A stretch of 64,000 nt of DNA. Origin: Cellulomonas sp. WB94. Its GTDB lineage: Bacteria; Actinomycetota; Actinomycetes; Actinomycetales; Cellulomonadaceae. The translations under genes were made by a program, and so were the position numbers. The stretch covers positions 62,001 through 126,000 of the forward strand of contig NZ_QEES01000007.1 of assembly GCF_003115775.1 (NCBI RefSeq). Reading direction: 5' to 3'. Under the pieces are notes generated by a model. That model searched no databases. It saw only the letters and a program-made list of their open reading frames with translations, and was not told where the DNA came from. Positions 1 to 64,000 of this stretch are shown here, piece by piece; within the stretch, counting starts at the first letter, position 1, and each line of letters opens with the position of its first letter.

Positions 1-28
1 GGCCGTTGATGATCAGCAGCGTGCGCAT
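1..28 (-). CDS. 5' end of a gene running off the left edge, possibly DsrE-like
   Basis: Reading leftward from an ATG at position 28, nine codons are visible before the window ends; they read MRTLLIING. This short start resembles the first beta strand of DsrE/DsrF-like sulfur-relay proteins, which often sit beside ArsR-rhodanese regulators such as the gene upstream at 79-747. A GA-rich stretch lies 10-20 bases before the ATG, but its spacing is loose. Nine residues cannot establish a family, so the call rests mainly on context and could be wrong. Confidence 0.3.
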
Positions 29-78
29 GCGGGGTGGTCCGTTCCTCGGAGGAGTGATCGGTGTGGAGGTGCGTGAGC

Positions 79-747
79 TCAGGCTGCGCCGGACTCGACC
101 GGCCGGCCGGTCTGGCGCCAGTCGTCGACGCCGGCATCAAGGCGTCGCGCCGGGATCCCCGCCGCACGCAGCCGTCGCACGGCCTGGGCGGACAGCACGC
201 AGTACGGACCGCGGCAGTAGGCCACGACCGCGGCGTCGACAGGCAGATCCGCCATCCTGTCCGTCAGGTCTCCCAGCGGGATGCTGACCGCCCCCGGGAT
301 GTGCCCCGCGGCGAACTCCTCGGCCGGACGCACGTCGACCACGACCACGTCGCCGCGCGCGGAGCGCTTGACGAGCTCCTCGAGACTCAGGGGCTCGACA
401 CCGTCGACCTCACCGAAGAACGCCTGCGCGAGCTGGCGCACTTCCGCGATCCGCGCCTCGGCCGTGTCCCGCAACGCCCGGTAGGCCGCCACGACGCTCG
501 GGTCAGCGATCCGGTACACCACGCGCTGGGCATGACGCGTGGAGGTCACCAGACCGGCGTTGCGCAGGATCTGCAGGTTCCGCGACGTGGCGTTCACCGT
601 CATCGACGCCTGCTGGGCGATGGACTCGACAGACCGCGGCCCCTGCGCCAGCAGATCGACGATCTCCAGGCGCTTCGGGCTCGCGAACGCGCCAGCCACC
701 CGCGCGAACTGCTCGAACACTGCGTCCTTGAACTCGCGGCTCTGCAC
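79..747 (-). CDS. ArsR-type regulator fused to a rhodanese domain
   Basis: The protein (222 residues from the chosen start) has an N-terminal winged helix-turn-helix of the ArsR/SmtB type at about residues 5-85, with the fold's typical 'SPKRLEIVDLL' and 'ATSRNLQILRNAGLV' segments. A rhodanese domain follows at about 120-215, with 'VVVDVRPAEEFAAGHIPGA' and the active-site loop CRGPYC, which carries the persulfide-forming cysteine. Family knowledge links such fusions to sensing of reactive sulfur or thiosulfate. I chose the GTG at 747 because AGGTGG lies just upstream; an in-frame ATG at 768 is possible. The gene reads toward a possible DsrE-like gene, so a small sulfur-handling operon is likely. 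The ligand is unknown. Confidence 0.85.
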   Translation of the reverse strand: MQSREFKDAVFEQFARVAGAFASPKRLEIVDLLAQGPRSVESIAQQASMTVNATSRNLQILRNAGLVTSTRHAQRVVYRIADPSVVAAYRALRDTAEARIAEVRQLAQAFFGEVDGVEPLSLEELVKRSARGDVVVVDVRPAEEFAAGHIPGAVSIPLGDLTDRMADLPVDAAVVAYCRGPYCVLSAQAVRRLRAAGIPARRLDAGVDDWRQTGRPVESGAA

Positions 748-1014
748 ACGACCACCTCGTTCCCGCATTCCCGTGAATTCGAGATTATCAGGCCCACGAC
801 CGCAGGGACCGACCCCCGCGCCGACGGGGCGCTTGGCAACGAGCGGTCGCCGCCCGTCATCTCGAAGGTCGACACAGCTCTGAGCGTGAGGTCTGGCCCC
901 GAGCGTCCACGGGGCAGGTCACGCACTCGCAGGTCAGCGGCTCGCGGCCATCAAGAGCTGGCTGAGGACGACCACCTGGCCGTTTCGCCCTCCAGGCCGG
1001 CGGTGTTGTCGTCC

Positions 1015-1767
1015 TCAGCGCAGGGTGAACGGCGGGTAGGTGTCGGTGACGAGCAGGAAGGCGTAGGCCTGCACGCGCAGCCCCCACCGGGCCACGCCGA
1101 CGGTGTAGTCGAACAGGGCCTTCGGGTAGCGCCCGGTGAACAGGATCGCGAACCAGGCGATCACCCACACGAAGAGCGCACCGACCCACAGGAACACGAG
1201 CACGACGTAGTGGGGGACGGCGAGCAGCCACTTGACCAGCGGTAGCCAGCGGCTGAGGTCTGGCTCGACGTCGGGGTAGTCGATCTCCAGGTGCACCGAC
1301 TGCGCCTCGACCGTGGAGGGGTAGGTGTCGGTGAGCAGGAACAGGTAGGCACCGACTCGCGTACCGAAGCGCGCGAACTCCCGCGCGAAGTCGAACCACC
1401 ATCGCGGGTAGCGGCGGCGGAACACGATCATCAGCACCGTGGCCGCGAACAGCCCACCGGCGACGCCGCCGCCGCTGCGGGTAGTGGTGGTGATCACGTT
1501 GTCGCCGGTGATCGTGGTGACGGTCTCGTTGACCGACGCGCTCAGGGCCGACGAGACGATGGCGATCGGGATGATCGCAATGAGTCGGAAGAACGACGTG
1601 AACCGGTCAAGCTTCTGGGGGTAGTCGATGTCCAGGTGGGCCGGGTAGGGCTGCTCCGATGCGACCGTCGCGTGCCTCCTGCTGGTGGACGACCTGCGCT
1701 GTCGGCGGGAACCGGGCGCCTGGCCGTTGTCATCGAGCGTTCTCGGTTCCCGCACCAACGTCAACAA
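1015..1767 (-). CDS. DUF4389 membrane protein with internal duplication
   Basis: This is a DUF4389-family protein of unknown function. It has two similar halves: 'HLDIDYP' and 'HLEIDYP' strands each precede hydrophobic helices, and the 'GTRVGAYLFLLTDTYP' and 'GLRVQAYAFLLVTDTYP' segments repeat. Four or so membrane helices are visible, for example near residues 60-80 and 105-120 and two in the second half. The start is unsure. The frame opens at a TTG (1767), but a good AGGAGG sits far inside, followed by an ACG at 1668 where a start would be expected, just before the conserved 'PYPAHLDIDYP' strand. The first 33 residues may therefore not be translated. The IS256 element lies about 110 bp upstream, so the native promoter region may be altered. 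Confidence 0.75.
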   Translation of the reverse strand: MLTLVREPRTLDDNGQAPGSRRQRRSSTSRRHATVASEQPYPAHLDIDYPQKLDRFTSFFRLIAIIPIAIVSSALSASVNETVTTITGDNVITTTTRSGGGVAGGLFAATVLMIVFRRRYPRWWFDFAREFARFGTRVGAYLFLLTDTYPSTVEAQSVHLEIDYPDVEPDLSRWLPLVKWLLAVPHYVVLVFLWVGALFVWVIAWFAILFTGRYPKALFDYTVGVARWGLRVQAYAFLLVTDTYPPFTLR

Positions 1768-1873
1768 GGCCAGCGGGCCGGCGCCAGATGACGGGAAGCC
1801 GTGAGCAGGTCAAGAGCTCCTCGCGCCTTCCATCGATGGCGTCACGCGGCCGACGGTGGAGTCCGGATGTGAG

Positions 1874-1881
1874 GACGTGAG
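1874..1881. repeat. Left 8-bp target site duplication of the IS256 element
   Basis: GACGTGAG directly abuts the left inverted repeat and recurs exactly at 3293-3300 beside the right end. Eight to nine bases is the known duplication length for IS256-family transposition. Confidence 0.9.
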
Positions 1882-1908
1882 GGTGGCGTCCCGTGAGGTG
1901 GTGTAGTT
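1882..1908. repeat. IS256 left terminal inverted repeat
   Basis: About 27 bp that pair with 3266-3292. The first twelve bases match except position five, then four mismatches, then GTGGTG and AGTT blocks match in register. These are the transposase binding and cleavage sites. Confidence 0.85.
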
Positions 1909-2003
1909 CTCGATCTTCTTCGTCGTGGTGACCACGACGGAGAAGGCCATCGTGCGATGGTCGGTGAGACCGGACTAGGGAACTCACGGAAGGACATCGC
2001 ACG

Positions 2004-3236
2004 ATGGCTATGGACCAGTCTGCCCTGCTCGACCTGCTCGCCGCATTGAAGGACACCGACGTCAGCGACCGGATCCGGACCGCGACCGAGCACCTGTATC
2101 AAGAGCTGATCGACGCCGAGGCGACCGCGGTGATCGGCGCCGGCCCCTGGCAGCGCACGCAGGCCCGCACGGCGTTGCGCAACGGGTCGCGGGACCGGGT
2201 GTTGACGACCACGGCCGGGGACCTGGACCTGCGGATCCCCAAGCTGCGCACCGGGTCGTTCTTCCCGTCCTTGCTCGAGCGGCGCCGCCGGGTCGACCAG
2301 GCACTGTTCGCGGTCGTGATGGAGGCCTACCTGCACGGGGTCAGCACCAGGAAGGTCGACGACCTGGTCAGGGCCCTGGGGGCCGACACCGGGATCTCCA
2401 AGAGTGAGGTCTCCCGGATCTGCGCGGGCCTGGACGAGGAGGTCTCGGCGTTCCGTGACCGGTCCCTGGCCGACGCGGGGTTCCCCTACGTGTTCCTGGA
2501 CGCGACGTACTGCAAGGCCAGGGTCGGGCGCCGGGTGGTGTCCCAGGCCGTGGTCATCGCCACCGGGGTCCGCGCCGACGGGCACCGTGAGGTCCTCGGC
2601 TTCGACGTCGGAGACTCCGAGAACGGCGCCTTCTGGACCAGCTTCCTGCGCTCGCTCAAGGCCCGCGGGCTGGGCGGTGTGGCGCTGGTCATCTCCGACG
2701 CCCACGAGGGCCTGAAGACCGCGATCGCCTCGGTCCTGCTCGGCTCGTCCTGGCAACGCTGCCGGGTCCACTTCACCCGCAACGTCCTCGACGCGGTGTC
2801 CAAGACGAACGCCGAGATGGTCGCCGCCGCGATCCGCACGATCTTCGCCCAACCCGACGCCGCCCACGTCGCCGAGCAGTTCGAAGTCATCGCGACCATG
2901 CTGACCCGCTCCCACCCGAAGGTCGGGCACATGCTCACCGACGCCCGCGAGGACCTGCTCGCCTTCACCGCGTTCCCCGCCAGCCACTGGAAGAAGATCT
3001 GGTCGACCAACCCCCTGGAACGACTGAACAAGGAGGTCAAACGCCGCACCGACGTCGTGGGGGTCTTCCCCAACCCCGCCGCCCTGCTGCGCCTGGCCGG
3101 CGCCGTCCTGGTCGAGGCCCACGACGAATGGGCCGCCACCGACCGCCGCTACCTATCCGAGAACTCCATGGCCCAACTCGCCACCATGACCCTGACGACC
3201 CAGGAGGTGGACCACACCGAACTCCTCACGGCATGA
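2004..3236 (+). CDS. IS256-family transposase
   Basis: The 410-residue protein is full length for the IS256 (mutator-like, Pfam Transposase_mut) family. The DDE catalytic residues are visible: D166 in 'FLDATYCKA', D232 in 'VISDAHEGLK' and E339 in 'STNPLERLNKE', with spacing typical of the family. The 'WQRCRVHFTRN' stretch between the second Asp and the Glu is also characteristic. The ATG at 2004 lies 122 bases inside the left end, and the stop is 56 bases from the right end, so no other gene fits in the element. It catalyses cut-out/copy transposition of this IS. No frameshift or stop interrupts it. Confidence 0.96.
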   Translation: MAMDQSALLDLLAALKDTDVSDRIRTATEHLYQELIDAEATAVIGAGPWQRTQARTALRNGSRDRVLTTTAGDLDLRIPKLRTGSFFPSLLERRRRVDQALFAVVMEAYLHGVSTRKVDDLVRALGADTGISKSEVSRICAGLDEEVSAFRDRSLADAGFPYVFLDATYCKARVGRRVVSQAVVIATGVRADGHREVLGFDVGDSENGAFWTSFLRSLKARGLGGVALVISDAHEGLKTAIASVLLGSSWQRCRVHFTRNVLDAVSKTNAEMVAAAIRTIFAQPDAAHVAEQFEVIATMLTRSHPKVGHMLTDAREDLLAFTAFPASHWKKIWSTNPLERLNKEVKRRTDVVGVFPNPAALLRLAGAVLVEAHDEWAATDRRYLSENSMAQLATMTLTTQEVDHTELLTA

Positions 3237-3265
3237 TCTGAGCACTGACCCGCACGGTGTCGAGA

Positions 3266-3292
3266 AACTCCACCACTCAGCGGGACGTCACC
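3266..3292. repeat. IS256 right terminal inverted repeat
   Basis: Partner of the left inverted repeat at 1882-1908. Read on the minus strand from 3292 it begins GGTGACGTCCCG. Confidence 0.85.
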
Positions 3293-3300
3293 GACGTGAG
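3293..3300. repeat. Right 8-bp target site duplication of the IS256 element
   Basis: GACGTGAG, identical to 1874-1881. Confidence 0.9.
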
Positions 3301-3788
3301 GCGACTGGAGTGATGACTGAGTCTGCGCGTGGCGAGGCGCTCGAATGCCCAGCCCGATGAGGCGGCTGACCCCCCGACTGCCGCCACGATGGTTCATCGA
3401 GTTCTGCTGGAAGGCGCACCGGTCGCTCGTCAGGCTCCCGGCTCGCACGGCGGCCGGCCGGCGTGAGTACGCCGCGCTTGGTGGAGTCCGCTCCCCCTCG
3501 GGCCGCCCGACGGCGGATCGCCCGGGTGGCGGGTGCATCGGCACCGGCGGTGTCAGGGCTCGTTGAGGGCGCCCACCTGATGACCTGGGTCAGCAGCGTG
3601 GGGGTGTACTTTAGCCACCGCAACCACTTGCAGAGAGTTACAGCAATTCTGTCCTCGTTCCGTCGCTTCCCGGATCCCATCCGTCCCATGGGTCGCATCG
3701 TGCGACCCGACCGAGCCTGGCCCTGGAGCAACCACCCTTTCCCATGGAGTGCGGCTTGCCGACCCGACCCCAGCGAAGGAGCTTCATC
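3301..3788. other. Gene-poor stretch between the IS and malQ, with a possible gene remnant
   Basis: No intact gene is convincing here. From an ATG at 3345 the plus strand reads 'LPPRWFIEFCWKAHRSLVRL', which faintly resembles the N-terminal helix of deazaflavin-dependent nitroreductases. The similarity then stops, and the frame ends at 3566 without the family core. This could be a decayed gene 5' end or chance. Bases 3600-3670 are less GC-rich than their surroundings and probably hold the malQ promoter. A perfect 8-bp inverted repeat lies at 3690-3708. Confidence 0.35.
3690..3708. repeat. Inverted repeat upstream of malQ
   Basis: GGGTCGCA (3690-3697), three-base loop, TGCGACCC (3701-3708). 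The perfect 8-bp stem ends 80 bases before the malQ start. It could be an operator for malQ or a hairpin in its leader; no regulator gene is adjacent. Confidence 0.5.
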
Positions 3789-5699
3789 GTGCGCGCAGCC
3801 ATCTCCCCCAGACGTCGGACCAGGGCTCCCGGCCTGCTACGAGCCGTTCGACGTTCGCTGTTCGACCGGGCTGGGAGTGCCCCGTACACCCTGGCCGACC
3901 TGGGAATCCCGGAGAGCTACGTCGATGCGCACGGGCATGTCCGGAACCCGCCGGCGGCAACGCTCGTTGCGGTCGCTTCGGCGATCGGCGCAGGCCCTAG
4001 GGCGGCCGAGCCGTTGGTCTGCACCCCCGGTCAGGCGCGCCCCGACCTCGACGGCAGCCTCTTCGATCTCACGGGGGCTGACGTGCCCGGGCCCGCTGGC
4101 ATCGGGCCGGAGCCGGGGTACTACCACCTGCGCACGCCGGACGGCCGGCGCCGTCTGGTGATCAGCGCACCGGAACGCTTGCCGCAGCCGGTCCGGGGCT
4201 GGGGTTGGTCGGTGCAGCTGTATGCGGCACGCTCCCGGGACTCCTGGGGCATCGGTGACTTCGCTGGCCTCGCAACGATCACTCGGGCGGCAAGGGCCGC
4301 CGGGGCCACCTCAGTCCTGATCTCCCCCGTGCACGCCGCCGCACCCGTCCCCGCGCAGCAGGCGTCCCCGTACTCGCCCGCGTCCCGGCAGTGGCTCCAG
4401 CTGCTCCACATCGCCATGGCAGACGTCCCCGGCGCCGGCGAGGTCGACCTCGCCGACCTCGAGCTGGCCGGGCGCGAGCTCAACGCCGAGCGACTCATCG
4501 ACCGCGACGCCGTGTGGAAGTTGAAGCGTTCGGCCCTCGAGCGCATCTGGTCGGCCACCAGGTGGACGCTGCCCGTCGAGCACGAGGTCTGGACAGCAGA
4601 GCACGGGCAGAACCTCACCCGATTCGCCACCTGGTGCGTGCTGGCCGAGACCTATGGCACGGGGAACTGGCGGGAGTGGCCGTCCGAGTTCCACTCCCCC
4701 GCGGGCGCGCTCGACTTCGCAGCCGAGCACACCGACCGGGTTGCCTTCTACGCGTGGGCTCAATGGGTCGCCGACACCCAGCTTGCTGCGGCCTGCCGAG
4801 CCGGCGCCGGCGTCGTGGTGGACATCGCCGTCGGGTTCGACTCCTGCAGCGCGGACGCGTGGGACAGCCAGGACGAGGTCTGCTTCGACTTCGAGGTCGG
4901 CTGCCCGCCGGACCGGCACAACGTCGACGGCCAGAAATGGGGGCTTCCCCCCTTCAACCCGCTGGCCCTCGTCGCCGCAGACTTCGCTCCATTCATCAAG
5001 ATGGTCCGCTCCGCGCTGCGCCACGCGGACGCGCTGCGCATCGACCACGTCATGCAGCTGTGGCGCCTCTTCTGGGTACCGGCGGGCGAGGGGGCAGGTC
5101 AGGGTGCCTATGTGCACTACCCGACCGAGGCGATGCTCGCGATCGTGCGCCTCGAGGCCAGCCGAGTCGGCGCGTGGGTCGTCGGGGAAGACATGGGAAC
5201 GGTGGCCGACGAGGTCCGCGACACGATGGCCCGGGACGGAATGCTCGGCTACCGGGCCGCGCTGCGCCTGCCGGTCGATCAGTTCCCGGAGGCCGCCATG
5301 GGTGCGTCCTCCACGCACGACCAGGCCACGATTGCCGGCACCCTGACCGGGTCGGACACGAACGACCTGCGCGCCATCGGCAAGGCCGCGAACTTCGAGC
5401 AGCTCGAGCAGGCGCGGCGCGAGCTGGCCGCCGCCGCGGGCGTCGACCCCGACGGTCCTATCGGACCCGAGGAGATCAGGCGTGCGGTCCTCGCCCAATA
5501 CACCCGCTTGGCTGCCTGCAAGGCCCGGGTGGTGCTGGCCTCCCTCGACGACGTCGGCGCGGTCGCCGAACGACCGAACATGCCCGGAACGGTCACCGCC
5601 TGGCCGAACTGGTGCCTGAGCCTGCCGCGGCCGGTCGAGGACATCCTGCGCGAGCCCCTTGCGCAGGAGCTGGCACAGGTCTTGGGTACGCGCGCCTGA
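3789..5699 (+). CDS. malQ: 4-alpha-glucanotransferase (amylomaltase, GH77)
   Basis: MalQ transfers maltosyl and longer alpha-1,4-glucan segments between maltodextrins and releases glucose; it acts in the cytoplasm in maltose/glycogen breakdown. The GH77 catalytic signatures are present: 'LRIDHVMQLWRLFWVP' with the nucleophile Asp, 'GEDMGTV' with the acid/base Glu, and 'SSTHDQATIAG' with the third carboxylate. The 'DSCSADAWDSQD' segment matches the family's conserved Asp-rich loop. Length (636 residues) suits actinobacterial MalQ with its extra N-terminal region. I chose the GTG at 3789 because AAGGAG ends seven bases upstream; an in-frame ATG at 3744 lacks such a site. The gene stands alone, and a hairpin follows it. 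Confidence 0.93.
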   Translation: MRAAISPRRRTRAPGLLRAVRRSLFDRAGSAPYTLADLGIPESYVDAHGHVRNPPAATLVAVASAIGAGPRAAEPLVCTPGQARPDLDGSLFDLTGADVPGPAGIGPEPGYYHLRTPDGRRRLVISAPERLPQPVRGWGWSVQLYAARSRDSWGIGDFAGLATITRAARAAGATSVLISPVHAAAPVPAQQASPYSPASRQWLQLLHIAMADVPGAGEVDLADLELAGRELNAERLIDRDAVWKLKRSALERIWSATRWTLPVEHEVWTAEHGQNLTRFATWCVLAETYGTGNWREWPSEFHSPAGALDFAAEHTDRVAFYAWAQWVADTQLAAACRAGAGVVVDIAVGFDSCSADAWDSQDEVCFDFEVGCPPDRHNVDGQKWGLPPFNPLALVAADFAPFIKMVRSALRHADALRIDHVMQLWRLFWVPAGEGAGQGAYVHYPTEAMLAIVRLEASRVGAWVVGEDMGTVADEVRDTMARDGMLGYRAALRLPVDQFPEAAMGASSTHDQATIAGTLTGSDTNDLRAIGKAANFEQLEQARRELAAAAGVDPDGPIGPEEIRRAVLAQYTRLAACKARVVLASLDDVGAVAERPNMPGTVTAWPNWCLSLPRPVEDILREPLAQELAQVLGTRA

Positions 5700-5729
5700 C
5701 CGGGGACCTGGGCCCGCATCGGCACGTAG

Positions 5730-5759
5730 GCCCGGAGCGGCCTCCTCGCGGCTCCGGGC
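5730..5759. terminator. Hairpin between convergent malQ and the BTAD regulator
   Basis: GCCCGGAGC (5730-5738) and GCTCCGGGC (5751-5759) form a perfect 9-bp stem with a 12-base loop. It lies between the malQ stop (5699) and the 3' end of the opposing gene (5822), so it can serve both. There is no U-tract, as is common in high-GC actinomycetes. Confidence 0.65.
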
Positions 5760-5821
5760 TCCACCGCCGCTGACGCCGGCTGCGGGTCGGCACGACCTCG
5801 TCGGCCCTCGTCGTGAACGAC

Positions 5822-8690
5822 TCAGATGGAGGTGCCGCGGCGATCGTGCTCGAGGGCGGTGTCTGTCGCGAGCTGCTCGACATGGGCGCACGCCGCCGGC
5901 AGGTCCCACGTCGCACCCTCAGCGAGCGCGCGTACCCAGGCCGGCTCGTCGAGCGCGGCCCGGGTGGCCGCTCGGTAGCCCTCGCCGTCCATCGGGTCCA
6001 TGCGGAAGGGTCGTAGCCGATACGCTGGGACAGGCGTCCCACAGCCCCGAGGATCCGGGCACCGTCCTCGGCGCGGCCCGCGGCGGTCGCGGCCCCCGCG
6101 GCCACGAGGAGTCCGGCCAGGCTCCCCGTGCGGTCCCCGTCGGTGCTGGCCGCCGTGACCATGCGGGCGACGCTCGCGAGGGCGCGGGTGCCCTCCCCGG
6201 CGTCGACGTGCACCTTGGCGCGCACCCAGCGCGTGCTCGCGAGGGCCCACCGGTGTCCCAGCGCCTGGGCGCGCTCCTCGGCGATGGTCAGGAGCGCCAG
6301 GGCCTGGTCGCGGTCCCCGGTGGCGCGAGCGAACTGGCCCTGCGCCATCGCGATCTCCGCCTGGATCCAGGCGCTGCCATGCTCGTCGGCCGCCTCGCGA
6401 CCGCGGGCCAGGTCCGCCGCGACCTCGTCGCCTGCCTCCCCGCGCAGCGCGCGGACGAACCCACGGAGCACCAGGCCGAGGGCGAGGCTCGGGTCGCCGG
6501 CCTCCTCGGCCGCGGGCACCAGCCGCTCGACGTCCGAGGTGACGGCGGCGACGTCGCCCATCAGGTACGCCAGAAGCGCATGCGCCAGCAGGACGCGGCT
6601 GAGCAGGGCAGGCTCGTCGGGCGGCAGTGCCGCCACCGCCGCGCTCAGCGCCGCGCGACCCTCGTCGACGTGGCCGCGCTGGTACCACCACCAGCCGACG
6701 GACGCAGCGATGCGGGCGGCCGTGCGACCGTCCCCGCGCGCGAGCGCGTGCGCCAGGGCGGCCCGGATGTTCTGCTGCTCCGCGTCGAGCCGTGCCCAGC
6801 CTGCCTCCTGCCCGGTCCCGCGCAGCAGAGGCTCGAGCCGTTCGACAAGATCGGCGACGACCCTCGCCTGGCGGTCCCGGTCCGCCAGGAGCGCCGCGGG
6901 CTCCTGCTCGTGCTCGACTGGCGCAGCGTCTCCAGCATCCGGTACCGCCCACGCTCGCGCTCCAGGACGACCAGGGACTGGGAGACGAGAGCGCGCAGCG
7001 CGCTCAGCGCCTGGCCGGAGGAGGAGCCGGCCACCGCGTCGACGGTGTCGGTGGCGAACCCGCCAGGGAAGGCGGCCAGCTGCTCGAAGAGTCGACGCTC
7101 GGCGTCGTCGAGGAGGTCCACGCTCCAGCGCACGGTCTGCACCAGCGTGCGCTGGTGGGGCGCGGCGCTGCGGCGCCCCTCGGTGAGCAGCTCGAACGGG
7201 TCCTCGACCCGGCGTGCGACCTCCGTCAGCGGCAGGGCTCGCAGGCACGCGGCAGCCAGCTCGATGGCCAGGGGCAGCCCGTCGAGACGGGTGCAGACGT
7301 GGTGGACCAGGCGACTTGTGCCGATGTCGTCGGACACGGGCGCTCCGACGAGTCGCGCTCGGTCGCGGAACAGGAGGACCGCGTCGTCGTCCAGCTCCCC
7401 CACCGGCAGGGGGCCGCACGGCAGGACCGCCTCCCCGTCCAGGCCCACGGGTTGCCGTGACGTGGCCAGCACGACGAGGTGCGGGCAGCTGGCCAGGACC
7501 TGCGCGCACCAGGCCGCGACGTCGTCGACCAGGTGCTCGCCGTTGTCGAGGATCACGGTGACCGCGCGGTCCTGCACCGCGGTGACCACGGCGTCGACGG
7601 GCCCCGCGCCGGTCAGGCTGACGTCCAGCACGTCGGCCACCTGCGCGCCGACCAGCGCGCCGTCCTGGATCCCCGCCAGCTCCACGACGGCCACCTCGCC
7701 CGGTACGAGCCCGCGCCGCAGGGCCTCGCAGACGAGCCGCGTCTTGCCCGAGCCGCCCGGGCCCACCACCGTGACCAGCCGGTGCGCCCGCAGCGCCGCT
7801 GCCAAGAAGTCCAGGTCCTCCTCCCGGCCGACGAACGTGGTCAGCGCGGGCCCGAGGCTCGGCGGTGACGGCGCGGGCGGTGACGAGCGACGCGGCTGCT
7901 CGGCGACCGAGCCCGTCGGCCGCCGGCTGGGCAGCAGGCCCGGGTCGTGCCGCAGCACGCGCGCCTGCAGCTCGCGCAGCTCTGGTCCAGGGTCGACGCC
8001 CAGCTCGTCGGCGTGCAGCAGCCGGACGTTCTCGATGACCGAGAGCGCCTCCGCCTGTCGCCCGGCGGCGTACAGCGCCCGGACCTGGGCCGCCCGCACC
8101 CCCTCGTCGAGCGGCTCGGCCTGCACCACCGGCAACAACCGCTCCACCGCCTCGTCGGGCCTCCCCAGCCGCAGCACCAGGTCCGCCGCGAGCTCGGCGG
8201 CGGTTCGGCGTCGGCGCTCGAGACGCATGGCCTCCTCGCGCGCGAAGGGGCGCTCGACGTCGGCATAGGCGGCGCCGTGCCAGAGCGCGAGGGCGCCATC
8301 CAGAAGGCTGACGGCGCCCGTGAGGTCCTCGGCGGACCGCGCCACCTTGGCCTCGGCGAGCGCGCGCTCGAACCTGCGGGCGTCGACGGCCTCGTCGGGC
8401 AGCGCGAGCAGATAGCCCGGTGACCGGGTGAGCAGCAGCTGCCAGGCCCCGTCGACCACACCGGGCTCGAGGATCCGCCGCAGCCGCGAGACGGCGGGCA
8501 GCAGCGCGGCGGGCCCGACGTCCTCACCCCAGACCCGCATCGCGAGCAGGTCCGCCGGCACCACGTGGCCGAGGTTCAGCACCAGGGCCGCCAGGGCGGA
8601 ACGAAGGCGTGGGGGCACGACGAGATCGTCCGGCGTGCCACCGACCCGCACCCGGACCGGGCCCAGGGCCCGGACACCGATGCCCTCCAT
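5822..8690 (-). pseudogene. BTAD/AAA/TPR transcriptional activator (AfsR/SARP-like), two frameshifts
   Basis: Read across three frames, the protein has an OmpR-like DNA-binding domain (from 'IGVRALGPVRVRVGG'), a BTAD domain, an NB-ARC-type ATPase with P-loop 'GPGGSGKT' and 'VILDNGEHL', then TPR-like helices and a C-terminal 'AACAHVEQLATDTALE' tail. Frame one runs from ATG 8690 to about 6922, where 'YRMLETLRQ' breaks. Frame two runs to about 6009 and frame three ends at 5822. Each break is repaired by adding one base, the second inside a C run, so they are single-base deletions. Either the gene is decaying or the sequence has errors. Such activators often control neighbouring secondary-metabolism or oxidoreductase genes, here the divergent FAD enzyme at 8877. 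Confidence 0.8.
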
Positions 8691-8876
8691 CACGCCCGAG
8701 GCTACGGGGCGACGGGGGCGATCGCCAGGGTGCGAGGCCTCAGGACGCCAGCCGGTTCCCCCCGGTGGAACGCCGCAAGCCCGTCGGCAAGGTCGCTGCA
8801 ACCGGCTCGCAACGGCATCGTCCGAAGGTGGCGTCACTGATCCACCCCAGCCCCACCGCACCGAGGGAGATAGTCG

Positions 8877-10301
8877 ATGTCCGTGCACGACACCCAGCAG
8901 CGCCTCGCCCACCCGCACCCCACGGACGAGCGTCGCGACCGGCCCCACCCGGAGCCGCGCTGGGACCAGCTGGCCGCCCACCTCACCGGGCACGTGGTCC
9001 TGCCCGACGACCCGGGCTACGACGCCCTGGTCGGATCCTTCAACCTGACCCAGCACCCGCACCCGGCGGCCGTCGTCCAGGCGGCCGATGCCGACGACGT
9101 GGTCGCGGCCGTCCGCTTCGCCGGCCGGCACGGCATCGAGATCGCGCCGCAGGCCACCGGTCACGGCGCGACGGACGCCCTGGACGGCGCGTTGCTGATC
9201 CACACCGGCCTCCTGCAGGAGCTGCAGATCCACGCCGAGGGGTGGGCGCGCATCGGCGCCGGGGTCCGGTGGCAGCAGGTGCTGGAGGCCGCCGCACCGC
9301 TCGACCTCATGGGCCTGGCTGGCTCGTCACCCACCGTCGGCGTGGTCGGCTACGTCACCGGTGGCGGCCTGTCACCGCGTGGCCCACGCCTACGGTTTCG
9401 CCGCGGACCGCGTGCGCGCCCTCGACCTCGTGACCGCCGACGGGGTGCTGCGCCGGGTGACCCCCGAGCTCGAGCCGGACCTGTTCTGGGCCGTGCGCGG
9501 CGGTAAGGGCAGCGTCGGGATCGTCACGGCCGTTGACCTGGACCTGCTGAACGGCGCCCACGTCTACGGCGGGGCGGTCTGGTTCGACGGCACCGACGCC
9601 GGAGCCGTGCTGCGCACGTGGCGCACCTGGGGAGAGCAGCTCCCGACGGCGCGACGACCTCGATCGTGTTCATGCGACTTCCGGAGGCGCCCTTCGTGCC
9701 ACCGCCCCTCGCCGGGAAGCTCACGGTGAGCGTCCGCTTCACCTGGCACGGCGACGCCCAGCGCGGGGCGCAGCTGCTGGCCCCGCTGCGCGCGTGCGCC
9801 CCGGCGATCATCGACACCGTAGATCTTATCCCGTCCACGGCGCTCGGCCAGGTGCACAGCGACCCGACGGACCCGATGCCGTTGCTCGAGGACCACGTCC
9901 TGCTCGAGGAGCTGACCCACGACACCGTTGAGACGCTGCTGGGGCAGGTGGCAGCCTCGCCGGCGCTCGCGATGGTCGAGGTACGCAGGCTCGGGGGTGC
10001 GCTCGCGTGGCACCCGCGGCACGCGAGCGCGATCAGCCACCGCGACGCTCCGTTCAGCCTGTTCGCGGCCGGCCTCGCGATCCCGCCTCTCGCGGAACTC
10101 GTCCCGGCGCAGCTGGCGGCTGTCATGACGGCCGTGCAGCCGTGGTCCCGAGGCCGCACGCTGGTCAACTTCGCGCCGCTGACCCGGCCGGAGCGGGTCA
10201 CCTCGGCCTACGACCCGGCGACGATGGCCCGCCTGCGCCGGGTCGCGGCGCACCACGACCCGCACGGGATCCTGCGGGCCCGCCGGTTCCTGGACGCCTG
10301 A
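8877..10301 (+). pseudogene. FAD-linked oxidoreductase (berberine bridge enzyme-like), two frameshifts
   Basis: The protein has a PCMH-type FAD-binding domain ('PAAVVQAADADDVVAAVRFA', 'QATGHGATDALDGALLI' with the likely flavin-linking His) and a BBE C-terminal segment ('SAYDPATMARLRRVAAHHDP'). Frame one runs from ATG 8877 (GAGGGAGA upstream) to about 9378, where 'GGGLSP' should continue into 'VAHAYGFAADRV'. That part lies in the next frame until about 9645, where 'WGEQLP' should continue into 'DGATTSIVFMRLPEAPF', back in frame one. The middle of about 265 bases is thus out of register and then restored. Family members oxidise alcohols or form C-C bonds in natural-product pathways. The divergent BTAD activator, also broken, is 186 bp away. 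Confidence 0.8.
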
Positions 10302-10334
10302 GCGTCGGGGCAGGACGAGGCGTCGGCGACGAGC

Positions 10335-10372
10335 CGCGGCGGGCGCGTGTCAGGACGACAGCGCCCGCCGCG
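10335..10372. terminator. Strong hairpin between convergent genes
   Basis: CGCGGCGGGCGC (10335-10346) pairs perfectly with GCGCCCGCCGCG (10361-10372) around a 14-base loop. It lies 33 bases after the FAD oxidoreductase stop and 118 bases from the 3' end of the opposing ANTAR gene, so it is probably a bidirectional terminator. Confidence 0.7.
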
Positions 10373-10489
10373 CCTCGCGCTGCTGCGCCTCGCACCGCCG
10401 CGCCTGCACTGTTGCGAGAGCTCGGCGAGGTCAGCGGTCTCGGCGGCTACCGCCTCTGCTCAAGGCAGCTCCCCGCCGAGCCGCGTTGC

Positions 10490-11515
10490 TCAGGCCTGCA
10501 CGGCGTCGACGTCGTCCGGGTCCCGACCAGGGACGACGACCGTCTGCACGACGGCGGCGACGGCGGAGGGATTCAGCGTCTCGTCGCCGACCAGTGCGTG
10601 GATCTCCGCTGACTTCCGGGTCAGTCGTCGACGCGCTGAAGCGAGCTCGGCGAGTCCTTCGGGACCGACGCGCGCACAGCCCGAGAGATCCACCACGACC
10701 CCGTGCTCGGCGCTCGCGCGCGCGCACGCCGACCGCAGGGCGCCGCCGAACGCCGGTGCGGTCGCGAGGTCGACGTCGCCCGTGACGACGATGCGGACGA
10801 CGTCGGCGTCCATCTGCAGGGTGACCTCGATGGGCCGTCGGGCCTCGTCGCGGATCGCGGGGCGCGCGGTGCTCGCCGGTCCGTTGCGCGCGAGGTCGAG
10901 GAACTTCTCGTCGAAGAGGTCCTTCATGGCGGTCGGCAACGCGTGGGCGCTGCTCAACGAGTCGACGATCTCGCTCGCGACGGTACGAAGCTTGACGTTG
11001 GTCTGCTGGGAGTACAGCTTCAGGAGGTTGAAGGCGGTCGACTCGTCGGTCCCGTAGACCAGCTCGAGCGCACCCTTGGCCTGGTCGATGATGCTGCGCG
11101 ACTCGAGGGCCTCAGTCAGGATGGACGTCACCGCGTCAGCGCTCGCTCGGGCATGGCGGGCGGTCAGATCGAGCATCGAGGCGTACATGCAGCTGTCGGA
11201 CGACGACCAGTCCACGGTGAGCGCCACCCAGTGCTCGTCACCACGGGCGTCGATCAGCCTGTACTGCTCGGCCGCGTAGGACAGCTCGCTGTCGTCGGCG
11301 ACCAGCACCGCCGCCAGCCGGTCCCGGTCGGCGGCGTGGCAGTGGGCGAGCATCACCTCGGCCGTGGGCACGACCTCGCCCGGCGCGAAGCCGTGCATGG
11401 CGTACACGCTGTCCGACCAGGTCCAGACGTCCCCCTGGGCGCGAACGGTGCCCAGCGGGATCTCGGCGTCGTGTGCTCCGGGCCGGTCGTGCAGGTCATC
11501 TGGTGTGTGGATCAT
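10490..11515 (-). CDS. PAS-ANTAR-STAS signalling protein
   Basis: The 341-residue protein has three parts. A PAS-like fold comes first (about 20-125; 'TWSDSVYAMHGFAPGEVVPT', 'EQYRLIDARGDEHWVALTV'). An ANTAR RNA-binding domain follows (about 140-205; 'ALESRSIIDQAKGALELVYG', 'AFNLLKLYSQQTNVKL'). A STAS domain of the anti-sigma-antagonist type ends it (about 230-335; 'VRIVVTGDVDLATAPAF', 'VVVDLSGCARVGPEGLAELA'). ANTAR proteins act as antiterminators on nascent RNA; STAS domains bind partner switch kinases. A serine that could be phosphorylated is not in its usual place, where 'DLSGCARVG' is read. The ATG at 11515 has GGGGGA upstream. It stands next to a second ANTAR gene on the same strand. Targets are unknown. 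Confidence 0.85.
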   Translation of the reverse strand: MIHTPDDLHDRPGAHDAEIPLGTVRAQGDVWTWSDSVYAMHGFAPGEVVPTAEVMLAHCHAADRDRLAAVLVADDSELSYAAEQYRLIDARGDEHWVALTVDWSSSDSCMYASMLDLTARHARASADAVTSILTEALESRSIIDQAKGALELVYGTDESTAFNLLKLYSQQTNVKLRTVASEIVDSLSSAHALPTAMKDLFDEKFLDLARNGPASTARPAIRDEARRPIEVTLQMDADVVRIVVTGDVDLATAPAFGGALRSACARASAEHGVVVDLSGCARVGPEGLAELASARRRLTRKSAEIHALVGDETLNPSAVAAVVQTVVVPGRDPDDVDAVQA

Positions 11516-11707
11516 GGAATCCCCCGAACGAGCTGCCGCTACCTCGACCCGAACCGCCGCGCGCACCTCTGCTGTCAGCGCGACCGACCCGAGCCGGTGC
11601 CACCGCCTAGTTCTGCCCTCGTGCGGGGCCTCCTTGCCCCAGGGTCCATCATGCGGCCGACGCGACCCCGTGTCGACACAGACGCTCTGTCCGACGACGA
11701 GCGCTCG

Positions 11708-12514
11708 TCATCGCTCACCGTGCCCTGCGCGGCCGTCGTTGGTCCCTGGGGATCTCGTGGTCCTGCGCCACGGCCGACCGGAGTCGCCGGGAGTGCCGGA
11801 GAGGTCCAGGTGTCGGCTCACCACAGCCGACGCGACCGCCGTGAGCTCGCTCGAGGACGTGTAGGCGTGCGCCCGGAGCAGCGCGAGCGCGTCCGCCGGC
11901 GGGATGCCGAGCTGGGCGACCACCATCCCGATCGCCTGATGGACGACAGCCCGATCTGACCATGCAGCCAGCGAGGCGGGGACCTCTGTCCGGGCATCCT
12001 CCAGCAGGGCGGCACCGACGGCGTCGGCGACCGCCTGGGCCTCGCTCAGCCCGCGACGTAGTCCGCCCGACGCCCGGTACAGGGTCAGGACGCCGATCGT
12101 CGTGCCGTTCGGCTGCATCGGGAGTGCCCAGATGGTGACGTTGCCCGCGAGGTTCTCGGCCATGGCGTCGAACACGGCGTACGGGCCGGGCGCGGCGGCG
12201 CCGACGCGAACCACGACGGGCCGTCCCGAGTCGAACGCCTCCCGGCTGGGTCCTTCGCCGATGACGTCCTGGACGCTCTCGATGCCTGCTGCCGTCCGGT
12301 CCGTCGCCCAGATCGTCACGCTCTCTGGTCGCGACGTGGCCAGCGTGATGGCCGCTCCCCCGGCGCCCAGGATCTCGAGGCATGCTCGGCACAGGCGCTG
12401 GGCCAGCGGCTCGCCGCCCGCACCGCGGTCGACGGCGCGCGCCAGCAGCGTCATCACCTCGGCGCTCTCGTCCACCTGCGCTCCTGAACCATCGGAGTGC
12501 GTCCCCCGGTTCAC
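11708..12514 (-). CDS. GAF-ANTAR regulator
   Basis: A GAF domain (about residues 25-165; 'VIGEGPSREAFDSGRPVVV', 'WALPMQPNGTTIGVLTLYR') is followed by an ANTAR domain (about 185-245; 'RAVVHQAIGMVVAQLGIPPA', 'DALALLRAHAYTSSSELTAV'). This is the common actinobacterial two-domain architecture for ligand-sensing antiterminators. I chose the GTG at 12514; longer frames upstream run through low-complexity arginine-rich residues, and the first well-conserved residues begin near 'EVMTLLARAVD', so the start could be later. The gap of 192 bases to the next ANTAR gene (start 11515) makes separate transcription possible. It lies 67 bases downstream of gntK on the same strand. Confidence 0.82.
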   Translation of the reverse strand: MNRGTHSDGSGAQVDESAEVMTLLARAVDRGAGGEPLAQRLCRACLEILGAGGAAITLATSRPESVTIWATDRTAAGIESVQDVIGEGPSREAFDSGRPVVVRVGAAAPGPYAVFDAMAENLAGNVTIWALPMQPNGTTIGVLTLYRASGGLRRGLSEAQAVADAVGAALLEDARTEVPASLAAWSDRAVVHQAIGMVVAQLGIPPADALALLRAHAYTSSSELTAVASAVVSRHLDLSGTPGDSGRPWRRTTRSPGTNDGRAGHGER

Positions 12515-12581
12515 CGAGTCACGCCCCTGCGACCAGTCTCCCCCGTGCGCGGGCAGAAGCACCACCGTCCAGGTGCGGGCG

Positions 12582-14144
12582 TCAGTCTTCTCCCATCGAC
12601 CGGAAGAGCCGTGCGACATCGTCGTAGGCGGCGAGCAGACCCGGCACCGCGGCGCGCATGCGCGCGTAGACCTCGGAGTGCTCGGGCATGGCAGCGGGCA
12701 TCGCCGACGAGCTCGCATCCGCGTCGTCGGGCTCGAGGACCCCGACCCCGTCGCCCAGCTCGCTCACGCGGCCGAGGGCGTACAGGCCGAGGGCGGCGGC
12801 CCCGAGAGCGGAACCCTCTGCTCCGCCAGTCACGCAGACGGGCCGACCGAGAGCGCCCGCCATGATGTCGCGCCAGAGCGGGGAACGGAACACACCTCCG
12901 GTCGCGCGGACGCTCGTCACCGGCTCGATGCGGTCGAGCCGGTCCACGATGGTCGAGAGCTGGAGGGCCACGCCCTCGACGGCAGCCCGCACGAAGTGCC
13001 CGCGGGTGTGTGCGTGGCGGATCCCGAGGAAGGCGCCCGTCAGGTCGGGGTCCCACAGCGGGGCGCGTTCGGCGAGAAGGTACGGGAGCATGAGCAGGCC
13101 GTCGCTGCCGGGCGGCACGCTCTCGGCCAGCGCGAGCAGAGCGGCGTCTGGCGCCACCCCGCCCGCGTCACCGGCGAGGTCGCGGCCGAAGATGCCGCCG
13201 GCCCAGCGCACGACGACGCCACCGTTGCTGACGGCGCCGCCGATGACCCAGTGCTCGTCGGTGAGCGCATAGCAGAACAACCGGCCGTCGGGATCCAGCA
13301 TCGGTTCGGGCACGACCATCCGCACGGCTCCGCTCGTGCCGAGAGAGAGCCCGACGACGCCGGGCGCCATCGCGTTGGTGCCGAGGTTGCCGAGAGGGCC
13401 GTCCGCGGCTCCCACGACAACGGGCAGACCCACGGGCAGTCCCACCCGGTTCGCCACGGTCTTCATGAGGCCGAGCGCAGAGGTTGTCGGCAGGACGGGC
13501 GGGAGCTGGTCGGCGGAGATGCCCGCAAGGTCGATCGCTGCAGGGCTCCAGTCGCGCGTCTGCAGGTCGAGCATCCCGGTGCCCGACGCCGACGACAGCT
13601 CGGTTGCGAGCGTCCCCGTGAGGGTGACGAGAACGTAGTCCTTCAACCCCACCCAGTACCGCACGGTCGCGCACAGCTGCGGCTCGTGCGCAGAGAACCA
13701 CATGAGCTTGGTGAGCGGTGACATCGGGTGCACGGGCGTGCCCGAGGTCCGGTAGAGCGCACCAGCCAGGCCGGACTCCCGAAGGCTCCGCGCCTCGTCG
13801 CGGGCGCGAGCGTCGGCCCATGTCACCAGCGGTGTCAGAGGACGCAGCTTGGCGTCCAGACCGATCAGGCCGTGCATCGCGGCGCTCACCGAGAGCGCCA
13901 CGACGCTGGAACCGCCGACGGCATCCACGCACTCCGCCAGCGCACCTTGGACTGCCGCTGCGATCGCCTGGGGGTCCTGCACCTGCCAGCCCGGAGCCGG
14001 CTGCACGAGCGGGTACTCCCGGATGGCGGTGTGGCGCCACGGCGAGCCGAGCCCGAAGGCCACGACCTTGGCGGCTGTCGTGCCGACGTCGAGCCCGATG
14101 ATCACCTCGGCCGGCGGGTGCACCCCGGCCGTCTGAGCGCTCAT
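12582..14144 (-). CDS. gntK: Gluconokinase-type FGGY carbohydrate kinase
   Basis: This 520-residue FGGY kinase has the two-lobed family signatures: 'IIGLDVGTTAAKVVAF' (phosphate 1), 'SAAMHGLIGLD', 'TWADARA', 'GAADGPLGNLGT' with the conserved catalytic Asp, 'LSLGTSGAVR' (phosphate 2) and 'VRATGGVFRSPLWRDIMA'. The 'HPMSPLTKLMWF' stretch is what I associate with the GntK (gluconokinase) subfamily rather than xylulokinases; the substrate call is therefore probable, not proven. It would convert D-gluconate to 6-phosphogluconate, which Gnd (22919-24382) would use. Its ATG overlaps the uxuB stop by four bases (ATGA), so it is the last gene of the uxaC-uxuB-gntK operon. Xylulokinase is the main alternative. 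Confidence 0.85.
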   Translation of the reverse strand: MSAQTAGVHPPAEVIIGLDVGTTAAKVVAFGLGSPWRHTAIREYPLVQPAPGWQVQDPQAIAAAVQGALAECVDAVGGSSVVALSVSAAMHGLIGLDAKLRPLTPLVTWADARARDEARSLRESGLAGALYRTSGTPVHPMSPLTKLMWFSAHEPQLCATVRYWVGLKDYVLVTLTGTLATELSSASGTGMLDLQTRDWSPAAIDLAGISADQLPPVLPTTSALGLMKTVANRVGLPVGLPVVVGAADGPLGNLGTNAMAPGVVGLSLGTSGAVRMVVPEPMLDPDGRLFCYALTDEHWVIGGAVSNGGVVVRWAGGIFGRDLAGDAGGVAPDAALLALAESVPPGSDGLLMLPYLLAERAPLWDPDLTGAFLGIRHAHTRGHFVRAAVEGVALQLSTIVDRLDRIEPVTSVRATGGVFRSPLWRDIMAGALGRPVCVTGGAEGSALGAAALGLYALGRVSELGDGVGVLEPDDADASSSAMPAAMPEHSEVYARMRAAVPGLLAAYDDVARLFRSMGED

Positions 14145-15559
14145 GACTGCGCTGCCGCGGGTGTCGCCAAGGACCGTGCGTGCTCGAGCACCGCCGCCCG
14201 CACGCGCTCGTCCGCGGCCAGGTCCACGCCGAGGAAGCCGAGCACCTTGTCCACCGACTCCTCGAGGGTTCCGTCGCCGAGTCGCCTCACCTCCTCGGCC
14301 CGCGCGTCGTGGACGGGAGCGCCGTGGCCGCGCAGGTGACCCACCCAGGCCGCGACCGCCCGGGTCGCGCCGACGGGCACCCGGCCCGCGGCGAGCTCGG
14401 CCCGCAGGGCCGGAACGATCCGGACGGGAATCTTCTGCGAGCCGTCGGCGGCGATCTGGGCGAGCGCGTGCCGGATCCTCGGGTTCTCGAACCGGCGCAG
14501 CAGCGCGGCGCGGTACGCCGCCACGTCGGCCTCGGCGAGCGAGAGGTGACGCGACGCCTCGGCCCACCACTCCTCGACCCAGCCACGGCACACCGGGTCG
14601 GCGATCGCCTCGGCGACGGTCTCGTGCCCTCGGATCGACCCGGCATAGGCGAGCAACGAGTGGGAGCCGTTGAGGAGCCAGAGCTTGCGCTGCTCGAACG
14701 GCATCACGTCGTCCACGAGCCTCGCGCCGGCGGCCTGCCAGTCGGGGCGGCCGTTCGGGAACGCGCCCGCGATGATCCATTCGCTGAACGGTTCGGTCGG
14801 CACCGGGGAGGCATCCACGAGGCCCGTCCCGGCGAGGACTGCCGCACGGTGCTCGTCGGTGGTCGCGGGTGTGATCCGGTCGACCATCGTCGTGCCGAAC
14901 GCCACGTGATCGGCGACCCACCCCGCCAGGCTCCGATCGACGAGGTCCACGAGGTCCGCCACGACCGCAGCGAGCGCGGGGCCGTTCCCCGGGAGGTTGT
15001 CGCACGGCAGGATCGCGAGCGGTCCGGCGCCCGCGGCGCGCCGCGCCAGCAGCCCGGACACGATGCGCCCTGGCGTCGTCCGTGCTGGAGCCGTCGGGTC
15101 GGCGCCGAGCGCCTCCACGTCCGCTCGGACGTCCGGGTTGGAGGTGTCGAGGCGGCCGGTGGGAGAGCGCAGGTAGCCCGCCTCGGTCACGGTGAGCGTG
15201 ACGACGGCGAGGTCGGGAGAGGTCCAGCAGGCGAGCCACGCGTCGTGATCGGCCCCGTCGTGCACCGCCGAGATGCTGGACACCACGTCGAACCGGTCAC
15301 CGTCGGCGCCGCGCGTGATCAGCGTGTAGAGCCCGCCCTGCGGGTCGAGCGCGTCGACCATCGCGGGTGACCGGCCGGTGAACGCCGCGATCCCCCACTC
15401 GGACGCGTCGGGCGCGTTGTCGGTGTACCAGGCCTGGTGCGCCCGGAAGAAGTTCCCGAGACCGACGTGGAGGATGCGCACGGGGGCGGCCGCCCGGCCG
15501 TGCCCCGCCGAGCGGGACAGACGCGGCGGCGCAGCAGGGGTGAGGGTCGGGTCGTTCAC
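14141..15559 (-). CDS. uxuB: Fructuronate reductase (mannitol dehydrogenase family)
   Basis: This long-chain polyol/uronate dehydrogenase has 472 residues. The NAD-binding loop 'HVGLGNFFRAHQAWYTD' lies at about 31-47. The catalytic triad is visible as K292, N297 and H300 in 'EQRKLWLLNGSHSLLAY', with the same spacing as in characterised mannitol dehydrogenases. Between UxaC and a gluconokinase the likely reaction is D-fructuronate + NADH to D-mannonate. Tagaturonate reductase or a mannitol dehydrogenase activity cannot be excluded from sequence. Its GTG start overlaps the uxaC stop (GTGA), and its stop overlaps the gntK start, which suggests translational coupling in a three-gene operon. Confidence 0.88.
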   Translation of the reverse strand: MNDPTLTPAAPPRLSRSAGHGRAAAPVRILHVGLGNFFRAHQAWYTDNAPDASEWGIAAFTGRSPAMVDALDPQGGLYTLITRGADGDRFDVVSSISAVHDGADHDAWLACWTSPDLAVVTLTVTEAGYLRSPTGRLDTSNPDVRADVEALGADPTAPARTTPGRIVSGLLARRAAGAGPLAILPCDNLPGNGPALAAVVADLVDLVDRSLAGWVADHVAFGTTMVDRITPATTDEHRAAVLAGTGLVDASPVPTEPFSEWIIAGAFPNGRPDWQAAGARLVDDVMPFEQRKLWLLNGSHSLLAYAGSIRGHETVAEAIADPVCRGWVEEWWAEASRHLSLAEADVAAYRAALLRRFENPRIRHALAQIAADGSQKIPVRIVPALRAELAAGRVPVGATRAVAAWVGHLRGHGAPVHDARAEEVRRLGDGTLEESVDKVLGFLGVDLAADERVRAAVLEHARSLATPAAAQS

Positions 15560-16974
15560 AGCTTGAACGCCTCTCGGGGGCAGGCGACGACGAGGTCATG
15601 TGCGGTGTCCATCGCCTCGTCCATCGTCAGTCGGTGGTCGACGACCATCTGTGCGAGGAAGCCGGAGTCCATCCGTCGGCTCATGTCGTGACGCGCAGGG
15701 ATGGACAGGAAGGCACGCGTGTCGTCGATGAAGCCCGACGTCCGAGTGAACCCGGCGGTCTCGGTCACGGCCCTGCGATAGCGGTTCATCGCCTCGGGAG
15801 CGTCGATGAACCACCACGGAGCGCCCACGTAGACGGACGGGTAGAAGCCCGCCAGCGGTGCGAGCTCCCGCGAGTAGACCGTCTCGTCGATGGTGAAGAA
15901 GATCACCTGGAAGTTCGGCGACGTGCCGAACGCCGAGAGCATCGGCTGCACCGCGCTCGCGAACTCGACGGCGAGCGGGATGTCGGCGCCGACGTCCGCA
16001 CCGTACGCGTCGAAGGTGGGGGCATGGTGATTGCGGTAGAGCGCCGGATGGAGCGTCATGACCAGGCCGTCATCGGCGGCCATCCGAGCCTGCTGGAACA
16101 TGAAGCTCCGGCGCAGCGTTGCGCCCTGCTCAAGGCTGATGGTGCCCGCGCGAGCCGCTGCGTACAGGCGCTCGGCCTCGGCGTCGTCGAGCGGCTCGAC
16201 CCGCGCGTCGCGGTGCGAGTGGTCGGTGGAGACGGCACCGTGAGCCTTGAAGAAGGCGCGACGGTTCTCCATCGCGGCGACCCAGCCGGCGAAGGTGCCG
16301 GTGTCGACGCCGGAGACCTCGGCGAGGTGGTCGACCAGAGAGTTCCAGGCCGGCGTGGCTGGCTCGAGGTACTTGTCCGGGCGGAAGGTGGGCGCCACCC
16401 GGCCCGTCCAGGTGGGGTCGTCAGCCAGCTTGACGTGATACCGGAGGTCGTCGCAGGGATCGTCGGTGGTCGCGATGAGCTCGATGTCGAACCGCTCGTA
16501 GAGCGCGCGGGGCGTGAACTCCGGGGTCGCGATCGTGGCGGCGATCGAGTCGTAGATGGCGTCGGCCGTCTCGGCAGACGGCACGAGGTCGATGCCGAAG
16601 ATGTCCACGAGCTCGGACTCGAACCAGAACTTCACCGGAGTCCCGCGGTAGGCCTTCCAGTGCGCGCACAGGATGCGGAACGCGTTGCGCGACTGCTCCG
16701 GGGTGAGACCGGCACCGCCCACACCGACGTCGGGCAGCGACACGCCACGCGCGTGCAGCAACCGGTGCACGTAGTGGTCAGGCGTGATGAGCAACGAGGT
16801 CGGGTCCTCGAACCGGACGTCGTCCGCGAGCCACACCGGTGGGACGTGCCCATGCGGGGAGATGATGGGAAGGTCACGGACGGCCGCGTACAGCTCCCGC
16901 CCGACGTCTCTCGTCGCCGGGTCGCCAGGGAGCAGGCGGTCGGGATGGAGCTCGAGGATGGCCATGAGCCCCAT
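15556..16974 (-). CDS. uxaC: Glucuronate isomerase
   Basis: UxaC interconverts D-glucuronate and D-fructuronate (also galacturonate/tagaturonate). The protein (472 residues from ATG 16974) shows the family's metal-binding 'ISPHGHVPP' (H41, H43) near the N terminus, the 'TTDDPCDDLRYH' segment and 'KAHGAVSTDHSHRDAR' typical of UxaC. Two ATGs, at 16974 and 16965, are possible; neither has a strong ribosome site. It is the first gene of uxaC-uxuB-gntK and is divergent from larA. A LacI-type palindrome at 16996-17011 lies just upstream of its start and would block transcription both ways, so induction by glucuronide or a derivative is likely. Confidence 0.95.
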   Translation of the reverse strand: MGLMAILELHPDRLLPGDPATRDVGRELYAAVRDLPIISPHGHVPPVWLADDVRFEDPTSLLITPDHYVHRLLHARGVSLPDVGVGGAGLTPEQSRNAFRILCAHWKAYRGTPVKFWFESELVDIFGIDLVPSAETADAIYDSIAATIATPEFTPRALYERFDIELIATTDDPCDDLRYHVKLADDPTWTGRVAPTFRPDKYLEPATPAWNSLVDHLAEVSGVDTGTFAGWVAAMENRRAFFKAHGAVSTDHSHRDARVEPLDDAEAERLYAAARAGTISLEQGATLRRSFMFQQARMAADDGLVMTLHPALYRNHHAPTFDAYGADVGADIPLAVEFASAVQPMLSAFGTSPNFQVIFFTIDETVYSRELAPLAGFYPSVYVGAPWWFIDAPEAMNRYRRAVTETAGFTRTSGFIDDTRAFLSIPARHDMSRRMDSGFLAQMVVDHRLTMDEAMDTAHDLVVACPREAFKL

Positions 16975-16995
16975 GGTGTCGGCGTCGCCGGGCAC

Positions 16996-17011
16996 TGGCA
17001 ATCGGTTGCCA
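16996..17011. promoter_or_regulatory. LacI-type operator between uxaC and larA
   Basis: TGGCAATCGGTTGCCA has perfect half sites TGGCAA/TTGCCA around a CG-containing centre. Near-identical sites occur at 19378, 21316 and 25737. The site lies 22 bases from the uxaC start and 52 bases before larA. Confidence 0.88.
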
Positions 17012-17063
17012 GGAGTTGCCGCGAGACCTTGCCGCAGTGACCCTCGGGAGGCAAGGTGGGCCC

Positions 17064-18353
17064 ATGACCGACACCCGTGAGCTCGTCACCGCCCAGGCGC
17101 TCCAGGCCGCTCGCATCGGCGGCCCGGACAGCGTCCTGACCACCGAGGAGGTGCGCGCGTTCATCCTCGAGTCTCTCGGCGACACCGACTTCGACGGACG
17201 CAGCGTGTGCCTCGTCGTCCCTGACGGGACCCGGAGCTGCCCGCTCCCGTTCCTCCTGGGCTGCGTGCACGAGGCGCTGGTCGGGCGGGTCAGCAGGCTC
17301 ACCGTCCTCATCGCGCTGGGGACGCACGTCGCCATGACCGAGGAGGCGCTGGCCAAGCACCTGGGCTACCAGGACGACGGCCTCGAAGCCACCTACCCGG
17401 GCATGACCGTGCTCAACCACGAGTGGTGGAAGCCCGAGACCTTCGTCTCCCTCGGCGCAATCAGTGCCGAGCGGGTCAGCGAGCTCAGCGGAGGGCTGCT
17501 GTCGATCTCCGCCGACGTCGCCTTGAACAAGGTGATCGTGGAGCACGACGTCGCACTTGTCGTCGGCCCCGTGTTCCCGCACGAGGTCGTGGGCTTCTCG
17601 GGTGGCAACAAGTACTTCTTCCCCGGCATCGCGGGTCCGGAGATCATCGATCTCACGCACTGGGTCGGTGCGCTCATCACGAGCGCCGAGATCATCGGGA
17701 CCCGCGGGATCACACCGGTGCGGGCTCTGATCAACGAGGCCGCCACGATGATCCCGAGCGAGAAGCTCGCGCTGTGCGTCGTCGCGCAGTCCGGCACGTC
17801 GTCCCTGCATGCGGCGACGTTCGGATCGACCGAGGCCGCGTGGGCCTCCGCCGCCGAGGTCTCCGCGCAGACCCACGTCCGCTACCTGGATGCGCCCGTC
17901 AAGCGCGTCGTGTCCCTGATCCCGACCAAGTACGACGACATCTGGACCGCGGCCAAGGGCTTCTACAAGCTCGAGCCTGTCGTGGCCGACGGTGGCGAGG
18001 TGATCATCTACGCCCCGCACATCTCCGAGATCTCCGTGGTCCACCAGGAGATCTATGAGATCGGATACCACTGCCGCGACTACTTCGTGAAGCAGTGGGA
18101 CAAGTTCAAGGACATGCACTGGGGCGTCCTGGCGCACAGCACCCATCTTCGCGGTGCTGGGACCTACGACGAGGTCCACGGTGAGCGGTGCCGCCTGACC
18201 GTCACCCTGGTCACCGCCATCCCCGAAGAGAAGGTGCGTCGGGCGAACCTCGGCTACATCGCGCCGGCAGACTTCGACCTCGCGGCCTACGAGGCGGACC
18301 CGGACACGTTCGTCGTGCCCAACGCGGGCGAGGTGCTCTTCCGGCTGCACTGA
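17064..18353 (+). CDS. larA: LarA-superfamily nickel-pincer racemase/epimerase, candidate gluconate/mannonate 2-epimerase
   Basis: The 429-residue protein belongs to the LarA (DUF2088) superfamily, which interconverts 2-hydroxyacid epimers with a covalently bound nickel-pincer nucleotide. Residues equivalent to the lactate racemase active site are present: R57 in 'PDGTRSC', H88 in 'ALGTHVAM', H173 in 'FPHEVVGF', K183 in 'SGGNKYFFPG' (cofactor lysine) and H199 in 'DLTHW' (nickel ligand). Lactate is unlikely as substrate, because the gene is divergent from uxaC-uxuB-gntK and shares their operator. The superfamily is known to include a D-gluconate 2-epimerase. That activity would convert the mannonate from UxuB to gluconate for GntK. 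The ATG at 17064 follows GGGAGGCAAGG. The last 67 bases overlap the convergent lacI gene. Confidence 0.9.
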   Translation: MTDTRELVTAQALQAARIGGPDSVLTTEEVRAFILESLGDTDFDGRSVCLVVPDGTRSCPLPFLLGCVHEALVGRVSRLTVLIALGTHVAMTEEALAKHLGYQDDGLEATYPGMTVLNHEWWKPETFVSLGAISAERVSELSGGLLSISADVALNKVIVEHDVALVVGPVFPHEVVGFSGGNKYFFPGIAGPEIIDLTHWVGALITSAEIIGTRGITPVRALINEAATMIPSEKLALCVVAQSGTSSLHAATFGSTEAAWASAAEVSAQTHVRYLDAPVKRVVSLIPTKYDDIWTAAKGFYKLEPVVADGGEVIIYAPHISEISVVHQEIYEIGYHCRDYFVKQWDKFKDMHWGVLAHSTHLRGAGTYDEVHGERCRLTVTLVTAIPEEKVRRANLGYIAPADFDLAAYEADPDTFVVPNAGEVLFRLH

Positions 18354-19348
18354 GCGGTCGAGCCGCGGACCACCAGCCGGACGGGCAGCACGAACGCGTG
18401 CCCCGTCTCGGCCTGGGCTCCGTTCAGCACCGCCAGGAGGTCGCGAACGCCGGTCGCACCCATCTCGCGCAGCGGAGCCGCCACCGTCGTCAGCGCCGGC
18501 CTGACCAGTCGGGACATGAGGGTGTCGTCGAACCCGATCACGCTGACATCCTCCGGCACCCGGAGTCCGGCCCGTTCGAGCCCCCGGATGACGCCGATCG
18601 CCATCGGGTCGTTGTAGGCGATCACAGCGGTCGTCGGATACGCGGCCAGCTCCCCCGCAGCCTTCAGACCGCCGGCGAAGGTGGGCGCGAAGGGCCCGAT
18701 CCGTCGCGTGACCAGGTCCAGCTCATGACCGGCCTCCCGCAGCGCGCGCCACCGCATGCCATCCGCCCACGATGCATCGGGGCCCGCGACATAGGTGATG
18801 GTGTCGTGGGCGAGACCACCCAGGTGCTCGACCGCGCGGCGCATCCCCCGGAGGCTGTCGGTGACGACGCTCGGCACCCCCGTCAGCTCCCGGTTGAGCA
18901 CGACCATCGGCTTCTGCTTCGCAATCGTCCGTAGGGCCGAGTCGGACATGCGCGAGCTGCCGATGACGATGCCATCGACGACCGGGAGCAGTCGCTCGAG
19001 CGTCTCGCGCTCGAGCGTGTCCGACTCCTGGGCGTCGACGAGCAGGATGACGTAGCCGGCCTCCTGGGCTGCGAGCTGCGTCCACCGAACCAGCTCGGCG
19101 TAGAACGGGTTCGTGATGTCCGAGATCATCACCGCGAGCATGCGCGTGCGCGACGTGGACAGCGCACGGGCGATCGGGTTCGCGCGATAACCGAGGTCCT
19201 CGGCCACCGCTCGGATACGTGCGGCGGTGTCCGCGTTGACCCGACCCGGCCGGGCGAAAGCCCGCGACACCGTCGAGGTCGCCACTCCCGCCACGCGCGC
19301 GACGTCGTAGATCGTCGGCGCGGGTCTGCGGGGGAACTCGCGGGTCAT
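18287..19348 (-). CDS. LacI-family repressor, probable regulator of the glucuronide/Lar regulon
   Basis: The 353-residue protein has a LacI helix-turn-helix at about residues 11-31 ('TIYDVARVAGVATSTVSRAF') and hinge helix 'NPIARAL'. A periplasmic-binding-like effector domain follows ('MLAVMISDITNPFYAELV', 'AVIAYNDPMAIGVIRGLERA', 'VSVIGFDDTLMSRLVRP'). I chose ATG 19348, which sets the HTH at the usual distance; an in-frame upstream ATG at 19405 would run through the operator. It sits in the middle of the genes whose promoters carry the TGGCAACCGNTTGCCA palindrome, one of them in front of itself (19378-19393), so autoregulation is likely. The inducer is probably a glucuronide, glucuronate or fructuronate, which the sequence does not tell. 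The 3' end overlaps larA by 67 bases. Confidence 0.93.
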   Translation of the reverse strand: MTREFPRRPAPTIYDVARVAGVATSTVSRAFARPGRVNADTAARIRAVAEDLGYRANPIARALSTSRTRMLAVMISDITNPFYAELVRWTQLAAQEAGYVILLVDAQESDTLERETLERLLPVVDGIVIGSSRMSDSALRTIAKQKPMVVLNRELTGVPSVVTDSLRGMRRAVEHLGGLAHDTITYVAGPDASWADGMRWRALREAGHELDLVTRRIGPFAPTFAGGLKAAGELAAYPTTAVIAYNDPMAIGVIRGLERAGLRVPEDVSVIGFDDTLMSRLVRPALTTVAAPLREMGATGVRDLLAVLNGAQAETGHAFVLPVRLVVRGSTAQCSRKSTSPALGTTNVSGSAS

Positions 19349-19377
19349 CCTCGATGCTAACGACGCAAGACAACTCC

Positions 19378-19393
19378 TGGCAACCGCTTGCAT
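19378..19393. promoter_or_regulatory. LacI-type operator between lacI and uidA
   Basis: TGGCAACCGCTTGCAT: the left half site is perfect and the right is TTGCAT instead of TTGCCA. It lies 30 bases before lacI and 81 bases before uidA, so it can control both. Confidence 0.8.
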
Positions 19394-19419
19394 CGGGGCA
19401 CGCACGCTCGGCAGATTGA

Positions 19420-21252
<1,833 letters not shown>

Positions 21253-21416
21253 CGCCCCGGGGAGGGGTCGAGCCACACTCCCCCAGGCAACTCGCGGCAA
21301 CCACCGAGCAACAGGTGGCAACCGATTGCCACCGTTTCCGGCCGCATGTCTCAATGAATACATCGGAGCCCGTGCAGTCCCGGCCTCCAGCCTCGATCCT
21401 CAAAGGAGAGCAACTG
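21253..21416. promoter_or_regulatory. Spacer with LacI-type operator before the glucuronide transporter
   Basis: The palindrome TGGCAACCGATTGCCA at 21316-21331 has perfect half sites. GGCAA half sites repeat just upstream (near 21287-21300). The transporter ribosome site AAAGGAGAG is at 21402-21410. The 164-base gap and separate operator suggest a promoter for the transporter-gnd-epimerase group distinct from that of uidA. Confidence 0.85.
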
Positions 21417-22865
21417 ATGGCAGTCCTCGTCCCGGTCGCCCCGCTGGCGACCATCCCGAAGAAGCTGGGCGTGCGCCAGTACTCCGGCTACGCCGCGGGA
21501 GACGCAGCCAACAACCTCGCCTTCTCGATGGCGTCGTCATTCCTGCTGCTCTACTACACCAACGTCGTCGGACTCAGCGCGGCGGCGATCGGGACGATGT
21601 TCCTTCTCATCCGGTTCTGGGACGCGCTCGCGGACCTCTTCGCGGGCCGCGCGGTCGACGCCAAGAAGCCCGGTCGGCTGGGCAAGTTCCGGCCGTTCAT
21701 CGTGTGGTTCGCGGTGCCGCTCCTGCTGTCGAGCATGGCGATCTTCTCCGCGCACACGTTCTTCCCCGGCATGAGCGACACGCAGGCGCTCGTCTACGCC
21801 TACGTGAGCTACGCGGTGATGGGCACCCTGTACAGCCTCGTCAACATCCCGTACGGCTCCATCGCCCCGGCGATGACCCAGGTCCCGACCGAGCGCGCCA
21901 AGCTCGCCAGCTGGCGCGTCTGGGGCTCGAACATCACCATCCTCATGCTCTCCTTCGTCGTCGCCCCGCAGATCAAGAAGTTCGTGGGCGACCCGGAAGG
22001 CCTGCAGCGCTCACTGTTCGTCACCACCGCGATCTTCGTCGTCGTCGGCGCTGCGCTCTACCTCTACACCGTGACCTCGATCAAGGAGCAGGTCCAGCGC
22101 GACGTCGGCGCACCCACCTTGAGGCAGAGCTTCGGAACGCTGGGGAAGAACAAGCCACTGATGTGGTTGTGCGCCGGGAGTCTCGCGTTCCTGACCGGTC
22201 TCACGGCGCTGAGCACGCTGGCGGCCTACTACGCGATCTACGTGCTCAAGGACGCTCAGTACATCGCCTGGAACGCCGTCGCGCAGGCTGTGGGCACGTT
22301 CCTCATCGCGTCGTTCATCCCGAAGATCGTCCGCAGCTTCGGGAAGCGCAACGGATACATCGCTCTGGGTCTCGTCGGCGTCGTCGCCGGCGCCGGCCTC
22401 GCGTACTCCCCGCCCGTGACGCCGATGCTGGCCGTCCTCAGCTTCTTCCTCCTGGGGATCGGCATGGGCGGCGTGAACACCATGATGTGGGCCCTCGAGG
22501 CCGACACGGTCGAGTACGGGGAGTGGAAGACCGGGATCCGCACCGAAGGCACGACCTACGCGCTGTTCTCCTTCACCCGCAAGATGGGCCAGGCCCTGGG
22601 CGGTGCCGCCGGTGCCTTCGCCCTCGGCGTGGTCGCCTTTGACTCGCTCGCCGCGAAGGCCGGCACGCCGCAGTCACCCGACACGGTCCAGGGCATCCAG
22701 CTCGCCTCCGGCCTGCTCACCGCCGGATTCATCCTGCTCTCGCTGCTGATCATGTTCTTCTACCCGCTCACGGACAAGGTCTTCCGCCAGATCGTCGGCG
22801 AGATCCGCGCCCGCCGCGCCGAGCGTGAGGGCGCCGAGGTCATCAAGCCGGCAACCGAGGCGTGA
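21417..22865 (+). CDS. uidB: GPH-family glucuronide:cation symporter
   Basis: The 482-residue protein has about twelve membrane helices and the look of the glycoside-pentoside-hexuronide (GPH) family: 'FRPFIVWFAVPLLLSS', 'NIPYGSIAPAMTQVPTERAK', 'FFLLGIGMGGVNTMMWALE' and 'DTVEYGEWKTGIRTEGTTYA', the last being the family's conserved helix 10-11 loop. It should import glucuronides with a proton or sodium ion across the cytoplasmic membrane. Placement directly after uidA and under the same operator type supports a glucuronide substrate. ATG 21417 follows AAAGGAGAG. Related melibiose or xyloside carriers are the alternative. Confidence 0.92.
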   Translation: MAVLVPVAPLATIPKKLGVRQYSGYAAGDAANNLAFSMASSFLLLYYTNVVGLSAAAIGTMFLLIRFWDALADLFAGRAVDAKKPGRLGKFRPFIVWFAVPLLLSSMAIFSAHTFFPGMSDTQALVYAYVSYAVMGTLYSLVNIPYGSIAPAMTQVPTERAKLASWRVWGSNITILMLSFVVAPQIKKFVGDPEGLQRSLFVTTAIFVVVGAALYLYTVTSIKEQVQRDVGAPTLRQSFGTLGKNKPLMWLCAGSLAFLTGLTALSTLAAYYAIYVLKDAQYIAWNAVAQAVGTFLIASFIPKIVRSFGKRNGYIALGLVGVVAGAGLAYSPPVTPMLAVLSFFLLGIGMGGVNTMMWALEADTVEYGEWKTGIRTEGTTYALFSFTRKMGQALGGAAGAFALGVVAFDSLAAKAGTPQSPDTVQGIQLASGLLTAGFILLSLLIMFFYPLTDKVFRQIVGEIRARRAEREGAEVIKPATEA

Positions 22866-22918
22866 GCCTCTCCCCGCTCGTCCCGCACCACCATCAACCA
22901 CCACGAGGAGCGCTCGAG

Positions 22919-24382
22919 ATGTCTACGCCCAACCCGTCGGTCAGCACACGTGGAACGGCTCAGATCGGTGTGACGGGTCTGGCGGTGATGGGTCGTAACT
23001 TGGCGCGGAATCTGGCGCGGCACGGGTATGTGACGGCGGTGCACAACAGGTCGTTCGCGAAGACGGCGTCGTTGGTCGCAGACCACGGTGGGGAGGGCGC
23101 GTTCGTGGCGTCGGAGTCGATGGCGGACTTCGTGGCCTCGTTGGAGCGGCCGCGCAAGGTGATCGTCATGGTCAAGGCCGGGGGGCCCACGGATGCGGTG
23201 ATCGGTGAGCTGGTCGCGTTGCTCGACGAGGGTGACATCGTGATCGATGCGGGCAACGCGCACTTCCCGGACACGGTCCGCCGGGAGCGGGAGCTCAAGG
23301 CCCATGGCCTGCACTTCGTGGGGTCGGGGGTCTCGGGTGGTGAGGAGGGTGCGCTGCTGGGCCCGTCGATCATGCCTGGGGGGTCGCCCGAGTCCTACGC
23401 GGTCCTGGGCCCGATCTTGGAGGACATCGCGGCGAAGGTCGACGGGGTGCCGTGCTGCACGTATGTGGGGCCCGACGGTGCCGGGCACTTCGTGAAGATG
23501 GTGCACAACGGCATCGAGTACGCCGACATGCAGCTCATCGCCGAGGCGTACGACCTGCTGCGCCAGGGCCTGGGCGCCTCGGCGGCGCAGATCGCGGAGA
23601 TCTTCCGGGACTGGAACGGTGGTGAGCTGGAGTCGTTCCTGATCGAGATCACCGCCGACGTGCTGGCGCACACCGACGCCGAGACCGGGCAGGCGTTCGT
23701 GGACGTGGTCCTGGATCAGGCCGAGCAGAAGGGCACGGGGCGTTGGACGGTGCAGAACGCCCTGGACCTGGGGGTGCCGATCACCGGGATCGCGGAGGCG
23801 ACGTTCGCCCGGGCCCTGTCCGGGTCGGTGCCCCAGCGCGCGGCGGGGGTGCGGGCGCTGGAGGGTCATGCCGGGACGTGGGACGTGACCGACCGGGACG
23901 CGTTCATCGAGGACGTGCGCCTGGCGCTGCTGGCCTCGAAGGTCGTGGCCTACTCCCAGGGCTTCGACCAGATCGCGGCCGCGTCGGCGCAGTTCGGGTG
24001 GGCCATCGACCGCGGGGCGATGGCCCGGATCTGGCGTGGGGGCTGCATCATCCGGGCCCGGTTCCTCAACCGGATCACCGAGGCGTACGAGCGTGACAGC
24101 GGCCTGGCCCTGCTGCTCGCGGACGAGTACTTCGTCGAGACGGTCGGCAAGGGCGTCGGGGCGTGGCGCCGGACCGTCTCCCAGGCGGCGCTCAACGGGG
24201 TGCCCACCCCGGCGTTCTCCTCCTCCCTCGCCTACTACGACGGTGTGCGCGCCGACCGGCTGCCCGCCAACCTCATCCAGGCCCAACGCGACTTCTTCGG
24301 CGCCCACACCTACCGGCGCACCGACCGCGGCGGCACCTTCCACACCGACTGGACCGGCAACCGGACCGAGTCCCCCGCATGA
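22919..24382 (+). CDS. gnd: 6-phosphogluconate dehydrogenase (decarboxylating)
   Basis: Gnd oxidises 6-phosphogluconate to ribulose-5-phosphate, CO2 and NAD(P)H. The 487-residue protein has an N-terminal dinucleotide fold ('GVTGLAVMGRNLARNLARHG'), the substrate motifs 'GSGVSGGEEGALLGPSIMPG' and 'FVKMVHNGIEYADMQL' (catalytic Lys), 'KGTGRWT', and a C-terminal tail of the dimeric long type. ATG 22919 has GAGGAG eight bases upstream. It follows the transporter by 53 bases and overlaps the mutarotase gene by four (ATGA). Its presence in a glucuronide locus implies that carbon enters as 6-phosphogluconate. Codons in the first two thirds favour TTG, GTG, TCG and GCG more than neighbouring genes do. 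Confidence 0.96.
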   Translation: MSTPNPSVSTRGTAQIGVTGLAVMGRNLARNLARHGYVTAVHNRSFAKTASLVADHGGEGAFVASESMADFVASLERPRKVIVMVKAGGPTDAVIGELVALLDEGDIVIDAGNAHFPDTVRRERELKAHGLHFVGSGVSGGEEGALLGPSIMPGGSPESYAVLGPILEDIAAKVDGVPCCTYVGPDGAGHFVKMVHNGIEYADMQLIAEAYDLLRQGLGASAAQIAEIFRDWNGGELESFLIEITADVLAHTDAETGQAFVDVVLDQAEQKGTGRWTVQNALDLGVPITGIAEATFARALSGSVPQRAAGVRALEGHAGTWDVTDRDAFIEDVRLALLASKVVAYSQGFDQIAAASAQFGWAIDRGAMARIWRGGCIIRARFLNRITEAYERDSGLALLLADEYFVETVGKGVGAWRRTVSQAALNGVPTPAFSSSLAYYDGVRADRLPANLIQAQRDFFGAHTYRRTDRGGTFHTDWTGNRTESPA

Positions 24383-25329
24383 ACGGGCGCGCACCCGGCG
24401 TAACGGCCCTTCCGGCGTCGGTTCGCCTCGAGGCCGGCGAAGGGGGCCTCACCCGCGTGGTCGTGTCGGGTCGCGCAGCGTCGGCCGAGATCTACCTGCA
24501 GGGGGCGCACGTCACCTCGTGGGTGCCCTCCGGTCAGGACCCCGTGCTCTGGATGAGCGCAGCCGGTCAGTTCGGTGCCGGTCTGGCGCTGCGGGGTGGG
24601 GTGCCGGTCTGCTTCCCGTGGTTCGGTCCGGCGCCGTCGGCGGGGGGCGGTCCGCTGCACGGCTTCGCGCGCATCTCGGACTGGACCCTCCTCGAGGCGG
24701 TCGAGAAGGGCGACGACGTCATGCTGCGGTTCCTGCTCGAGGACACCGAGGCTTCGCGCGCATCAGTCTGGCCGCACGCGTTCGAGGCGCGCTACGAGAT
24801 CACCGTCGGCGCCGAGCTCCTGCTGCGGCTCACGGTGACCAACACGGGCACCGTGCCCATCACCTTCGAGGAGGCGTTCCACACCTACCTCGGTGTGGGC
24901 GACGTCCAGAAGGTGACGATCGACGGGCTCGGCGACATGCCGTACGTCGACAGGCTCGGCGGGGACCACGAGGAGCCGCCGGCGGGAGAGTCGCTGCAGA
25001 TCACGGCCGAGACCGACCGTGTGTACGCGCAGCCCGGCAGGATCGTGGTCCGCGATCCTGCCGGTGGCTGCGATCTGACGGTCGCCACGACCGGCTCGGC
25101 CAACGCCGTGGTCTGGAACCCGGGCGCCGCCAAGGCGGTCGCGATGGGTGACTTCGGGGACGAGGAGTGGCGCGAGATGGTGTGCGTCGAGACGTGCAAC
25201 GTGCGCGAGCGCGCCGTCACGCTCGGCGCGGGCGCCGAACGCACGATGGCTGCCGCGGTCTCGGCAACGTCAACCGCACCGCGGGGCACTGGGCCGCAGC
25301 GCGGCGAACCGGTACGTCAGCTGGCGTAG
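24379..25329 (+). CDS. D-hexose-6-phosphate mutarotase (YeaD-like aldose epimerase)
   Basis: This 316-residue galactose mutarotase-fold protein is of the glucose-6-phosphate 1-epimerase type. It shows 'ALRGGVPVCFPWFGPAP', 'PLHGFARISDW' with the catalytic His, 'FHTYLGVGDVQKVTIDGL' and the closing 'MVCVETCNV' with the catalytic Glu region. It would interconvert alpha and beta anomers of a phosphorylated or free aldose in the cytoplasm. Its ATG overlaps the gnd stop (ATGA), so it is cotranslated with gnd. In this island it may equilibrate anomers of a sugar released from glucuronides; the actual substrate is unknown. It overlaps the convergent small gene by 13 bases. Confidence 0.88.
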   Translation: MNGRAPGVTALPASVRLEAGEGGLTRVVVSGRAASAEIYLQGAHVTSWVPSGQDPVLWMSAAGQFGAGLALRGGVPVCFPWFGPAPSAGGGPLHGFARISDWTLLEAVEKGDDVMLRFLLEDTEASRASVWPHAFEARYEITVGAELLLRLTVTNTGTVPITFEEAFHTYLGVGDVQKVTIDGLGDMPYVDRLGGDHEEPPAGESLQITAETDRVYAQPGRIVVRDPAGGCDLTVATTGSANAVVWNPGAAKAVAMGDFGDEEWREMVCVETCNVRERAVTLGAGAERTMAAAVSATSTAPRGTGPQRGEPVRQLA

Positions 25330-25610
25330 GCGCCCGACGCGACCTCGTCGTAGATCCGGAAGTCCGGCCGGAAGAGGACCTTGCCGATCGGGCCGGCCTC
25401 GAGCATGATCCGGAGGGCCGCGACGACCGCCTCCGCCTGGGCCGCGTCATCCACCTCGTAGTGCAGGGCGACATAGTGGTCGTCGTCGAGCGGCCGGAAG
25501 ATGCGGTAGCTGCGCACCCCGAGCGTCGCGCGGCTGGTGCGATCCTCCTCCCAGAGCGACTTGAACGCGTCGTAGTCGACGACAGGGAACTCGATCACGA
25601 TGACGGTCAT
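25317..25610 (-). CDS. Small alpha/beta-barrel-like protein of unknown function
   Basis: I do not recognise this 97-residue protein by name. It starts 'MTVIVIEFPVVDYDAFKSLW' and alternates beta strands and helices ('HYVALHYEVDDAAQAEAVV', 'GKVLFRPDFRIYDEV'), the pattern of a dimeric alpha-beta barrel (ABM/EthD-like) fold. Such proteins include monooxygenases, mutarotases and stress proteins, and no catalytic residue is clear. It is divergent from larE across a 215-base gap that holds one strong and one weak LacI-type operator. It may therefore belong to the same regulon. A longer frame to 26072 would run antisense through larE and is rejected. Confidence 0.75.
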   Translation of the reverse strand: MTVIVIEFPVVDYDAFKSLWEEDRTSRATLGVRSYRIFRPLDDDHYVALHYEVDDAAQAEAVVAALRIMLEAGPIGKVLFRPDFRIYDEVASGAYAS

Positions 25611-25825
25611 GCGACAGCTCCTGGGTCCGGGTGCCTCCTGGTGCGGAGGTCCTTCACCTGCCATCTTGGGCAGGAGCCAGGATGTCGGCCACCGCTTGCC
25701 GTGAGTTGCCCCCGACCGGTCGGCGCAGGCAACTCTGAGCAACCGGTTGCCTGCGGACCGCCGAGAGCGCAAAGTGGACGGCGCACGACTCCCCGACCGT
25801 CGATCGCCCTCAAGGAGGCCCCACC
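25611..25825. promoter_or_regulatory. Divergent promoter region with LacI-type operators before larE
   Basis: The strong site is GAGCAACCGGTTGCCT at 25737-25752, whose core GCAACCGGTTGC is a perfect 12-bp palindrome. A weaker match, CGGCCACCGCTTGCCG, is at 25686-25701, agreeing at 13 of 16 consensus positions including the free central base. The strong site ends 73 bases before larE. Its match to the sites before uxaC/larA, lacI/uidA and uidB is the main evidence that cofactor synthesis is co-regulated. Confidence 0.82.
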
Positions 25826-26680
25826 GTGCCCGGATCCGGCAAGCTCCTGACCGGCGACCTCGAGGCCGCCGCCCATCGCGTGACAGCCGCCCTCGGTGAT
25901 CCTCGCCGGGTCGGGGTCGCCTTCTCCGGCGGCGTGGACTCCTCCGTGCTCCTCGCCCTCGCCGTCCGGGCCCTGGGCCCCGGCCGGACTCTGGCGATCC
26001 TCGGCGTCTCCCCCAGCCTCGCCGCAGACGAGCGCACGGCCGCCCACACCGTCGCAGCGGTGATCGGTGCACCGATCGTGGAGATCGAGACCCGCGAAGG
26101 CGACAACCCCGCCTACCGTGCGAACGGTCCGGACAGGTGCTTCCACTGCAAGGACGAGCTCTTCACGCGCATCTCCGACGAGGTAGCAGGGCAGTACGGG
26201 CTCACCGCCATCGCCTACGGCGAGAACGCGGACGACACCCTCCGCCCGGACCGTCCCGGATCCCGAGCCGCAACGAACCACCGGGTCCTGCGGCCCCTTG
26301 CCGACGCAGGCATCGACAAGGCGGCTGTTCGGGCGCTCGCTCGCGCGTTCGAGCTCCCGTGCGCCGACAAGCCTGCTGCTCCGTGCCTGGCGTCCCGCAT
26401 CCCCCACTTCGACGAGGTCACGCCCGAGAAGCTGCATCAGATCGACGCCGCCGAGTCCGCCCTGCGCGCTCTCGGGTTCATCGACTCGCGGGTCCGGCAC
26501 CATGGCGACGTCGCGAGGATCGAGCTACCCGCCGACGACCTCCCTCGAGCGGCCGTCGCGGACGTTCGCGGCCAGATCCACCGCGCCGTGCGGGCCGCCG
26601 GGTTCCGGTTCGTCACCCTCGACCTCGGCGGCATCCAGTCCGGTGCCTTCACGCTCCCGCTCGTCGCCGCCCGTGCCTGA
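25826..26680 (+). CDS. larE: LarE, ATP-dependent sacrificial sulfur transferase for the nickel-pincer cofactor
   Basis: LarE adenylates pyridinium-3,5-biscarboxylic acid mononucleotide and replaces its carboxylate oxygens with sulfur, in the known enzyme from its own cysteine. The 284-residue protein has the PP-loop 'SGGVDSS' (34-40), 'DRCFHCKDELF' (C105, C108), 'AYGENADD' and 'KPAAPCLASRI'. C187 in the last is the counterpart of the sulfur-donating cysteine. No further cysteine follows, which fits the sacrificial rather than the iron-sulfur type. The GTG start has AAGGAGG seven bases upstream. larB follows with an 8-base overlap. Operators upstream tie it to the glucuronide genes. Confidence 0.94.
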   Translation: MPGSGKLLTGDLEAAAHRVTAALGDPRRVGVAFSGGVDSSVLLALAVRALGPGRTLAILGVSPSLAADERTAAHTVAAVIGAPIVEIETREGDNPAYRANGPDRCFHCKDELFTRISDEVAGQYGLTAIAYGENADDTLRPDRPGSRAATNHRVLRPLADAGIDKAAVRALARAFELPCADKPAAPCLASRIPHFDEVTPEKLHQIDAAESALRALGFIDSRVRHHGDVARIELPADDLPRAAVADVRGQIHRAVRAAGFRFVTLDLGGIQSGAFTLPLVAARA

Positions 26681-27356
26681 TCGCCCCTGGGAGCCACCGG
26701 CCTCGCTGCGGGGCATCGCCGAGCTCGACCACGACCGCGCGCACCGGCGCGGGTACGCCGAGGCGATCTACTGCGAGGCGAAGACGCCGGCGCAGGTCCG
26801 TGCGATCGCCGCAGCAGTGCGCGAGCACGGCACCCCGACCCTCTTCACCCGCGCGGCGCCGGACCATGCGGACGCCGTGCTCGCGGAGCTGCCCGACGCT
26901 CGATACGACGCCGAGGCGCGGCTCCTCGCGTGGCCACCGACCGCTCCGGAGCCGACGGGCGGGCTCGTCGTCGTCGCCGCGGCCGGCACGTCCGACCTGC
27001 CGGTGGCGCGGGAGGCCCTTCTCGTCGCGACCTACCTCGGTCGCGAGTGCGAGCTGGTCATCGATGTCGGAGTGGCGGGCCTCCACCGCGTGCTGGGGAG
27101 GCTCGACCTGCTGCGCCGGGCCCGGGTCGTCGTCGTGGTCGCGGGCATGGACGGCGCTCTGCCGAGCGTCGTCGCGGGGCTCATCTCCGCCCCGGTCGTC
27201 GCGGTGCCGACGTCGGTGGGGTACGGCGCCGCGTTCGAGGGTCTCGCGCCGCTCCTCACGATGCTCACGTCGTGCGCGCCCGGCGTCGCCGTGGTCAACA
27301 TCGACAACGGCTACGGAGCCGGTCACCTCGCGGCCCAGATCGCCGCCCCGGTCTGA
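26673..27356 (+). CDS. larB: LarB, pyridinium-3,5-biscarboxylic acid mononucleotide synthase
   Basis: LarB carboxylates and hydrolyses nicotinic acid adenine dinucleotide to make the first pincer-cofactor intermediate. The 227-residue protein has an AIR carboxylase-like C-terminal domain with the family signature 'VAGMDGALPSVVAGLISAPV' followed by 'VAVPTSVGYG', and ends 'VVNIDNGYGAGHLAAQIA'. The N-terminal 'AELDHDRAHRRGYAEAIYCE' is also typical. The start is the GTG at 26673, overlapping the larE stop by eight bases, so the two are cotranslated. The next gene, larC, is convergent with a 72-base gap. I see no strong hairpin there. Confidence 0.94.
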   Translation: MPDRPWEPPASLRGIAELDHDRAHRRGYAEAIYCEAKTPAQVRAIAAAVREHGTPTLFTRAAPDHADAVLAELPDARYDAEARLLAWPPTAPEPTGGLVVVAAAGTSDLPVAREALLVATYLGRECELVIDVGVAGLHRVLGRLDLLRRARVVVVVAGMDGALPSVVAGLISAPVVAVPTSVGYGAAFEGLAPLLTMLTSCAPGVAVVNIDNGYGAGHLAAQIAAPV

Positions 27357-27428
27357 CCCGCCGGCCCGGATCCGGACCCTCACCCACGGGCGAGCGCTCG
27401 GTTCAGCGGCACGACGTGCGCCGAACCG

Positions 27429-28709
27429 TCAGTCCGGCACCGCCGACCCGGGCGTGAGGCCCGCCGCGACCGCAGCCGCGACCGCCCGGTCAAGGACGTT
27501 CCGGACCGCGCTCCCCGACTCCCGGGCGGCGAGGGCAGCATCCTCGAACTCGGGCGTCGCGGTGACGATGGCGCCCCGGGCGTGCGCGAGCTTGATCCGT
27601 ACCGCCGCACCCTCCACGTCGACCGTGCGCCAGGTGCGCTCGAGGACGGACCTGCGCACCACGCTCTGACGCACACCGAGGGTCGGGACCAGGCCGAACA
27701 TCCGCGCGCGGAGCTCGGCGACGCGGTCGGGCGAGGTGAGCACAGCCAGCGTGTGCGCCGGGCGACCCTTCTTCATGAGGATCGGCGTCAGCCACGCGTC
27801 CGACGCGCCGTCGTCGATCAGCGCGGCGATCACACCCGGCCAGACGCGGGGGTCGAGGTCGTCGACGTTGGCCTCGAGGACGACGGCTTCCTCGAGCTCG
27901 GGATCCTCGAGCTCCCCGGCTGCCACGACCGGTGACCCGACGACGACGCGGACGACGTTCGGCCTGCCGTCGACGTCGCGCGTGCCTGCACCGACCCCCA
28001 CCGCTGCGACGACGATCGCCGGCAGCTCTTCGCACACGGCCGACAGTGAGGTCACGAGGGCCATCCCGGTCGGGGTGGCGAGCTCGCCCTCACCGCCAGC
28101 AACGACACGCCAGCCCGCGGACAGCTCGAGCACCGCGGGCACCGGGACGGGGATGTCACCGTGCGCCGTCTTGATGCTGCCGGAGCCGAGCGCCACCGGC
28201 CCGGCACTGAGCCGCGCTATCCCCAGCTCCCCGAGCGCCGCGCACACGCCCACGACGTCGGCGATGGAGTCCCACGCTCCGACCTCGTGGAAGTGCACCT
28301 CCTCCGGGTCGATCCCATGGGCGCGCGCCTCAGCCTCGGCCAGCCGGCCGAAGACTGCCAGGGCCCGATCGCGGGTGGCATCATCGAGTCCGCTCGCCGC
28401 CCTGAGCATGTCGCGGATGTCGGCCCAGAGGCGGTGCGGCAGGTCCGCGGCGAGCAGCTCGACGTCGACCTTCGTCGCCCTCATCCCGGCACGGCGGACC
28501 TGACGGGACGTGAGCCGCACCGTGCCGGGGATCACCGCGTCGACTGCGCGCTGCAGCTCCCCGAGCGGTGCCCCGGCATCCACCAGGGCACCCAGCAGCA
28601 TGTCGCCGGCGATGCCGTTCCGGGCATCGATCCATGCGACGCGCGCCGCGGGTCCGGCCGGCTGAGTGACGAAGGGCTCCACGCGGGGCGTCGGTTCGAG
28701 TTTGCTCAC
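27429..28709 (-). CDS. larC: LarC, nickel insertase for the pincer cofactor
   Basis: LarC inserts nickel into pyridinium-3,5-bisthiocarboxylic acid mononucleotide with CTP, completing the cofactor used by LarA. The 426-residue protein has 'WIDARNGIAGDMLLGALVDA', 'EEVHFHEVGAWDSIADVVG' with metal-binding His residues, 'VVLEANVDDLDPRVWPGV' and 'TPILMKKGRPAHTLAVL'. In Lactobacillus plantarum the gene is split and needs a programmed frameshift; here it is one continuous frame. The GTG at 28709 lacks a clear ribosome site, so the start is uncertain by a few residues. It converges on larE-larB, and no LacI-type palindrome is seen just upstream, so its control may differ. Confidence 0.94.
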   Translation of the reverse strand: MSKLEPTPRVEPFVTQPAGPAARVAWIDARNGIAGDMLLGALVDAGAPLGELQRAVDAVIPGTVRLTSRQVRRAGMRATKVDVELLAADLPHRLWADIRDMLRAASGLDDATRDRALAVFGRLAEAEARAHGIDPEEVHFHEVGAWDSIADVVGVCAALGELGIARLSAGPVALGSGSIKTAHGDIPVPVPAVLELSAGWRVVAGGEGELATPTGMALVTSLSAVCEELPAIVVAAVGVGAGTRDVDGRPNVVRVVVGSPVVAAGELEDPELEEAVVLEANVDDLDPRVWPGVIAALIDDGASDAWLTPILMKKGRPAHTLAVLTSPDRVAELRARMFGLVPTLGVRQSVVRRSVLERTWRTVDVEGAAVRIKLAHARGAIVTATPEFEDAALAARESGSAVRNVLDRAVAAAVAAGLTPGSAVPD

Positions 28710-28858
28710 ACGGCACGCTAGCGCGGGAGCGAGCCGGAACGGTCAGCGACCGTGCGCTCCGGGTCGGTCGTGTGCCTGCAGGAGCACCCGCGCGAGCGCC
28801 ACGAGGGGCGCCGTCTCCCGGACGACGCCCCTCGCGACTACAGCTCCACGTGCGTGCG

Positions 28859-30781
28859 TCAGAGCGTCAGCGCCGCCATGAACCCCGCGTTGATCGCCTC
28901 GCCGACCTTCGCAGGCGTCACGCAGTCGCCCACGCTGACGACGCCGTCGCGCCCGGCCAGCGCCTCGGTCAGCGACGTCGCGGGCCGCACGCCGAAGGCG
29001 AGCACCACGGTGTCGGCGTCCACGTGGACCTCACCGTCGGGGCCGTGGGCCGTGAGTCCCTTGTCGTCGATCGCGGTGACGGCGTGGCCGGTGAGCACAC
29101 GCACGTTGTTCTCGGCGAGCTCACGAAGGAGCGTGATCCGGTTGATGATGATCATGTCCCGGGCGATCTCGTCGGCCATCTCCACCACGGTGACCTCGCG
29201 GCCATCCTGCGCGAGCTCGAGCGCGAGGTCGGCACCCGACAGGCCGCCGCCCGCGACGGCGACGCGTGAGCCGAGCGTGGCTCCCAGGTGCGCGTCCACG
29301 ACCTCGACGACGTTCGGGCCGTCGACGCCGGGGATCGAGGCCGGCACGATCGGCGTGGACCCGACGGCGACGATCACGGCGTCCGCGCTGTCGAGCTCGG
29401 GTGAGGCGGCGGTCAGCTCACGACCCAGGTGGACGGTCACGGGCAGGTCCGCGATCTGGCGCTCCCACCACGCGATCATGCCGCGCAGCTCCTTCTTGAA
29501 CTCGGGGGTCGCGGCCGGCCACAGGACGCCACCCAGCTGCTCCGAGCGCTCGTACACCTCGACGGAGTGCCCCCGCAGACCGGCGACACGTGCCGCCTCG
29601 AGCCCCGCGGGGCCGCCACCGACGACGACGACGCGCTTGGGCTCGTCCGCCGGCGTCACCTGACGCTCGAGCTCCATGCCGACCTGCGCGTTGACGGCGC
29701 AGCCGAGCGGCAGGGCGAAGAAGGCGTTGCCGACGCACATGGCGTGGCAGCGGATGCAGGGGCGGATGTCCTCGCGGCGGCCCGCGGCGAGCTTGCCGGC
29801 CCACTCGGGGTCCGCGATGAGCCCACGGCCGATCCCGACGAAGTCCGCGTCGCCCGCGACGAGCACGGCCTCGGCGTTCTCGGGCGTGAGGTTGCCGACC
29901 GCCATCACGGGGATGGTGAGGACCTCCTTGAGCGCCTTCGCGGCACTGACCATGCACGCGTCCCCGAGGTAGTACGGCGGGAAGACGTAGTCCATGGCCT
30001 CGTAGGAGCCGTCGTCGGCCATCATCAGGTCGAGCCCGGCGCTCTCGAGGACGAGGGCGATCTCGCGCGAGTCCTCGGCGGTGCGCCCACCGGGGAAGCG
30101 GTGGTCCACCGACAGGTGGAAGCTCACGGGCAGGCCCGGAGCGGCGGCCTTGACCGCCTGGATGACCTCGACGGCGAAGCGGCAGCGGTTCTCGACCGAA
30201 CCGCCGTACACGTCGGTCCGGCGGTTCCAGACCGGGCTCATGAACTGGTCGATGAGGTAGCCGGTGTGGCCGTGGATGTCGAGGGCGTCGATGCCGGCGG
30301 CGGCGGCGCGCGCGGCGGCCTCGCCGAACCGCTGGACGATGAGCTTGATCTCGTCGGTCTCGAGCGGGCGGCACAGCACGTCGGGCTGCGAGAAGTGCGG
30401 GTTGTCGGACGCGCTGATGGGCAGGCGCTCGGGGTCGACCAGGTTGATGTTGCGGCCGAGGCCGGCGGTGAGCTGGAGCGAGACGAGGCCGCCGACGGCG
30501 TGGATCGACTCGGCGAGCGTGGTCAGGCCAGGGATGCAGTCGTCGGTGTCGACGCGACACAGGCCTGCGTTGATCTGCTCGAAGTCCTGCGAGACGGCGC
30601 TGATGCCGGTCACGACCAGGCCCGTGCCGCCGCGCGCCCGCTCGGTGTAGTACGCGATCTCGCGCTCGGTGAAGAGACCCTCGTGGGTGCCCAGCTCGGT
30701 ACCCATCGGCGCCATGATCACGCGGTTGGGCAGCTCGAGCGACCCGATGCGGCCGGGCTGCAGGACGCGCTCGTAGGACAT
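28859..30781 (-). CDS. NADH:flavin oxidoreductase, 2,4-dienoyl-CoA reductase/OYE type
   Basis: The 640-residue protein has the multidomain layout of bacterial 2,4-dienoyl-CoA reductases and trimethylamine dehydrogenase relatives. An N-terminal FMN-binding barrel ('VLQPGRIGSLELPNRVIMAP', 'DIHGHTGYLIDQFMSPVWN') is followed by an iron-sulfur segment ('RPCIRCHAMCVGN' then 'LGCAVN'). Two nucleotide folds come next ('VVVVGGGPAGLEAARVAG', 'RVAVAGGGLSGADLALELA'). The 'NRRTDVYGGSVENRCRF' stretch is a family hallmark. It would reduce an activated double bond with NAD(P)H through FMN, 4Fe-4S and FAD. The substrate cannot be read from the sequence. It is monocistronic, divergent from the UbiB-like gene, with a palindrome 48 bases upstream. 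Confidence 0.88.
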   Translation of the reverse strand: MSYERVLQPGRIGSLELPNRVIMAPMGTELGTHEGLFTEREIAYYTERARGGTGLVVTGISAVSQDFEQINAGLCRVDTDDCIPGLTTLAESIHAVGGLVSLQLTAGLGRNINLVDPERLPISASDNPHFSQPDVLCRPLETDEIKLIVQRFGEAAARAAAAGIDALDIHGHTGYLIDQFMSPVWNRRTDVYGGSVENRCRFAVEVIQAVKAAAPGLPVSFHLSVDHRFPGGRTAEDSREIALVLESAGLDLMMADDGSYEAMDYVFPPYYLGDACMVSAAKALKEVLTIPVMAVGNLTPENAEAVLVAGDADFVGIGRGLIADPEWAGKLAAGRREDIRPCIRCHAMCVGNAFFALPLGCAVNAQVGMELERQVTPADEPKRVVVVGGGPAGLEAARVAGLRGHSVEVYERSEQLGGVLWPAATPEFKKELRGMIAWWERQIADLPVTVHLGRELTAASPELDSADAVIVAVGSTPIVPASIPGVDGPNVVEVVDAHLGATLGSRVAVAGGGLSGADLALELAQDGREVTVVEMADEIARDMIIINRITLLRELAENNVRVLTGHAVTAIDDKGLTAHGPDGEVHVDADTVVLAFGVRPATSLTEALAGRDGVVSVGDCVTPAKVGEAINAGFMAALTL

Positions 30782-31096
30782 GGTCGACCCCTTTGCCTCC
30801 CGGCGGCGAGGACAGGGGCGCCGGATCCCTCATACGTATGAGCACCATCGTCTCCCGCTGCCGACCGGGCTACCCAGGGCGATGGTCCCAGTGCCGTGCT
30901 GCACGTCCGTCCGCGATCCCGTGCTGCCGCGTCACCAGGCTGCAACGGCAGATCGGGTGTCCCGGCGCGGTGACGTCGGCCGCTCCGGCGCCCATCTCCG
31001 GCCAGCGTGGCCGGACGGGTGGACCAGCAGTAGCGTGACGGAGACGGGCCCGATGCCGCGACGGCCGGGGTTCCGCGGGCACCAGCGGAGGCTTCG
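30782..31096. promoter_or_regulatory. Divergent intergenic region with a perfect 14-bp palindrome
   Basis: The stretch holds no gene. CTCATACGTATGAG at 30829-30842 is a perfect palindrome 48 bases before the flavin oxidoreductase start; its form suits a TetR- or GntR-type operator, but no such regulator is adjacent. The rest has no other repeat I can see. A GGAGGC just before 31097 is the ribosome site of the next gene. Confidence 0.6.
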
Positions 31097-32770
31097 ATGG
31101 CATCGACCCACCTGCGCGGCCGGTACGTCCACATCCTGACGTTCTTCGCCGGTGTCATCGCCCGCTTCATCTGGTGGGACATCGTCCTGCGACGCCTGGG
31201 GTTCCGCGGGTGGGTGCGGCGCAACCGCACCGAGCGGCTCCGGCGCGAGGCGACGCGGTTCCGGGAGCTCGCCATCGGCATGGGCGGCGTCATGATCAAG
31301 GTCGGGCAGTTCCTGTCCTCACGGCTCGACGTGCTGCCGCGCGAGGTGACCGACGAGCTCGCCAACCTGCAGGACGAGGTGCCGGCGGAGGACTTCCAGG
31401 CGATCCGCGAGCTGGCCGAGGTCGAGCTGGGCGCGCCGTTGGCCGAGCTCTTCGATCGGGTCGAGCCCGTCCCGCTGGCCGCTGCGTCCCTGGGTCAGGT
31501 GCACCGTGCCCGGCTCGGGAGCGACCACGACGTCGGCTACCGCGACGTCGTGATCAAGGTTCAGCGCCCCGGGATCGCCGCGATCGTCGAGACGGACCTG
31601 TCCGCGCTGAGCAGGGTGGGTTCGTGGCTCATGCGCTACCGACCGATCCGCGCGCACGCCGACGTCCCCGCGCTGCTGCGTGAGTTCTCGGCAACGCTGC
31701 ACGAGGAGATCGACTACGAGCACGAGGCGACCAACGCCGAGACGTTCTACCGCAACTTCGCCGACGACCCGACCGTTCAGGTGCCGCGGGTCGTGCGGTC
31801 GCTGAGCACCCGGCGGGTGCTCACCCTCGAGGACGTGTCCGCGATCAAGATCACGGACTATGCCGCGATCACCGACGCGGGGATCGACCGTGCCGCCGTC
31901 GCCGAGCGGCTCGTCGCCGTGTACCTGAAGCAGATCTTCGAGGACGGGTTCGTGCACGCCGACCCCCACCCCGGCAACCTGTTCGTCACTCCCCTGCCCG
32001 GCCCGGCCGGCGAGCCGGTGACCTGGCGGCTGACCTTCGTCGACTTCGGCATGATGGCGCGCGTCCCCGACACCGTCCGCGACAGCCTGCGGGAGCTGCT
32101 CATCGCGGTCGGCACACGGGATGCAGGCCGCGTCGTCAAGGCGTACCAGATGCTCGACATGCTGCTGCCCGGCGCCGACCTCGCGGCGATCGAACGGGCC
32201 GAGGCGCACGTGTTCGACAGGTACTGGGGCCTGTCGATGAGCGAGCTGCGGAACATCGACGTGCAGGAGGTCCGGGAGTTCGCCCAGCAGTACCGTGACC
32301 TGCTGCTCGACATGCCGTTCCAGGTCCCGCAGAACCTCATCTACGTCGTGCGCACGGTGGCGATCCTGTCGGGCATGTGCACGGGCCTCGACCCGGACGT
32401 GAACCTCTGGCAGCAGATCGGTCCGTACGCCCGACGCGCCGTCCAGGACGAGGCATCCTCAGGCGTCGGCCACTGGCTCGACGAGATCGGTGACGCGGTG
32501 CTGGCCCTGCTCGCCCTCCCGGCTCAGACGAGCCGGGCCCTCGCCCGAGCGGAGAGCAGCGGGTTGCTGGTCCGGGACGAGCACGTCGGCCACGAGCTGC
32601 GCTCCGTGAGCCGGGCGATCGACCGGCTCGGCGACACCGTCGTCGTGGCGGGCCTGCTGGTCGCGGGCTCCGTGCTCGTCAGCGCGGGGCGCATCGGCGT
32701 CGGAGCGGCGCTGCTCGTCGTGGCGGGTCTGGCGCTGGTTCGGGTCCTGATCGCCGGCGCGCGGCGGTAG
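31097..32770 (+). CDS. ABC1/AarF/UbiB-family atypical kinase
   Basis: The 557-residue protein carries the UbiB family marks: 'IKVGQFLSSRLDVLP' (KxGQ), 'AAASLGQVHRARL' (alanine-rich nucleotide loop), 'VVIKVQRPG' (ATP lysine), 'EIDYEHEATNAETFY', 'FVHADPHPGNLFV' and 'TFVDFGMM' (DFG-like metal site). Two hydrophobic segments at the C terminus (about 515-553) should anchor it in the membrane. Family members support ubiquinone or menaquinone synthesis and lipid metabolism as ATPases. ATG 31097 follows GCGGAGGC. It stands alone between divergent and convergent neighbours. Confidence 0.92.
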   Translation: MASTHLRGRYVHILTFFAGVIARFIWWDIVLRRLGFRGWVRRNRTERLRREATRFRELAIGMGGVMIKVGQFLSSRLDVLPREVTDELANLQDEVPAEDFQAIRELAEVELGAPLAELFDRVEPVPLAAASLGQVHRARLGSDHDVGYRDVVIKVQRPGIAAIVETDLSALSRVGSWLMRYRPIRAHADVPALLREFSATLHEEIDYEHEATNAETFYRNFADDPTVQVPRVVRSLSTRRVLTLEDVSAIKITDYAAITDAGIDRAAVAERLVAVYLKQIFEDGFVHADPHPGNLFVTPLPGPAGEPVTWRLTFVDFGMMARVPDTVRDSLRELLIAVGTRDAGRVVKAYQMLDMLLPGADLAAIERAEAHVFDRYWGLSMSELRNIDVQEVREFAQQYRDLLLDMPFQVPQNLIYVVRTVAILSGMCTGLDPDVNLWQQIGPYARRAVQDEASSGVGHWLDEIGDAVLALLALPAQTSRALARAESSGLLVRDEHVGHELRSVSRAIDRLGDTVVVAGLLVAGSVLVSAGRIGVGAALLVVAGLALVRVLIAGARR

Positions 32771-32803
32771 CCCGACCCGCGACGGCCGAGGTCGAGCCGC
32801 TCG

Positions 32804-33031
32804 CTACGGCCGGGCCTTCCGCTCGTCCATGCGGCCGATGGCCGCATCGATCACACCGCGCCACGCCAGGAGCATCTCCCGTCGAGCAGTATCACGGTGC
32901 TCGAAGAACTCCGCCGGGAGGAACGTCTCGAAGCCCTTGCGCATCTCGGCGCGGGCCGCACCCATGTGCTCGCGCACCTCGGGCGGGACCTGGGAACGGA
33001 AGCCCTCGTGGCGGTCTCTGAAGTCGGTCAT
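32804..33031 (-). CDS. Small charged helical protein, unknown
   Basis: The 75-residue product starts 'MTDFRDRHEGFRSQVPPEVR' and ends 'IGRMDERKARP'. It looks wholly helical and highly charged ('MGAARAEMRKGFETFLP', 'EHRDTARREMLLAWRG'), with no membrane segment. GAGGAG lies six bases before its ATG, which supports translation. It is convergent with the UbiB-like gene (33-base gap) and divergent from the PLP decarboxylase-like gene. I do not recognise the family. Confidence 0.7.
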   Translation of the reverse strand: MTDFRDRHEGFRSQVPPEVREHMGAARAEMRKGFETFLPAEFFEHRDTARREMLLAWRGVIDAAIGRMDERKARP

Positions 33032-33146
33032 GGTCGTCTCCTCACCGCACTCTTCATTATGGAAGGCCCCCGCAACGAGGCGCCACCCAGCAACCCCGCT
33101 CGCGCACCATTGCCGTGGCATCGGTGCGGATGGGAACCTGTCGAGG

Positions 33147-34538
33147 GTGACAGCCCGCTGGGAAGTGTTCGCTCCGGCCCTCGACCGTGCCCTCGTGCAC
33201 GCTCGGCACTGGCTCACGTCCGTCCCGGACCGCCCCATCCCCGCGCAGACCACGGCAGATGCGGTCCTCGCGAGCATCGGCGGGCCACTGCCCGACGACG
33301 GGCGCGCCCCTGAGCTGGTGATCGACGAGCTCGCCGCAGCTGTGGAGCCCGGGCTGATGGCCATCGGCTCCGGACGGTTCTTCGGCTGGGTCATGGGAGG
33401 CAGCCAGCCCGCGCCGCTCGCCGCAGACTGGCTGACGAGCACGTGGGACCAGAACAGCGCCATGCGCGCGGCCACCCCCGGGACGGCCGCCGTCGAGGAG
33501 GCGGCCGCGACGTGGCTCCTGGACCTGCTGGGGCTGCCCGGCTCGGCCGACGTCGGGTTTGCGACCGGCGCCACCACGGCCAACTTCATCGGCCTGGGCG
33601 CCGCGCGGCACCAGGTCCTGGCGGATGCGGGGTGGGACGTCGAGACGGCGGGACTCACGGGCGCCCCCCGAGTTCGTGTCCTCGCCGGTGCGGAGCGGCA
33701 CGGGAGCGTCGACCTTGCCCTGCGGTACCTGGGCCTCGGCACGCCGACCGCGGTGGCCGCCGACGACCAGGGGCGGATCCGTGTCGCCGACCTGGCCCGT
33801 GAGCTCGCGGCCGGCGACGGACCGACGATCGTCTGCCTGCAGGCCGGAAACCTGCACTCGGGCGCGTTCGACCCGTTCGGCGAGGCGATCGCCGTCGCGC
33901 ACGCCCACGGCGCATGGGTCCACGTCGACGGCGCCTTCGGGCTGTGGGCCGCCGCCTCACCACGTCTGCGCGTGCTCGTGGACGGCTACGCGGCGGCCGA
34001 CTCGTGGGCCACCGACGCCCACAAGACCCTCAACGTGCCGTACGACTGCGGCGTCGCGATCATCGCCCGGCCCGACGCCGTGCGCGCGGCGTTCTCGCTC
34101 CAGACCGCGTACTTCGCGGGCTTCCAAGGTGCCGGTGAGCCGATGGACAAGGTGCCCGAGATGTCGCGGCGGGCCCGCGGCGTACCGGTGTGGGCGGCGC
34201 TGCGCGCGCTGGGACGACGTGGCGTCGCCGAGCTCGTCGAGGGTCTCGTCGACCGGGCCCACCAGCTCGCCGAGGGGATCGCACGGATCGACGGCGCCGA
34301 GATCGTCAACGACGTGGAGTTCACGCAGGTGTGCGTGACCTTCGGTTCGGACGAGCGCACGCGCGAGGTCACCGAGCGCCTGCTCGCCGACGGGGCCACC
34401 TGGATGTCCGGGTCACGGTGGCGGGACCGTGCGGTGCTGCGCATCTCGGTGAGCAACTGGTCGACCGACGACGAGGACGTCGCACTCTCGCTCGAGGCGG
34501 TCCGTCGGACGGCCGCCGGGCCCGGCCCCGCCGCCTGA
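33147..34538 (+). CDS. PLP-dependent group II decarboxylase-like protein
   Basis: The 463-residue protein has the fold-type I layout of aromatic-L-amino-acid/glutamate decarboxylase relatives. It shows 'FGWVMGGSQPAPLAADWL', 'DQNSAMRAATPGTAAVEE', 'GFATGATTANFIGLGAARH', 'WVHVDGAFGLWAAAS' with the PLP-pairing Asp, and 'WATDAHKTLNVPYDCG' with the PLP lysine. Substrate residues do not point to one amino acid, and many actinobacterial members are annotated only as decarboxylases or aminotransferases class V. The GTG at 33147 follows GTCGAGG and gives a compact start. It precedes dinB by 71 bases. Confidence 0.85.
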   Translation: MTARWEVFAPALDRALVHARHWLTSVPDRPIPAQTTADAVLASIGGPLPDDGRAPELVIDELAAAVEPGLMAIGSGRFFGWVMGGSQPAPLAADWLTSTWDQNSAMRAATPGTAAVEEAAATWLLDLLGLPGSADVGFATGATTANFIGLGAARHQVLADAGWDVETAGLTGAPRVRVLAGAERHGSVDLALRYLGLGTPTAVAADDQGRIRVADLARELAAGDGPTIVCLQAGNLHSGAFDPFGEAIAVAHAHGAWVHVDGAFGLWAAASPRLRVLVDGYAAADSWATDAHKTLNVPYDCGVAIIARPDAVRAAFSLQTAYFAGFQGAGEPMDKVPEMSRRARGVPVWAALRALGRRGVAELVEGLVDRAHQLAEGIARIDGAEIVNDVEFTQVCVTFGSDERTREVTERLLADGATWMSGSRWRDRAVLRISVSNWSTDDEDVALSLEAVRRTAAGPGPAA

Positions 34539-34580
34539 CCGGCACGGAGCCATGCGGTCGGGCTCGTAGGTCGTCGTTAT

Positions 34581-34596
34581 TCGAACACCTGTTCGA
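34581..34596. promoter_or_regulatory. LexA (SOS) box before dinB
   Basis: TCGAACACCTGTTCGA has perfect half sites TCGAAC/GTTCGA with four bases between, the known actinobacterial and Gram-positive LexA consensus. It ends 13 bases before the dinB ATG. Confidence 0.92.
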
Positions 34597-34609
34597 CTAC
34601 AGTGGTGGG

Positions 34610-35869
34610 ATGCCCAGCGGTGGCGCGACGATCCTGCACGCCGACCTCGACGCCTTCTACGCGTCGGTCGAGCAGCTCCTCGATCCCGCGCTGCGCGGGC
34701 GCCCGATCGCTGTCGGCGGCGGCCCTCGCGGCGGTGTCGTGCTCGCCGCGTCCTACGAGGCCAAGCGCTTCGGGGTGCAGGGTGGCATGCCCGGATGGCG
34801 CGCCGCGCGGCTCTGCCCCGAGCTGCGGTTCGTCCGCGGTCACTTCTCCGAGTACCAGCGCCTCGGGGACGCGGTCATGGCGGTCCTGGCGGACTTCACG
34901 CCCCTCGTGGAGCGGATCTCGATCGACGAGGCGTTCCTCGACGTGTCGGGCTCGACGCATCTGTTCGGCCCCCCCGAGGCGATCGGCGCGACGATCCGCC
35001 GCCGGGTCCGGGTCGACATCGGCCTGCCCATCTCGGTGGGCGCCGCACGGACCAAGCACCTGGCCAAGATCGCGTCCCAGGTGGCGAAGCCCGACGGGCT
35101 CGTCGTGGTGAGGCCCGGATTCGAGCGGGAGTTCCTCGACCCGCTCCCGGTCGGGCTCATCTGGGGCGTCGGGCCCGTGAACCAGAAGCGCCTCGCCGAT
35201 CAGGGCATCCGGACGATCGGCGAGCTCGCCCAGACGCCGTCGTCGGCGGTCGAGCGTCTCCTCGGTTACGCCGTCGGGCGCAAGCTCAACGCCATGGCGC
35301 TGGACGAGGATCCGCGCCGGATCGTGACCGACCACCGCGCGCGGTCGGTGGGCGCGCAGTCCGCACTCCCCCGCCGCAGCCCCGAGCCCGAGGACCTGCG
35401 GGCCGTGCTCGCCCACCTGGCGGACCGGATCACGCGGCGGATGCGCGCGAAGGATCTCGCGGGGCGCACGGTCACTGTTCGCGTGCGGTTTCCCGGGATG
35501 CACGCGGTGACCCGCTCCCACACGCTGCGGGAGCCGGTCGCCGCGACTCTCACGCTCACCGAGATCGCCGAGCGACTGGTGTGGTCGGCGATCAACGACG
35601 CCCCCGCGCCGTGCGAGATCACGCTGCTCGCGGTCTCGGTCTCGAACCTCACCGAGCAGCGCACGATCCAGCTCGAGCTCGACCTCCCGCCGCAGGACCC
35701 GTGGCGGCCGGGTACCGACGCCGGCGCCGCACGGCGGGCCGTCGACGGGTCGATGGACCGGATCAGGAGCCGGTTCGGCGGTGACGCGGTGGGCTACCTG
35801 CCCGTCGTCCTGCGCAACGGCGGCGTGGTGCCCGACGAGTTCAGGGAGCTCGCCGAGCACGAGCTCTGA
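34610..35869 (+). CDS. dinB: DNA polymerase IV (Y family)
   Basis: This translesion polymerase has 419 residues. It shows palm motif I 'ILHADLDAFYASVEQ' and motif III 'ISIDEAFLDVSG' with the catalytic Asp and Glu residues, 'VGAARTKHLAKIASQVAKPDG', helix-hairpin-helix regions ('IWGVGPVNQKRLADQGI') and a C-terminal little finger. It lacks an obvious beta-clamp motif at the very end ('REFRELAEHEL'), although internal 'QLELDLP' (as in 'IQLELDLPPQD') is a good clamp-binding candidate. ATG 34610 lies 13 bases after a perfect LexA box, so it should be DNA-damage induced. There is no operon partner. Confidence 0.95.
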   Translation: MPSGGATILHADLDAFYASVEQLLDPALRGRPIAVGGGPRGGVVLAASYEAKRFGVQGGMPGWRAARLCPELRFVRGHFSEYQRLGDAVMAVLADFTPLVERISIDEAFLDVSGSTHLFGPPEAIGATIRRRVRVDIGLPISVGAARTKHLAKIASQVAKPDGLVVVRPGFEREFLDPLPVGLIWGVGPVNQKRLADQGIRTIGELAQTPSSAVERLLGYAVGRKLNAMALDEDPRRIVTDHRARSVGAQSALPRRSPEPEDLRAVLAHLADRITRRMRAKDLAGRTVTVRVRFPGMHAVTRSHTLREPVAATLTLTEIAERLVWSAINDAPAPCEITLLAVSVSNLTEQRTIQLELDLPPQDPWRPGTDAGAARRAVDGSMDRIRSRFGGDAVGYLPVVLRNGGVVPDEFRELAEHEL

Positions 35870-35939
35870 GGAGGGGGCATCGCGAGGGACGTAGTGGCAG
35901 GGCCTCCCACCCGCGGCGAACTCGGTGTGGGATGAAGGC

Positions 35940-36944
35940 ATGCGAGGAGCAATCATTCATGCACCCGGGGACGTCCGCTACGAGGACCGTCCCGACCCCG
36001 TCGTCATCGAGCCGACCGATGCGGTCATCCGCACGGTGGCCGCCTGCGTGTGCGGGTCGGACCTGTGGCGGTATCGCGGACTGGCGGACGTGGCGAGGCC
36101 GGTGCCGATCGGGCACGAGTACGTCGGGATCGTCGAAGCGGTCGGCGCCGCCGTCACCACGGTGAAGCCCGGCGACTTCGTGGTCGGCGGCTTCCTGTAC
36201 AGCGACAACGCCTGTCCGGTGTGCCGCAAGGGCACGCACTCCGCGTGCCAGCACGGCGGCGGATTCGACGGCTGCCAGGCCGAGAAGATCCGCATCCCCC
36301 ACGCCGACGGCACCCTGATCGCGACGCCCGGCCGGCCGCCCGCCGACCTCGTCCCGAGCCTGCTCGCCCTGTCCGACGTGATGTGCACCGGATGGCATGC
36401 GGCGGTCTGCGCCGGTGTCGAACCGGGCATGAGCGTGGTCGTCGTCGGCGATGGCGCGGTGGGCCTGAGCGGCGTCCTTGCCGCGGCCCAGATGGGGGCG
36501 ACCACCGTCATCGCGATGAGCCGGCACGCCTCACGTCAGAAGATCGCACGCGAGTTCGGTGCCACCCACATCGTTGCTGTGCGTGGCGACGAGGGGATCG
36601 GTGCCGACGCGGTGCTGGAGTGCGTGGGCACCGAGGACGCACGCCTCCAGGCCGTCCGGGCAACCCGTCCAGGCGGCATGATCGGCGTCGTCGGCGTCCC
36701 CCACGGCGACCTGCCGACCGACCAGATGTTCTGGGCGAACAAGGGCTTCCGCGGTGGCCCCGCTCCCGTGCGCGCCTACCTGCCGCACCTGATCGACCTC
36801 GTGTGGAACCGGCAGATCGACCCCGGGAAGGTCTTCGACCTGACCCTCCCGCTCTCCGCGGTCGCCGAGGCGTACAAGGCCATGGACGAGCGGCGAGCGA
36901 TCAAGGTGCTCCTCGAGCCCGAGGGCGTGACCTCATGGCAGTGA
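35940..36944 (+). CDS. Zinc-dependent alcohol dehydrogenase (MDR family), copy 1
   Basis: The 334-residue medium-chain dehydrogenase has the catalytic zinc motif 'CVCGSDLWRY', 'IGHEYVGIVEAVG', a cysteine-rich structural-zinc loop ('NACPVCRKGTHSACQHGGG') and the dinucleotide fold 'VVVVGDGAVGLSGVLAA'. Its substrate is unknown. It resembles the gene at 38757-39794 throughout (for example 'GGPAPVRAY' and 'IDPGKVFDLTLPLS' versus 'IEPGKVFDRTIALS'), so the two are paralogues. It overlaps the CMD gene by ten bases, and a short-chain dehydrogenase follows, suggesting a small redox operon starting here, 70 bases after dinB. Confidence 0.9.
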   Translation: MRGAIIHAPGDVRYEDRPDPVVIEPTDAVIRTVAACVCGSDLWRYRGLADVARPVPIGHEYVGIVEAVGAAVTTVKPGDFVVGGFLYSDNACPVCRKGTHSACQHGGGFDGCQAEKIRIPHADGTLIATPGRPPADLVPSLLALSDVMCTGWHAAVCAGVEPGMSVVVVGDGAVGLSGVLAAAQMGATTVIAMSRHASRQKIAREFGATHIVAVRGDEGIGADAVLECVGTEDARLQAVRATRPGGMIGVVGVPHGDLPTDQMFWANKGFRGGPAPVRAYLPHLIDLVWNRQIDPGKVFDLTLPLSAVAEAYKAMDERRAIKVLLEPEGVTSWQ

Positions 36945-37690
36945 GCGCAGCGGCCCAGGCGAACCACGACGAGCTGTTCCCGGGTCACGTCTCGACCCTG
37001 GCGCAGACCGACCCCGAGCTCATCGAGTACTTCGACAACTTCGCCTTCGACGAGGTCCTGCAGCACGGTGACCTGGACACCCGCACGCGGCTCATGGTGC
37101 AGCTCGCCTCGATGATCGCCGGCCAGGCGTTGCGGGAGTACCGCGTCATGCTCGGCGCCGCGCTGACCGTCGGCGTGACGCCGGTCGAGGTCAAGGAGAT
37201 CGTCTACCAGGCGGTGCCCTACGTCGGCACGGCGCGGGTCGTCGACTTCCTGCACGCCACGAACGAGGTCCTCACCGACCGCGGGGTCGAGCTGCCCCTC
37301 CCGGGCCAGTCGACGACCACGCCCGAGGACCGGTTCGAGCGAGGGCTCGCGGTGCAACGGCAGATCATCGGCTCGGAGACCGTCGACTCGCTCTACGCCA
37401 ATGCGCCGGACGACGAGGCGCACATCCAGCGCTACCTGTCGGGCAACTGCTTCGGCGACCACTACACGCGGAGCGGGATCGACGTGCCGACCCGCGAGCT
37501 GCTCACCCTGAGCATGCTCGTGGCGCTCGGCGGCTGCGACCCGCAGGTCAGGGGGCACGTGGCGGCCAACCTGAACGTCGGCAACGACCGTGCCCGGCTG
37601 ATCGCCGTCGTCACCCAGCTCCTGCCCTTCATCGGCTACCCACGCACGCTGAACGCGCTCCGCGCGATCGACGACGTCACGGCTGCGTGA
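36935..37690 (+). CDS. Tandem carboxymuconolactone decarboxylase-domain protein
   Basis: The 251-residue protein contains two CMD/AhpD-like alpha-helical domains (about 25-110 and 145-245), for example 'LDTRTRLMVQLASMIAGQ' and 'VPTRELLTLSMLVALGGCDP'. The second domain lacks the CxxC pair of peroxidase-active AhpD; only a single Cys in 'GGCDPQ' is seen. Members often act as decarboxylases, or assist quinone/peroxide chemistry, beside short- and medium-chain dehydrogenases as here. Its ATG lies inside the end of the dehydrogenase gene, so they are cotranslated. No substrate is evident. Confidence 0.88.
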   Translation: MAVSAAAQANHDELFPGHVSTLAQTDPELIEYFDNFAFDEVLQHGDLDTRTRLMVQLASMIAGQALREYRVMLGAALTVGVTPVEVKEIVYQAVPYVGTARVVDFLHATNEVLTDRGVELPLPGQSTTTPEDRFERGLAVQRQIIGSETVDSLYANAPDDEAHIQRYLSGNCFGDHYTRSGIDVPTRELLTLSMLVALGGCDPQVRGHVAANLNVGNDRARLIAVVTQLLPFIGYPRTLNALRAIDDVTAA

Positions 37691-37732
37691 CGACGCCCTG
37701 ACGACCCCCACCTCGAACGGATCGGCCTTCCC

Positions 37733-38575
37733 ATGGCACCACGCACCTGGCTCATCACCGGCGTGAGCAGCGGCTTCGGTCGCGAGCTCACCACCCAGCT
37801 CCTGGAGCGCGGAGACCGCGTCGTCGGCACCGTCCGTGACACCAGCAAGGTCACCGACCTGCTCGAGCGGCACCCGGGCACGTTCCACGTCAAGGTGCTC
37901 GACGTGACCGACGCGGACGCCGTCCGGTCGGTCGTCGACGCGGCGTTCGCGGAGCAGGGTCGGATCGATGTCGTCGTGAGCAACGCGGGCTACGGCCTGT
38001 TCGGCGCTGCCGAGGAGATGTCCGACGCGCAGGTCGACCGGCTGATCGCGGCCAACCTCACCGGGTCGATCCAGCTCATCCGTGCCGCACTGCCGCACCT
38101 GCGCGCGCAGGGCGGCGGCCGGGTCGTCCAGATCTCGTCGTACGGCGGGCAGGTCGCCTACCCCGGCAACTCCCTGTACCACGCGACGAAGTGGGGCATC
38201 GAGGGGTTCGTCGAGTCCGTCGCACAGGAGGTCGCGCCGTTCGGCATCGGCATGACGATCGTCGAGCCCGGCGGAGCACGGACCGAGTTCCGGTACGGCA
38301 GCGCTCAGGTCGCCGATCTGACCGAGGTGTACGACGGCAACCCGGCGCACGCCTTCCTGGCGATGCTCGACCCGGCGAACGGCTTGGCCCCCGGCGACCC
38401 TGCGCGGATGGCTGCGCGCATCATCGACAGCGTCGACATCGAGCCGGCGCCGCTGCGCATCGTGCTCGGCTCGCAGGCGCTCGCGGGCACGCTGGCGACG
38501 CTGCGTGCCCGGGTCGCGGACTTCGAGACCCAGACCGAGCTCGCCGCGTCGACGGACTTCCCGCCCGGGGAGTGA
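37733..38575 (+). CDS. Short-chain dehydrogenase/reductase
   Basis: The 280-residue classical SDR has the nucleotide motif 'TGVSSGFG' (TGxxxGxG), 'NAGYG', the catalytic Ser in 'VVQISSYGGQ' and the YxxxK pair in 'SLYHATKWGIEGFVES'. Arg residues after the first strand ('VVGTVRDTSKV') suggest NADP preference. It follows the CMD gene by 42 bases and probably belongs to the same operon. A hairpin lies 23 bases after the stop. The substrate is unknown. Confidence 0.92.
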   Translation: MAPRTWLITGVSSGFGRELTTQLLERGDRVVGTVRDTSKVTDLLERHPGTFHVKVLDVTDADAVRSVVDAAFAEQGRIDVVVSNAGYGLFGAAEEMSDAQVDRLIAANLTGSIQLIRAALPHLRAQGGGRVVQISSYGGQVAYPGNSLYHATKWGIEGFVESVAQEVAPFGIGMTIVEPGGARTEFRYGSAQVADLTEVYDGNPAHAFLAMLDPANGLAPGDPARMAARIIDSVDIEPAPLRIVLGSQALAGTLATLRARVADFETQTELAASTDFPPGE

Positions 38576-38597
38576 CACCTCGCGCGTGAGCGAACGT

Positions 38598-38627
38598 CGG
38601 GTCCGGGCGGCCGCCTGTTCGGACCCG
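38598..38627. terminator. Hairpin after the SDR gene
   Basis: CGGGTCCG (38598-38605) pairs with CGGACCCG (38620-38627), with an internal GGCGGCCGCC that can extend folding. It lies 22 bases past the SDR stop and would separate the first dehydrogenase operon from the second ADH. Confidence 0.6.
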
Positions 38628-38676
38628 CACAGGGGGTCTGCCAGTACCCGGAACGACCGGGACTCCCCCGCATGAC

Positions 38677-38699
38677 GACGACCAGGTTGGCTGGTCGTC
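38677..38699. repeat. Inverted repeat upstream of the second ADH
   Basis: GACGACCAG, five-base loop, CTGGTCGTC: a perfect 9-bp inverted repeat ending 57 bases before the ADH start. It could be an operator or a second terminator stem. Confidence 0.5.
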
Positions 38700-38756
38700 T
38701 GCCGTCGCGCGCTCCGGCGCACGACCACCGATGTCACCTGAGTCCTTGGAGGACAG

Positions 38757-39794
38757 TTGCGCGCAACATTCATGTACGGCGCCGGCGATGTGCGGGTCGA
38801 GAACGTCCCCGACCCGACCATCCAGCAGCCGACCGACGCGATCGTGCGCGTCGTCCGGTCTTGCGTCTGCGGGTCCGACCTGCACCCGTTCCACACGCTG
38901 CCGACCCAGGTCGCGGGGCTGCCGATGGGCCACGAGCTCCTCGGCGTCGTCGAGCAGGTCGGCAGCGCCGTCTCCACGCTGGCGAAGGGCGACTTCGTCA
39001 TCTCTCCGTTCGCGTTCCAGGACAACACCTGCGTCTTCTGCCGCGAAGGCGTGCAGACCTCGTGCGTGCACGGCGGCTGGTACGGCGCAGGTGGCGTCGG
39101 CGGCGGGCAGGCGGAGGCCGTGCGCGTGCCGCAGGCCGACGGGACCCTGGTCACGGTGCCGGGCGAGGTCGACGACGCGCTGCTGCCGTCGCTTCTCACG
39201 CTGTCCGACGTCTACCTCACGGGCTACCACGCGGCTCACATGGGCAAGGTCGACGCCCGCACCACCGTGACCGTGATCGGTGACGGCGCCGTCGGCCTGT
39301 CGGCTGTTCTGGCCTCTCGCCAGCTGGGCGCCGAGCGGATCATCCTCATGGGCCGCCACGTTGCCCGGACCGACCTCGGCCGCGAGTTCGGTGCGACCGA
39401 CGTCGTCGCCGAGCGCGGCGCGGAGGGCGTGGCGAAGGTCATGGAGCTCACGGGCGGCGAGGGCAGTCACGTCGTCCTCGAGGCCGTCGGTCACATGCCT
39501 GCCTACGAGCAGGCCTACGGCATCGTGCGGCCCGGCGGCGTGATCAGCCGCGTAGGTGTTCCGCAGTACGAGTCCGCACCGATCGGGTTCGGCTCGCTGT
39601 TCGGGAAGAACGCCGCGCTGACTGGTGGTCCCGCGCCCGTGCGCGCCTACATCGAGGCCGCGCTGCCGGACGTGCTCGAGGGGCGGATCGAGCCCGGCAA
39701 GGTCTTCGACCGCACGATCGCCCTGTCCGACATCGCCGAGGGGTACCGCCTCATGGACGCCCGCGAGGCGCTCAAGGTGATCGTCACCCCGTGA
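38757..39794 (+). CDS. Zinc-dependent alcohol dehydrogenase (MDR family), copy 2
   Basis: The 345-residue protein is a paralogue of the dehydrogenase at 35940-36944. It has 'CVCGSDLHPFH', 'MGHELLGVVEQVG', a zinc loop 'NTCVFCREGVQTSCVHGG' and 'VTVIGDGAVGLSAVLAS'. The start is a TTG at 38757 with GGAGGA about five bases upstream; no ATG or GTG is as well placed, the next ATG being five codons in ('MYGAGDV'). A strong hairpin follows the stop. Substrate unknown; threonine- or sorbitol-dehydrogenase-like activities are possible. Confidence 0.9.
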   Translation: MRATFMYGAGDVRVENVPDPTIQQPTDAIVRVVRSCVCGSDLHPFHTLPTQVAGLPMGHELLGVVEQVGSAVSTLAKGDFVISPFAFQDNTCVFCREGVQTSCVHGGWYGAGGVGGGQAEAVRVPQADGTLVTVPGEVDDALLPSLLTLSDVYLTGYHAAHMGKVDARTTVTVIGDGAVGLSAVLASRQLGAERIILMGRHVARTDLGREFGATDVVAERGAEGVAKVMELTGGEGSHVVLEAVGHMPAYEQAYGIVRPGGVISRVGVPQYESAPIGFGSLFGKNAALTGGPAPVRAYIEAALPDVLEGRIEPGKVFDRTIALSDIAEGYRLMDAREALKVIVTP

Positions 39795-39799
39795 CGGAC

Positions 39800-39825
39800 C
39801 GCGCCCGGCCGCGAGGCCGGGCGCG
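39800..39825. terminator. Strong hairpin terminator after ADH copy 2
   Basis: CGCGCCCGGCC (39800-39810), GCGA loop, GGCCGGGCGCG (39815-39825): a perfect 11-bp stem with a four-base loop, followed by CTTTCC. It lies between convergent genes ending at 39794 and 39840. Confidence 0.85.
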
Positions 39826-39839
39826 CTTTCCGCGCGCTG

Positions 39840-40283
39840 TCACACAGCTCGTAGCACGAGCAGGAACTGTCCACCGCCCGCCTCGACCTGCGTCCCGACC
39901 GCCAGCTCCGGCGCGAATCGCGACAGGCGGTCGAGCAGCCACACCGCCGCCTCGTCGGCGTCGGCCTTGCTGGGACAGCGGGCCACCACCTCTCGGCCGC
40001 CCTTGCGGGTCAGCCGCTCGACGGTCGAGACGATCGGGGCCGGCTCGACGACGAACAGGTCCGGCGACCACGGCACGACGGGCTTGACCGCACCCTTGCG
40101 GGTGTTGCAGGCCCGGTGCGCCAGACGCTCTGATCCTGGCGGAACCTTCTTCCCCTTCGGAGCGGCACCGCCGTCGATGCTGGGACCGCGGTCGGCATTG
40201 ACGGACGCGTCGGGGTCGACCGGCTCGTCGCACAGCCAGCATCGCCAGGCGTCTTTCTCGCCGACCTCGTGAAGGGTGCTCAT
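39840..40283 (-). CDS. HNH-like zinc-finger protein, unknown
   Basis: The 147-residue protein has an N-terminal zinc-binding pattern 'CWLCDEPVDPD' with a later 'LAHRACNTRKGAVKP', which resembles an HNH/McrA core (CxxC ... H-x2-C-N-x2-KG). The rest (about 80-147) alternates strands and helices ('DADEAAVWLLDRLSRFAPEL'). It may be a nuclease-fold protein or a general zinc-ribbon regulator; the catalytic His is not certain. It is convergent with the ADH and divergent from the nitroreductase-like gene. No partner suggests a function. Confidence 0.7.
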   Translation of the reverse strand: MSTLHEVGEKDAWRCWLCDEPVDPDASVNADRGPSIDGGAAPKGKKVPPGSERLAHRACNTRKGAVKPVVPWSPDLFVVEPAPIVSTVERLTRKGGREVVARCPSKADADEAAVWLLDRLSRFAPELAVGTQVEAGGGQFLLVLRAV

Positions 40284-40448
40284 GGCCCGAGGCTACGGGT
40301 CGCCCTCGACCGGTCCAACCTGCCCCGTGCACGCGGCGCACACCGACAGGCACCGGCTCACCGATGAGCACCCCGGGACCAACGTCTCTCGCGGCGGCGT
40401 GTCTCACGTTGAAGCGTCGGAGGTGCAGGGGCGTGGGGAGGTTCAGCC

Positions 40449-40862
40449 ATGGTCTATCTGAAGCCGCCGGGCTTCACGCGGCACGTGGTCAATCCGTTGG
40501 TGAGTCGCCTGAGGACAGGCGGTGTCGAAGAGCTCACGGTATCCGGTCGGCGCAGCGGCCAACCGCGGCGTGTCCCGGTGATTCCCGTCCAGGTCGGGAC
40601 GCACCGGTACCTGGTGGCACCGTTCGGTGAGTCTCGCTGGGTGCAGAACCTCCGCGCGGCCGGCGAGGGTGAGCTCCACGGGCACGGGCAGCCCCAGCAC
40701 TTCGTCGCGCACGAGATCCCCGTCGACCAGCGGGCCGAGATCATCGACGGATACCGCAGGATCGCCGGTCGCAGCGTCGAACGATGCTTCCGGTCACTGC
40801 CCGACCCCGGGGACCATCCCGTCTTCGAGATCGAGAGCCGACTCGAGTCGCCGACCGGATGA
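40449..40862 (+). CDS. Deazaflavin (F420)-dependent nitroreductase-family protein
   Basis: The 137-residue protein has the DDN/F420-dependent split-barrel fold: 'GGVEELTVSGRRSGQPRRVP' (the family's 'T.GR.SG..R..P' motif), 'YLVAPFGESRWVQNLRAAG' and 'HPVFEIES'. Known members use F420H2 to reduce quinones or nitro compounds at the membrane, consistent with actinobacterial origin. GGGAGG lies before ATG 40449. It is monocistronic. The specific substrate is unknown. Confidence 0.85.
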   Translation: MVYLKPPGFTRHVVNPLVSRLRTGGVEELTVSGRRSGQPRRVPVIPVQVGTHRYLVAPFGESRWVQNLRAAGEGELHGHGQPQHFVAHEIPVDQRAEIIDGYRRIAGRSVERCFRSLPDPGDHPVFEIESRLESPTG

Positions 40863-40926
40863 CCGCCGCGCGCACGTCGGGCTGAGATCGGCTTGGCGAG
40901 CGCCCGCGGGAGTCCGTCAGCCGGGC

Positions 40927-41268
40927 TCAGTCAGACGAGGCACGCCGCCGCGTGCTCCGCCGGGACGAACGCGGGCCCGCGGCGGCACTCGAGCGCCCTG
41001 CCCCCGAGAGTGCAGCGGATGCGCCGAGCATGAAGCCGAAGTTGTACCAGCCGCCGTTGTTGTGGACCTCGTAGATGTTGACGTCCGAGTTGAAGAGCGA
41101 GACCACGAACGTGATCGGGCTGATCGCGCCGTGCCACAGTCCGAGCCAGAACCCCGCCAGGTCCGGGGCGTCCGCCACAGCAGCGGTGTTCGGGCCGGCG
41201 GCGCATGCCGCGAGCACGAGGACCAGGACGAGGAGCCCAGCGGCTCGCGTCACGCGCCGACGCGTCAT
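40927..41268 (-). CDS. Small lipoprotein-like membrane protein
   Basis: The 113-residue product begins 'MTRRRVTRAAGLLVLVLVLA' and continues into a lipobox-like 'LVLAACAAG', so it may be exported and lipidated at Cys26 or so. A central stretch 'GFWLGLWHGAISPITFVVSL' and 'GGWYNFGFMLGAS' is conserved-looking and hydrophobic; the tail is Arg/Ser rich. Its function is unknown. The ATG overlaps the stop of the flavodoxin gene (ATGA), so the two are cotranslated. Confidence 0.75.
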   Translation of the reverse strand: MTRRRVTRAAGLLVLVLVLAACAAGPNTAAVADAPDLAGFWLGLWHGAISPITFVVSLFNSDVNIYEVHNNGGWYNFGFMLGASAALSGAGRSSAAAGPRSSRRSTRRRASSD

Positions 41269-41813
41269 CGCGCGGCCTCCCCCGCGGTCCCGGTCGTGAG
41301 CTCCTCGGCGATGTCCTTCGCCCACTGCTCGATGTCGGCCCAGTCGCGGAAGTCCCCAGCCGGCATGATCGCCCGCGCAGCCGGCAACCGTCGCAGCGCC
41401 TTCTCGGGAAGGGTCAGGCTGCTGGGATCCAGCGCACCGAAGAAGCCCCGGTGCTGGCGCGGGTGGACCGCTGCAAGGAGCTCCGCGGTCTCCTTCGGCT
41501 CGGACGCCTCGCGCAGGTCTTTGCCCTCGGCGTCGGTGGGCTCGGTGCCCAGCGGGCCGCTGCTGAACAACCAGACCGGGCGGGTCGCAAGGAGCTCGCG
41601 GTGGCTCGCGACGAACTCCGCGGCAGGCTTGAGCCAGTGGCCCATGTAGACGGCGCTCCCGATGACGAACGCGTCGTAGCCGTCGATCGCGCCGGCGTCC
41701 TGGACCGGGCGGACTGCGACCCGTTGACCCGCCGCTGTGAGGGTGACGGCGATGCGCTCCGCGATCCCCTGCGTGGAACCGTGCTTGCTGGCGTAGAGCA
41801 CGAGCATCGACAT
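41265..41813 (-). CDS. Flavodoxin-domain protein (protoporphyrinogen oxidase HemG-like)
   Basis: The 182-residue protein has the FMN phosphate loop 'YASKHGSTQGIAERI' and 'YDAFVIGSAVYMGHWLKPA', typical of the flavodoxin_5/HemG group. The later 'PVWLFSSGPLGTEP' also matches. It should bind FMN and act in electron transfer in the cytoplasm or at the membrane. HemG-like activity is one possibility; no other haem gene is near. It overlaps the small lipoprotein-like gene downstream by four bases. Confidence 0.86.
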   Translation of the reverse strand: MSMLVLYASKHGSTQGIAERIAVTLTAAGQRVAVRPVQDAGAIDGYDAFVIGSAVYMGHWLKPAAEFVASHRELLATRPVWLFSSGPLGTEPTDAEGKDLREASEPKETAELLAAVHPRQHRGFFGALDPSSLTLPEKALRRLPAARAIMPAGDFRDWADIEQWAKDIAEELTTGTAGEAAR

Positions 41814-41976
41814 GCGACTGCCTCCCCATCGACCGGTAGCTCTGAGTCAACCAGAGTCCGACGCCCGCCGTCCGGTGGTTGACCACCCCGCAGCCACCGG
41901 TCTGGCGCACCCCGGGCGTGTCGCCGCGATGCGCGCGACGATGGGTACGACAGACGAGCCTGAGAGGAGCGCCGCC

Positions 41977-42258
41977 ATGACCCACACCTGGCACGTGACC
42001 ATCAATCTCTTCGACACCGACGACCTGAAGGCCGACGGGGTGGTCACCAAGGCCCACGCCGTCCTCACGACGTCGGCCGGCACGACCCTCAACGGCTACG
42101 GGCGCGCCCGCCGCGCCCCGGGCGACCCTGACGTCCCGGAGATCGGCGAAGAGCTCGCGTCCGCCCGCGCACTGCGCGACGTGGCCGACCGGCTGCTCAA
42201 GGCGACGTCCGACGACATCTCCCAGCTCGAGCACCACGAGGTGCATCTCCCGCAGTAG
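41977..42258 (+). CDS. DUF1876 (dsRBD-like) protein
   Basis: The 93-residue protein shows 'HTWHVTINLFDTDDLKADGV', 'AHAVLTT', 'LNGYGRARRAPGDPDVPEIG' and 'ARALRDVADRLL', which is the DUF1876 pattern common in actinobacteria. The fold resembles a double-stranded-RNA-binding domain but the function is unknown. ATG 41977 follows GAGAGGAG. It stands alone between divergent and co-directional genes. Confidence 0.88.
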   Translation: MTHTWHVTINLFDTDDLKADGVVTKAHAVLTTSAGTTLNGYGRARRAPGDPDVPEIGEELASARALRDVADRLLKATSDDISQLEHHEVHLPQ

Positions 42259-42426
42259 GCACGCCGGTCGGCGCAATTCCCCGGACTGGACCGGGGTCCG
42301 GGGAGTGAATCGCAGCTGAACAGTGAATCCGACGTTCCCGACATGTTGCCGTCCGGGGCAATGGGGCCAAGCATGGACCAGCACGAGTTCCTGTGCGCCC
42401 CCTGAGAACTCCGGAGGATCCCCAGC

Positions 42427-44256
42427 ATGAGCATCCCCATCGCGCGCCGCGTCCGGCGGCTCGGAGTGTTGGCTGCGGCCGTGGCGCTCGTCGCCGTGGC
42501 CGCTTCTCCTGCCGTGGCCGACAAGGGCCACGGGCACGAGAACGACTACCACCTGACGGTCATGGGCACCACGGACCTGCACGGCAACGCCCTCAACTGG
42601 GACTACTTCAAGAACGCCGAGTACGACGACAAGGCCAAGAACGACCTCGGCCTCGCCAAGATCTCGACGCTGGTCGACCAGGTCCGGCAGGATCGCGGTC
42701 GATCGAACACCCTGCTCATCGACGCGGGCGACACGATCCAGGGCACTCCCCTGGCGTACTACTACGCCAAGGTCGAGCCGATCACCTCCGGCGGCATCCA
42801 CCCGATGGCCGCGGCGATGAACGCCATCGGCTATGACGCCGCGGCGCTGGGGAACCACGAGTTCAACTACGGCATCCCGCTGCTGCGGAAGTTCCAGTCG
42901 CAGCTGAACTTCCCGCTGCTGGGCGCGAACGCGATCGACGACGCGACCGGCGAGCCCGCCTTCGCGCCGTACGTGATCAAGACGATCCACCCCGCCCACG
43001 GCAAGCCCATCCGCGTCGGCATCCTCGGGCTGACCAACCCCGGGATCGCGATCTGGGACAAGGCCAACGTCGAGGGGCAGCTGAGCTTCCCCGGCCTCGT
43101 CGAGCAGGCGAAGGTCTGGGTGCCGAAGATGCGCAAGGCCGGCGCAGACGTCGTCATCGTCGCGGCCCACTCGGGCGCCGACACGTCGTCGTCGTACGGC
43201 GACGCGCTCCCCTTCCCGGAGAACGCCGCGACGCTCGTGGCCCAGCAGGTCCCCGGGATCGACGCCATCCTGGTCGGCCACGCCCACCAGGAGATCGCCG
43301 AGCGCATCGTCACGAACGAGTCGACCGGCAAGCCGGTCGTGCTCACCGAGCCGCTGAAGTGGGGCGAGCGACTGTCCCTGCTCGACGTCGACCTGTCGTT
43401 CACGCACGGCCGCTGGACGGTCGGCTCGGTGCACTCGAGCATCCTCAACTCCAACACCGTGCCCGAGGACCCGAAGATCGTGAACCTCCTGAAGTCGGAC
43501 CAGGACAAGGTCGTGAGCTACGTCAACGGCGTGATCGGGACGGCGACGGAGCCGATGTCGGCTGCGACGGCCCGGTACGAGGACACCGCCGCGCTGGACT
43601 TCATCAACTACGTCCAGGCCCAGGAGGTCAAGGCGAACCTGACGGGCACCGACGTCGGCCTCCCCGTGCTGTCGATCGCAGCGCCCTTCAACAAGGACGC
43701 CGCGATCCCTGCCGGTGACGTGTCGGTGCGCGACATCGCGGGGCTGTACATCTACGACAACACCCTGCTCGGCATCAAGCTGACCGGCGCCCAGGTCAAG
43801 GCGTACCTCGAGAAGTCCTCGGAGTACTTCAAGGCCGTGGCGGGTCCGGGCACCTACGCGGCCGCGGACGTGACGAACGCCCCGACAGCCACGGCACCCA
43901 GCGGCACACCGGACTACAACTACGACGTCATGGGCGGGCTCGACCAGCCGCTGACGTACGACGTCGACCTGTCGCAGGCTCCCGGCGCACGGATCACCCA
44001 CCTCCAGTACGGCAGTCAGGCGATCGACGACGCCGCGGTGTTCGTCGTCGCCATCAACAACTACCGGCAGTCGGGTGGCGGGAACTTCCCGGGCGTCACG
44101 ACGGCACCGGTCGTCTACAACAAGCAGCTGGAGATCCGCCAGCTGCTCATCGACTGGGTGACCGCCGAGCAGGTGATCGATCCGTCGACCTTCTCCAAGA
44201 CCAACCCTGACTGGCAGCTGACCTTCGGCGACCAGGCGCTCACCATCACTCCGTAG
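42427..44256 (+). CDS. Secreted 5'-nucleotidase/bifunctional metallophosphatase
   Basis: The 609-residue protein starts with a signal peptide (Arg-rich N region, hydrophobic core about 12-28, cleavage near 'AVADKG'). The metallophosphoesterase domain has 'MGTTDLHGN', 'IDAGDTIQGTPL', 'ALGNHEFNYG', 'IVAAHSGAD' and 'LVGHAHQE', supplying the dinuclear metal site. A 5'-nucleotidase C-terminal domain follows, with substrate loop 'NNYRQSGGGNFPG'. It would dephosphorylate nucleotides or cyclic nucleotides outside the cell and supply phosphate and nucleosides. No cell-wall sorting signal is seen, so it is probably released or loosely bound. A strong bidirectional hairpin follows. Confidence 0.93.
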   Translation: MSIPIARRVRRLGVLAAAVALVAVAASPAVADKGHGHENDYHLTVMGTTDLHGNALNWDYFKNAEYDDKAKNDLGLAKISTLVDQVRQDRGRSNTLLIDAGDTIQGTPLAYYYAKVEPITSGGIHPMAAAMNAIGYDAAALGNHEFNYGIPLLRKFQSQLNFPLLGANAIDDATGEPAFAPYVIKTIHPAHGKPIRVGILGLTNPGIAIWDKANVEGQLSFPGLVEQAKVWVPKMRKAGADVVIVAAHSGADTSSSYGDALPFPENAATLVAQQVPGIDAILVGHAHQEIAERIVTNESTGKPVVLTEPLKWGERLSLLDVDLSFTHGRWTVGSVHSSILNSNTVPEDPKIVNLLKSDQDKVVSYVNGVIGTATEPMSAATARYEDTAALDFINYVQAQEVKANLTGTDVGLPVLSIAAPFNKDAAIPAGDVSVRDIAGLYIYDNTLLGIKLTGAQVKAYLEKSSEYFKAVAGPGTYAAADVTNAPTATAPSGTPDYNYDVMGGLDQPLTYDVDLSQAPGARITHLQYGSQAIDDAAVFVVAINNYRQSGGGNFPGVTTAPVVYNKQLEIRQLLIDWVTAEQVIDPSTFSKTNPDWQLTFGDQALTITP

Positions 44257-44293
44257 CGTTCTCGACGACCACCGCCGCACCCGAGCGGTGCAT

Positions 44294-44335
44294 GACGAGG
44301 GCCCCGCGCCGGCATCCCGGTGGGGGGCCCTCGTC
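44294..44335. terminator. Bidirectional hairpin terminator
   Basis: GACGAGGGCCCC (44294-44305) pairs perfectly with GGGGCCCTCGTC (44324-44335) around an 18-base loop, between the convergent nucleotidase (stop 44256) and ferredoxin (stop 44345) genes. Confidence 0.85.
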
Positions 44336-44344
44336 CGTCGATCG

Positions 44345-44704
44345 TCACACGCCGGCGCTCGGCTCCTGCGGCCCCGGGTGGCCGGCGACGAGGGCTGTGT
44401 CCACCCCCACAGCTCCGAGCTTCGCGGCACCCCCAGGTGACCCGAGGGGCGCCGAGCGCCCGGGGAGGGTCTCCTCGAAGAACCGCGCGTTGTCCGCGAG
44501 GAAGGGCAGCTGGATCCCCGGGAGGTCGTCCTCGTAGTAGATCGCCTCGACCGGGCACACCGGCTCGCACGCACCGCAGTCCACGCACTCGTCCGGGTGG
44601 ATGTACAGCGTGCGGGCTCCCACGTAGATGCAGTCGACGGGGCACTCCTCGACGCAGGCGCTGTCCTTCACGTCGATGCATGGCGCACCGATCACGTAGG
44701 TCAT
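44345..44704 (-). CDS. fdxA: Ferredoxin with two cluster motifs
   Basis: The 119-residue protein has the N-terminal pattern '[20 protein letters not shown]', in which an Ala-Cys replaces the first CxxC and suits a 3Fe-4S centre. A standard 4Fe-4S motif, '[16 protein letters not shown]', follows. This is the actinobacterial 7Fe ferredoxin type, used by redox enzymes including P450s and nitrogen-oxide metabolism. The tail after residue 75 is proline- and glycine-rich. It is upstream-independent but co-directional with the NirK-like cluster, whose CopD-like gene ends 58 bases upstream of its start. Confidence 0.92.
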
Positions 44705-44761
44705 CTCGGTCTCCTTCGGATGGTCGATCTCGTGGAGGGGTCGAACGCCCCGGCCGGTTCG

Positions 44762-45202
44762 TCAGCTCACCGGCAGCGCGGTGGCCAGGAGCACGACGAC
44801 GAACGAGCCGAGCAGCGACGAGACCGCGAGGGCCCGCGCGACGACCGTGCGCCCGGCGCTGTTCGCCCAGCCGTGCAGCCCGGCAGCGAGCATCACGAGC
44901 ACGAACGCGACGAGCTTGCCGGCGAGGGTCCGCCCGTACCCGGGCTGCGCGAGGGCGCTCCACGTGACCCCCTTGTGCGCGGCGAGCGCGACACCGGTCG
45001 CCACCTGCAGCGGGATCAGGACGATGACGGTCGCGATGCCGAACCGCATCCCCAGGGTCCGCATCAGGCCGGCGCGGTCGGTCGCCTCGAGCCGCCGCCG
45101 GGCGGCCGGCAGCACCAGCGCCGAGATCGTCAGCTGACCGCCGAGCCAGACGACGGCGCCCAGCACGTGGACGAACCGCACCAACGACCACAGCCCGAGC
45201 AC
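44762..45202 (-). CDS. CopD-like four-helix membrane protein
   Basis: The 146-residue protein has four membrane helices and the CopD/DUF4149-like start 'SLVRFVHVLGAVVWLGGQL', with His residues that can bind copper or haem. Copper-resistance D proteins import copper; many short homologues have unknown roles. The GTG start at 45202 directly follows the TAG of the NirK-like gene (TAGGTG), so the genes are translationally linked. A copper supply role for the oxidase upstream is a reasonable inference only. Confidence 0.78.
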   Translation of the reverse strand: MLGLWSLVRFVHVLGAVVWLGGQLTISALVLPAARRRLEATDRAGLMRTLGMRFGIATVIVLIPLQVATGVALAAHKGVTWSALAQPGYGRTLAGKLVAFVLVMLAAGLHGWANSAGRTVVARALAVSSLLGSFVVVLLATALPVS

Positions 45203-46612
45203 CTAGTACGCCTCGACGATGCCGTGGGCGCCCCGTTCGCCGTCGACGACGGCATGGTCGGTGAACGGGTAACGACCGGGCTCCGGGAGCACGAGCTCGA
45301 CGAACCCTCCTTGTGCGGGCGCGAGGTCCATCACCTGCGAGGCACCCTGCTCGGCATTGCCGGCCTTCAGGCGGTAGGCGCCCTCGGCGTAGACCGTGTC
45401 GAACTGGGCGCCGACGACGTGGAAGGCCGTCCCCCGCTGCGGGCCCGCGTCGACGACCCAGACCCGCAGCCGTGACCCTGCCTTGACGCGGATCGGCGCA
45501 TGGACGTACTGGTCGACGTACCCGTTGAACACGAGGGCGTCCGGCGTCTCGGCGGCGATCTTCGCCTCGTCCGCCGTCCCGTCCTGCGGGCCGAGGTACA
45601 GCTCGGACTGCACGAGCACGACCTCCGTGTCGACCGCCGGGAGGTTCGGCGGGTCGATGATCACGGCGCCGTACATCCCGTTGGCGATGTGGAGGGACAT
45701 CGGCATCGTGCTGCAGTGGTAGAGCCAGGCACCTGAGTAGCGCGCGACGAACTGGTACGTCAACGACTGGCCGGGGTCGAGCGTGCGCATCGGGACGTCC
45801 GGGGCGAGCGAGCCCGCATGGAAGTCGATCCCGTGGCCCAGGTCCGCATCGTTGACGAACGTGATCGTGAAGACGTCGCCGACGCGGCCGTGCAGCGTCG
45901 GTCCGGGCGCCGTCCCGTTGTAGGTCCACAGCGTCTGCCGGACGCCGGGAGCGACCTCGACCACGGTGTCTCGCACCGCGATCGTCAGCCGGTGCTCGGT
46001 GGCCCCAGCGGCTGGCTGCAGAGTCGGGTCGTACGGTCGCCAGTCCGGTCCCGGAGCGGCCTGGAAGTCGATGACGGGCGCCGCAGCGCCCGAGGTCGCG
46101 GTCGCCATTCCACCCATGTCGTGCCCCGAGCCCGCACCCGCACCCGCAGCACCGGTCACGACGATGCTCAGCGTCATCCCCGCGGCCCGGTGCCCGGGGA
46201 CGCTGCACCACCCCTCGATCGAGGCTGTCACCGGGCCGACGTCGAGGTTCGTGGAGCCGCCCGCGGCGAGCAGCGGCGTCTGCTGGCCGGTCGCAAGGAC
46301 GAGGTCGTGGCGCATCGCGTCGGTGTTCGTGACGGCGAGCACCAGCCGCGTACCGGACGGCACCTCGATCACCGACGGCGTGATCCGCATCCCGGCCAGG
46401 GTCACCGCAACCGTCTGGGTGCCGCCGGCTCGGACGACCGCGCGAGGATCGCCCGCGGCGGAGCCGGATCCCCCGCCCAGCGCGACGACCAGGGCGACGA
46501 CCAGCATCATCGCGCCAAGCACTGTGCCCCACAGCAGACCCCTCCGGTCTTCGGCGGGCGCGGGTGCCGCGGGCTGCTCGGTCAGGGGCGCCGTCGCGTC
46601 GGTGGCGGTCAT
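45203..46612 (-). CDS. nirK: NirK-like copper nitrite reductase with extra N-terminal cupredoxin
   Basis: The 469-residue protein has an N-terminal membrane helix (about 28-46). A first cupredoxin domain carries a likely type 1 site ('MRHDLVLATG', 'GWCSVPGHRAAGM'). Two more cupredoxin domains follow as in copper nitrite reductase. Type 1 and 2 ligands appear in 'GHGIDFHAGS' (with the catalytic Asp), 'LYHCSTMPMSLHIANGMYG' and 'YPFTDHAV', and the second-sphere His in 'TAFHVVGAQ'. It would reduce nitrite to NO at the outer face of the membrane. Laccase-like multicopper oxidase activity is less likely, since no three-copper His cluster is seen. Upstream are NnrS-like, MIP18 and Fe-S regulator genes. 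Confidence 0.8.
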   Translation of the reverse strand: MTATDATAPLTEQPAAPAPAEDRRGLLWGTVLGAMMLVVALVVALGGGSGSAAGDPRAVVRAGGTQTVAVTLAGMRITPSVIEVPSGTRLVLAVTNTDAMRHDLVLATGQQTPLLAAGGSTNLDVGPVTASIEGWCSVPGHRAAGMTLSIVVTGAAGAGAGSGHDMGGMATATSGAAAPVIDFQAAPGPDWRPYDPTLQPAAGATEHRLTIAVRDTVVEVAPGVRQTLWTYNGTAPGPTLHGRVGDVFTITFVNDADLGHGIDFHAGSLAPDVPMRTLDPGQSLTYQFVARYSGAWLYHCSTMPMSLHIANGMYGAVIIDPPNLPAVDTEVVLVQSELYLGPQDGTADEAKIAAETPDALVFNGYVDQYVHAPIRVKAGSRLRVWVVDAGPQRGTAFHVVGAQFDTVYAEGAYRLKAGNAEQGASQVMDLAPAQGGFVELVLPEPGRYPFTDHAVVDGERGAHGIVEAY

Positions 46613-47802
46613 CGGGTCGACCCCGCGGGCTGTGCACTGCCCCGCGGTCGCACCGACGTCGCACGTCGTGCTTGCGCGACCGCCGTGATGGACGACCCGA
46701 GGAAGAGCAGGATCGCGACCTCCGTCCCCACGCCGCCGGCGCGCCACCACGCGGCGAGACCGAGCGCGTCGCCGAGCACCACCCGCACCAGGAGCGAGAC
46801 GTGGAGCAGGGCCACATGCGCGTAGAACCACCCGCGGAACGGGAGGCGGACCCGCATCACAGCGGGCACGATCACCGGTGCGTGGCCGAAGATCATCGAC
46901 ATCACGAAGCCCAGGAAGACCGCATGCAGCGCGGCGTCGTAGACCGCGACGCTCACGCCGAGGTCCCCGGCCAGGAGCCAGATGACCCCTCCCACGAGCA
47001 GCCACACGTACCCGGCCAGCAGGCACACCGCCATGAACCGCGTGACACCGGCGATCTTGACGGTCCGCCGCGCGACGTCGTGCAGCGCCCCCCAGACCGC
47101 CAGCCCGACCATCCCGGCGCCGACGAGCCGGACGCCGACCTCCGTCGCCCCTCCCGGCATCGTCGTGAGCACGAGTCCGGCACCGAACAGCACAGCGGCG
47201 AGCAGGAACTGGCGGACCGAGGTGCGCGTGAGCATCGCGACGCGTGCCAGCTCGAGCCGCTCGCCGAGGATCGTCAGCACGAGGAAGCCTGCGATCCACG
47301 GCACCAGCCGCGGCAGCGTCCAGCCCGTCAGCCAGAGGAGGGTCGCGACGTACCAGCAGACCGCGCCGGCGGCCATGACCCGCAGGTGCAGCGCGGGCTG
47401 GATGCGGTGGACGACGACGTAGACGACGACAAGCACGATCGACGCCACGCACAGCAGGAGCCGCCCGACGACGGGAGGCAGGCTGACCAGGACGGCGAGG
47501 CCGCCCACACCGGCGAGCGCGGGCGCCGCGTAGGCCCATCCGCGACCGAGCGCCACGGCCCGCTCGAGCGAGATCACGGTCCCCAGGAACCCGAGCGCCA
47601 TGAGTGGTCCGTGGTCCGCGGCGGTTGTCGCCAGAAGTGTCGGGACGGGCAGTCCGAGCAGGAGCAGACCGCCCCACAGTGCCGCCAGCAGGCAGACCAG
47701 CCCGGCAAGCAGGAGGGGGATGCGGTGGCGAGGGACGGCGGGCGCCAGGCGGGACGATGCGCCGGCGGCAGGGCGAGGGCCGGACTGTGCGGACGTCACC
47801 AT
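46609..47802 (-). CDS. Polytopic membrane protein, NnrS-like
   Basis: The 397-residue protein has about twelve membrane helices. Histidines sit inside or beside helices ('DHGPLMALGFLGTVISLERA', 'ALHAVFLGFVMSMIFGHAPV', 'YAHVALLHVS'), which resembles the haem-copper NnrS proteins linked to NO stress, though similarity is distant. It starts at ATG 47802 (GTG 47799 also possible), overlapping the MIP18 gene by seven bases, and overlaps the NirK-like gene by four. The tight packing implies a shared role in nitrogen-oxide or copper metabolism. A NorB-like reductase subunit is not supported by the motifs I see. Confidence 0.7.
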   Translation of the reverse strand: MVTSAQSGPRPAAGASSRLAPAVPRHRIPLLLAGLVCLLAALWGGLLLLGLPVPTLLATTAADHGPLMALGFLGTVISLERAVALGRGWAYAAPALAGVGGLAVLVSLPPVVGRLLLCVASIVLVVVYVVVHRIQPALHLRVMAAGAVCWYVATLLWLTGWTLPRLVPWIAGFLVLTILGERLELARVAMLTRTSVRQFLLAAVLFGAGLVLTTMPGGATEVGVRLVGAGMVGLAVWGALHDVARRTVKIAGVTRFMAVCLLAGYVWLLVGGVIWLLAGDLGVSVAVYDAALHAVFLGFVMSMIFGHAPVIVPAVMRVRLPFRGWFYAHVALLHVSLLVRVVLGDALGLAAWWRAGGVGTEVAILLFLGSSITAVAQARRATSVRPRGSAQPAGSTR

Positions 47803-48134
47803 CCGAACGCCTGCTTGGTCTCGGCGGTCATCATGTCGGGCGTCCACGTCGGCACGTGGGTCAGCACGACCTCGACGCGGTCGACCGCGCCGCCCGCGAG
47901 GAGCACGCGGCGCACCTCGTCGGTCAGGTACTCGCCGAGCGGGCACGCCGGCGTCGTCGTCGTCAGGACGACGCCCGCGACCCGGTCGTGGACGTCCAGC
48001 CCGTAGACCAGCCCGAGCGAGACGATGTCGATGCCGAGCTCGGGGTCGATGACGTCGCGCAGGGATTCGCGGAGCTGGTCGGCCTCGGTCCCGGGACCGA
48101 GCAGGCGCGTCACGGACAGCAGGTCGCGGCTCAT
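47796..48134 (-). CDS. MIP18/DUF59 iron-sulfur assembly-type protein
   Basis: The 112-residue protein has the MIP18 (DUF59) core 'RDVIDPELGIDIVSLGLVYG', 'VVLTTTTPACPLGEYLTDEV' with the conserved Cys, and ends 'TPDMMTAETKQAFGW', a typical tail. These proteins help assemble or deliver Fe-S clusters. It overlaps the upstream Fe-S-type regulator (ATGA) and the downstream membrane protein, so it is central to a five-gene operon. Confidence 0.9.
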   Translation of the reverse strand: MSRDLLSVTRLLGPGTEADQLRESLRDVIDPELGIDIVSLGLVYGLDVHDRVAGVVLTTTTPACPLGEYLTDEVRRVLLAGGAVDRVEVVLTHVPTWTPDMMTAETKQAFGW

Positions 48135-48907
48135 GCCGCTCCCCCGGTCCCGGCCGCGTCCGTGGTGCCGGCCGGGGAGACGTGGGCGAGGCAGAGCCCC
48201 GGCCGGACGAACGGTTCGAGACGGATCGATGCGTGGGGCGCGCCCATCTGCTCCAGGGCACCCTGCATGAGTCCGAGATGGACGCCGCAGACGACGTCGG
48301 AGTGCTCGACGGCAACCTCGCGGAAGGGGCACCGGTGCAGCTCGATCACGGTGCCGCGCACCCCAGGGCCATCGCCGTCCTGCGAGGCGGGGGCGTGGAG
48401 CGATGCGCTGACCCGCGGCGCGAATCCCACCTCGTCCAGCAGGGCGACGATGCGGGCGACGCCGTGCTCCGCGTCCACCGGCCCGTTGGCAGGGCCGTCG
48501 GAGCCGACGACCGTGCGACCCCATCGCCGGCCGGCCTCAGCAGCTGCGCTCCCCGCTGTCGGTGCGCCCGGTGCCGACACCGACGCACCCGCGTCGATCG
48601 TGCTCGCCAGGATCCCGGCCAGCAGCTTGTACGAGTCCGCCTCGGCGGCAGGCGCTGCCGCGGATGCGCGGAACAGCACGCGCGGGCGACCGGGCGTGGT
48701 CCGCGCCTCGATTGAGGCGTCGACGAGGCCGGCCTCGACGAGCTGGTCCAGATGCGTGCGCACCGTGTTGGGGTGAAGTCCGATCTGGGCGGCGATGGCC
48801 TGGACGTCCTGGGCGCCCGGGACGGCGCGCAGCACCTCGACGATGGCCACCCGGCTCACGCCGGCGAGCGCCTTGTGGGACGAGAGGTCGATCGGTTCGG
48901 AGGGCAC
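48131..48907 (-). CDS. ArsR-like HTH regulator with C-terminal cysteines (SufR/COG2345 type)
   Basis: The 258-residue protein has a winged HTH at about 10-80 ('SRVAIVEVLRAVPGAQDV', 'IGLHPNTVRTHLDQLVEAGL'). Its C-terminal domain has Cys residues in 'HRCPFREVA', 'DVVCGVHLGL' and 'GLCLAHVS', the spacing of Fe-S-binding SufR-like regulators. It probably senses iron-sulfur state, oxygen or NO. Its promoter region (48908-48987) is AT-rich and contains TCTGTAGT direct repeats. It heads the operon with MIP18, NnrS-like and NirK-like genes and is divergent from the DUF2249 genes, so it likely controls both directions. Confidence 0.85.
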   Translation of the reverse strand: MPSEPIDLSSHKALAGVSRVAIVEVLRAVPGAQDVQAIAAQIGLHPNTVRTHLDQLVEAGLVDASIEARTTPGRPRVLFRASAAAPAAEADSYKLLAGILASTIDAGASVSAPGAPTAGSAAAEAGRRWGRTVVGSDGPANGPVDAEHGVARIVALLDEVGFAPRVSASLHAPASQDGDGPGVRGTVIELHRCPFREVAVEHSDVVCGVHLGLMQGALEQMGAPHASIRLEPFVRPGLCLAHVSPAGTTDAAGTGGAA

Positions 48908-48987
48908 GGTCTGTAGTTTTCACTGGATCTGTAGTAAAAACAACCCGCACCCCGTACGCGCCCGATCCGAGACCCCCAGGAGCTCGC
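48908..48987. promoter_or_regulatory. AT-rich divergent promoter with TCTGTAGT direct repeats
   Basis: TCTGTAGT occurs at 48910-48917 and 48928-48935, 18 bases apart, followed by TTTTCAC and AAAAACA. This is the most AT-rich spot for kilobases. It lies between the Fe-S-type regulator and the DUF2249 gene and is a good candidate for promoter plus operator of both. CAGGAG before 48988 is the ribosome site of the latter. Confidence 0.65.
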
Positions 48988-49287
48988 ATGCCCCTCGACG
49001 CCGACAGTCCCGCACTCGCACCTTCCGCTTCACCAGCGCCGACGCTCAGCGGTGGCCGCCCCCTGCATGAGCTCGACGTCCGGACGCTGCCGCACGGCGG
49101 GCGGCACGAGATCATCTTCGCCAGCCTCGACGCTCTCGAGCCCGGCGAGGCCTTCGTCATCCTCAACGACCACGACCCGAAGCCTCTGCGCTACCAGACC
49201 GAGACGCTGTGGCCGGACGTCTTCACGTGGGACTACCTCGAGGCCGGGCCGGCCCTGTGGCGCGTCGCGATCACCCGTGCCCGCTGA
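48988..49287 (+). CDS. DUF2249 protein 1
   Basis: The 99-residue protein has the DUF2249 core: 'LDVRTLPHGGRHEIIFASLD', 'FVILNDHDPKPLRYQ' and 'WDYLEAGPALWRVAI'. The conserved His and 'NDHDPKPL' strand suggest a metal- or ligand-binding alpha/beta fold; such proteins commonly occur with haemerythrin and nitrogen-oxide genes. No enzyme activity is established to my knowledge. Its end overlaps the next gene by 11 bases. Confidence 0.85.
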   Translation: MPLDADSPALAPSASPAPTLSGGRPLHELDVRTLPHGGRHEIIFASLDALEPGEAFVILNDHDPKPLRYQTETLWPDVFTWDYLEAGPALWRVAITRAR

Positions 49288-49759
49288 GGCCGCGGACGTC
49301 GTCGACGGGCTGAGCCGCGTCCTGTCGCGGGCGTGCCGTCAGCTCGCGGAGGCCGGCCAGCCGCAGCGAGCCGGCCGCCTGGCGGCCGATGGCTGGGTCC
49401 TGCTCCGCCGCACCCACCCCGTCCAGGCGCAGCGCCTCGACGGCACCATGCACCATGCCGCGCGTCTCGAGCAGCAGCTCGAGACGTCCGCGGGACCCGA
49501 CCGAAAGGACCGACCTGTGCCTGTCACCGACCGAGTCGTCGATGTCCGTACCGAGATCCCCCGCACCCGCCACGAGCTGATCTTCTCGACGTTCGCCACG
49601 CTGCCAGCGGGCACCGCGTTCATCCTGGTGAACGACCACGACCCGAAGCCGCTCTCCTACCAGCTGGCCGCGGAGAACCCCGGCGAGTTCACGTGGGAGT
49701 ACCTCGAGGAGGGCCCCGAGGTCTGGCGCGTGCGGATCGGTCGCACCGGTCCGGCCTAG
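49277..49759 (+). CDS. DUF2249 protein 2 with N-terminal helical domain
   Basis: The 160-residue protein starts at GTG 49277 inside the end of the previous gene. An N-terminal helical region (about 1-75; 'DGLSRVLSRACRQLAEAG', 'QRLDGTMHHAARLEQQLE') leads into a second DUF2249 domain ('PRTRHELIFSTFATLP', 'FILVNDHDPKPLSYQ', 'WEYLEEGPEVWRVRI'). The two DUF2249 domains in tandem genes look like a duplication. The stop shares the CTAG palindrome with the stop of the convergent GGDEF-EAL gene. Confidence 0.85.
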   Translation: MPAEAADVVDGLSRVLSRACRQLAEAGQPQRAGRLAADGWVLLRRTHPVQAQRLDGTMHHAARLEQQLETSAGPDRKDRPVPVTDRVVDVRTEIPRTRHELIFSTFATLPAGTAFILVNDHDPKPLSYQLAAENPGEFTWEYLEEGPEVWRVRIGRTGPA

Positions 49760-52038
49760 GACGACTGGGGCTCGAGGGTGGTCGAGGTCGCGGACGACGC
49801 CAGGAGGCAGGCGACCACCGTCGCGGGCGCCGGTCGCGCGAAGAGGTAGCCCTGGGCCGTGTCGCAGCCCGCCAGCGTGAGAGCGCTGAGCTGGGCCTCG
49901 GTCTCGACGCCCTCGGCAACCACCGTCAGGCCGAAGGCATGCGCGGCGTGGATCACCAGCCGGACGAGCTCGATCGTGCCCGACGCTGACGACTCGACGA
50001 GGCTCCGGTCGATCTTGAGGATGTCCGCCCGCAGGTGCTGCAGCTGGCTGATCGAGGTGTAGCCCGTCCCGAAGTCGTCGATGCTGACGGCAACTCCGAG
50101 CGCACGCAGCGCACGCATGTGAGCGTCCGCGGTCGGCTGGTCGACCAGCACAGTCTCGGTGATCTCGAGAACGAGGCGATCAGCGGCCAGCTCGGCCGCT
50201 GCGAGAGCTGCCACGACGTCCGTGACGATGCCGGCGCTCGCGAGGTGACGACCGGAGATGTTGACCGCGACGGTCATCCGCCCGCACACGTCGGGCCATC
50301 GCGCGGTCCACTCGGCCAGCTGACGTGTTGCCTCGCGCAGCACCCAACGGCCCAGGTCGCAGATCAGGTCCGACAGCTCGACGGTCGGGATGAAGTCGTC
50401 GGGCGGGACCATCCCGTGCCCGGGCCGCTGCCATCGCACGAGCGCCTCGTACCCCTCCACCCGACCCGTGGTGACCCCGACGATCGGCTGGTAGTGGAGC
50501 TCGAGGTCGTCGTCGACCAGACTCGCTCGCAATGCCTGCTCCAGCAGGGCCCGCTCGTGGAGCTCACGGCGCAGTCCGTCGTCGAAGACCTCGGCGCGAC
50601 CACGGCCGGCTGCCTTCGCGCGGTGCAGCGCCGCATCGGCGCCGCGCAGGAGCTGGTCGGCGTCGGTGCTGCCGTCTCGGACGAGCGCGACACCGATGCT
50701 CGCGCTCACCACCACATCGACAGCGCCCGCGCGTACCGGCTCGGCGATCGCCGTCACCAGCCGCTGGGCGAGGGCCACGAGCGCGGCCTCGGAGTCGAGC
50801 GCCTCGACGACGACCACGAACTCGTTGCCGCCGAGCCGGCCGACCGTGTCACCGGCGCTGACGCTGCGGCGCATCCGGCGCGCCAGCTCCCGCAGGACCC
50901 CGTCACCGACGGCGTGACCGTGCGCGTCGTTGACTGTCCTGAAGTGGTCGAGGTTGACGATCAGCAGGCCGACGCTGCTCGCGGAACGGCGGCCGCGATG
51001 CAGGGCCGCCTCCACGATGTCGAGCGCGCGGGCCCGGTTCGCCAGCTCGGTGAGTGAGTCGTACGCGGCCCGGTGCGTGAGGTCGTCACGGAGCCTGTCG
51101 CTCTGCGCGGTCGACGCCTGGACCGCTTGCCCGGCCAGCGACATGCGCGCCACGACGAGGAAGAACGCGGCGATCGAGCACAGGGCGACCGGCCACGCGT
51201 CGAGGGGGACGCCGAGCACGAGCTGGACGATCAACGTGCCCGGCGCGATCAGGACGGCGAGGGTGAGCCCCGCGAGGCGCCGCGACGTGAGGGTGTGCGG
51301 CTCTGTGCCGCGCTCCGAGAGCTCCGTCATCGACGGATGCAGCGCAGCGGCGCCCCAGAGCACGTAGGCGGCGAGCCAGAGGAGGTCGACGACGCCGCCG
51401 CCGTAGGTCGACGCTGCGCTCAGCACGGCGAACAGCGTGTCGGCGAGATAGAGGAGCACGCCCGCGCCGACGAGCAGACGGAACGCCACGGTCCGGGCGC
51501 CGGCGCCGATCACCAGTCGGACGACCATCGCGAGCAGGAGGATGTCGCCGGCCGGGTAGGCCAGACCGACGGCGCGTGAGAACGCCGTCCCGTCGCCGGA
51601 CCGCACGATGGGACCGGCGAGCACCACCCACGCCACCAGGCCGAGGTTGACCGTGACGATGCCGGCATCGATCCAGCCGACGACGTCCCGACCGCGCCTG
51701 CGGGCCCTGATCAGGAGCGCGACGCACACGGCGAGCATCGGGTATGCCGCGAGGTACAGGAAGTCGGCCGACGACGGGTAGGGCGAGACTCCTGCGACGT
51801 CGTCGTACCAGGAGTAGAGCGTGTCGCCCGCGACCCAGCACAGCTGGCCGGCCGCCAGCCAGTACCACGCGGCACGGCGGGCGGGACGGTTGCGCCGGAC
51901 ACCGACGACGATCGCGACCACACCGGACAGCCCGACGACCAGGTACATGCCGTCGCGGGCCAACCCTCGGGGAACGGCGAGGTAGGCCGCGACGACCAGT
52001 GCTCCGCCTAGCACGTACGCCCGCCACCATCGGTCCAC
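49756..52038 (-). CDS. Membrane GGDEF-EAL protein, probable c-di-GMP phosphodiesterase
   Basis: The 760-residue protein has about eight to nine N-terminal membrane helices (to about residue 300). A GGDEF domain follows, whose signature is 'RLGGNEFVVV': the catalytic GGDEF reads GGNEF, so cyclase activity is doubtful. The EAL domain is intact with 'GYEALVRW' (EAL), 'MTVAVNISGRHL', 'LEITETVL', 'SIDDFGTGYTSISQL', 'ILKIDRSLV' and 'VVAEGVET'. It likely degrades c-di-GMP in response to a membrane or light/redox cue. It follows the histidine kinase by 58 bases on the same strand and may share the operon. Confidence 0.92.
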   Translation of the reverse strand: MDRWWRAYVLGGALVVAAYLAVPRGLARDGMYLVVGLSGVVAIVVGVRRNRPARRAAWYWLAAGQLCWVAGDTLYSWYDDVAGVSPYPSSADFLYLAAYPMLAVCVALLIRARRRGRDVVGWIDAGIVTVNLGLVAWVVLAGPIVRSGDGTAFSRAVGLAYPAGDILLLAMVVRLVIGAGARTVAFRLLVGAGVLLYLADTLFAVLSAASTYGGGVVDLLWLAAYVLWGAAALHPSMTELSERGTEPHTLTSRRLAGLTLAVLIAPGTLIVQLVLGVPLDAWPVALCSIAAFFLVVARMSLAGQAVQASTAQSDRLRDDLTHRAAYDSLTELANRARALDIVEAALHRGRRSASSVGLLIVNLDHFRTVNDAHGHAVGDGVLRELARRMRRSVSAGDTVGRLGGNEFVVVVEALDSEAALVALAQRLVTAIAEPVRAGAVDVVVSASIGVALVRDGSTDADQLLRGADAALHRAKAAGRGRAEVFDDGLRRELHERALLEQALRASLVDDDLELHYQPIVGVTTGRVEGYEALVRWQRPGHGMVPPDDFIPTVELSDLICDLGRWVLREATRQLAEWTARWPDVCGRMTVAVNISGRHLASAGIVTDVVAALAAAELAADRLVLEITETVLVDQPTADAHMRALRALGVAVSIDDFGTGYTSISQLQHLRADILKIDRSLVESSASGTIELVRLVIHAAHAFGLTVVAEGVETEAQLSALTLAGCDTAQGYLFARPAPATVVACLLASSATSTTLEPQSS

Positions 52039-52096
52039 GCCCCACTATCGGTTCCGTTCCAGCCGATCTGAGCGCTGCACGCCTCGGACTGTCACC

Positions 52097-53227
52097 TCAC
52101 CCGGTCGCGAGCCGAGGAAGCTCCAACCGGAAGGTCGCACCGGTCCCACGACCGGCACTCGTCGCCGTGAGCGTGCCGCCGTGGCCGGCGACGATCGCGC
52201 GGGCGATCGTCAGGCCGATGCCGCTGCCGGCGGTGCTCCGTGTCCTCGAGGAGTCGGCGCGGTAGAACCGTTCGAAGATGCGCTCGCTGTCCGACGGGTC
52301 GAACCCCTCACCGGTGTCGACGACCTCGAGAACGGCGACGTGCGGTCCCGAGCGGACGACGACGCGGACCGCGCCGCCGCCGGGCGTGTGCCGCAGGGCG
52401 TTGTCGAGGAGGTTCGCGAGCACCTCGGTCAGCCGTTGGGGGTCGGCGCGCACCACCGGCGCGGGTCCCACGACCTCGACGTCGAGGCGGACGTCCGCGG
52501 CGGCAAAGCGGGCGCCCGCCGCCGCGACGGCGTCTGTCGACAGAGCCGCAAGGTCGACCGGCCGCGGGTGCAGGTCGAGCTGTCGCTCCTCGGCTCTCGA
52601 GACGGCGGCCATGTCGGCGACGAGGTGCTTGAGCCGTCCGGTCTGGTCGACGAGCGTCGCCAGCGTCGCGCCGTCGGCCGGCAGGACGCCGTCGACGACG
52701 GCCTCGACGGTGGCCTCGATGGAGGCCAACGGAGTCCGCAGCTCGTGCGCGAGGTCCCCGATGAGGCGGGACCGCATCGTCTCCGAGTCCGCCAGCCGGC
52801 TTGCCATGGCGTTGAACGCGTCCGCGAGCAGCGCCAGCTCGGGGCCGACCGCCGGGACCTCGACGCGCACGGCGAGATCGCCCCGCGCGAGCCGGTCGGT
52901 TGCTTCCGCGACCGCAGCCACGGAGCGCCCGAGCCGCTGCGCCACGACCCAGGTCACAGCGAACGCGACGAGCAGCGCGACAGGCAAGGCGATCCCCATC
53001 GAGGTGATCATGGCGTCCGCGAACGCCTCGTCGACGTGACGCTGGACCTCGGGCTCGACGGACGCGCCCAGCGCCGTACGCAGGTGACCCTGGAAGATCT
53101 GTGGCGCGACCACCAGCGCCACCCCGAGGAGCGTGACGCCGCAGGCGAGCACCACGAGGCCGAGCGAGACGAAGAGCCGCCACGTGAACCCCAACGGCGC
53201 GCCCCGGACCGGGCGCCCGCGGCTCAT
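52097..53227 (-). CDS. HAMP-domain sensor histidine kinase
   Basis: The 376-residue kinase has two membrane helices (about 13-38 and 73-95) around a short extracytoplasmic loop, a HAMP segment and the dimerisation His in 'LIGDLAHELRTPLASIEATV'. The ATPase domain shows 'LLDNALRHTPGGGAVRV', 'VVDTGEGFDP', 'FERFYRAD' and 'GSGIGLTIARAIVAGHGG'. It pairs with the response regulator directly upstream, overlapping it by four bases (ATGA). The nearby cupredoxin-like and SHOCT genes suggest metal or envelope sensing, but the signal is unknown. Confidence 0.94.
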   Translation of the reverse strand: MSRGRPVRGAPLGFTWRLFVSLGLVVLACGVTLLGVALVVAPQIFQGHLRTALGASVEPEVQRHVDEAFADAMITSMGIALPVALLVAFAVTWVVAQRLGRSVAAVAEATDRLARGDLAVRVEVPAVGPELALLADAFNAMASRLADSETMRSRLIGDLAHELRTPLASIEATVEAVVDGVLPADGATLATLVDQTGRLKHLVADMAAVSRAEERQLDLHPRPVDLAALSTDAVAAAGARFAAADVRLDVEVVGPAPVVRADPQRLTEVLANLLDNALRHTPGGGAVRVVVRSGPHVAVLEVVDTGEGFDPSDSERIFERFYRADSSRTRSTAGSGIGLTIARAIVAGHGGTLTATSAGRGTGATFRLELPRLATG

Positions 53228-53991
53228 CCAGGGCCCATCCGGTAGCCGACGCCTCGCACCGTGCGCACGTACTGGCCCTCGGTGTGGTCGTCGCCGAGCT
53301 TGCGGCGCACGTGACCCAGATGGAGGTCGACGAGCCGCTCGTCACCGAACCAGCCGGGGCCCCACACCCGCTCGACGAGCTGGGTGCGGGTGAAGGCCGC
53401 CCGCGGGCGGGACGAGAGCGCCTCCAGCAGGTCGAACTCTGTGCGGGTCAGCGAGACCAGGCGATCGCGGAGCCGCACCTCACGGGCCTCGGGATCGATC
53501 GTCAGGTCGCCGAAGCGGCGCGTCACCGACGTGTCGGACCCGTCGGCGCCCACAGCGAGTCCCGATCCGTGGCGCGGCCGCCGCAGGAGCGAGCGGATCC
53601 GGGCCACGAGCACACGAGACGAGAACGGTTTCGTCATGTAGTCGTCGGCCCCGACCGAGAGGCCGACGAGCGTGTCGATCTCCTCGGCGCGAGCAGTGAG
53701 CATGATGACGTAGGCGTCGCTGAACGTGCGCAGCTGGCGGCAGACCTCGATCCCGTCGACGCCCGGCATCATGACGTCCAGGACGACGACGTCGGGCCGG
53801 ACCTCACGCGCCCGGTCGAGGGCCTCACGGCCGTCAGCTGCGGTCGTGACGTCGAAGCCCTCGCGGGCGAGGTACGCCGCGACGACGCGCATGAGCGCCG
53901 GCTCGTCATCGACGACCAGCGCGCGGACCCGGCTCGAGCCGCCGGGTCCGCCGAGGTCCGTGGAGGCGACGGACGGATCAACCATCGCCAT
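53224..53991 (-). CDS. OmpR/PhoB-family response regulator
   Basis: The 255-residue protein has a receiver domain ('ALVVDDEPALMRVVAAYLAR', phosphorylation Asp in 'VVVLDVMMPGVDG', 'MLTARAEE', 'GADDYMTKPFSS') and a winged-helix DNA-binding domain ('LTRTEFDLLEALSSRPRAAF', 'ERVWGPGWFGDERLVDLHLG'). It starts 15-20 residues before the receiver fold, so a later Met is possible. It overlaps the kinase gene, and 60 bases separate it from the cupredoxin-like gene upstream, its likely target or operon partner. Confidence 0.95.
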   Translation of the reverse strand: MAMVDPSVASTDLGGPGGSSRVRALVVDDEPALMRVVAAYLAREGFDVTTAADGREALDRAREVRPDVVVLDVMMPGVDGIEVCRQLRTFSDAYVIMLTARAEEIDTLVGLSVGADDYMTKPFSSRVLVARIRSLLRRPRHGSGLAVGADGSDTSVTRRFGDLTIDPEAREVRLRDRLVSLTRTEFDLLEALSSRPRAAFTRTQLVERVWGPGWFGDERLVDLHLGHVRRKLGDDHTEGQYVRTVRGVGYRMGPG

Positions 53992-54051
53992 GCCCGGCTC
54001 CCTCTCTCGCCCGTGCGCACGGACTCGCGCGTGGACCCATCATGACCCAGG

Positions 54052-54666
54052 TCAGGTGACCGTGATCTCCGCGAACATGCCGGCCGCATAGTGCCCGGGC
54101 AGGTTGCAGACGAGCTCGTACCTGCCCGCGGGGAGGTCAAGCGTCACCCAGCCGGTGGCCCCGGGCGCAATGCCGCTGTCCCCGCTCCCGCCACCTGCGT
54201 CAGCCACCTCGCCGAGGCTGCCGGACTCGTCGATCCGGCGGTCCGTTCCGGCGACCCGCGAGCCGGCACGCTGGTCGCCGTCGAGCGGCAGGACGACCAG
54301 CTCGTGGTTGCGCATCCCCGCGTTCGTCACGACGAACGACACCGTGCCGTGAGGAACTGTCGTCCGGTCGAGGTGCAGGTACATGCTGGCTGCCGATCTG
54401 TCGTTCCCACGCATCATCGGCCCGCCCATGTCCCCCACCACGGCGTGGACGACCGTGCCCGGAAGGTCCGGCACCGAGCTGTCGGTACCGGACCTCGGAC
54501 CGAGCATCCCCGCGCGACCGCCGTTGCCGCCCCAGGTCACTGCGCGGGAGCTGTCGTGGTTCGCACTGCTCCACGCGACGACCGCCCCGGCCGACCCGAG
54601 CAGCAGCGCCACCGCCGCGACGAGGCCGGCGATCAGCCGGCCCCGTGGCGTCACGACAGCCATCAT
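54052..54666 (-). CDS. Exported cupredoxin-like protein
   Basis: The 204-residue protein has a membrane anchor or signal (about 10-31, 'LIAGLVAAVALLLGSAGAVV') and a C-terminal blue-copper-like domain with 'GMRNHELVVLPLDGDQ', 'RYELVCNLPGHYAAGMFAEI' (Cys, His, Met ligands) and the His in 'RNHEL'. It probably binds copper and works in electron transfer or copper storage outside the membrane. A Met- and His-containing 'GDMGGPMMRGND' loop adds to the metal theme. It overlaps the SHOCT gene (ATGA) upstream. Confidence 0.85.
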   Translation of the reverse strand: MMAVVTPRGRLIAGLVAAVALLLGSAGAVVAWSSANHDSSRAVTWGGNGGRAGMLGPRSGTDSSVPDLPGTVVHAVVGDMGGPMMRGNDRSAASMYLHLDRTTVPHGTVSFVVTNAGMRNHELVVLPLDGDQRAGSRVAGTDRRIDESGSLGEVADAGGGSGDSGIAPGATGWVTLDLPAGRYELVCNLPGHYAAGMFAEITVT

Positions 54667-54935
54667 CGGCCTCCTCGCGCCGCGATCAGTGCCGCGCGAT
54701 GGCTCTGATAGGTCTCCAGGTCGATCTCCCCGGCAGCGAACCGCCGGTCCAGGATGTCGACAGCTGAGTCCGGTCCCCCGAACCGCGGCGGAGCACTCGG
54801 TGTCGGCCCAGCGTGGCCGCTCGAGGGGAGCAGTCGCAGGACGAGCCAGATGATCAGTGCGATCAAGGCGATCCAGAACAGCCCCATGAAGATCCAGCCG
54901 ACTCCAGTCATTCCGCCGCCATACCAACGCATCAT
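54663..54935 (-). CDS. SHOCT-domain small membrane protein
   Basis: The 90-residue protein has one membrane helix (about 10-35, 'GWIFMGLFWIALIALIIWLV') and a C-terminal SHOCT helix pair 'AVDILDRRFAAGEIDLETYQ'. SHOCT proteins have no settled function. The start ATG 54935 has an alternate Met nearby. It heads the operon SHOCT-cupredoxin-response regulator-kinase-(GGDEF-EAL) and is divergent from the permease gene. Confidence 0.85.
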   Translation of the reverse strand: MMRWYGGGMTGVGWIFMGLFWIALIALIIWLVLRLLPSSGHAGPTPSAPPRFGGPDSAVDILDRRFAAGEIDLETYQSHRAALIAARGGR

Positions 54936-55065
54936 GATCGTCTCCCACGCTCGACGTGTGTGGCGCCACGTCCGGGCACCTGGGAGCAGCCTCTCGCGTC
55001 CACCCGGCGATCTCGCCGAGGCGATGCAGAGATCTGATGAAGTTCTCGCCCCGAGAGCGGCCGGC

Positions 55066-55104
55066 CGTCAAGGATCCGGCTGACGGCGTCAAGAACGCGT
55101 CAAG
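55066..55104. repeat. Three phased CGTCAAG direct repeats before the permease
   Basis: CGTCAAG occurs at 55066-55072, 55087-55093 and 55098-55104, spaced 21 and 11 bases, that is two and one helix turns. Such helically phased direct repeats are what OmpR/KdpE-type regulators bind. They lie 41-79 bases before the permease start. Confidence 0.6.
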
Positions 55105-55144
55105 GTCGACGAGGCGGCCCCCGCACAGCGGATGCACTGGATCC

Positions 55145-57097
55145 ATGTCCCTCGCCGTCAGCCTGCCCAAGCGCCTCCTGGTCGGGCGGCCGCTCAGCTC
55201 CGCCAAGATGGGCGACACGCTCCTTCCCAAACGGCTCGCGCTGCCCGTCTTCTGCTCCGACCCGTTGTCCTCGAACGCGTATGCGACCGAGGAGATCCTG
55301 CTGGTGCTCTCGGTCGGCGGCCTGTCGTTGCTGCACCTCGCGCCGTGGGTGGCCGGCGCGGTCATCCTCCTGCTCACGGTGGTCGTCATCTCCTACCGCC
55401 AGACGTGCCACGCCTACCCCAACGGCGGCGGCGCCTACGCGGTCAGCCGCGCGAACCTCGGTCAGAACGCGGCGCTCGTCGCAGCGGGCGCCCTGCTCAT
55501 CGACTACGTGCTGACGGTCGCCGTGTCGGTCGCCGCTGGGGTGTCGAACATCGTGTCGGCCTTCCCGGCGCTCGCCCCCCACGCTGTCTCCCTGTCGGCG
55601 GTCATCGTCGCCGTGCTGGCGATCGCGAACCTCCGGGGTCTACGGGAGTCAGGCACGGTGTTCGCGGTCCCCACCTACGCGTTCGTCGCGGCGATCTTCA
55701 CGATGATCGCGATCGGGGTGTACCGCACCGCGACCGGCGCCGCTCCGGTCGCCGAGTCGGCACACCTCTCGATCGCCGCCGCGACCCCGGTCACCGGCGG
55801 GCTGCTCGTCGTGGCCGTCGTCCTGCGGTCGTTCGCGTCGGGGTGCACCGCGCTCACCGGCGTCGAGGCCGTCAGCAACGGCGTCCCCAACTTCCGGCCG
55901 CCCAAGAGCAAGAACGCGGCCGGGACGCTGGCGATCATGGCCGTGCTGACGATCGCCATGTTCATCGGGCTGACCACTCTCGCGATGGTCGCGCACGTCC
56001 ACATCACTGACGACGTCACGCGACTGGTCGGTGCCCCGACCGGCTACGTCCAGCGCACCGTCATCGCGCAGCTCTCAGGGGCGGTGTTCGGGTCGGGGAG
56101 CATCGGCTTCTACTTCGTGCAGACGGTCACCGCGCTCATCCTCATCCTGGCGGCGAACACCGCGTTCAACGGGTTCCCGATCCTCGCCTCGATCCTGGGG
56201 CACGACGGCTTCCTCCCGCGTCAGCTGTCCCGACGCGGTGACCGACTCGTCTTCAGCAACGGGATCCTCATCCTCGCGGCCTTCGCAGTCGTCCTCCTGG
56301 TCGCGTTCGACGCCAGCCCGACGCGGCTCATCCAGCTGTACATCCTCGGGGTGTTCGTCTCGTTCACGCTGAGCCAGGCGGGGATGGTGCGGCACTGGTC
56401 GGCCAAGCTGCGCCTCGCTCGCGCCGCCGAGCACGGCACCATCCGTCGCGCCCGCGCGATCAATGGGTTCGGCGCGGCGCTGACCGCCGCTGTGCTCGTC
56501 ATCGTGCTCGCCACCAAGTTCGCCCACGGCGCCTGGCTCGTGGTCGTCGCGATGCCCCTGCTGTACGCGGTCATGCACGCCATCAAGCGCCACTACGACC
56601 TGGTCGAGCGCGCGCTCGCACCGCAGCCCAGCGGCGTGCCGTTGCCGAGCCGCGTCCACGCCGTCGTCCTGATCTCACGGCTGAACACCCCGGCGCTGCG
56701 CGCGCTGGCCTTCGCCCGCGCGACCCGGCCGTCGACCCTGGTCGCCCTGCACGTCGCCACCGACCCAGCGGGCACCAGCAAGCTCATGTCCGAGTGGGAC
56801 GCCCGCAACGTCCCCGTCGCCCTGACCGTCCTGGACTCCCCGTACCGGGACATCACCCGGCCCGCGCTGGACTACATCGCCGACATCCGGCGCCTGAGCC
56901 CGCGCGACGTCGTGGCCGTGTTCGTCCCGGAGTACGTCGTCGAGCACTGGTGGGAGCAGTTCCTCCACAACCAGAGCGCGCTGCGGATCAAGGCACGCCT
57001 CCTGTTCCAGGGGGGTGTGATGGTCATCAGCGTGCCGTGGCGGTTCGGGCACGAGCCCGACGCCGCCCCTCTCGTCGTCCAGGACGTGTCACGCTGA
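55145..57097 (+). CDS. APC-superfamily permease, KimA-like potassium importer candidate
   Basis: The 650-residue protein has about twelve membrane helices, with the start 'LPVFCSDPLSSNAYATEEIL' and 'ISYRQTCHAYPNGGGAYAVS' of the KimA/YdaO-type APC transporters, then a large cytoplasmic C-terminal domain ('VVLISRLNTPALRALAFARA', 'VVAVFVPEYVVEHWWEQFLH'). KimA-type proteins import potassium with protons and are inhibited by c-di-AMP. Amino-acid transport is the alternative. The immediate downstream KdpD/KdpE-like pair strongly favours potassium. I found no convincing ydaO riboswitch in the 209-base leader. ATG 55145 was chosen at the first conserved residues. Confidence 0.88.
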   Translation: MSLAVSLPKRLLVGRPLSSAKMGDTLLPKRLALPVFCSDPLSSNAYATEEILLVLSVGGLSLLHLAPWVAGAVILLLTVVVISYRQTCHAYPNGGGAYAVSRANLGQNAALVAAGALLIDYVLTVAVSVAAGVSNIVSAFPALAPHAVSLSAVIVAVLAIANLRGLRESGTVFAVPTYAFVAAIFTMIAIGVYRTATGAAPVAESAHLSIAAATPVTGGLLVVAVVLRSFASGCTALTGVEAVSNGVPNFRPPKSKNAAGTLAIMAVLTIAMFIGLTTLAMVAHVHITDDVTRLVGAPTGYVQRTVIAQLSGAVFGSGSIGFYFVQTVTALILILAANTAFNGFPILASILGHDGFLPRQLSRRGDRLVFSNGILILAAFAVVLLVAFDASPTRLIQLYILGVFVSFTLSQAGMVRHWSAKLRLARAAEHGTIRRARAINGFGAALTAAVLVIVLATKFAHGAWLVVVAMPLLYAVMHAIKRHYDLVERALAPQPSGVPLPSRVHAVVLISRLNTPALRALAFARATRPSTLVALHVATDPAGTSKLMSEWDARNVPVALTVLDSPYRDITRPALDYIADIRRLSPRDVVAVFVPEYVVEHWWEQFLHNQSALRIKARLLFQGGVMVISVPWRFGHEPDAAPLVVQDVSR

Positions 57098-57101
57098 CGC
57101 C

Positions 57102-58532
57102 ATGGGGACAGACGAGGCGGGCGCCGAGCAGGTGAGACCCGGCGAGCTGCCGCGGCCGACCCCCGGTGTTCCGTTGGGCCGACGCCGGATCGGCCTCGGG
57201 GTGGCCCTCGTCGGGCTGCCGCTGCTCACGCTCGCCCTGGTGCAGGCCGACGGCGCGCTGGGCCTGGGCAGCGTGCTCCTGCTGTACCTGCTGATCGACG
57301 TCGTCGCCGCCGCCATCGGAGGCCTCCCGGCGGGGATCCTCGCGGCCGTGGTCTCCGTCCTGGCTGCCAACTGGTTCTTCGTCCCGCCGTTCCACACCCT
57401 GGCCGTCGAGACCCGGGACAGCGTCATCGAGCTCGTCGTCTTCGCCGTGGTCGCGCTGATCGTCAGCCTGACGGTCGACCTGGCCGCACGCGACCGCGCG
57501 TACGCGACACGCAGCGGGCTCGAAGCAGCCCTGCTCGCGCGGTTCGCTGCCATGCCCGCGGCCGAGCTGAGCCTGCCGGACGCGCTCGAACGGGTCCGGA
57601 CCACGTTCGCGATGACGTCCGCCGCGCTCGTGCGCGAGCCCACGTCGGCGACGGCGACCCGGACCGTCGTCGCCAGCGTCGGCCCACGCTCCGATGCGCC
57701 CCCGAGCATCCGGATCACGGCCGGCCCCGGGCTCGCTCTCGAGGCGCACGGACCAGCGCTCTTCGCCGAGGACCGCCGACTGCTCGAACGGCTCGCGGCT
57801 GCCGCAGCGCGCGCCTGGGAGGGCCAGCACCTGGCCGCGCAGGCTGACGCGCTCGCCGAGACGGACCGGGGCCGCTCAGCCCTCCTCGCCGCGGTCGGCC
57901 ATGATCTGCGCACGCCGCTGACCGGGCTCAAGGCGGCCGTGAGCAGCCTTCGTCAGGACGACGTCGCCTGGTCGCCGGACGAGGAGCAGCAGCTGCTTGC
58001 GACCATCGAGGAGTCGTCGGACCGGCTGACCGACCTCATCGCCAACCTTCTCGACATGAGCCGGCTCGAGGTCGGGGGCATCACGGCCCACGCCACCACG
58101 GTGGCCGTCGACGAGGTCGTCTCTCGGGCCGTGCTGGGAGTGCCGTCCGAGATCCTGAGCATGGACGTCCCTGACGACCTCCCGCTCGTGCGCGCCGACC
58201 CGGGGCTCCTCGAACGTGTCGTCGCCAACCTCGTCGACAACGCCCGGCGCCACAACCCACCGGGTCGCCGGTTCGAGGTCACGGCGGTGGCCTCGACAGC
58301 TCATGTGCACGTCCGAGTCGTCGACCACGGCGAGGGGGTGGCGCGCGAGCAGTGGCCCACGATGTTCGAGCCGTTCCAGCGCCTGGATGACAGGTCGGCC
58401 AGCACCGGCGTCGGGCTCGGGCTGGCGATCGTCCGGGGATTCTGCGAGGCGATGGGCGTTGCCGTCGTCCCGAGCGTCACCCCCGGCGGCGGCCTGACGA
58501 TGACCCTCGAGCTCCCGGTCGCCGAGCCGTGA
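57102..58532 (+). CDS. KdpD-like sensor kinase lacking the KdpD N-terminal domains
   Basis: The 476-residue protein has a DUF4118 (KdpD four-helix) membrane domain at about 30-130 ('GGLPAGILAAVVSVLAANWF', 'FFVPPFHTLAV'), a GAF-like linker, and a histidine kinase core with 'LLAAVGHDLRTPLTGLKAAV', 'VANLVDNARRHNPPGR', 'VVDHGEGV' and 'GVGLGLAIVRGF'. It lacks the KdpD/Usp N-terminal region seen in E. coli KdpD. It starts four bases after the permease stop and overlaps the regulator by four (GTGA), so one operon is likely: permease, sensor, regulator. Confidence 0.9.
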   Translation: MGTDEAGAEQVRPGELPRPTPGVPLGRRRIGLGVALVGLPLLTLALVQADGALGLGSVLLLYLLIDVVAAAIGGLPAGILAAVVSVLAANWFFVPPFHTLAVETRDSVIELVVFAVVALIVSLTVDLAARDRAYATRSGLEAALLARFAAMPAAELSLPDALERVRTTFAMTSAALVREPTSATATRTVVASVGPRSDAPPSIRITAGPGLALEAHGPALFAEDRRLLERLAAAAARAWEGQHLAAQADALAETDRGRSALLAAVGHDLRTPLTGLKAAVSSLRQDDVAWSPDEEQQLLATIEESSDRLTDLIANLLDMSRLEVGGITAHATTVAVDEVVSRAVLGVPSEILSMDVPDDLPLVRADPGLLERVVANLVDNARRHNPPGRRFEVTAVASTAHVHVRVVDHGEGVAREQWPTMFEPFQRLDDRSASTGVGLGLAIVRGFCEAMGVAVVPSVTPGGGLTMTLELPVAEP

Positions 58533-59203
58533 CCAGGATCCTCGTCGTCGACGACGACCAGGTGCTGCTCCGCGCCCTGGCGATCAACCTGCGGGCCAGG
58601 CACTTCGAGGTCGAGACGGCGTCGGACGGCGCCGCTGCTCTCCGGGCCGCGAGCACCTTCCTGCCCGACGCGGTCGTGCTGGACCTTGGCCTGCCCGACA
58701 TCGACGGTGTCGAGGTGGTCGCCGGTCTGCGCGGCTGGAGCGACGTCCCCATCATCGTGCTGTCCGCGCGGGACTCCCAGTGGGCCAAGGTCGACGCCCT
58801 CGATGCGGGTGCCGACGACTACGTGACCAAGCCGTTCGGCATGGACGAGCTGCTCGCGCGGATCCGCGCCGCACTCCGGCGGGGCACCCCCGAACCTCCG
58901 GCCCCGGTCGTACACACCGCGACCTTCACGGTCGACCTCGCGGCCAAGCGGGTGCTGCGCGCAGGAGCGGTCGTTCGGCTCACGCCGACCGAGTGGCACG
59001 TCCTGGAGATCCTCGTCCGCAACCCCGGCAAGCTCGTGAGCCAGCAGCACCTGCTGCGTGAGGTGTGGGGTCCGCACTACGAGCACGAGACGAACTACCT
59101 GCGCGTGTACCTGGCCCAGCTCCGACGCAAGCTGGAGGTGGAGCCGGCGCACCCGCGGCACCTGATCACGGAGCCGGGCATGGGCTACCGGTTCGAGCCG
59201 TAG
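58529..59203 (+). CDS. KdpE-like response regulator
   Basis: The 224-residue OmpR-family regulator has 'RILVVDDDQVLLRALAINLR', phosphorylation Asp in 'VVLDLGLPDIDG', 'VLSARDSQWAKVDALDAGAD', 'YVTKPFGMDELLARIRAAL' and a winged helix ('LTPTEWHVLEILVRNPGKLV', 'YLRVYLAQLRRKLE'). This sequence style matches KdpE. It is the cognate of the kinase it overlaps, and the phased CGTCAAG repeats at 55066 are a plausible binding site for it. Confidence 0.93.
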   Translation: MTRILVVDDDQVLLRALAINLRARHFEVETASDGAAALRAASTFLPDAVVLDLGLPDIDGVEVVAGLRGWSDVPIIVLSARDSQWAKVDALDAGADDYVTKPFGMDELLARIRAALRRGTPEPPAPVVHTATFTVDLAAKRVLRAGAVVRLTPTEWHVLEILVRNPGKLVSQQHLLREVWGPHYEHETNYLRVYLAQLRRKLEVEPAHPRHLITEPGMGYRFEP

Positions 59204-59212
59204 CCACCTCAC

Positions 59213-59264
59213 ATTGACGCATGTCGATTTGTGCGAGAGCCTCGTGCTATCGACGCATGTCGAT
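59213..59264. promoter_or_regulatory. Pair of palindromic operators before arsD
   Basis: ATTGACGCATGTCGAT (59213-59228) and ATCGACGCATGTCGAT (59249-59264), starting 36 bases apart. The second has perfect half sites ATCGAC/GTCGAT. ArsR/SmtB regulators bind such 6-4-6 repeats, so these probably control arsD-arsA. No ars-type regulator lies just beside; the ArsR gene at 61564 has a different palindrome. Confidence 0.75.
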
Positions 59265-59310
59265 GAGTGCGGGCTGAGCCGCTCGCTCCGCCCACTGCCA
59301 GGAGGTCCGC

Positions 59311-59745
59311 ATGGCCACGATCGAAGTCTTCGAGCCGGCGCTGTGCTGCGCGACGGGAGTGTGCGGCCCGGACGTCGACCAGCGGCTCGTGACCTTCTCC
59401 GCGGACACCGACCGGCTCCGGAGCGAAGGCGGGGACATCCGCCGCGTCAACCTCGCCAGCGAGCCCGCTGCCTTCGCCGCGAGCGATGCCGCCCGGCAGT
59501 TCCTGCAGCTCGCCGGGTCGGGCGGGCTCCCCCTGGTGCTCGTCGACGGCGTCACCGTCCTGACCGGCCGCTACCCGACCAGGGACGAGCTGAGCGCGTG
59601 GGCAGGGCCGGGCGCGGCGACGGACGCGCCGACGGACGCCCCGACCGCAGTGCCGGCCGGTGCCACGCTCCTCTCGCTCGTCGCCGCGAGCACATCCGGT
59701 GCGCGGGACGACGGCGCGTGCTGCGGGGGCGGCGGCTGCTGCTGA
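59311..59745 (+). CDS. arsD: ArsD arsenite metallochaperone
   Basis: ArsD hands trivalent arsenic or antimony to ArsA. The 144-residue protein has C12, C13 and C18 in 'EPALCCATGVCGPD', the positions used in the known chaperone, and vicinal pairs 'CCGGGGCC' at the very C terminus for extra metalloid binding. Thr/Ala-rich linker residues (about 108-125) precede the tail. It overlaps arsA by one base (TGATG). No arsB/acr3 or arsC is within the window. Confidence 0.94.
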   Translation: MATIEVFEPALCCATGVCGPDVDQRLVTFSADTDRLRSEGGDIRRVNLASEPAAFAASDAARQFLQLAGSGGLPLVLVDGVTVLTGRYPTRDELSAWAGPGAATDAPTDAPTAVPAGATLLSLVAASTSGARDDGACCGGGGCC

Positions 59746-61529
59746 TGCCTGCTCCGTCGTTCCTCGCGGCTGCCCCGCGCTTCCTGTTCTTCACCGGCAA
59801 GGGCGGGGTCGGCAAGACGTCGATCGCGTGCGCGTCCGCACTGGCGCTGACGGCGAGGGGTCGGCAGGTGCTGCTGGTCAGCACCGACCCCGCGTCGAAC
59901 GTCGGGCAGGTCTTCGGCGTCACGATCGGGACGACCGTGACGGACGTCCCGGGCGTGGCCGGTCTGTCGGCGCTCGAGATCGACCCTGAGCAGACGGCGG
60001 CGACCTACCGCGAGCGGATCGTGGGGCCCGTGCGCGGTCTGCTTCCCGACGCCGACGTCCGCGCCATCGAGGAGCAGCTCTCGGGTGCCTGCACCACCGA
60101 GATCGCGTCGTTCAACGAGTTCACCGCGTTGCTGGCCGACCCCGCGGCCACCGACGGTTACGACCACGTCATCTTCGACACCGCACCCACCGGGCACACG
60201 CTTCGCCTGCTGCAGCTGCCGGGCGAGTGGACGGGGTTCCTCGAGGAGGGCAAGGGCGATGCCTCCTGCCTCGGGCCGCTGGCAGGGCTGGAGAAGCAGA
60301 AGGCCGCCTACGCCGACGCGGTCTCCGCGCTCGCCGACCCCGACCGCACCCTCCTGCTCCTTGTCGCCCGCGCTCAGCGCTCCGCGATCGACGAGGTCGC
60401 GAGCACGCACAGCGAGCTCGACGCGATCGGCCTGAGTCATCAGCACCTCGTCCTGAACGGGCTCATGCCCCGCCCGGACGACTCCTCCGACGAGCTCGCC
60501 CGCGCGGTCTACGAGCGTGAGCAGGCCGTCCTGGCTGACCTACCTCCGGCCGTGAAGGTGCTGCCGACGGACAGGATCGAGCTGAACGCCGCGACCATGG
60601 TCGGCCTCGTCGCGCTGCGCCAGCTGTTCGAGCCGGCGCATCTCGACCAGTCTCCGGTCCCGGAGATGCCCGTGGCCGCGGGGAGCCTGGCGCTGGCGGA
60701 CCTCGTCGCGGAGATCGCCGCGCAGGACCACGGCCTCGTCATGCTCATGGGCAAGGGGGGCGTCGGCAAGACGACCCTGGCCGCCGCGGTCGCCGTCGCG
60801 CTCGCCGACCGCGGTCACGACGTCCACCTCACGACGACCGATCCGGCCGCGCACCTGTCCCAGACGCTGGTCGGCGCGGTCGACCGCCTCACCGTCTCCC
60901 GGATCGATCCGTCGGTCGAGACGGCCGCCTACCGCGACCGGGTCCTGCGCACCAAGGGTGCGTCGCTCGACGACCAGGGTCGGGCCATGCTCACCGAGGA
61001 CCTGCGCTCGCCGTGCACGCAGGAGATCGCCGTGTTCCAGGCCTTCTCCAGGGTGGTCCACGAGGCGACGCGCTCGTTCGTCGTCATGGACACCGCACCG
61101 ACCGGACACACGCTGCTGCTGCTCGACGCCACCGGGTCCTACCACCGCGACGTCGCCCGTCAGCTGGGTCCGACCGGACACTTCACCACCCCGATGATGC
61201 GGCTCCAGGATCCCGGGCACACCAAGGTCATCGTCGTCACGGTCGCCGAGGCCACACCGGTCCAGGAGGCCACCGAGCTCGCCGGCGATCTCGAGCGCGC
61301 GGGGATCCGTCCGTGGGCGTGGGTCGTCAACGACTCCCTCGCAGCGGCCGGGCCGTCATCTGCCCTGCTACGTCGACGTGCCGCCGCCGAGCTCCCCGAG
61401 ATCGAGAAGGTCCGATCCCGCACGCCGCGCACCGTCGTCGTGCCGTTGCTGGCCCGGGAGCCCGTCGGCATCCCGGCGCTGCGTGCGCTCGCGGGACAGT
61501 CGCTGCTCACGGAGCCGACGCACCGCTGA
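59745..61529 (+). CDS. arsA: ArsA arsenite-stimulated ATPase
   Basis: The 594-residue protein has two homologous halves with P-loops 'GKGGVGKTS' and 'GKGGVGKTT', each followed by 'DTAPTGHT'. Arsenite-binding Cys counterparts appear in 'SGACTTEIASFNEF', 'GKGDASCLGPLAG' and 'RSPCTQEIAVFQAF', like C113, C172 and C422 of E. coli ArsA. It energises a membrane arsenite pump that is not in the window, so the pump must be outside it or the pair serves another exporter. It ends in a 16-bp tandem duplication (61512-61543) spanning its stop. Confidence 0.95.
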   Translation: MPAPSFLAAAPRFLFFTGKGGVGKTSIACASALALTARGRQVLLVSTDPASNVGQVFGVTIGTTVTDVPGVAGLSALEIDPEQTAATYRERIVGPVRGLLPDADVRAIEEQLSGACTTEIASFNEFTALLADPAATDGYDHVIFDTAPTGHTLRLLQLPGEWTGFLEEGKGDASCLGPLAGLEKQKAAYADAVSALADPDRTLLLLVARAQRSAIDEVASTHSELDAIGLSHQHLVLNGLMPRPDDSSDELARAVYEREQAVLADLPPAVKVLPTDRIELNAATMVGLVALRQLFEPAHLDQSPVPEMPVAAGSLALADLVAEIAAQDHGLVMLMGKGGVGKTTLAAAVAVALADRGHDVHLTTTDPAAHLSQTLVGAVDRLTVSRIDPSVETAAYRDRVLRTKGASLDDQGRAMLTEDLRSPCTQEIAVFQAFSRVVHEATRSFVVMDTAPTGHTLLLLDATGSYHRDVARQLGPTGHFTTPMMRLQDPGHTKVIVVTVAEATPVQEATELAGDLERAGIRPWAWVVNDSLAAAGPSSALLRRRAAAELPEIEKVRSRTPRTVVVPLLAREPVGIPALRALAGQSLLTEPTHR

Positions 61530-61543
61530 GCCGACGCACCGCT
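61512..61543. repeat. 16-bp tandem duplication at the arsA stop
   Basis: GAGCCGACGCACCGCT occurs twice head to tail (61512-61527, 61528-61543). The first copy encodes the last residues up to the stop; the second is untranslated. Confidence 0.9.
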
Positions 61544-61557
61544 GAGCGCTCTACTAT

Positions 61558-61573
61558 CTGCATATGGATGCAG
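61558..61573. promoter_or_regulatory. Palindrome overlapping the start of the ArsR-family gene
   Basis: CTGCATATGGATGCAG has perfect half sites CTGCAT/ATGCAG and covers the ATG at 61564. Binding by the encoded regulator would block its own operon. Confidence 0.7.
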
Positions 61574-61962
61574 ACAGAGAAGCAAGGGTCCTCGACGACG
61601 AGCAGGTCCTCCTCGCCGTCGAGGTCTTCCACATGCTCGCCGACCCCACGCGGGTCCGGCTGCTGTGGGCGCTCATCGACGGCGAGCTGCCGGTCAACGA
61701 GCTCGCCGCGCAGGTGGGGAAGCCCGCACCGTCGGTGTCCCAGCACCTCGCGAAGCTGCGCCTCGCCCGCCTCGTCCGCACCCGACGGGTGGGAACGAGC
61801 GTGTACTACCGGATCGAGAACGAGCACATCGCGCAGCTCGTGACCGATGCCGTGCACAACGCCGAACATGCTGCGTCGGACTCCCCCGCGCACCACCGCC
61901 CACCCGCCGAGCTCAGGCGCCTGCACGTCGGCGAGCCCCGCCAGGAACGAGACGCACGATGA
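61564..61962 (+). CDS. ArsR/SmtB-family metal-sensing repressor
   Basis: The 132-residue protein has the ArsR winged HTH ('MLADPTRVRLLWALIDGELP', 'APSVSQHLAKLRLARLVRTR', 'VGTSVYYRI') and a C-terminal tail with His residues ('ENEHIAQLVTDAVHNAEHA', 'HHRPP') that could form a helix-5 metal site for zinc, nickel or cobalt, rather than an arsenic site (no Cys pair). It overlaps the CDF exporter gene (ATGA), so it likely represses that operon and is relieved by the exported metal. The start overlaps its own palindrome. Confidence 0.92.
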   Translation: MDADREARVLDDEQVLLAVEVFHMLADPTRVRLLWALIDGELPVNELAAQVGKPAPSVSQHLAKLRLARLVRTRRVGTSVYYRIENEHIAQLVTDAVHNAEHAASDSPAHHRPPAELRRLHVGEPRQERDAR

Positions 61963-63035
61963 GCCACGGGTCCGGGCACCGGGTGCCGCATTCCGCAGGT
62001 GCCGAGCACACCCACGATCACGATCACGGTCATGACCATGACCACGGGCACGAGCACGCGACTGGCATCCGCGGGGTCCTCCAGGGGCTGTTCACCCCGC
62101 ACAGCCACGACGCTGCCGACTCGATCGACGACGCCCTCGAAGGCAGCGCGCGCGGGATCCGGGCAGTCAAGGTCAGCCTCGTCGGTCTCGGCGCCACGGC
62201 CGTCGCGCAGCTCGCGATCGTTGCCGTGTCGGGCTCGGTCGCGCTGCTCGCCGACACGGTGCACAACTTCTCCGACGCCCTGACCGCCATCCCCCTGTGG
62301 ATCGCGTTCGCACTGGCCCGGCGCGCGCCGAGCAAGACCTACACCTACGGGTACGGCCGCGCGGAAGACCTCGCGGGCCTGTTCATCGTGGCCATGATCG
62401 CGCTGTCCGCCGTGGTCGCCGGCGTGGAGTCCGTGCGTCGGCTGATCTCGCCCCAGGAGGTCAACAACGTCTGGTGGGTGGCGGCAGCGGGACTCGTCGG
62501 GTTCGCGGGCAACGAGCTCGTCGCCCTGTACCGCATCCGCGTGGGGCGGCAGATCGGGTCGGCTGCGCTCGTCGCCGACGGGCTGCACGCCCGCACCGAC
62601 GGATTCACGTCGCTGGCCGTCCTCGTCGGCGCCCTCGGCGTCGCGTTCGGCTTCCCGCTGGCCGACCCGATCGTCGGCCTCGTCATCACCGTCGCGATCC
62701 TCGTCCTGCTGCGCAGCGCCGCGCGCGACGTCTTCCGCCGTCTGATGGACGGTGTCGACCCTGCCCTCGTCGATCGCGCCGAGCACACCCTGGCGTCAGT
62801 CCCCGGGGTCCTGGGCGTCCGCCGGGTGCGGATGCGGTGGATCGGTCATGTGCTGCACGCCGACGCGGTGCTCGACGTCGATCCGGCGGTCGCCCTCGCT
62901 GACGCCCACACGATCGCCCATGACGCCGAGGAGAGCCTGAAGCGGGCGATCCCCCGGCTCAGCGAGGCGGCGATCCATGCCTACGCCCACCCCGGCGAGA
63001 GCCACGCCGACCACCCCGACGAGGTCGCCGCCTAG
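61959..63035 (+). CDS. Cation diffusion facilitator (Zn/Co/Ni exporter)
   Basis: The 358-residue CDF has a His-rich N terminus ('HTHDHDHGHDHDHGHEH'), about six membrane helices, the metal-site motifs 'LLADTVHNFSDAL' and 'LVADGLHARTDGFTS' and a cytoplasmic C-terminal domain ending with further His. It exports divalent metals by proton exchange. DmeF- or CzcD-like specificity cannot be set from sequence. It follows the ArsR-family repressor with a four-base overlap. Confidence 0.94.
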   Translation: MSHGSGHRVPHSAGAEHTHDHDHGHDHDHGHEHATGIRGVLQGLFTPHSHDAADSIDDALEGSARGIRAVKVSLVGLGATAVAQLAIVAVSGSVALLADTVHNFSDALTAIPLWIAFALARRAPSKTYTYGYGRAEDLAGLFIVAMIALSAVVAGVESVRRLISPQEVNNVWWVAAAGLVGFAGNELVALYRIRVGRQIGSAALVADGLHARTDGFTSLAVLVGALGVAFGFPLADPIVGLVITVAILVLLRSAARDVFRRLMDGVDPALVDRAEHTLASVPGVLGVRRVRMRWIGHVLHADAVLDVDPAVALADAHTIAHDAEESLKRAIPRLSEAAIHAYAHPGESHADHPDEVAA

Positions 63036-63118
63036 GTCGACCGCGCGACAGCGCGGCGTCCGTGCGAGCATGCGGTCGTGGGCCAGTGTCGCCGGCCCCG
63101 ACGGAGCGGAGGGACCTC

Positions 63119-64000
63119 GTGACACTGCGGGGCACGGGGGCGTCGGCGGCCGAGGTCGACGCCCACGAGACGTCGATCCGGCGGTGGTTCCTCTCCGCGG
63201 ACGAGCGCGGCAACCCGAGCACGTCGCTCGACGGCCGCCGTCGTGACGGCCTCGCCTGGTCGACTGGCAACAGCATCCGCTCGCTGGTCCACGGCGCCGC
63301 CTACTTCGCCGAGCTCCACGCCGCCGTCGCGGCCATGGAACGCGGTGACCTGCTGCTCTTCACGGACTGGCGCAGCGACCCCGACGAGCTGCTGACCGGA
63401 CCCGGGTCCGAGGTCGGGTCGGTGTTCGCCGCTGCGGCTCGCCGGGGCGTCGACGTCCGCGGGCTGGTGTGGCGCTCGCACCTCGACCAGCTCAGCTTCA
63501 GCGCCAGCACGAACCGCGCGTTCGGGGACGAGATCGAGGCGGCCGGTGGCCAGTGCCTGCTCGACATGCGTGTCCGGCGACTCGGCTCGCACCACCAGAA
63601 GTTCGTCGTGCTGCGCCACGCGCGCCACCCCGAGCGCGACGTCGCGTACATCGGCGGGATCGACCTGTGCCACGGCCGCCGCGACGACGCCCATCATCGC
63701 GGAGACCCCCAGGGCGAGCCGATGGCCGCTGTCTACGGGTCGCGACCGCCGTGGCATGACGTCCAGCTCGCAGTCCAGGGTCCCGCGGTGGGCGACGCCG
63801 AGACGGTCTTCCGCGAGCGGTGGGACGACCCCGCGCCGCTGAGCCGCAGCCCGGTGCGCATCGCCGTGGACCTGGTCCGCGGTCAGGACCGGTCCCCGCG
63901 CCCGATGCCACCTCAGCACCCCGACCCTGCCCCGTGCGGGTCGACGGCCGTCCAGCTGCTGCGGACGTACCCGAACCGGACCCCGGGCTACCCGTTCGCA
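63119..64000 (+). CDS. Phospholipase D-family protein, cut by the window end
   Basis: From GTG 63119 (GGAGCGGAGGGA upstream) 294 codons are visible before the window ends. An HKD-type motif appears in 'GSHHQKFVVLRH' followed by 'YIGGIDLCHGRRDD', which is the pattern of PLD-superfamily enzymes; the second HKD motif must lie beyond the edge. No signal peptide or membrane helix is seen. It may hydrolyse phosphodiester bonds of phospholipids or act in cardiolipin-like synthesis. It lies 83 bases after the CDF gene. Confidence 0.85.
   Translation, partial: MTLRGTGASAAEVDAHETSIRRWFLSADERGNPSTSLDGRRRDGLAWSTGNSIRSLVHGAAYFAELHAAVAAMERGDLLLFTDWRSDPDELLTGPGSEVGSVFAAAARRGVDVRGLVWRSHLDQLSFSASTNRAFGDEIEAAGGQCLLDMRVRRLGSHHQKFVVLRHARHPERDVAYIGGIDLCHGRRDDAHHRGDPQGEPMAAVYGSRPPWHDVQLAVQGPAVGDAETVFRERWDDPAPLSRSPVRIAVDLVRGQDRSPRPMPPQHPDPAPCGSTAVQLLRTYPNRTPGYPFA

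Follow-up and report, generated by a model that had tools for sequence, protein, structure and literature searches.

A predicted copper nitrite reductase operon of Cellulomonas with an oxidase-fold membrane partner and a candidate operator

We describe an operon of Cellulomonas sp. WB94, within an analyzed window of 64,000 nucleotides (positions 62,001 to 126,000 of contig NZ_QEES01000007.1), that encodes a predicted copper nitrite reductase (NirK), a putative Fe-S regulator, and a membrane protein whose predicted model has the fold of heme-copper oxidase subunit I. The gene set is already of a known kind, and what is added here is the oxidase-fold membrane partner and a readable candidate operator. 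NirK without an NO reductase is common in actinobacteria, and the questions at stake are the source of its electrons and the fate of its NO; a predicted fold for the NirK-fused domain and its companion, and an operator with candidate targets, make both directly testable.

Layout and recurrence of the operon

The operon consists of five genes on the minus strand, neighbors overlapping by 4 bases or abutting: a regulator (48131-48907), a MIP18-family Fe-S assembly protein (47799-48134; PF01883, 62.4 bits against a cut-off of 23.5), the 12-helix oxidase-fold membrane protein (46609-47802), NirK (45203-46612), and a small CopD/DUF2269-like membrane protein (44762-45202). Two DUF2249 genes run divergently on the plus strand, the first at 48988-49287 (PF10006, 94.5 bits, cut-off 29.5) and the second, which starts with GTG, encodes an N-terminal extension, and overlaps the first, at 49277-49759 (97.0-98.5 bits, same cut-off). 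An FdxA-type actinobacterial ferredoxin gene on the minus strand (44345-44704; NF045480, 163.7 bits, cut-off 125) lies 57 bases downstream of the CopD-like gene, and its membership in the transcription unit is uncertain. All of the genes named in a preliminary description of this region are present on the strands given there. Its CopD-like label calls for caution: this is a small membrane protein with kin beside NirK elsewhere, and the scores fall below the Pfam cut-offs (DUF2269, PF10027, 21.9 against 28; CopD, PF05425, 16.4 against 32.1).

NirK also occurs in 14 of 40 regulator loci, from 14 of the 59 relatives searched. Among 80 public NirK loci, counting neighbors within the flank covered (several contigs being short), an NnrS-like gene occurs in 53, DUF2249 in 48, a regulator of the same family in 46, a CopD-like gene in 26, MIP18 in 3, and ferredoxin in 2. 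Because both NirK and its partner genes recur in this way, the association is beyond chance, and the operon is real and widespread.

Proposed mechanism

With moderate confidence, we favor a membrane-tethered nitrite-reduction module that is derepressed by NO, in which the oxidase-fold partner would deliver electrons or guard against NO and MIP18 and DUF2249 would serve in Fe-S upkeep. By analogy with ArnR and SufR, the regulator would hold a [4Fe-4S] cluster on C193, C207, and C239 and would bind a dyad at 48916-48941, covering the operon's promoter and possibly that of the divergent DUF2249 pair as well. As oxygen drops and nitrite accumulates, some NO would nitrosylate the cluster, the repressor would be released, and the operon would be expressed. 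NirK, tethered by its helix and with its active-site residues observed, would reduce nitrite to NO outside the cytoplasm, and electrons may pass from the quinone pool to its cupredoxin through the oxidase-fold protein (whose fold comes from a model), the CopD-like protein, or both; in most relatives, the putative oxidase-fold domain is built into NirK itself. The MIP18 and DUF2249 proteins may maintain or repair Fe-S clusters under NO, that of the sensor included. With neither a NorB-type protein nor a globin found in the genome, the NO would either exit the cell or be dealt with by some factor not recognized.

The regulator and its candidate operator

The N-terminal part of the regulator is a winged helix-turn-helix (wHTH) that matches Pfam HTH_20 (32.6 bits, cut-off 27), and in its C-terminal domain C193, C207, C239, and H210 are invariant across 20 aligned members, with the three-Cys spacing kept in 55 of 57 nirK-linked and 28 of 28 other members of the family. 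This sequence pattern supports assignment to an ArnR/SufR-like class and agrees with the Fe-S-type regulator of the preliminary description. By cysteine pattern, the closest characterized NO sensor is ArnR of Corynebacterium glutamicum, described in PMC12343034 as a [4Fe-4S] protein with ligands C179, C193, and C223 that releases DNA on nitrosylation; by this analogy, we infer a [4Fe-4S] cluster and an NO response here. Oxygen sensing is less likely because ArnR is reported not to be an O2 sensor (PMC12343034). The only paralogue of the regulator detected in the genome is encoded directly upstream of narK-, narG-, and narH-type genes, narG being split between two frames in the assembly. A single clade of nirK-linked regulators is ruled out (13 label changes against 23.8 in shuffles).

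The candidate operator is a dyad, GTTTTTAC-N10-GTGAAAAC, on the minus strand at 48916-48941, with a -10-like TACAGA(T) inside and arms complementary at 7/8 positions. Its support comes from sequence conservation, as the motif is kept in 41 to 46 of 54 regulator upstream regions, scores 22.6 bits in these against 8.6 to 9.0 in three shuffles, and has a dyad axis exceeded by 1 of 200 column permutations. By itself, the window dyad is unremarkable, an arm pair as good arising in 36 of 2000 shuffles with a spacer of 10 and in 274 of 2000 with any spacer of 4 to 16, and the case therefore rests on the relatives. The preliminary description had placed sensing instead at TCTGTAGT repeats; this direct repeat is present on the plus strand (48910-48935, with copies at 48910-48917 and 48928-48935) and overlaps the dyad, but the nearest relatives (L032, L074, and L076) keep one ACTACA in its place, and as an operator it is ruled out by this lack of conservation, the conserved element being the dyad.

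Across the genome, the exact dyad pattern occurs in one place, and a loose palindromic pattern occurs in 7 places against 6 for a control, so that only weighted models inform. A weighted-model scan (E up to 10) gave two matches, one ahead of the dms operon and the other the window's own dyad (E of 0.23). Dyad-like sites precede the DMSO reductase operon and also a third DUF2249 gene, the latter site not being listed by the weighted-model scan.

These predicted targets bear on whether the regulator might instead sense Fe-S or iron supply in the manner of SufR, so that nitrite reduction would follow the status of Fe-S assembly, with MIP18 as a target. The MIP18 gene does lie directly downstream of the regulator, the three-Cys pattern is shared with SufR of Mycobacterium tuberculosis (Rv1460, ligands C203, C216, and C244; PMC6034842), and there is a weak NCBIfam SufR match confined to the HTH part (21.4 bits, short of the TIGR02702 cut-off of 178.8). 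We nonetheless consider this reading unlikely: the paralogue sits on nar genes, the further predicted targets are DMSO reductase and DUF2249 rather than suf genes, and MIP18 occurs in just 3 of the 80 public clusters.

Fate of the nitric oxide

A search of the genome found neither a NorB-type protein (PF00115 being taken as covering NorB) nor a globin, which extends to the whole genome the earlier remark that no NO reductase was visible and that norB should be sought elsewhere. Among 28 actinobacterial genomes, Decleyre et al. (PMC4770552) describe half as lacking nos only and half as lacking both nor and nos.

NirK might work not in respiration but in nitrite detoxification or NO signaling, with positive feedback on its own repressor and protection by the membrane proteins. 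Besides the missing sink of NorB or globin kind, the genome has NirB for nitrite-to-ammonium reduction (1016.8 bits, cut-off 578.35), and the split narG would fit the same picture; the similar site ahead of the DMSO reductase operon, however, points to anaerobic respiration, and a membrane tether together with a partner of oxidase fold suggests coupling to the electron transport chain. We hold detoxification or signaling to be improbable on this evidence.

The oxidase-fold membrane proteins

The predicted model of the protein earlier labeled NnrS-like (pLDDT 87.3, 12 helices) aligns with CcoN of a cbb3 oxidase (8smr_E) at a Z score of 29.0 over 353 residues and 3.6 Å. Of the 80 public loci, 69 encode a NirK with a fused membrane domain, and the predicted model of this domain likewise has the fold of heme-copper oxidase subunit I. 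The models thus support a fold shared by the two proteins, although a profile comparison between them is weak (probability 57%, 133 columns), as is one between the fused domain and a 452-residue membrane ORF of pSymA (35%). A search for a fold of the fused domain in the openly licensed PMC literature, most subscription papers lying beyond its scope, found none.

Both Pfam and a comparison of profiles with NnrS of Sinorhizobium meliloti rule out membership in the NnrS family: the window protein has no match to PF05940, and 2 of 14 members of its family match at a best E of 0.31, against 380 bits for S. meliloti NnrS. The earlier label can stand for fold and topology at most, not for sequence family.

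The binuclear-center heme and metal ligands of heme-copper oxidases lie in helices 2, 6, 7, and 10. In the NnrS-like family, H64, H293, and H334 are invariant and H307 is present in most sequences (21 of 51 aligned, among the matches listed), with conserved His in helices 2, 10, and 11; in the NirK-fused domain, H40 and H171, in helices 2 and 6, are invariant (29 of 54 aligned, among the fused domains listed). By these alignments, and with ligand positions as commonly given, neither protein conserves the full active-site His set of heme-copper oxidases and NO reductases.

The oxidase-fold protein, like the domain fused to NirK in relatives, might still act as a divergent NO reductase that consumes the NO from NirK and carries nitrite to N2O without NorB. 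In favor are the lack of NorB and globin in the genome, the similarity to 4xyd, an NO reductase, with Z scores of 26.5 and 29.5, the matches of PF00115 to two of the 29 fused domains (E of 1.7e-4 at best), and a fusion that places the domain next to the NO source. We judge this decidedly unlikely, as the binuclear-center ligands are not fully conserved, CcoN scores slightly above the NO reductase, and a common fold does not show function. Similarly doubtful is a combined scheme in which the domain would both relay electrons from quinol to the cupredoxin and capture or reduce NO, yielding N2O from nitrite, with the repressor induced by the product of the pathway.

The nitrite reductase

The best structure matches of the copper protein are solved NirKs (AniA, 1kbv, E of 4.6e-41; a three-domain NirK, 6tfd, E of 2e-38). 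Across 14 aligned sequences (a cut-off copy, L059, being left out), the type 1 (H260, C300, H308, M313) and type 2 (H265, H299, H453) copper ligands, which align with those of AniA, are invariant, as are catalytic D263 and H398 and the ligands of the N-terminal cupredoxin (H102, C136, H141, M146; Cupredoxin_1, 36.5 bits, cut-off 27), which precedes the two-domain NirK core and follows a helix judged by eye at about residues 25 to 45. We identify the product as NirK, a predicted nitrite reductase, and the earlier proposal of a NirK-like oxidase is borne out at the residue level. The NCBI equivalog TIGR02376 (Cu_nitrite_red) is still its top NCBI family (4.8e-43, against 4.7e-12 for copper_res_A), although at 147.7 bits it misses the cut-off of 296.3, and we make no claim of narrow membership. 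That this family ranks first, that D263 and H398 are invariant, and that NirK residues are reported as absent from the conserved set of laccases (Decleyre et al. 2016, PMC4770552) makes an oxidase of phenols or metals, as the CopD-like neighbor and general multicopper oxidase Pfam matches might suggest, extremely unlikely.

The cupredoxin's role in electron transfer is weakened by data on Hyphomicrobium denitrificans NirK, in which, according to Decleyre et al. (PMC4770552), the N-terminal copper lies too far away for electrons to reach the core efficiently, and a mutant without it is more active.

Relation to known systems

Of the preliminary interpretation as a whole, NirK, the Fe-S-type regulator, and the lack of NorB are retained, and the TCTGTAGT sensing site and the NnrS family are not. 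With NnrS (PF05940), the membrane protein shares a many-helix topology, conserved His, and the context of an N-oxide gene set, without a significant sequence match; with heme-copper oxidase subunit I (CcoN, NorB), both models share the 12-helix fold (Z of 26 to 31), but the ligand set is not conserved and Pfam COX1 is absent or below cut-off.

Likened by cysteine pattern, ArnR (PMC12343034) and the window regulator share a wHTH, three C-terminal Cys with a His, and a link to nitrate or nitrite respiration, and the paralogue beside nar genes is in line with ArnR; ArnR controls narKGHJI and hmp, whereas the window regulator adjoins nirK in a genome in which no globin was found. SufR (Rv1460; PMC6034842) has three Cys and an HTH in common with it but controls suf genes, unlike the targets predicted here. 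The DUF2249 pair shares a neighborhood of N-oxide respiration with DrpA/DrpB of Thermus and with haloarchaeal DUF2249 proteins, whose genes adjoin those of nitrate or nitrite respiration and for which a sensor role, as yet unproven, has been put forward (PMC6282519, PMC11218638).

With the actinobacterial NirKs of Decleyre et al. (2016, PMC4770552), the window enzyme shares the cupredoxin, the NirK core, and clade II. Those enzymes often carry a membrane domain of about 400 residues, varying by species, whereas the window NirK is without it and is accompanied instead by a separate oxidase-fold protein, a CopD-like protein, and MIP18; that membrane domain, the function of which is called unknown in PMC4770552, is given a predicted fold here.

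Gene content and conserved neighborhood

All genes named in the preliminary description were recovered, and those from the regulator to the CopD-like protein form one tightly coupled minus-strand unit, comprising the regulator (48131-48907), MIP18 (47799-48134), an NnrS-like protein (46609-47802), NirK (45203-46612), and the CopD-like protein (44762-45202). An 80-base gap separates this unit from two DUF2249 genes on the opposite strand (48988-49287 and 49277-49759), whose products both score well above the Pfam cutoff. Family scans returned an ArsR-class HTH, MIP18, a NirK-type copper protein, FdxA (44345-44704, minus strand), and, weakly, CopD/DUF2269, with no family match for the NnrS-like protein.

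The regulator is matched in 33 of 59 relatives, and NirK lies near it in 14 of 40 fetched loci (one per genome); the commonest order in NirK-bearing loci is DUF2249 and, divergently, regulator, NnrS-like protein, and NirK. Among public NirK loci (the best 80 of 450, most named as actinobacteria), NirK and a membrane domain of ~400 residues share a single open frame in 69 and occupy separate frames in 4, and no such domain was found in the other 7, two of them starting near a contig end. A search of the window genome (GCF_003115775.1) found no such fused domain elsewhere. MIP18 is present and the fused domain absent in the window and in loci L032, L074, L075, and L082; the same searches found neither in L076 and L081. 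Because L032 and L074 nearly duplicate each other and the other loci without the fused domain are close relatives, its absence together with the presence of MIP18 may be a single event.

NirK and its predicted oxidase-fold membrane partners

Among solved nitrite reductases, AniA (1kbv; E = 4.6e-41) aligns with the NirK core, and two longer NirKs with N-terminal extensions, 6tfd and 2dv6 (E = 2e-38), align with the protein from residue 76-78 onward. In an alignment of the window protein and 13 relatives, every catalytic type 1 and type 2 copper ligand is invariant (14/14), and so are the catalytic residues Asp and His and the four cupredoxin ligands at the N terminus. About 8 kb away, a secreted cupredoxin (54052-54690; plastocyanin and SoxE Pfam matches) might serve as a soluble, copper-based carrier of electrons. 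On Pseudomonas aeruginosa plasmid pBT2436, genes for a transposase and for aminoglycoside resistance flank a NirK-like “multicopper oxidase domain” gene (locus L072, 7977-8840) that shares 39% identity with the NirK core of the window; P. aeruginosa plasmids carrying a match of this kind account for 13 of the 15 plasmid hits listed.

The family label “NnrS-like” does not hold, Pfam NnrS being unmatched. Computation instead supports a predicted fold for the membrane partners, that of heme-copper oxidase subunit I, which is matched by the AlphaFold models for the window protein (pLDDT 87.3) and for the fused domain from a Georgenia species (pLDDT 90.5). The top Foldseek match of each is cbb3 CcoN, with an E value of 0.012 for the NnrS-like model (not under 0.001) and 9.7e-5 for the fused domain; a second look with VIA-align gave, in the same order, Z scores of 29.0 and 30.9 against CcoN and of 26.5 and 29.5 against 4xyd, an NO reductase. 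For the fused domain, sequence agrees weakly with the fold, with COX1 (PF00115) hits in two of the 29 domains at a best E value of 1.7e-4; in relative G018, a PF00115 match of 18.7 bits, below the cutoff, falls within the NirK fusion frame.

Invariant histidines of the NnrS-like protein are H64, H293, and H334 in both alignments, with H307 conserved in 21 of 21 sequences of one and not in all 14 of the other; those of the fused domain are H40 and H171. In the models, the former lie in helices 2, 10 (which includes H307), and 11 and the latter in helices 2 and 6. Given these positions, the ligand set usual for a binuclear center is not conserved as a whole. Judging from helix number alone, H64 and H293 would lie at the low-spin heme position of an oxidase. 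On Sinorhizobium meliloti pSymA (locus L154, 18232-19590), a 452-residue membrane open reading frame near NnrS and norB-like genes bears a weak likeness to the NirK-fused domain (probability 35%) and has no Pfam family match.

The regulator and its candidate operator

C193, C207, C239, and H210 of the regulator are invariant among 20 aligned members, and the spacing of the three Cys was recovered by script in 55 of 57 nirK-linked regulators and all 28 other members. The main reading of the preliminary description, a putative nitrite/NO module under an Fe-S-type regulator, holds; computation supports the NirK active-site residues and this ligand pattern. The nirK-linked regulators cluster in the tree without forming a single clade. 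The window genome has a single regulator paralogue, matched as two pieces, and genes of the narK, narG, and narH types follow it directly. Between paralogue and narK-type gene (locus L062, 8306-8331) lies a different palindrome, TTTGA...TCAAA, perhaps the paralogue's own operator. At a run of six G, the narG gene (contig C2:419116-422789; L062, about 3100-6865) splits into two reading frames that overlap, either through a sequencing error or because the gene is broken.

The repeats earlier proposed as the site of NO or oxygen sensing do not hold up; computation supports, as a newly described and conserved candidate operator, a dyad about AC-N10-GT. From 54 regions upstream of regulators, a Gibbs search returned one motif of 22.6 bits, versus 8.6 to 9.0 in three shuffled sets. 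A place matching 11 or more of the 20 consensus letters occurs in 46 of the 54 regions versus 17% of shuffled regions, and one matching 12 or more in 41 versus 4%. The arms pair at a mean of 5.2 of 8 positions over the 41 sites (1.2 to 3.3 for shifted axes). With right arms redealt among sites, a control weakened by the sites' relatedness, the observed mean was reached in 2 of 1,000 trials; among 200 column permutations, one scored higher than the observed axis. The window dyad (48916-48941) reads GTTTTTAC-N10-GTGAAAAC, its arms complementary at 7 of 8 positions. Because a -10-like TACANT is part of the motif in most cases, its sequence suggests that repressor bound there could keep the promoter blocked. 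We infer repression with NO as the inducer.

Predicted regulon

Scanned over the whole window genome, a sequence-only model of the 41 sites gave two matches at E values up to 10, the window site (E = 0.23) and a stronger one (E = 0.024; C2:1509475-1509500, locus L176, 6476-6501) ~140 bases before an operon for DMSO reductase. This operon encodes DmsA (1127.8 bits; cutoff, 777.7), DmsB (255.7; cutoff, 214.1), a DmsD-like chaperone below its cutoff, and, after dmsB, a membrane protein with no family match. A third DUF2249 gene (C2:1372524; locus L172, 7504-7908) carries a CGC motif, and its start is overlapped by an operator-like palindrome. A weight matrix gives this site 20.4 on one strand and 18.1 on the other, with no other site in the 15-kb stretch scoring above 3.1; the genome scan omitted it.

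At E values up to 1, the model matched in 9 of 14 relatives, with 13 matches in total, 9 of them located at nirK clusters and used as training sites. One of the other four, in G019, is near a DUF2249 gene and Moco-like genes (recognized by eye); the remaining three have nothing recognizable nearby. The G019 locus (L063, 7756-12806) contains two operator-like sites near these genes (scores, 32.4 and 27.3) and a second regulator paralogue followed by an FdxA ferredoxin gene.

Search for an NO reductase

The norB search suggested earlier gave no NorB match in the window genome, where PF00115 finds only CtaD. Exactly one PF00115 match occurs in 12 of 15 NirK-cluster genomes (the window genome included); G018 has one plus the weak one within its NirK fusion, G051 has fragments only, and G054 has none. 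In the window genome, NirB is above its cutoff and no globin was found. At 41971-42255, an Rv2632c-like protein (94.7 bits; cutoff, 25) adjoins a flavodoxin-domain protein (41265-41813); the Rv2632c/Rv1738 family is tied to hypoxia and NO in mycobacteria.

Comparison with known systems

The window regulator resembles Corynebacterium glutamicum ArnR, for which PMC12343034 gives C179, C193, and C223 as ligands with a conserved His nearby and a bound [4Fe-4S] cluster; nitrosylation abolishes DNA binding, and ArnR reportedly does not sense O2. Three Cys ligands likewise characterize Mycobacterium tuberculosis SufR (C203, C216, and C244; PMC6034842). In a haloarchaeal protein, an Fe-S carrier NTPase is fused to DUF2249 (PMC11218638), and this fusion, together with MIP18 in the window unit, is the basis for a putative link of DUF2249 to Fe-S; Fe-S upkeep and an electron path to NirK would be further parts of the module. 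The unit is a nitrite-reduction module of a known kind, that of actinobacterial NirK, in a variant marked by a separate oxidase-fold partner and MIP18; its regulator is ArnR-like.
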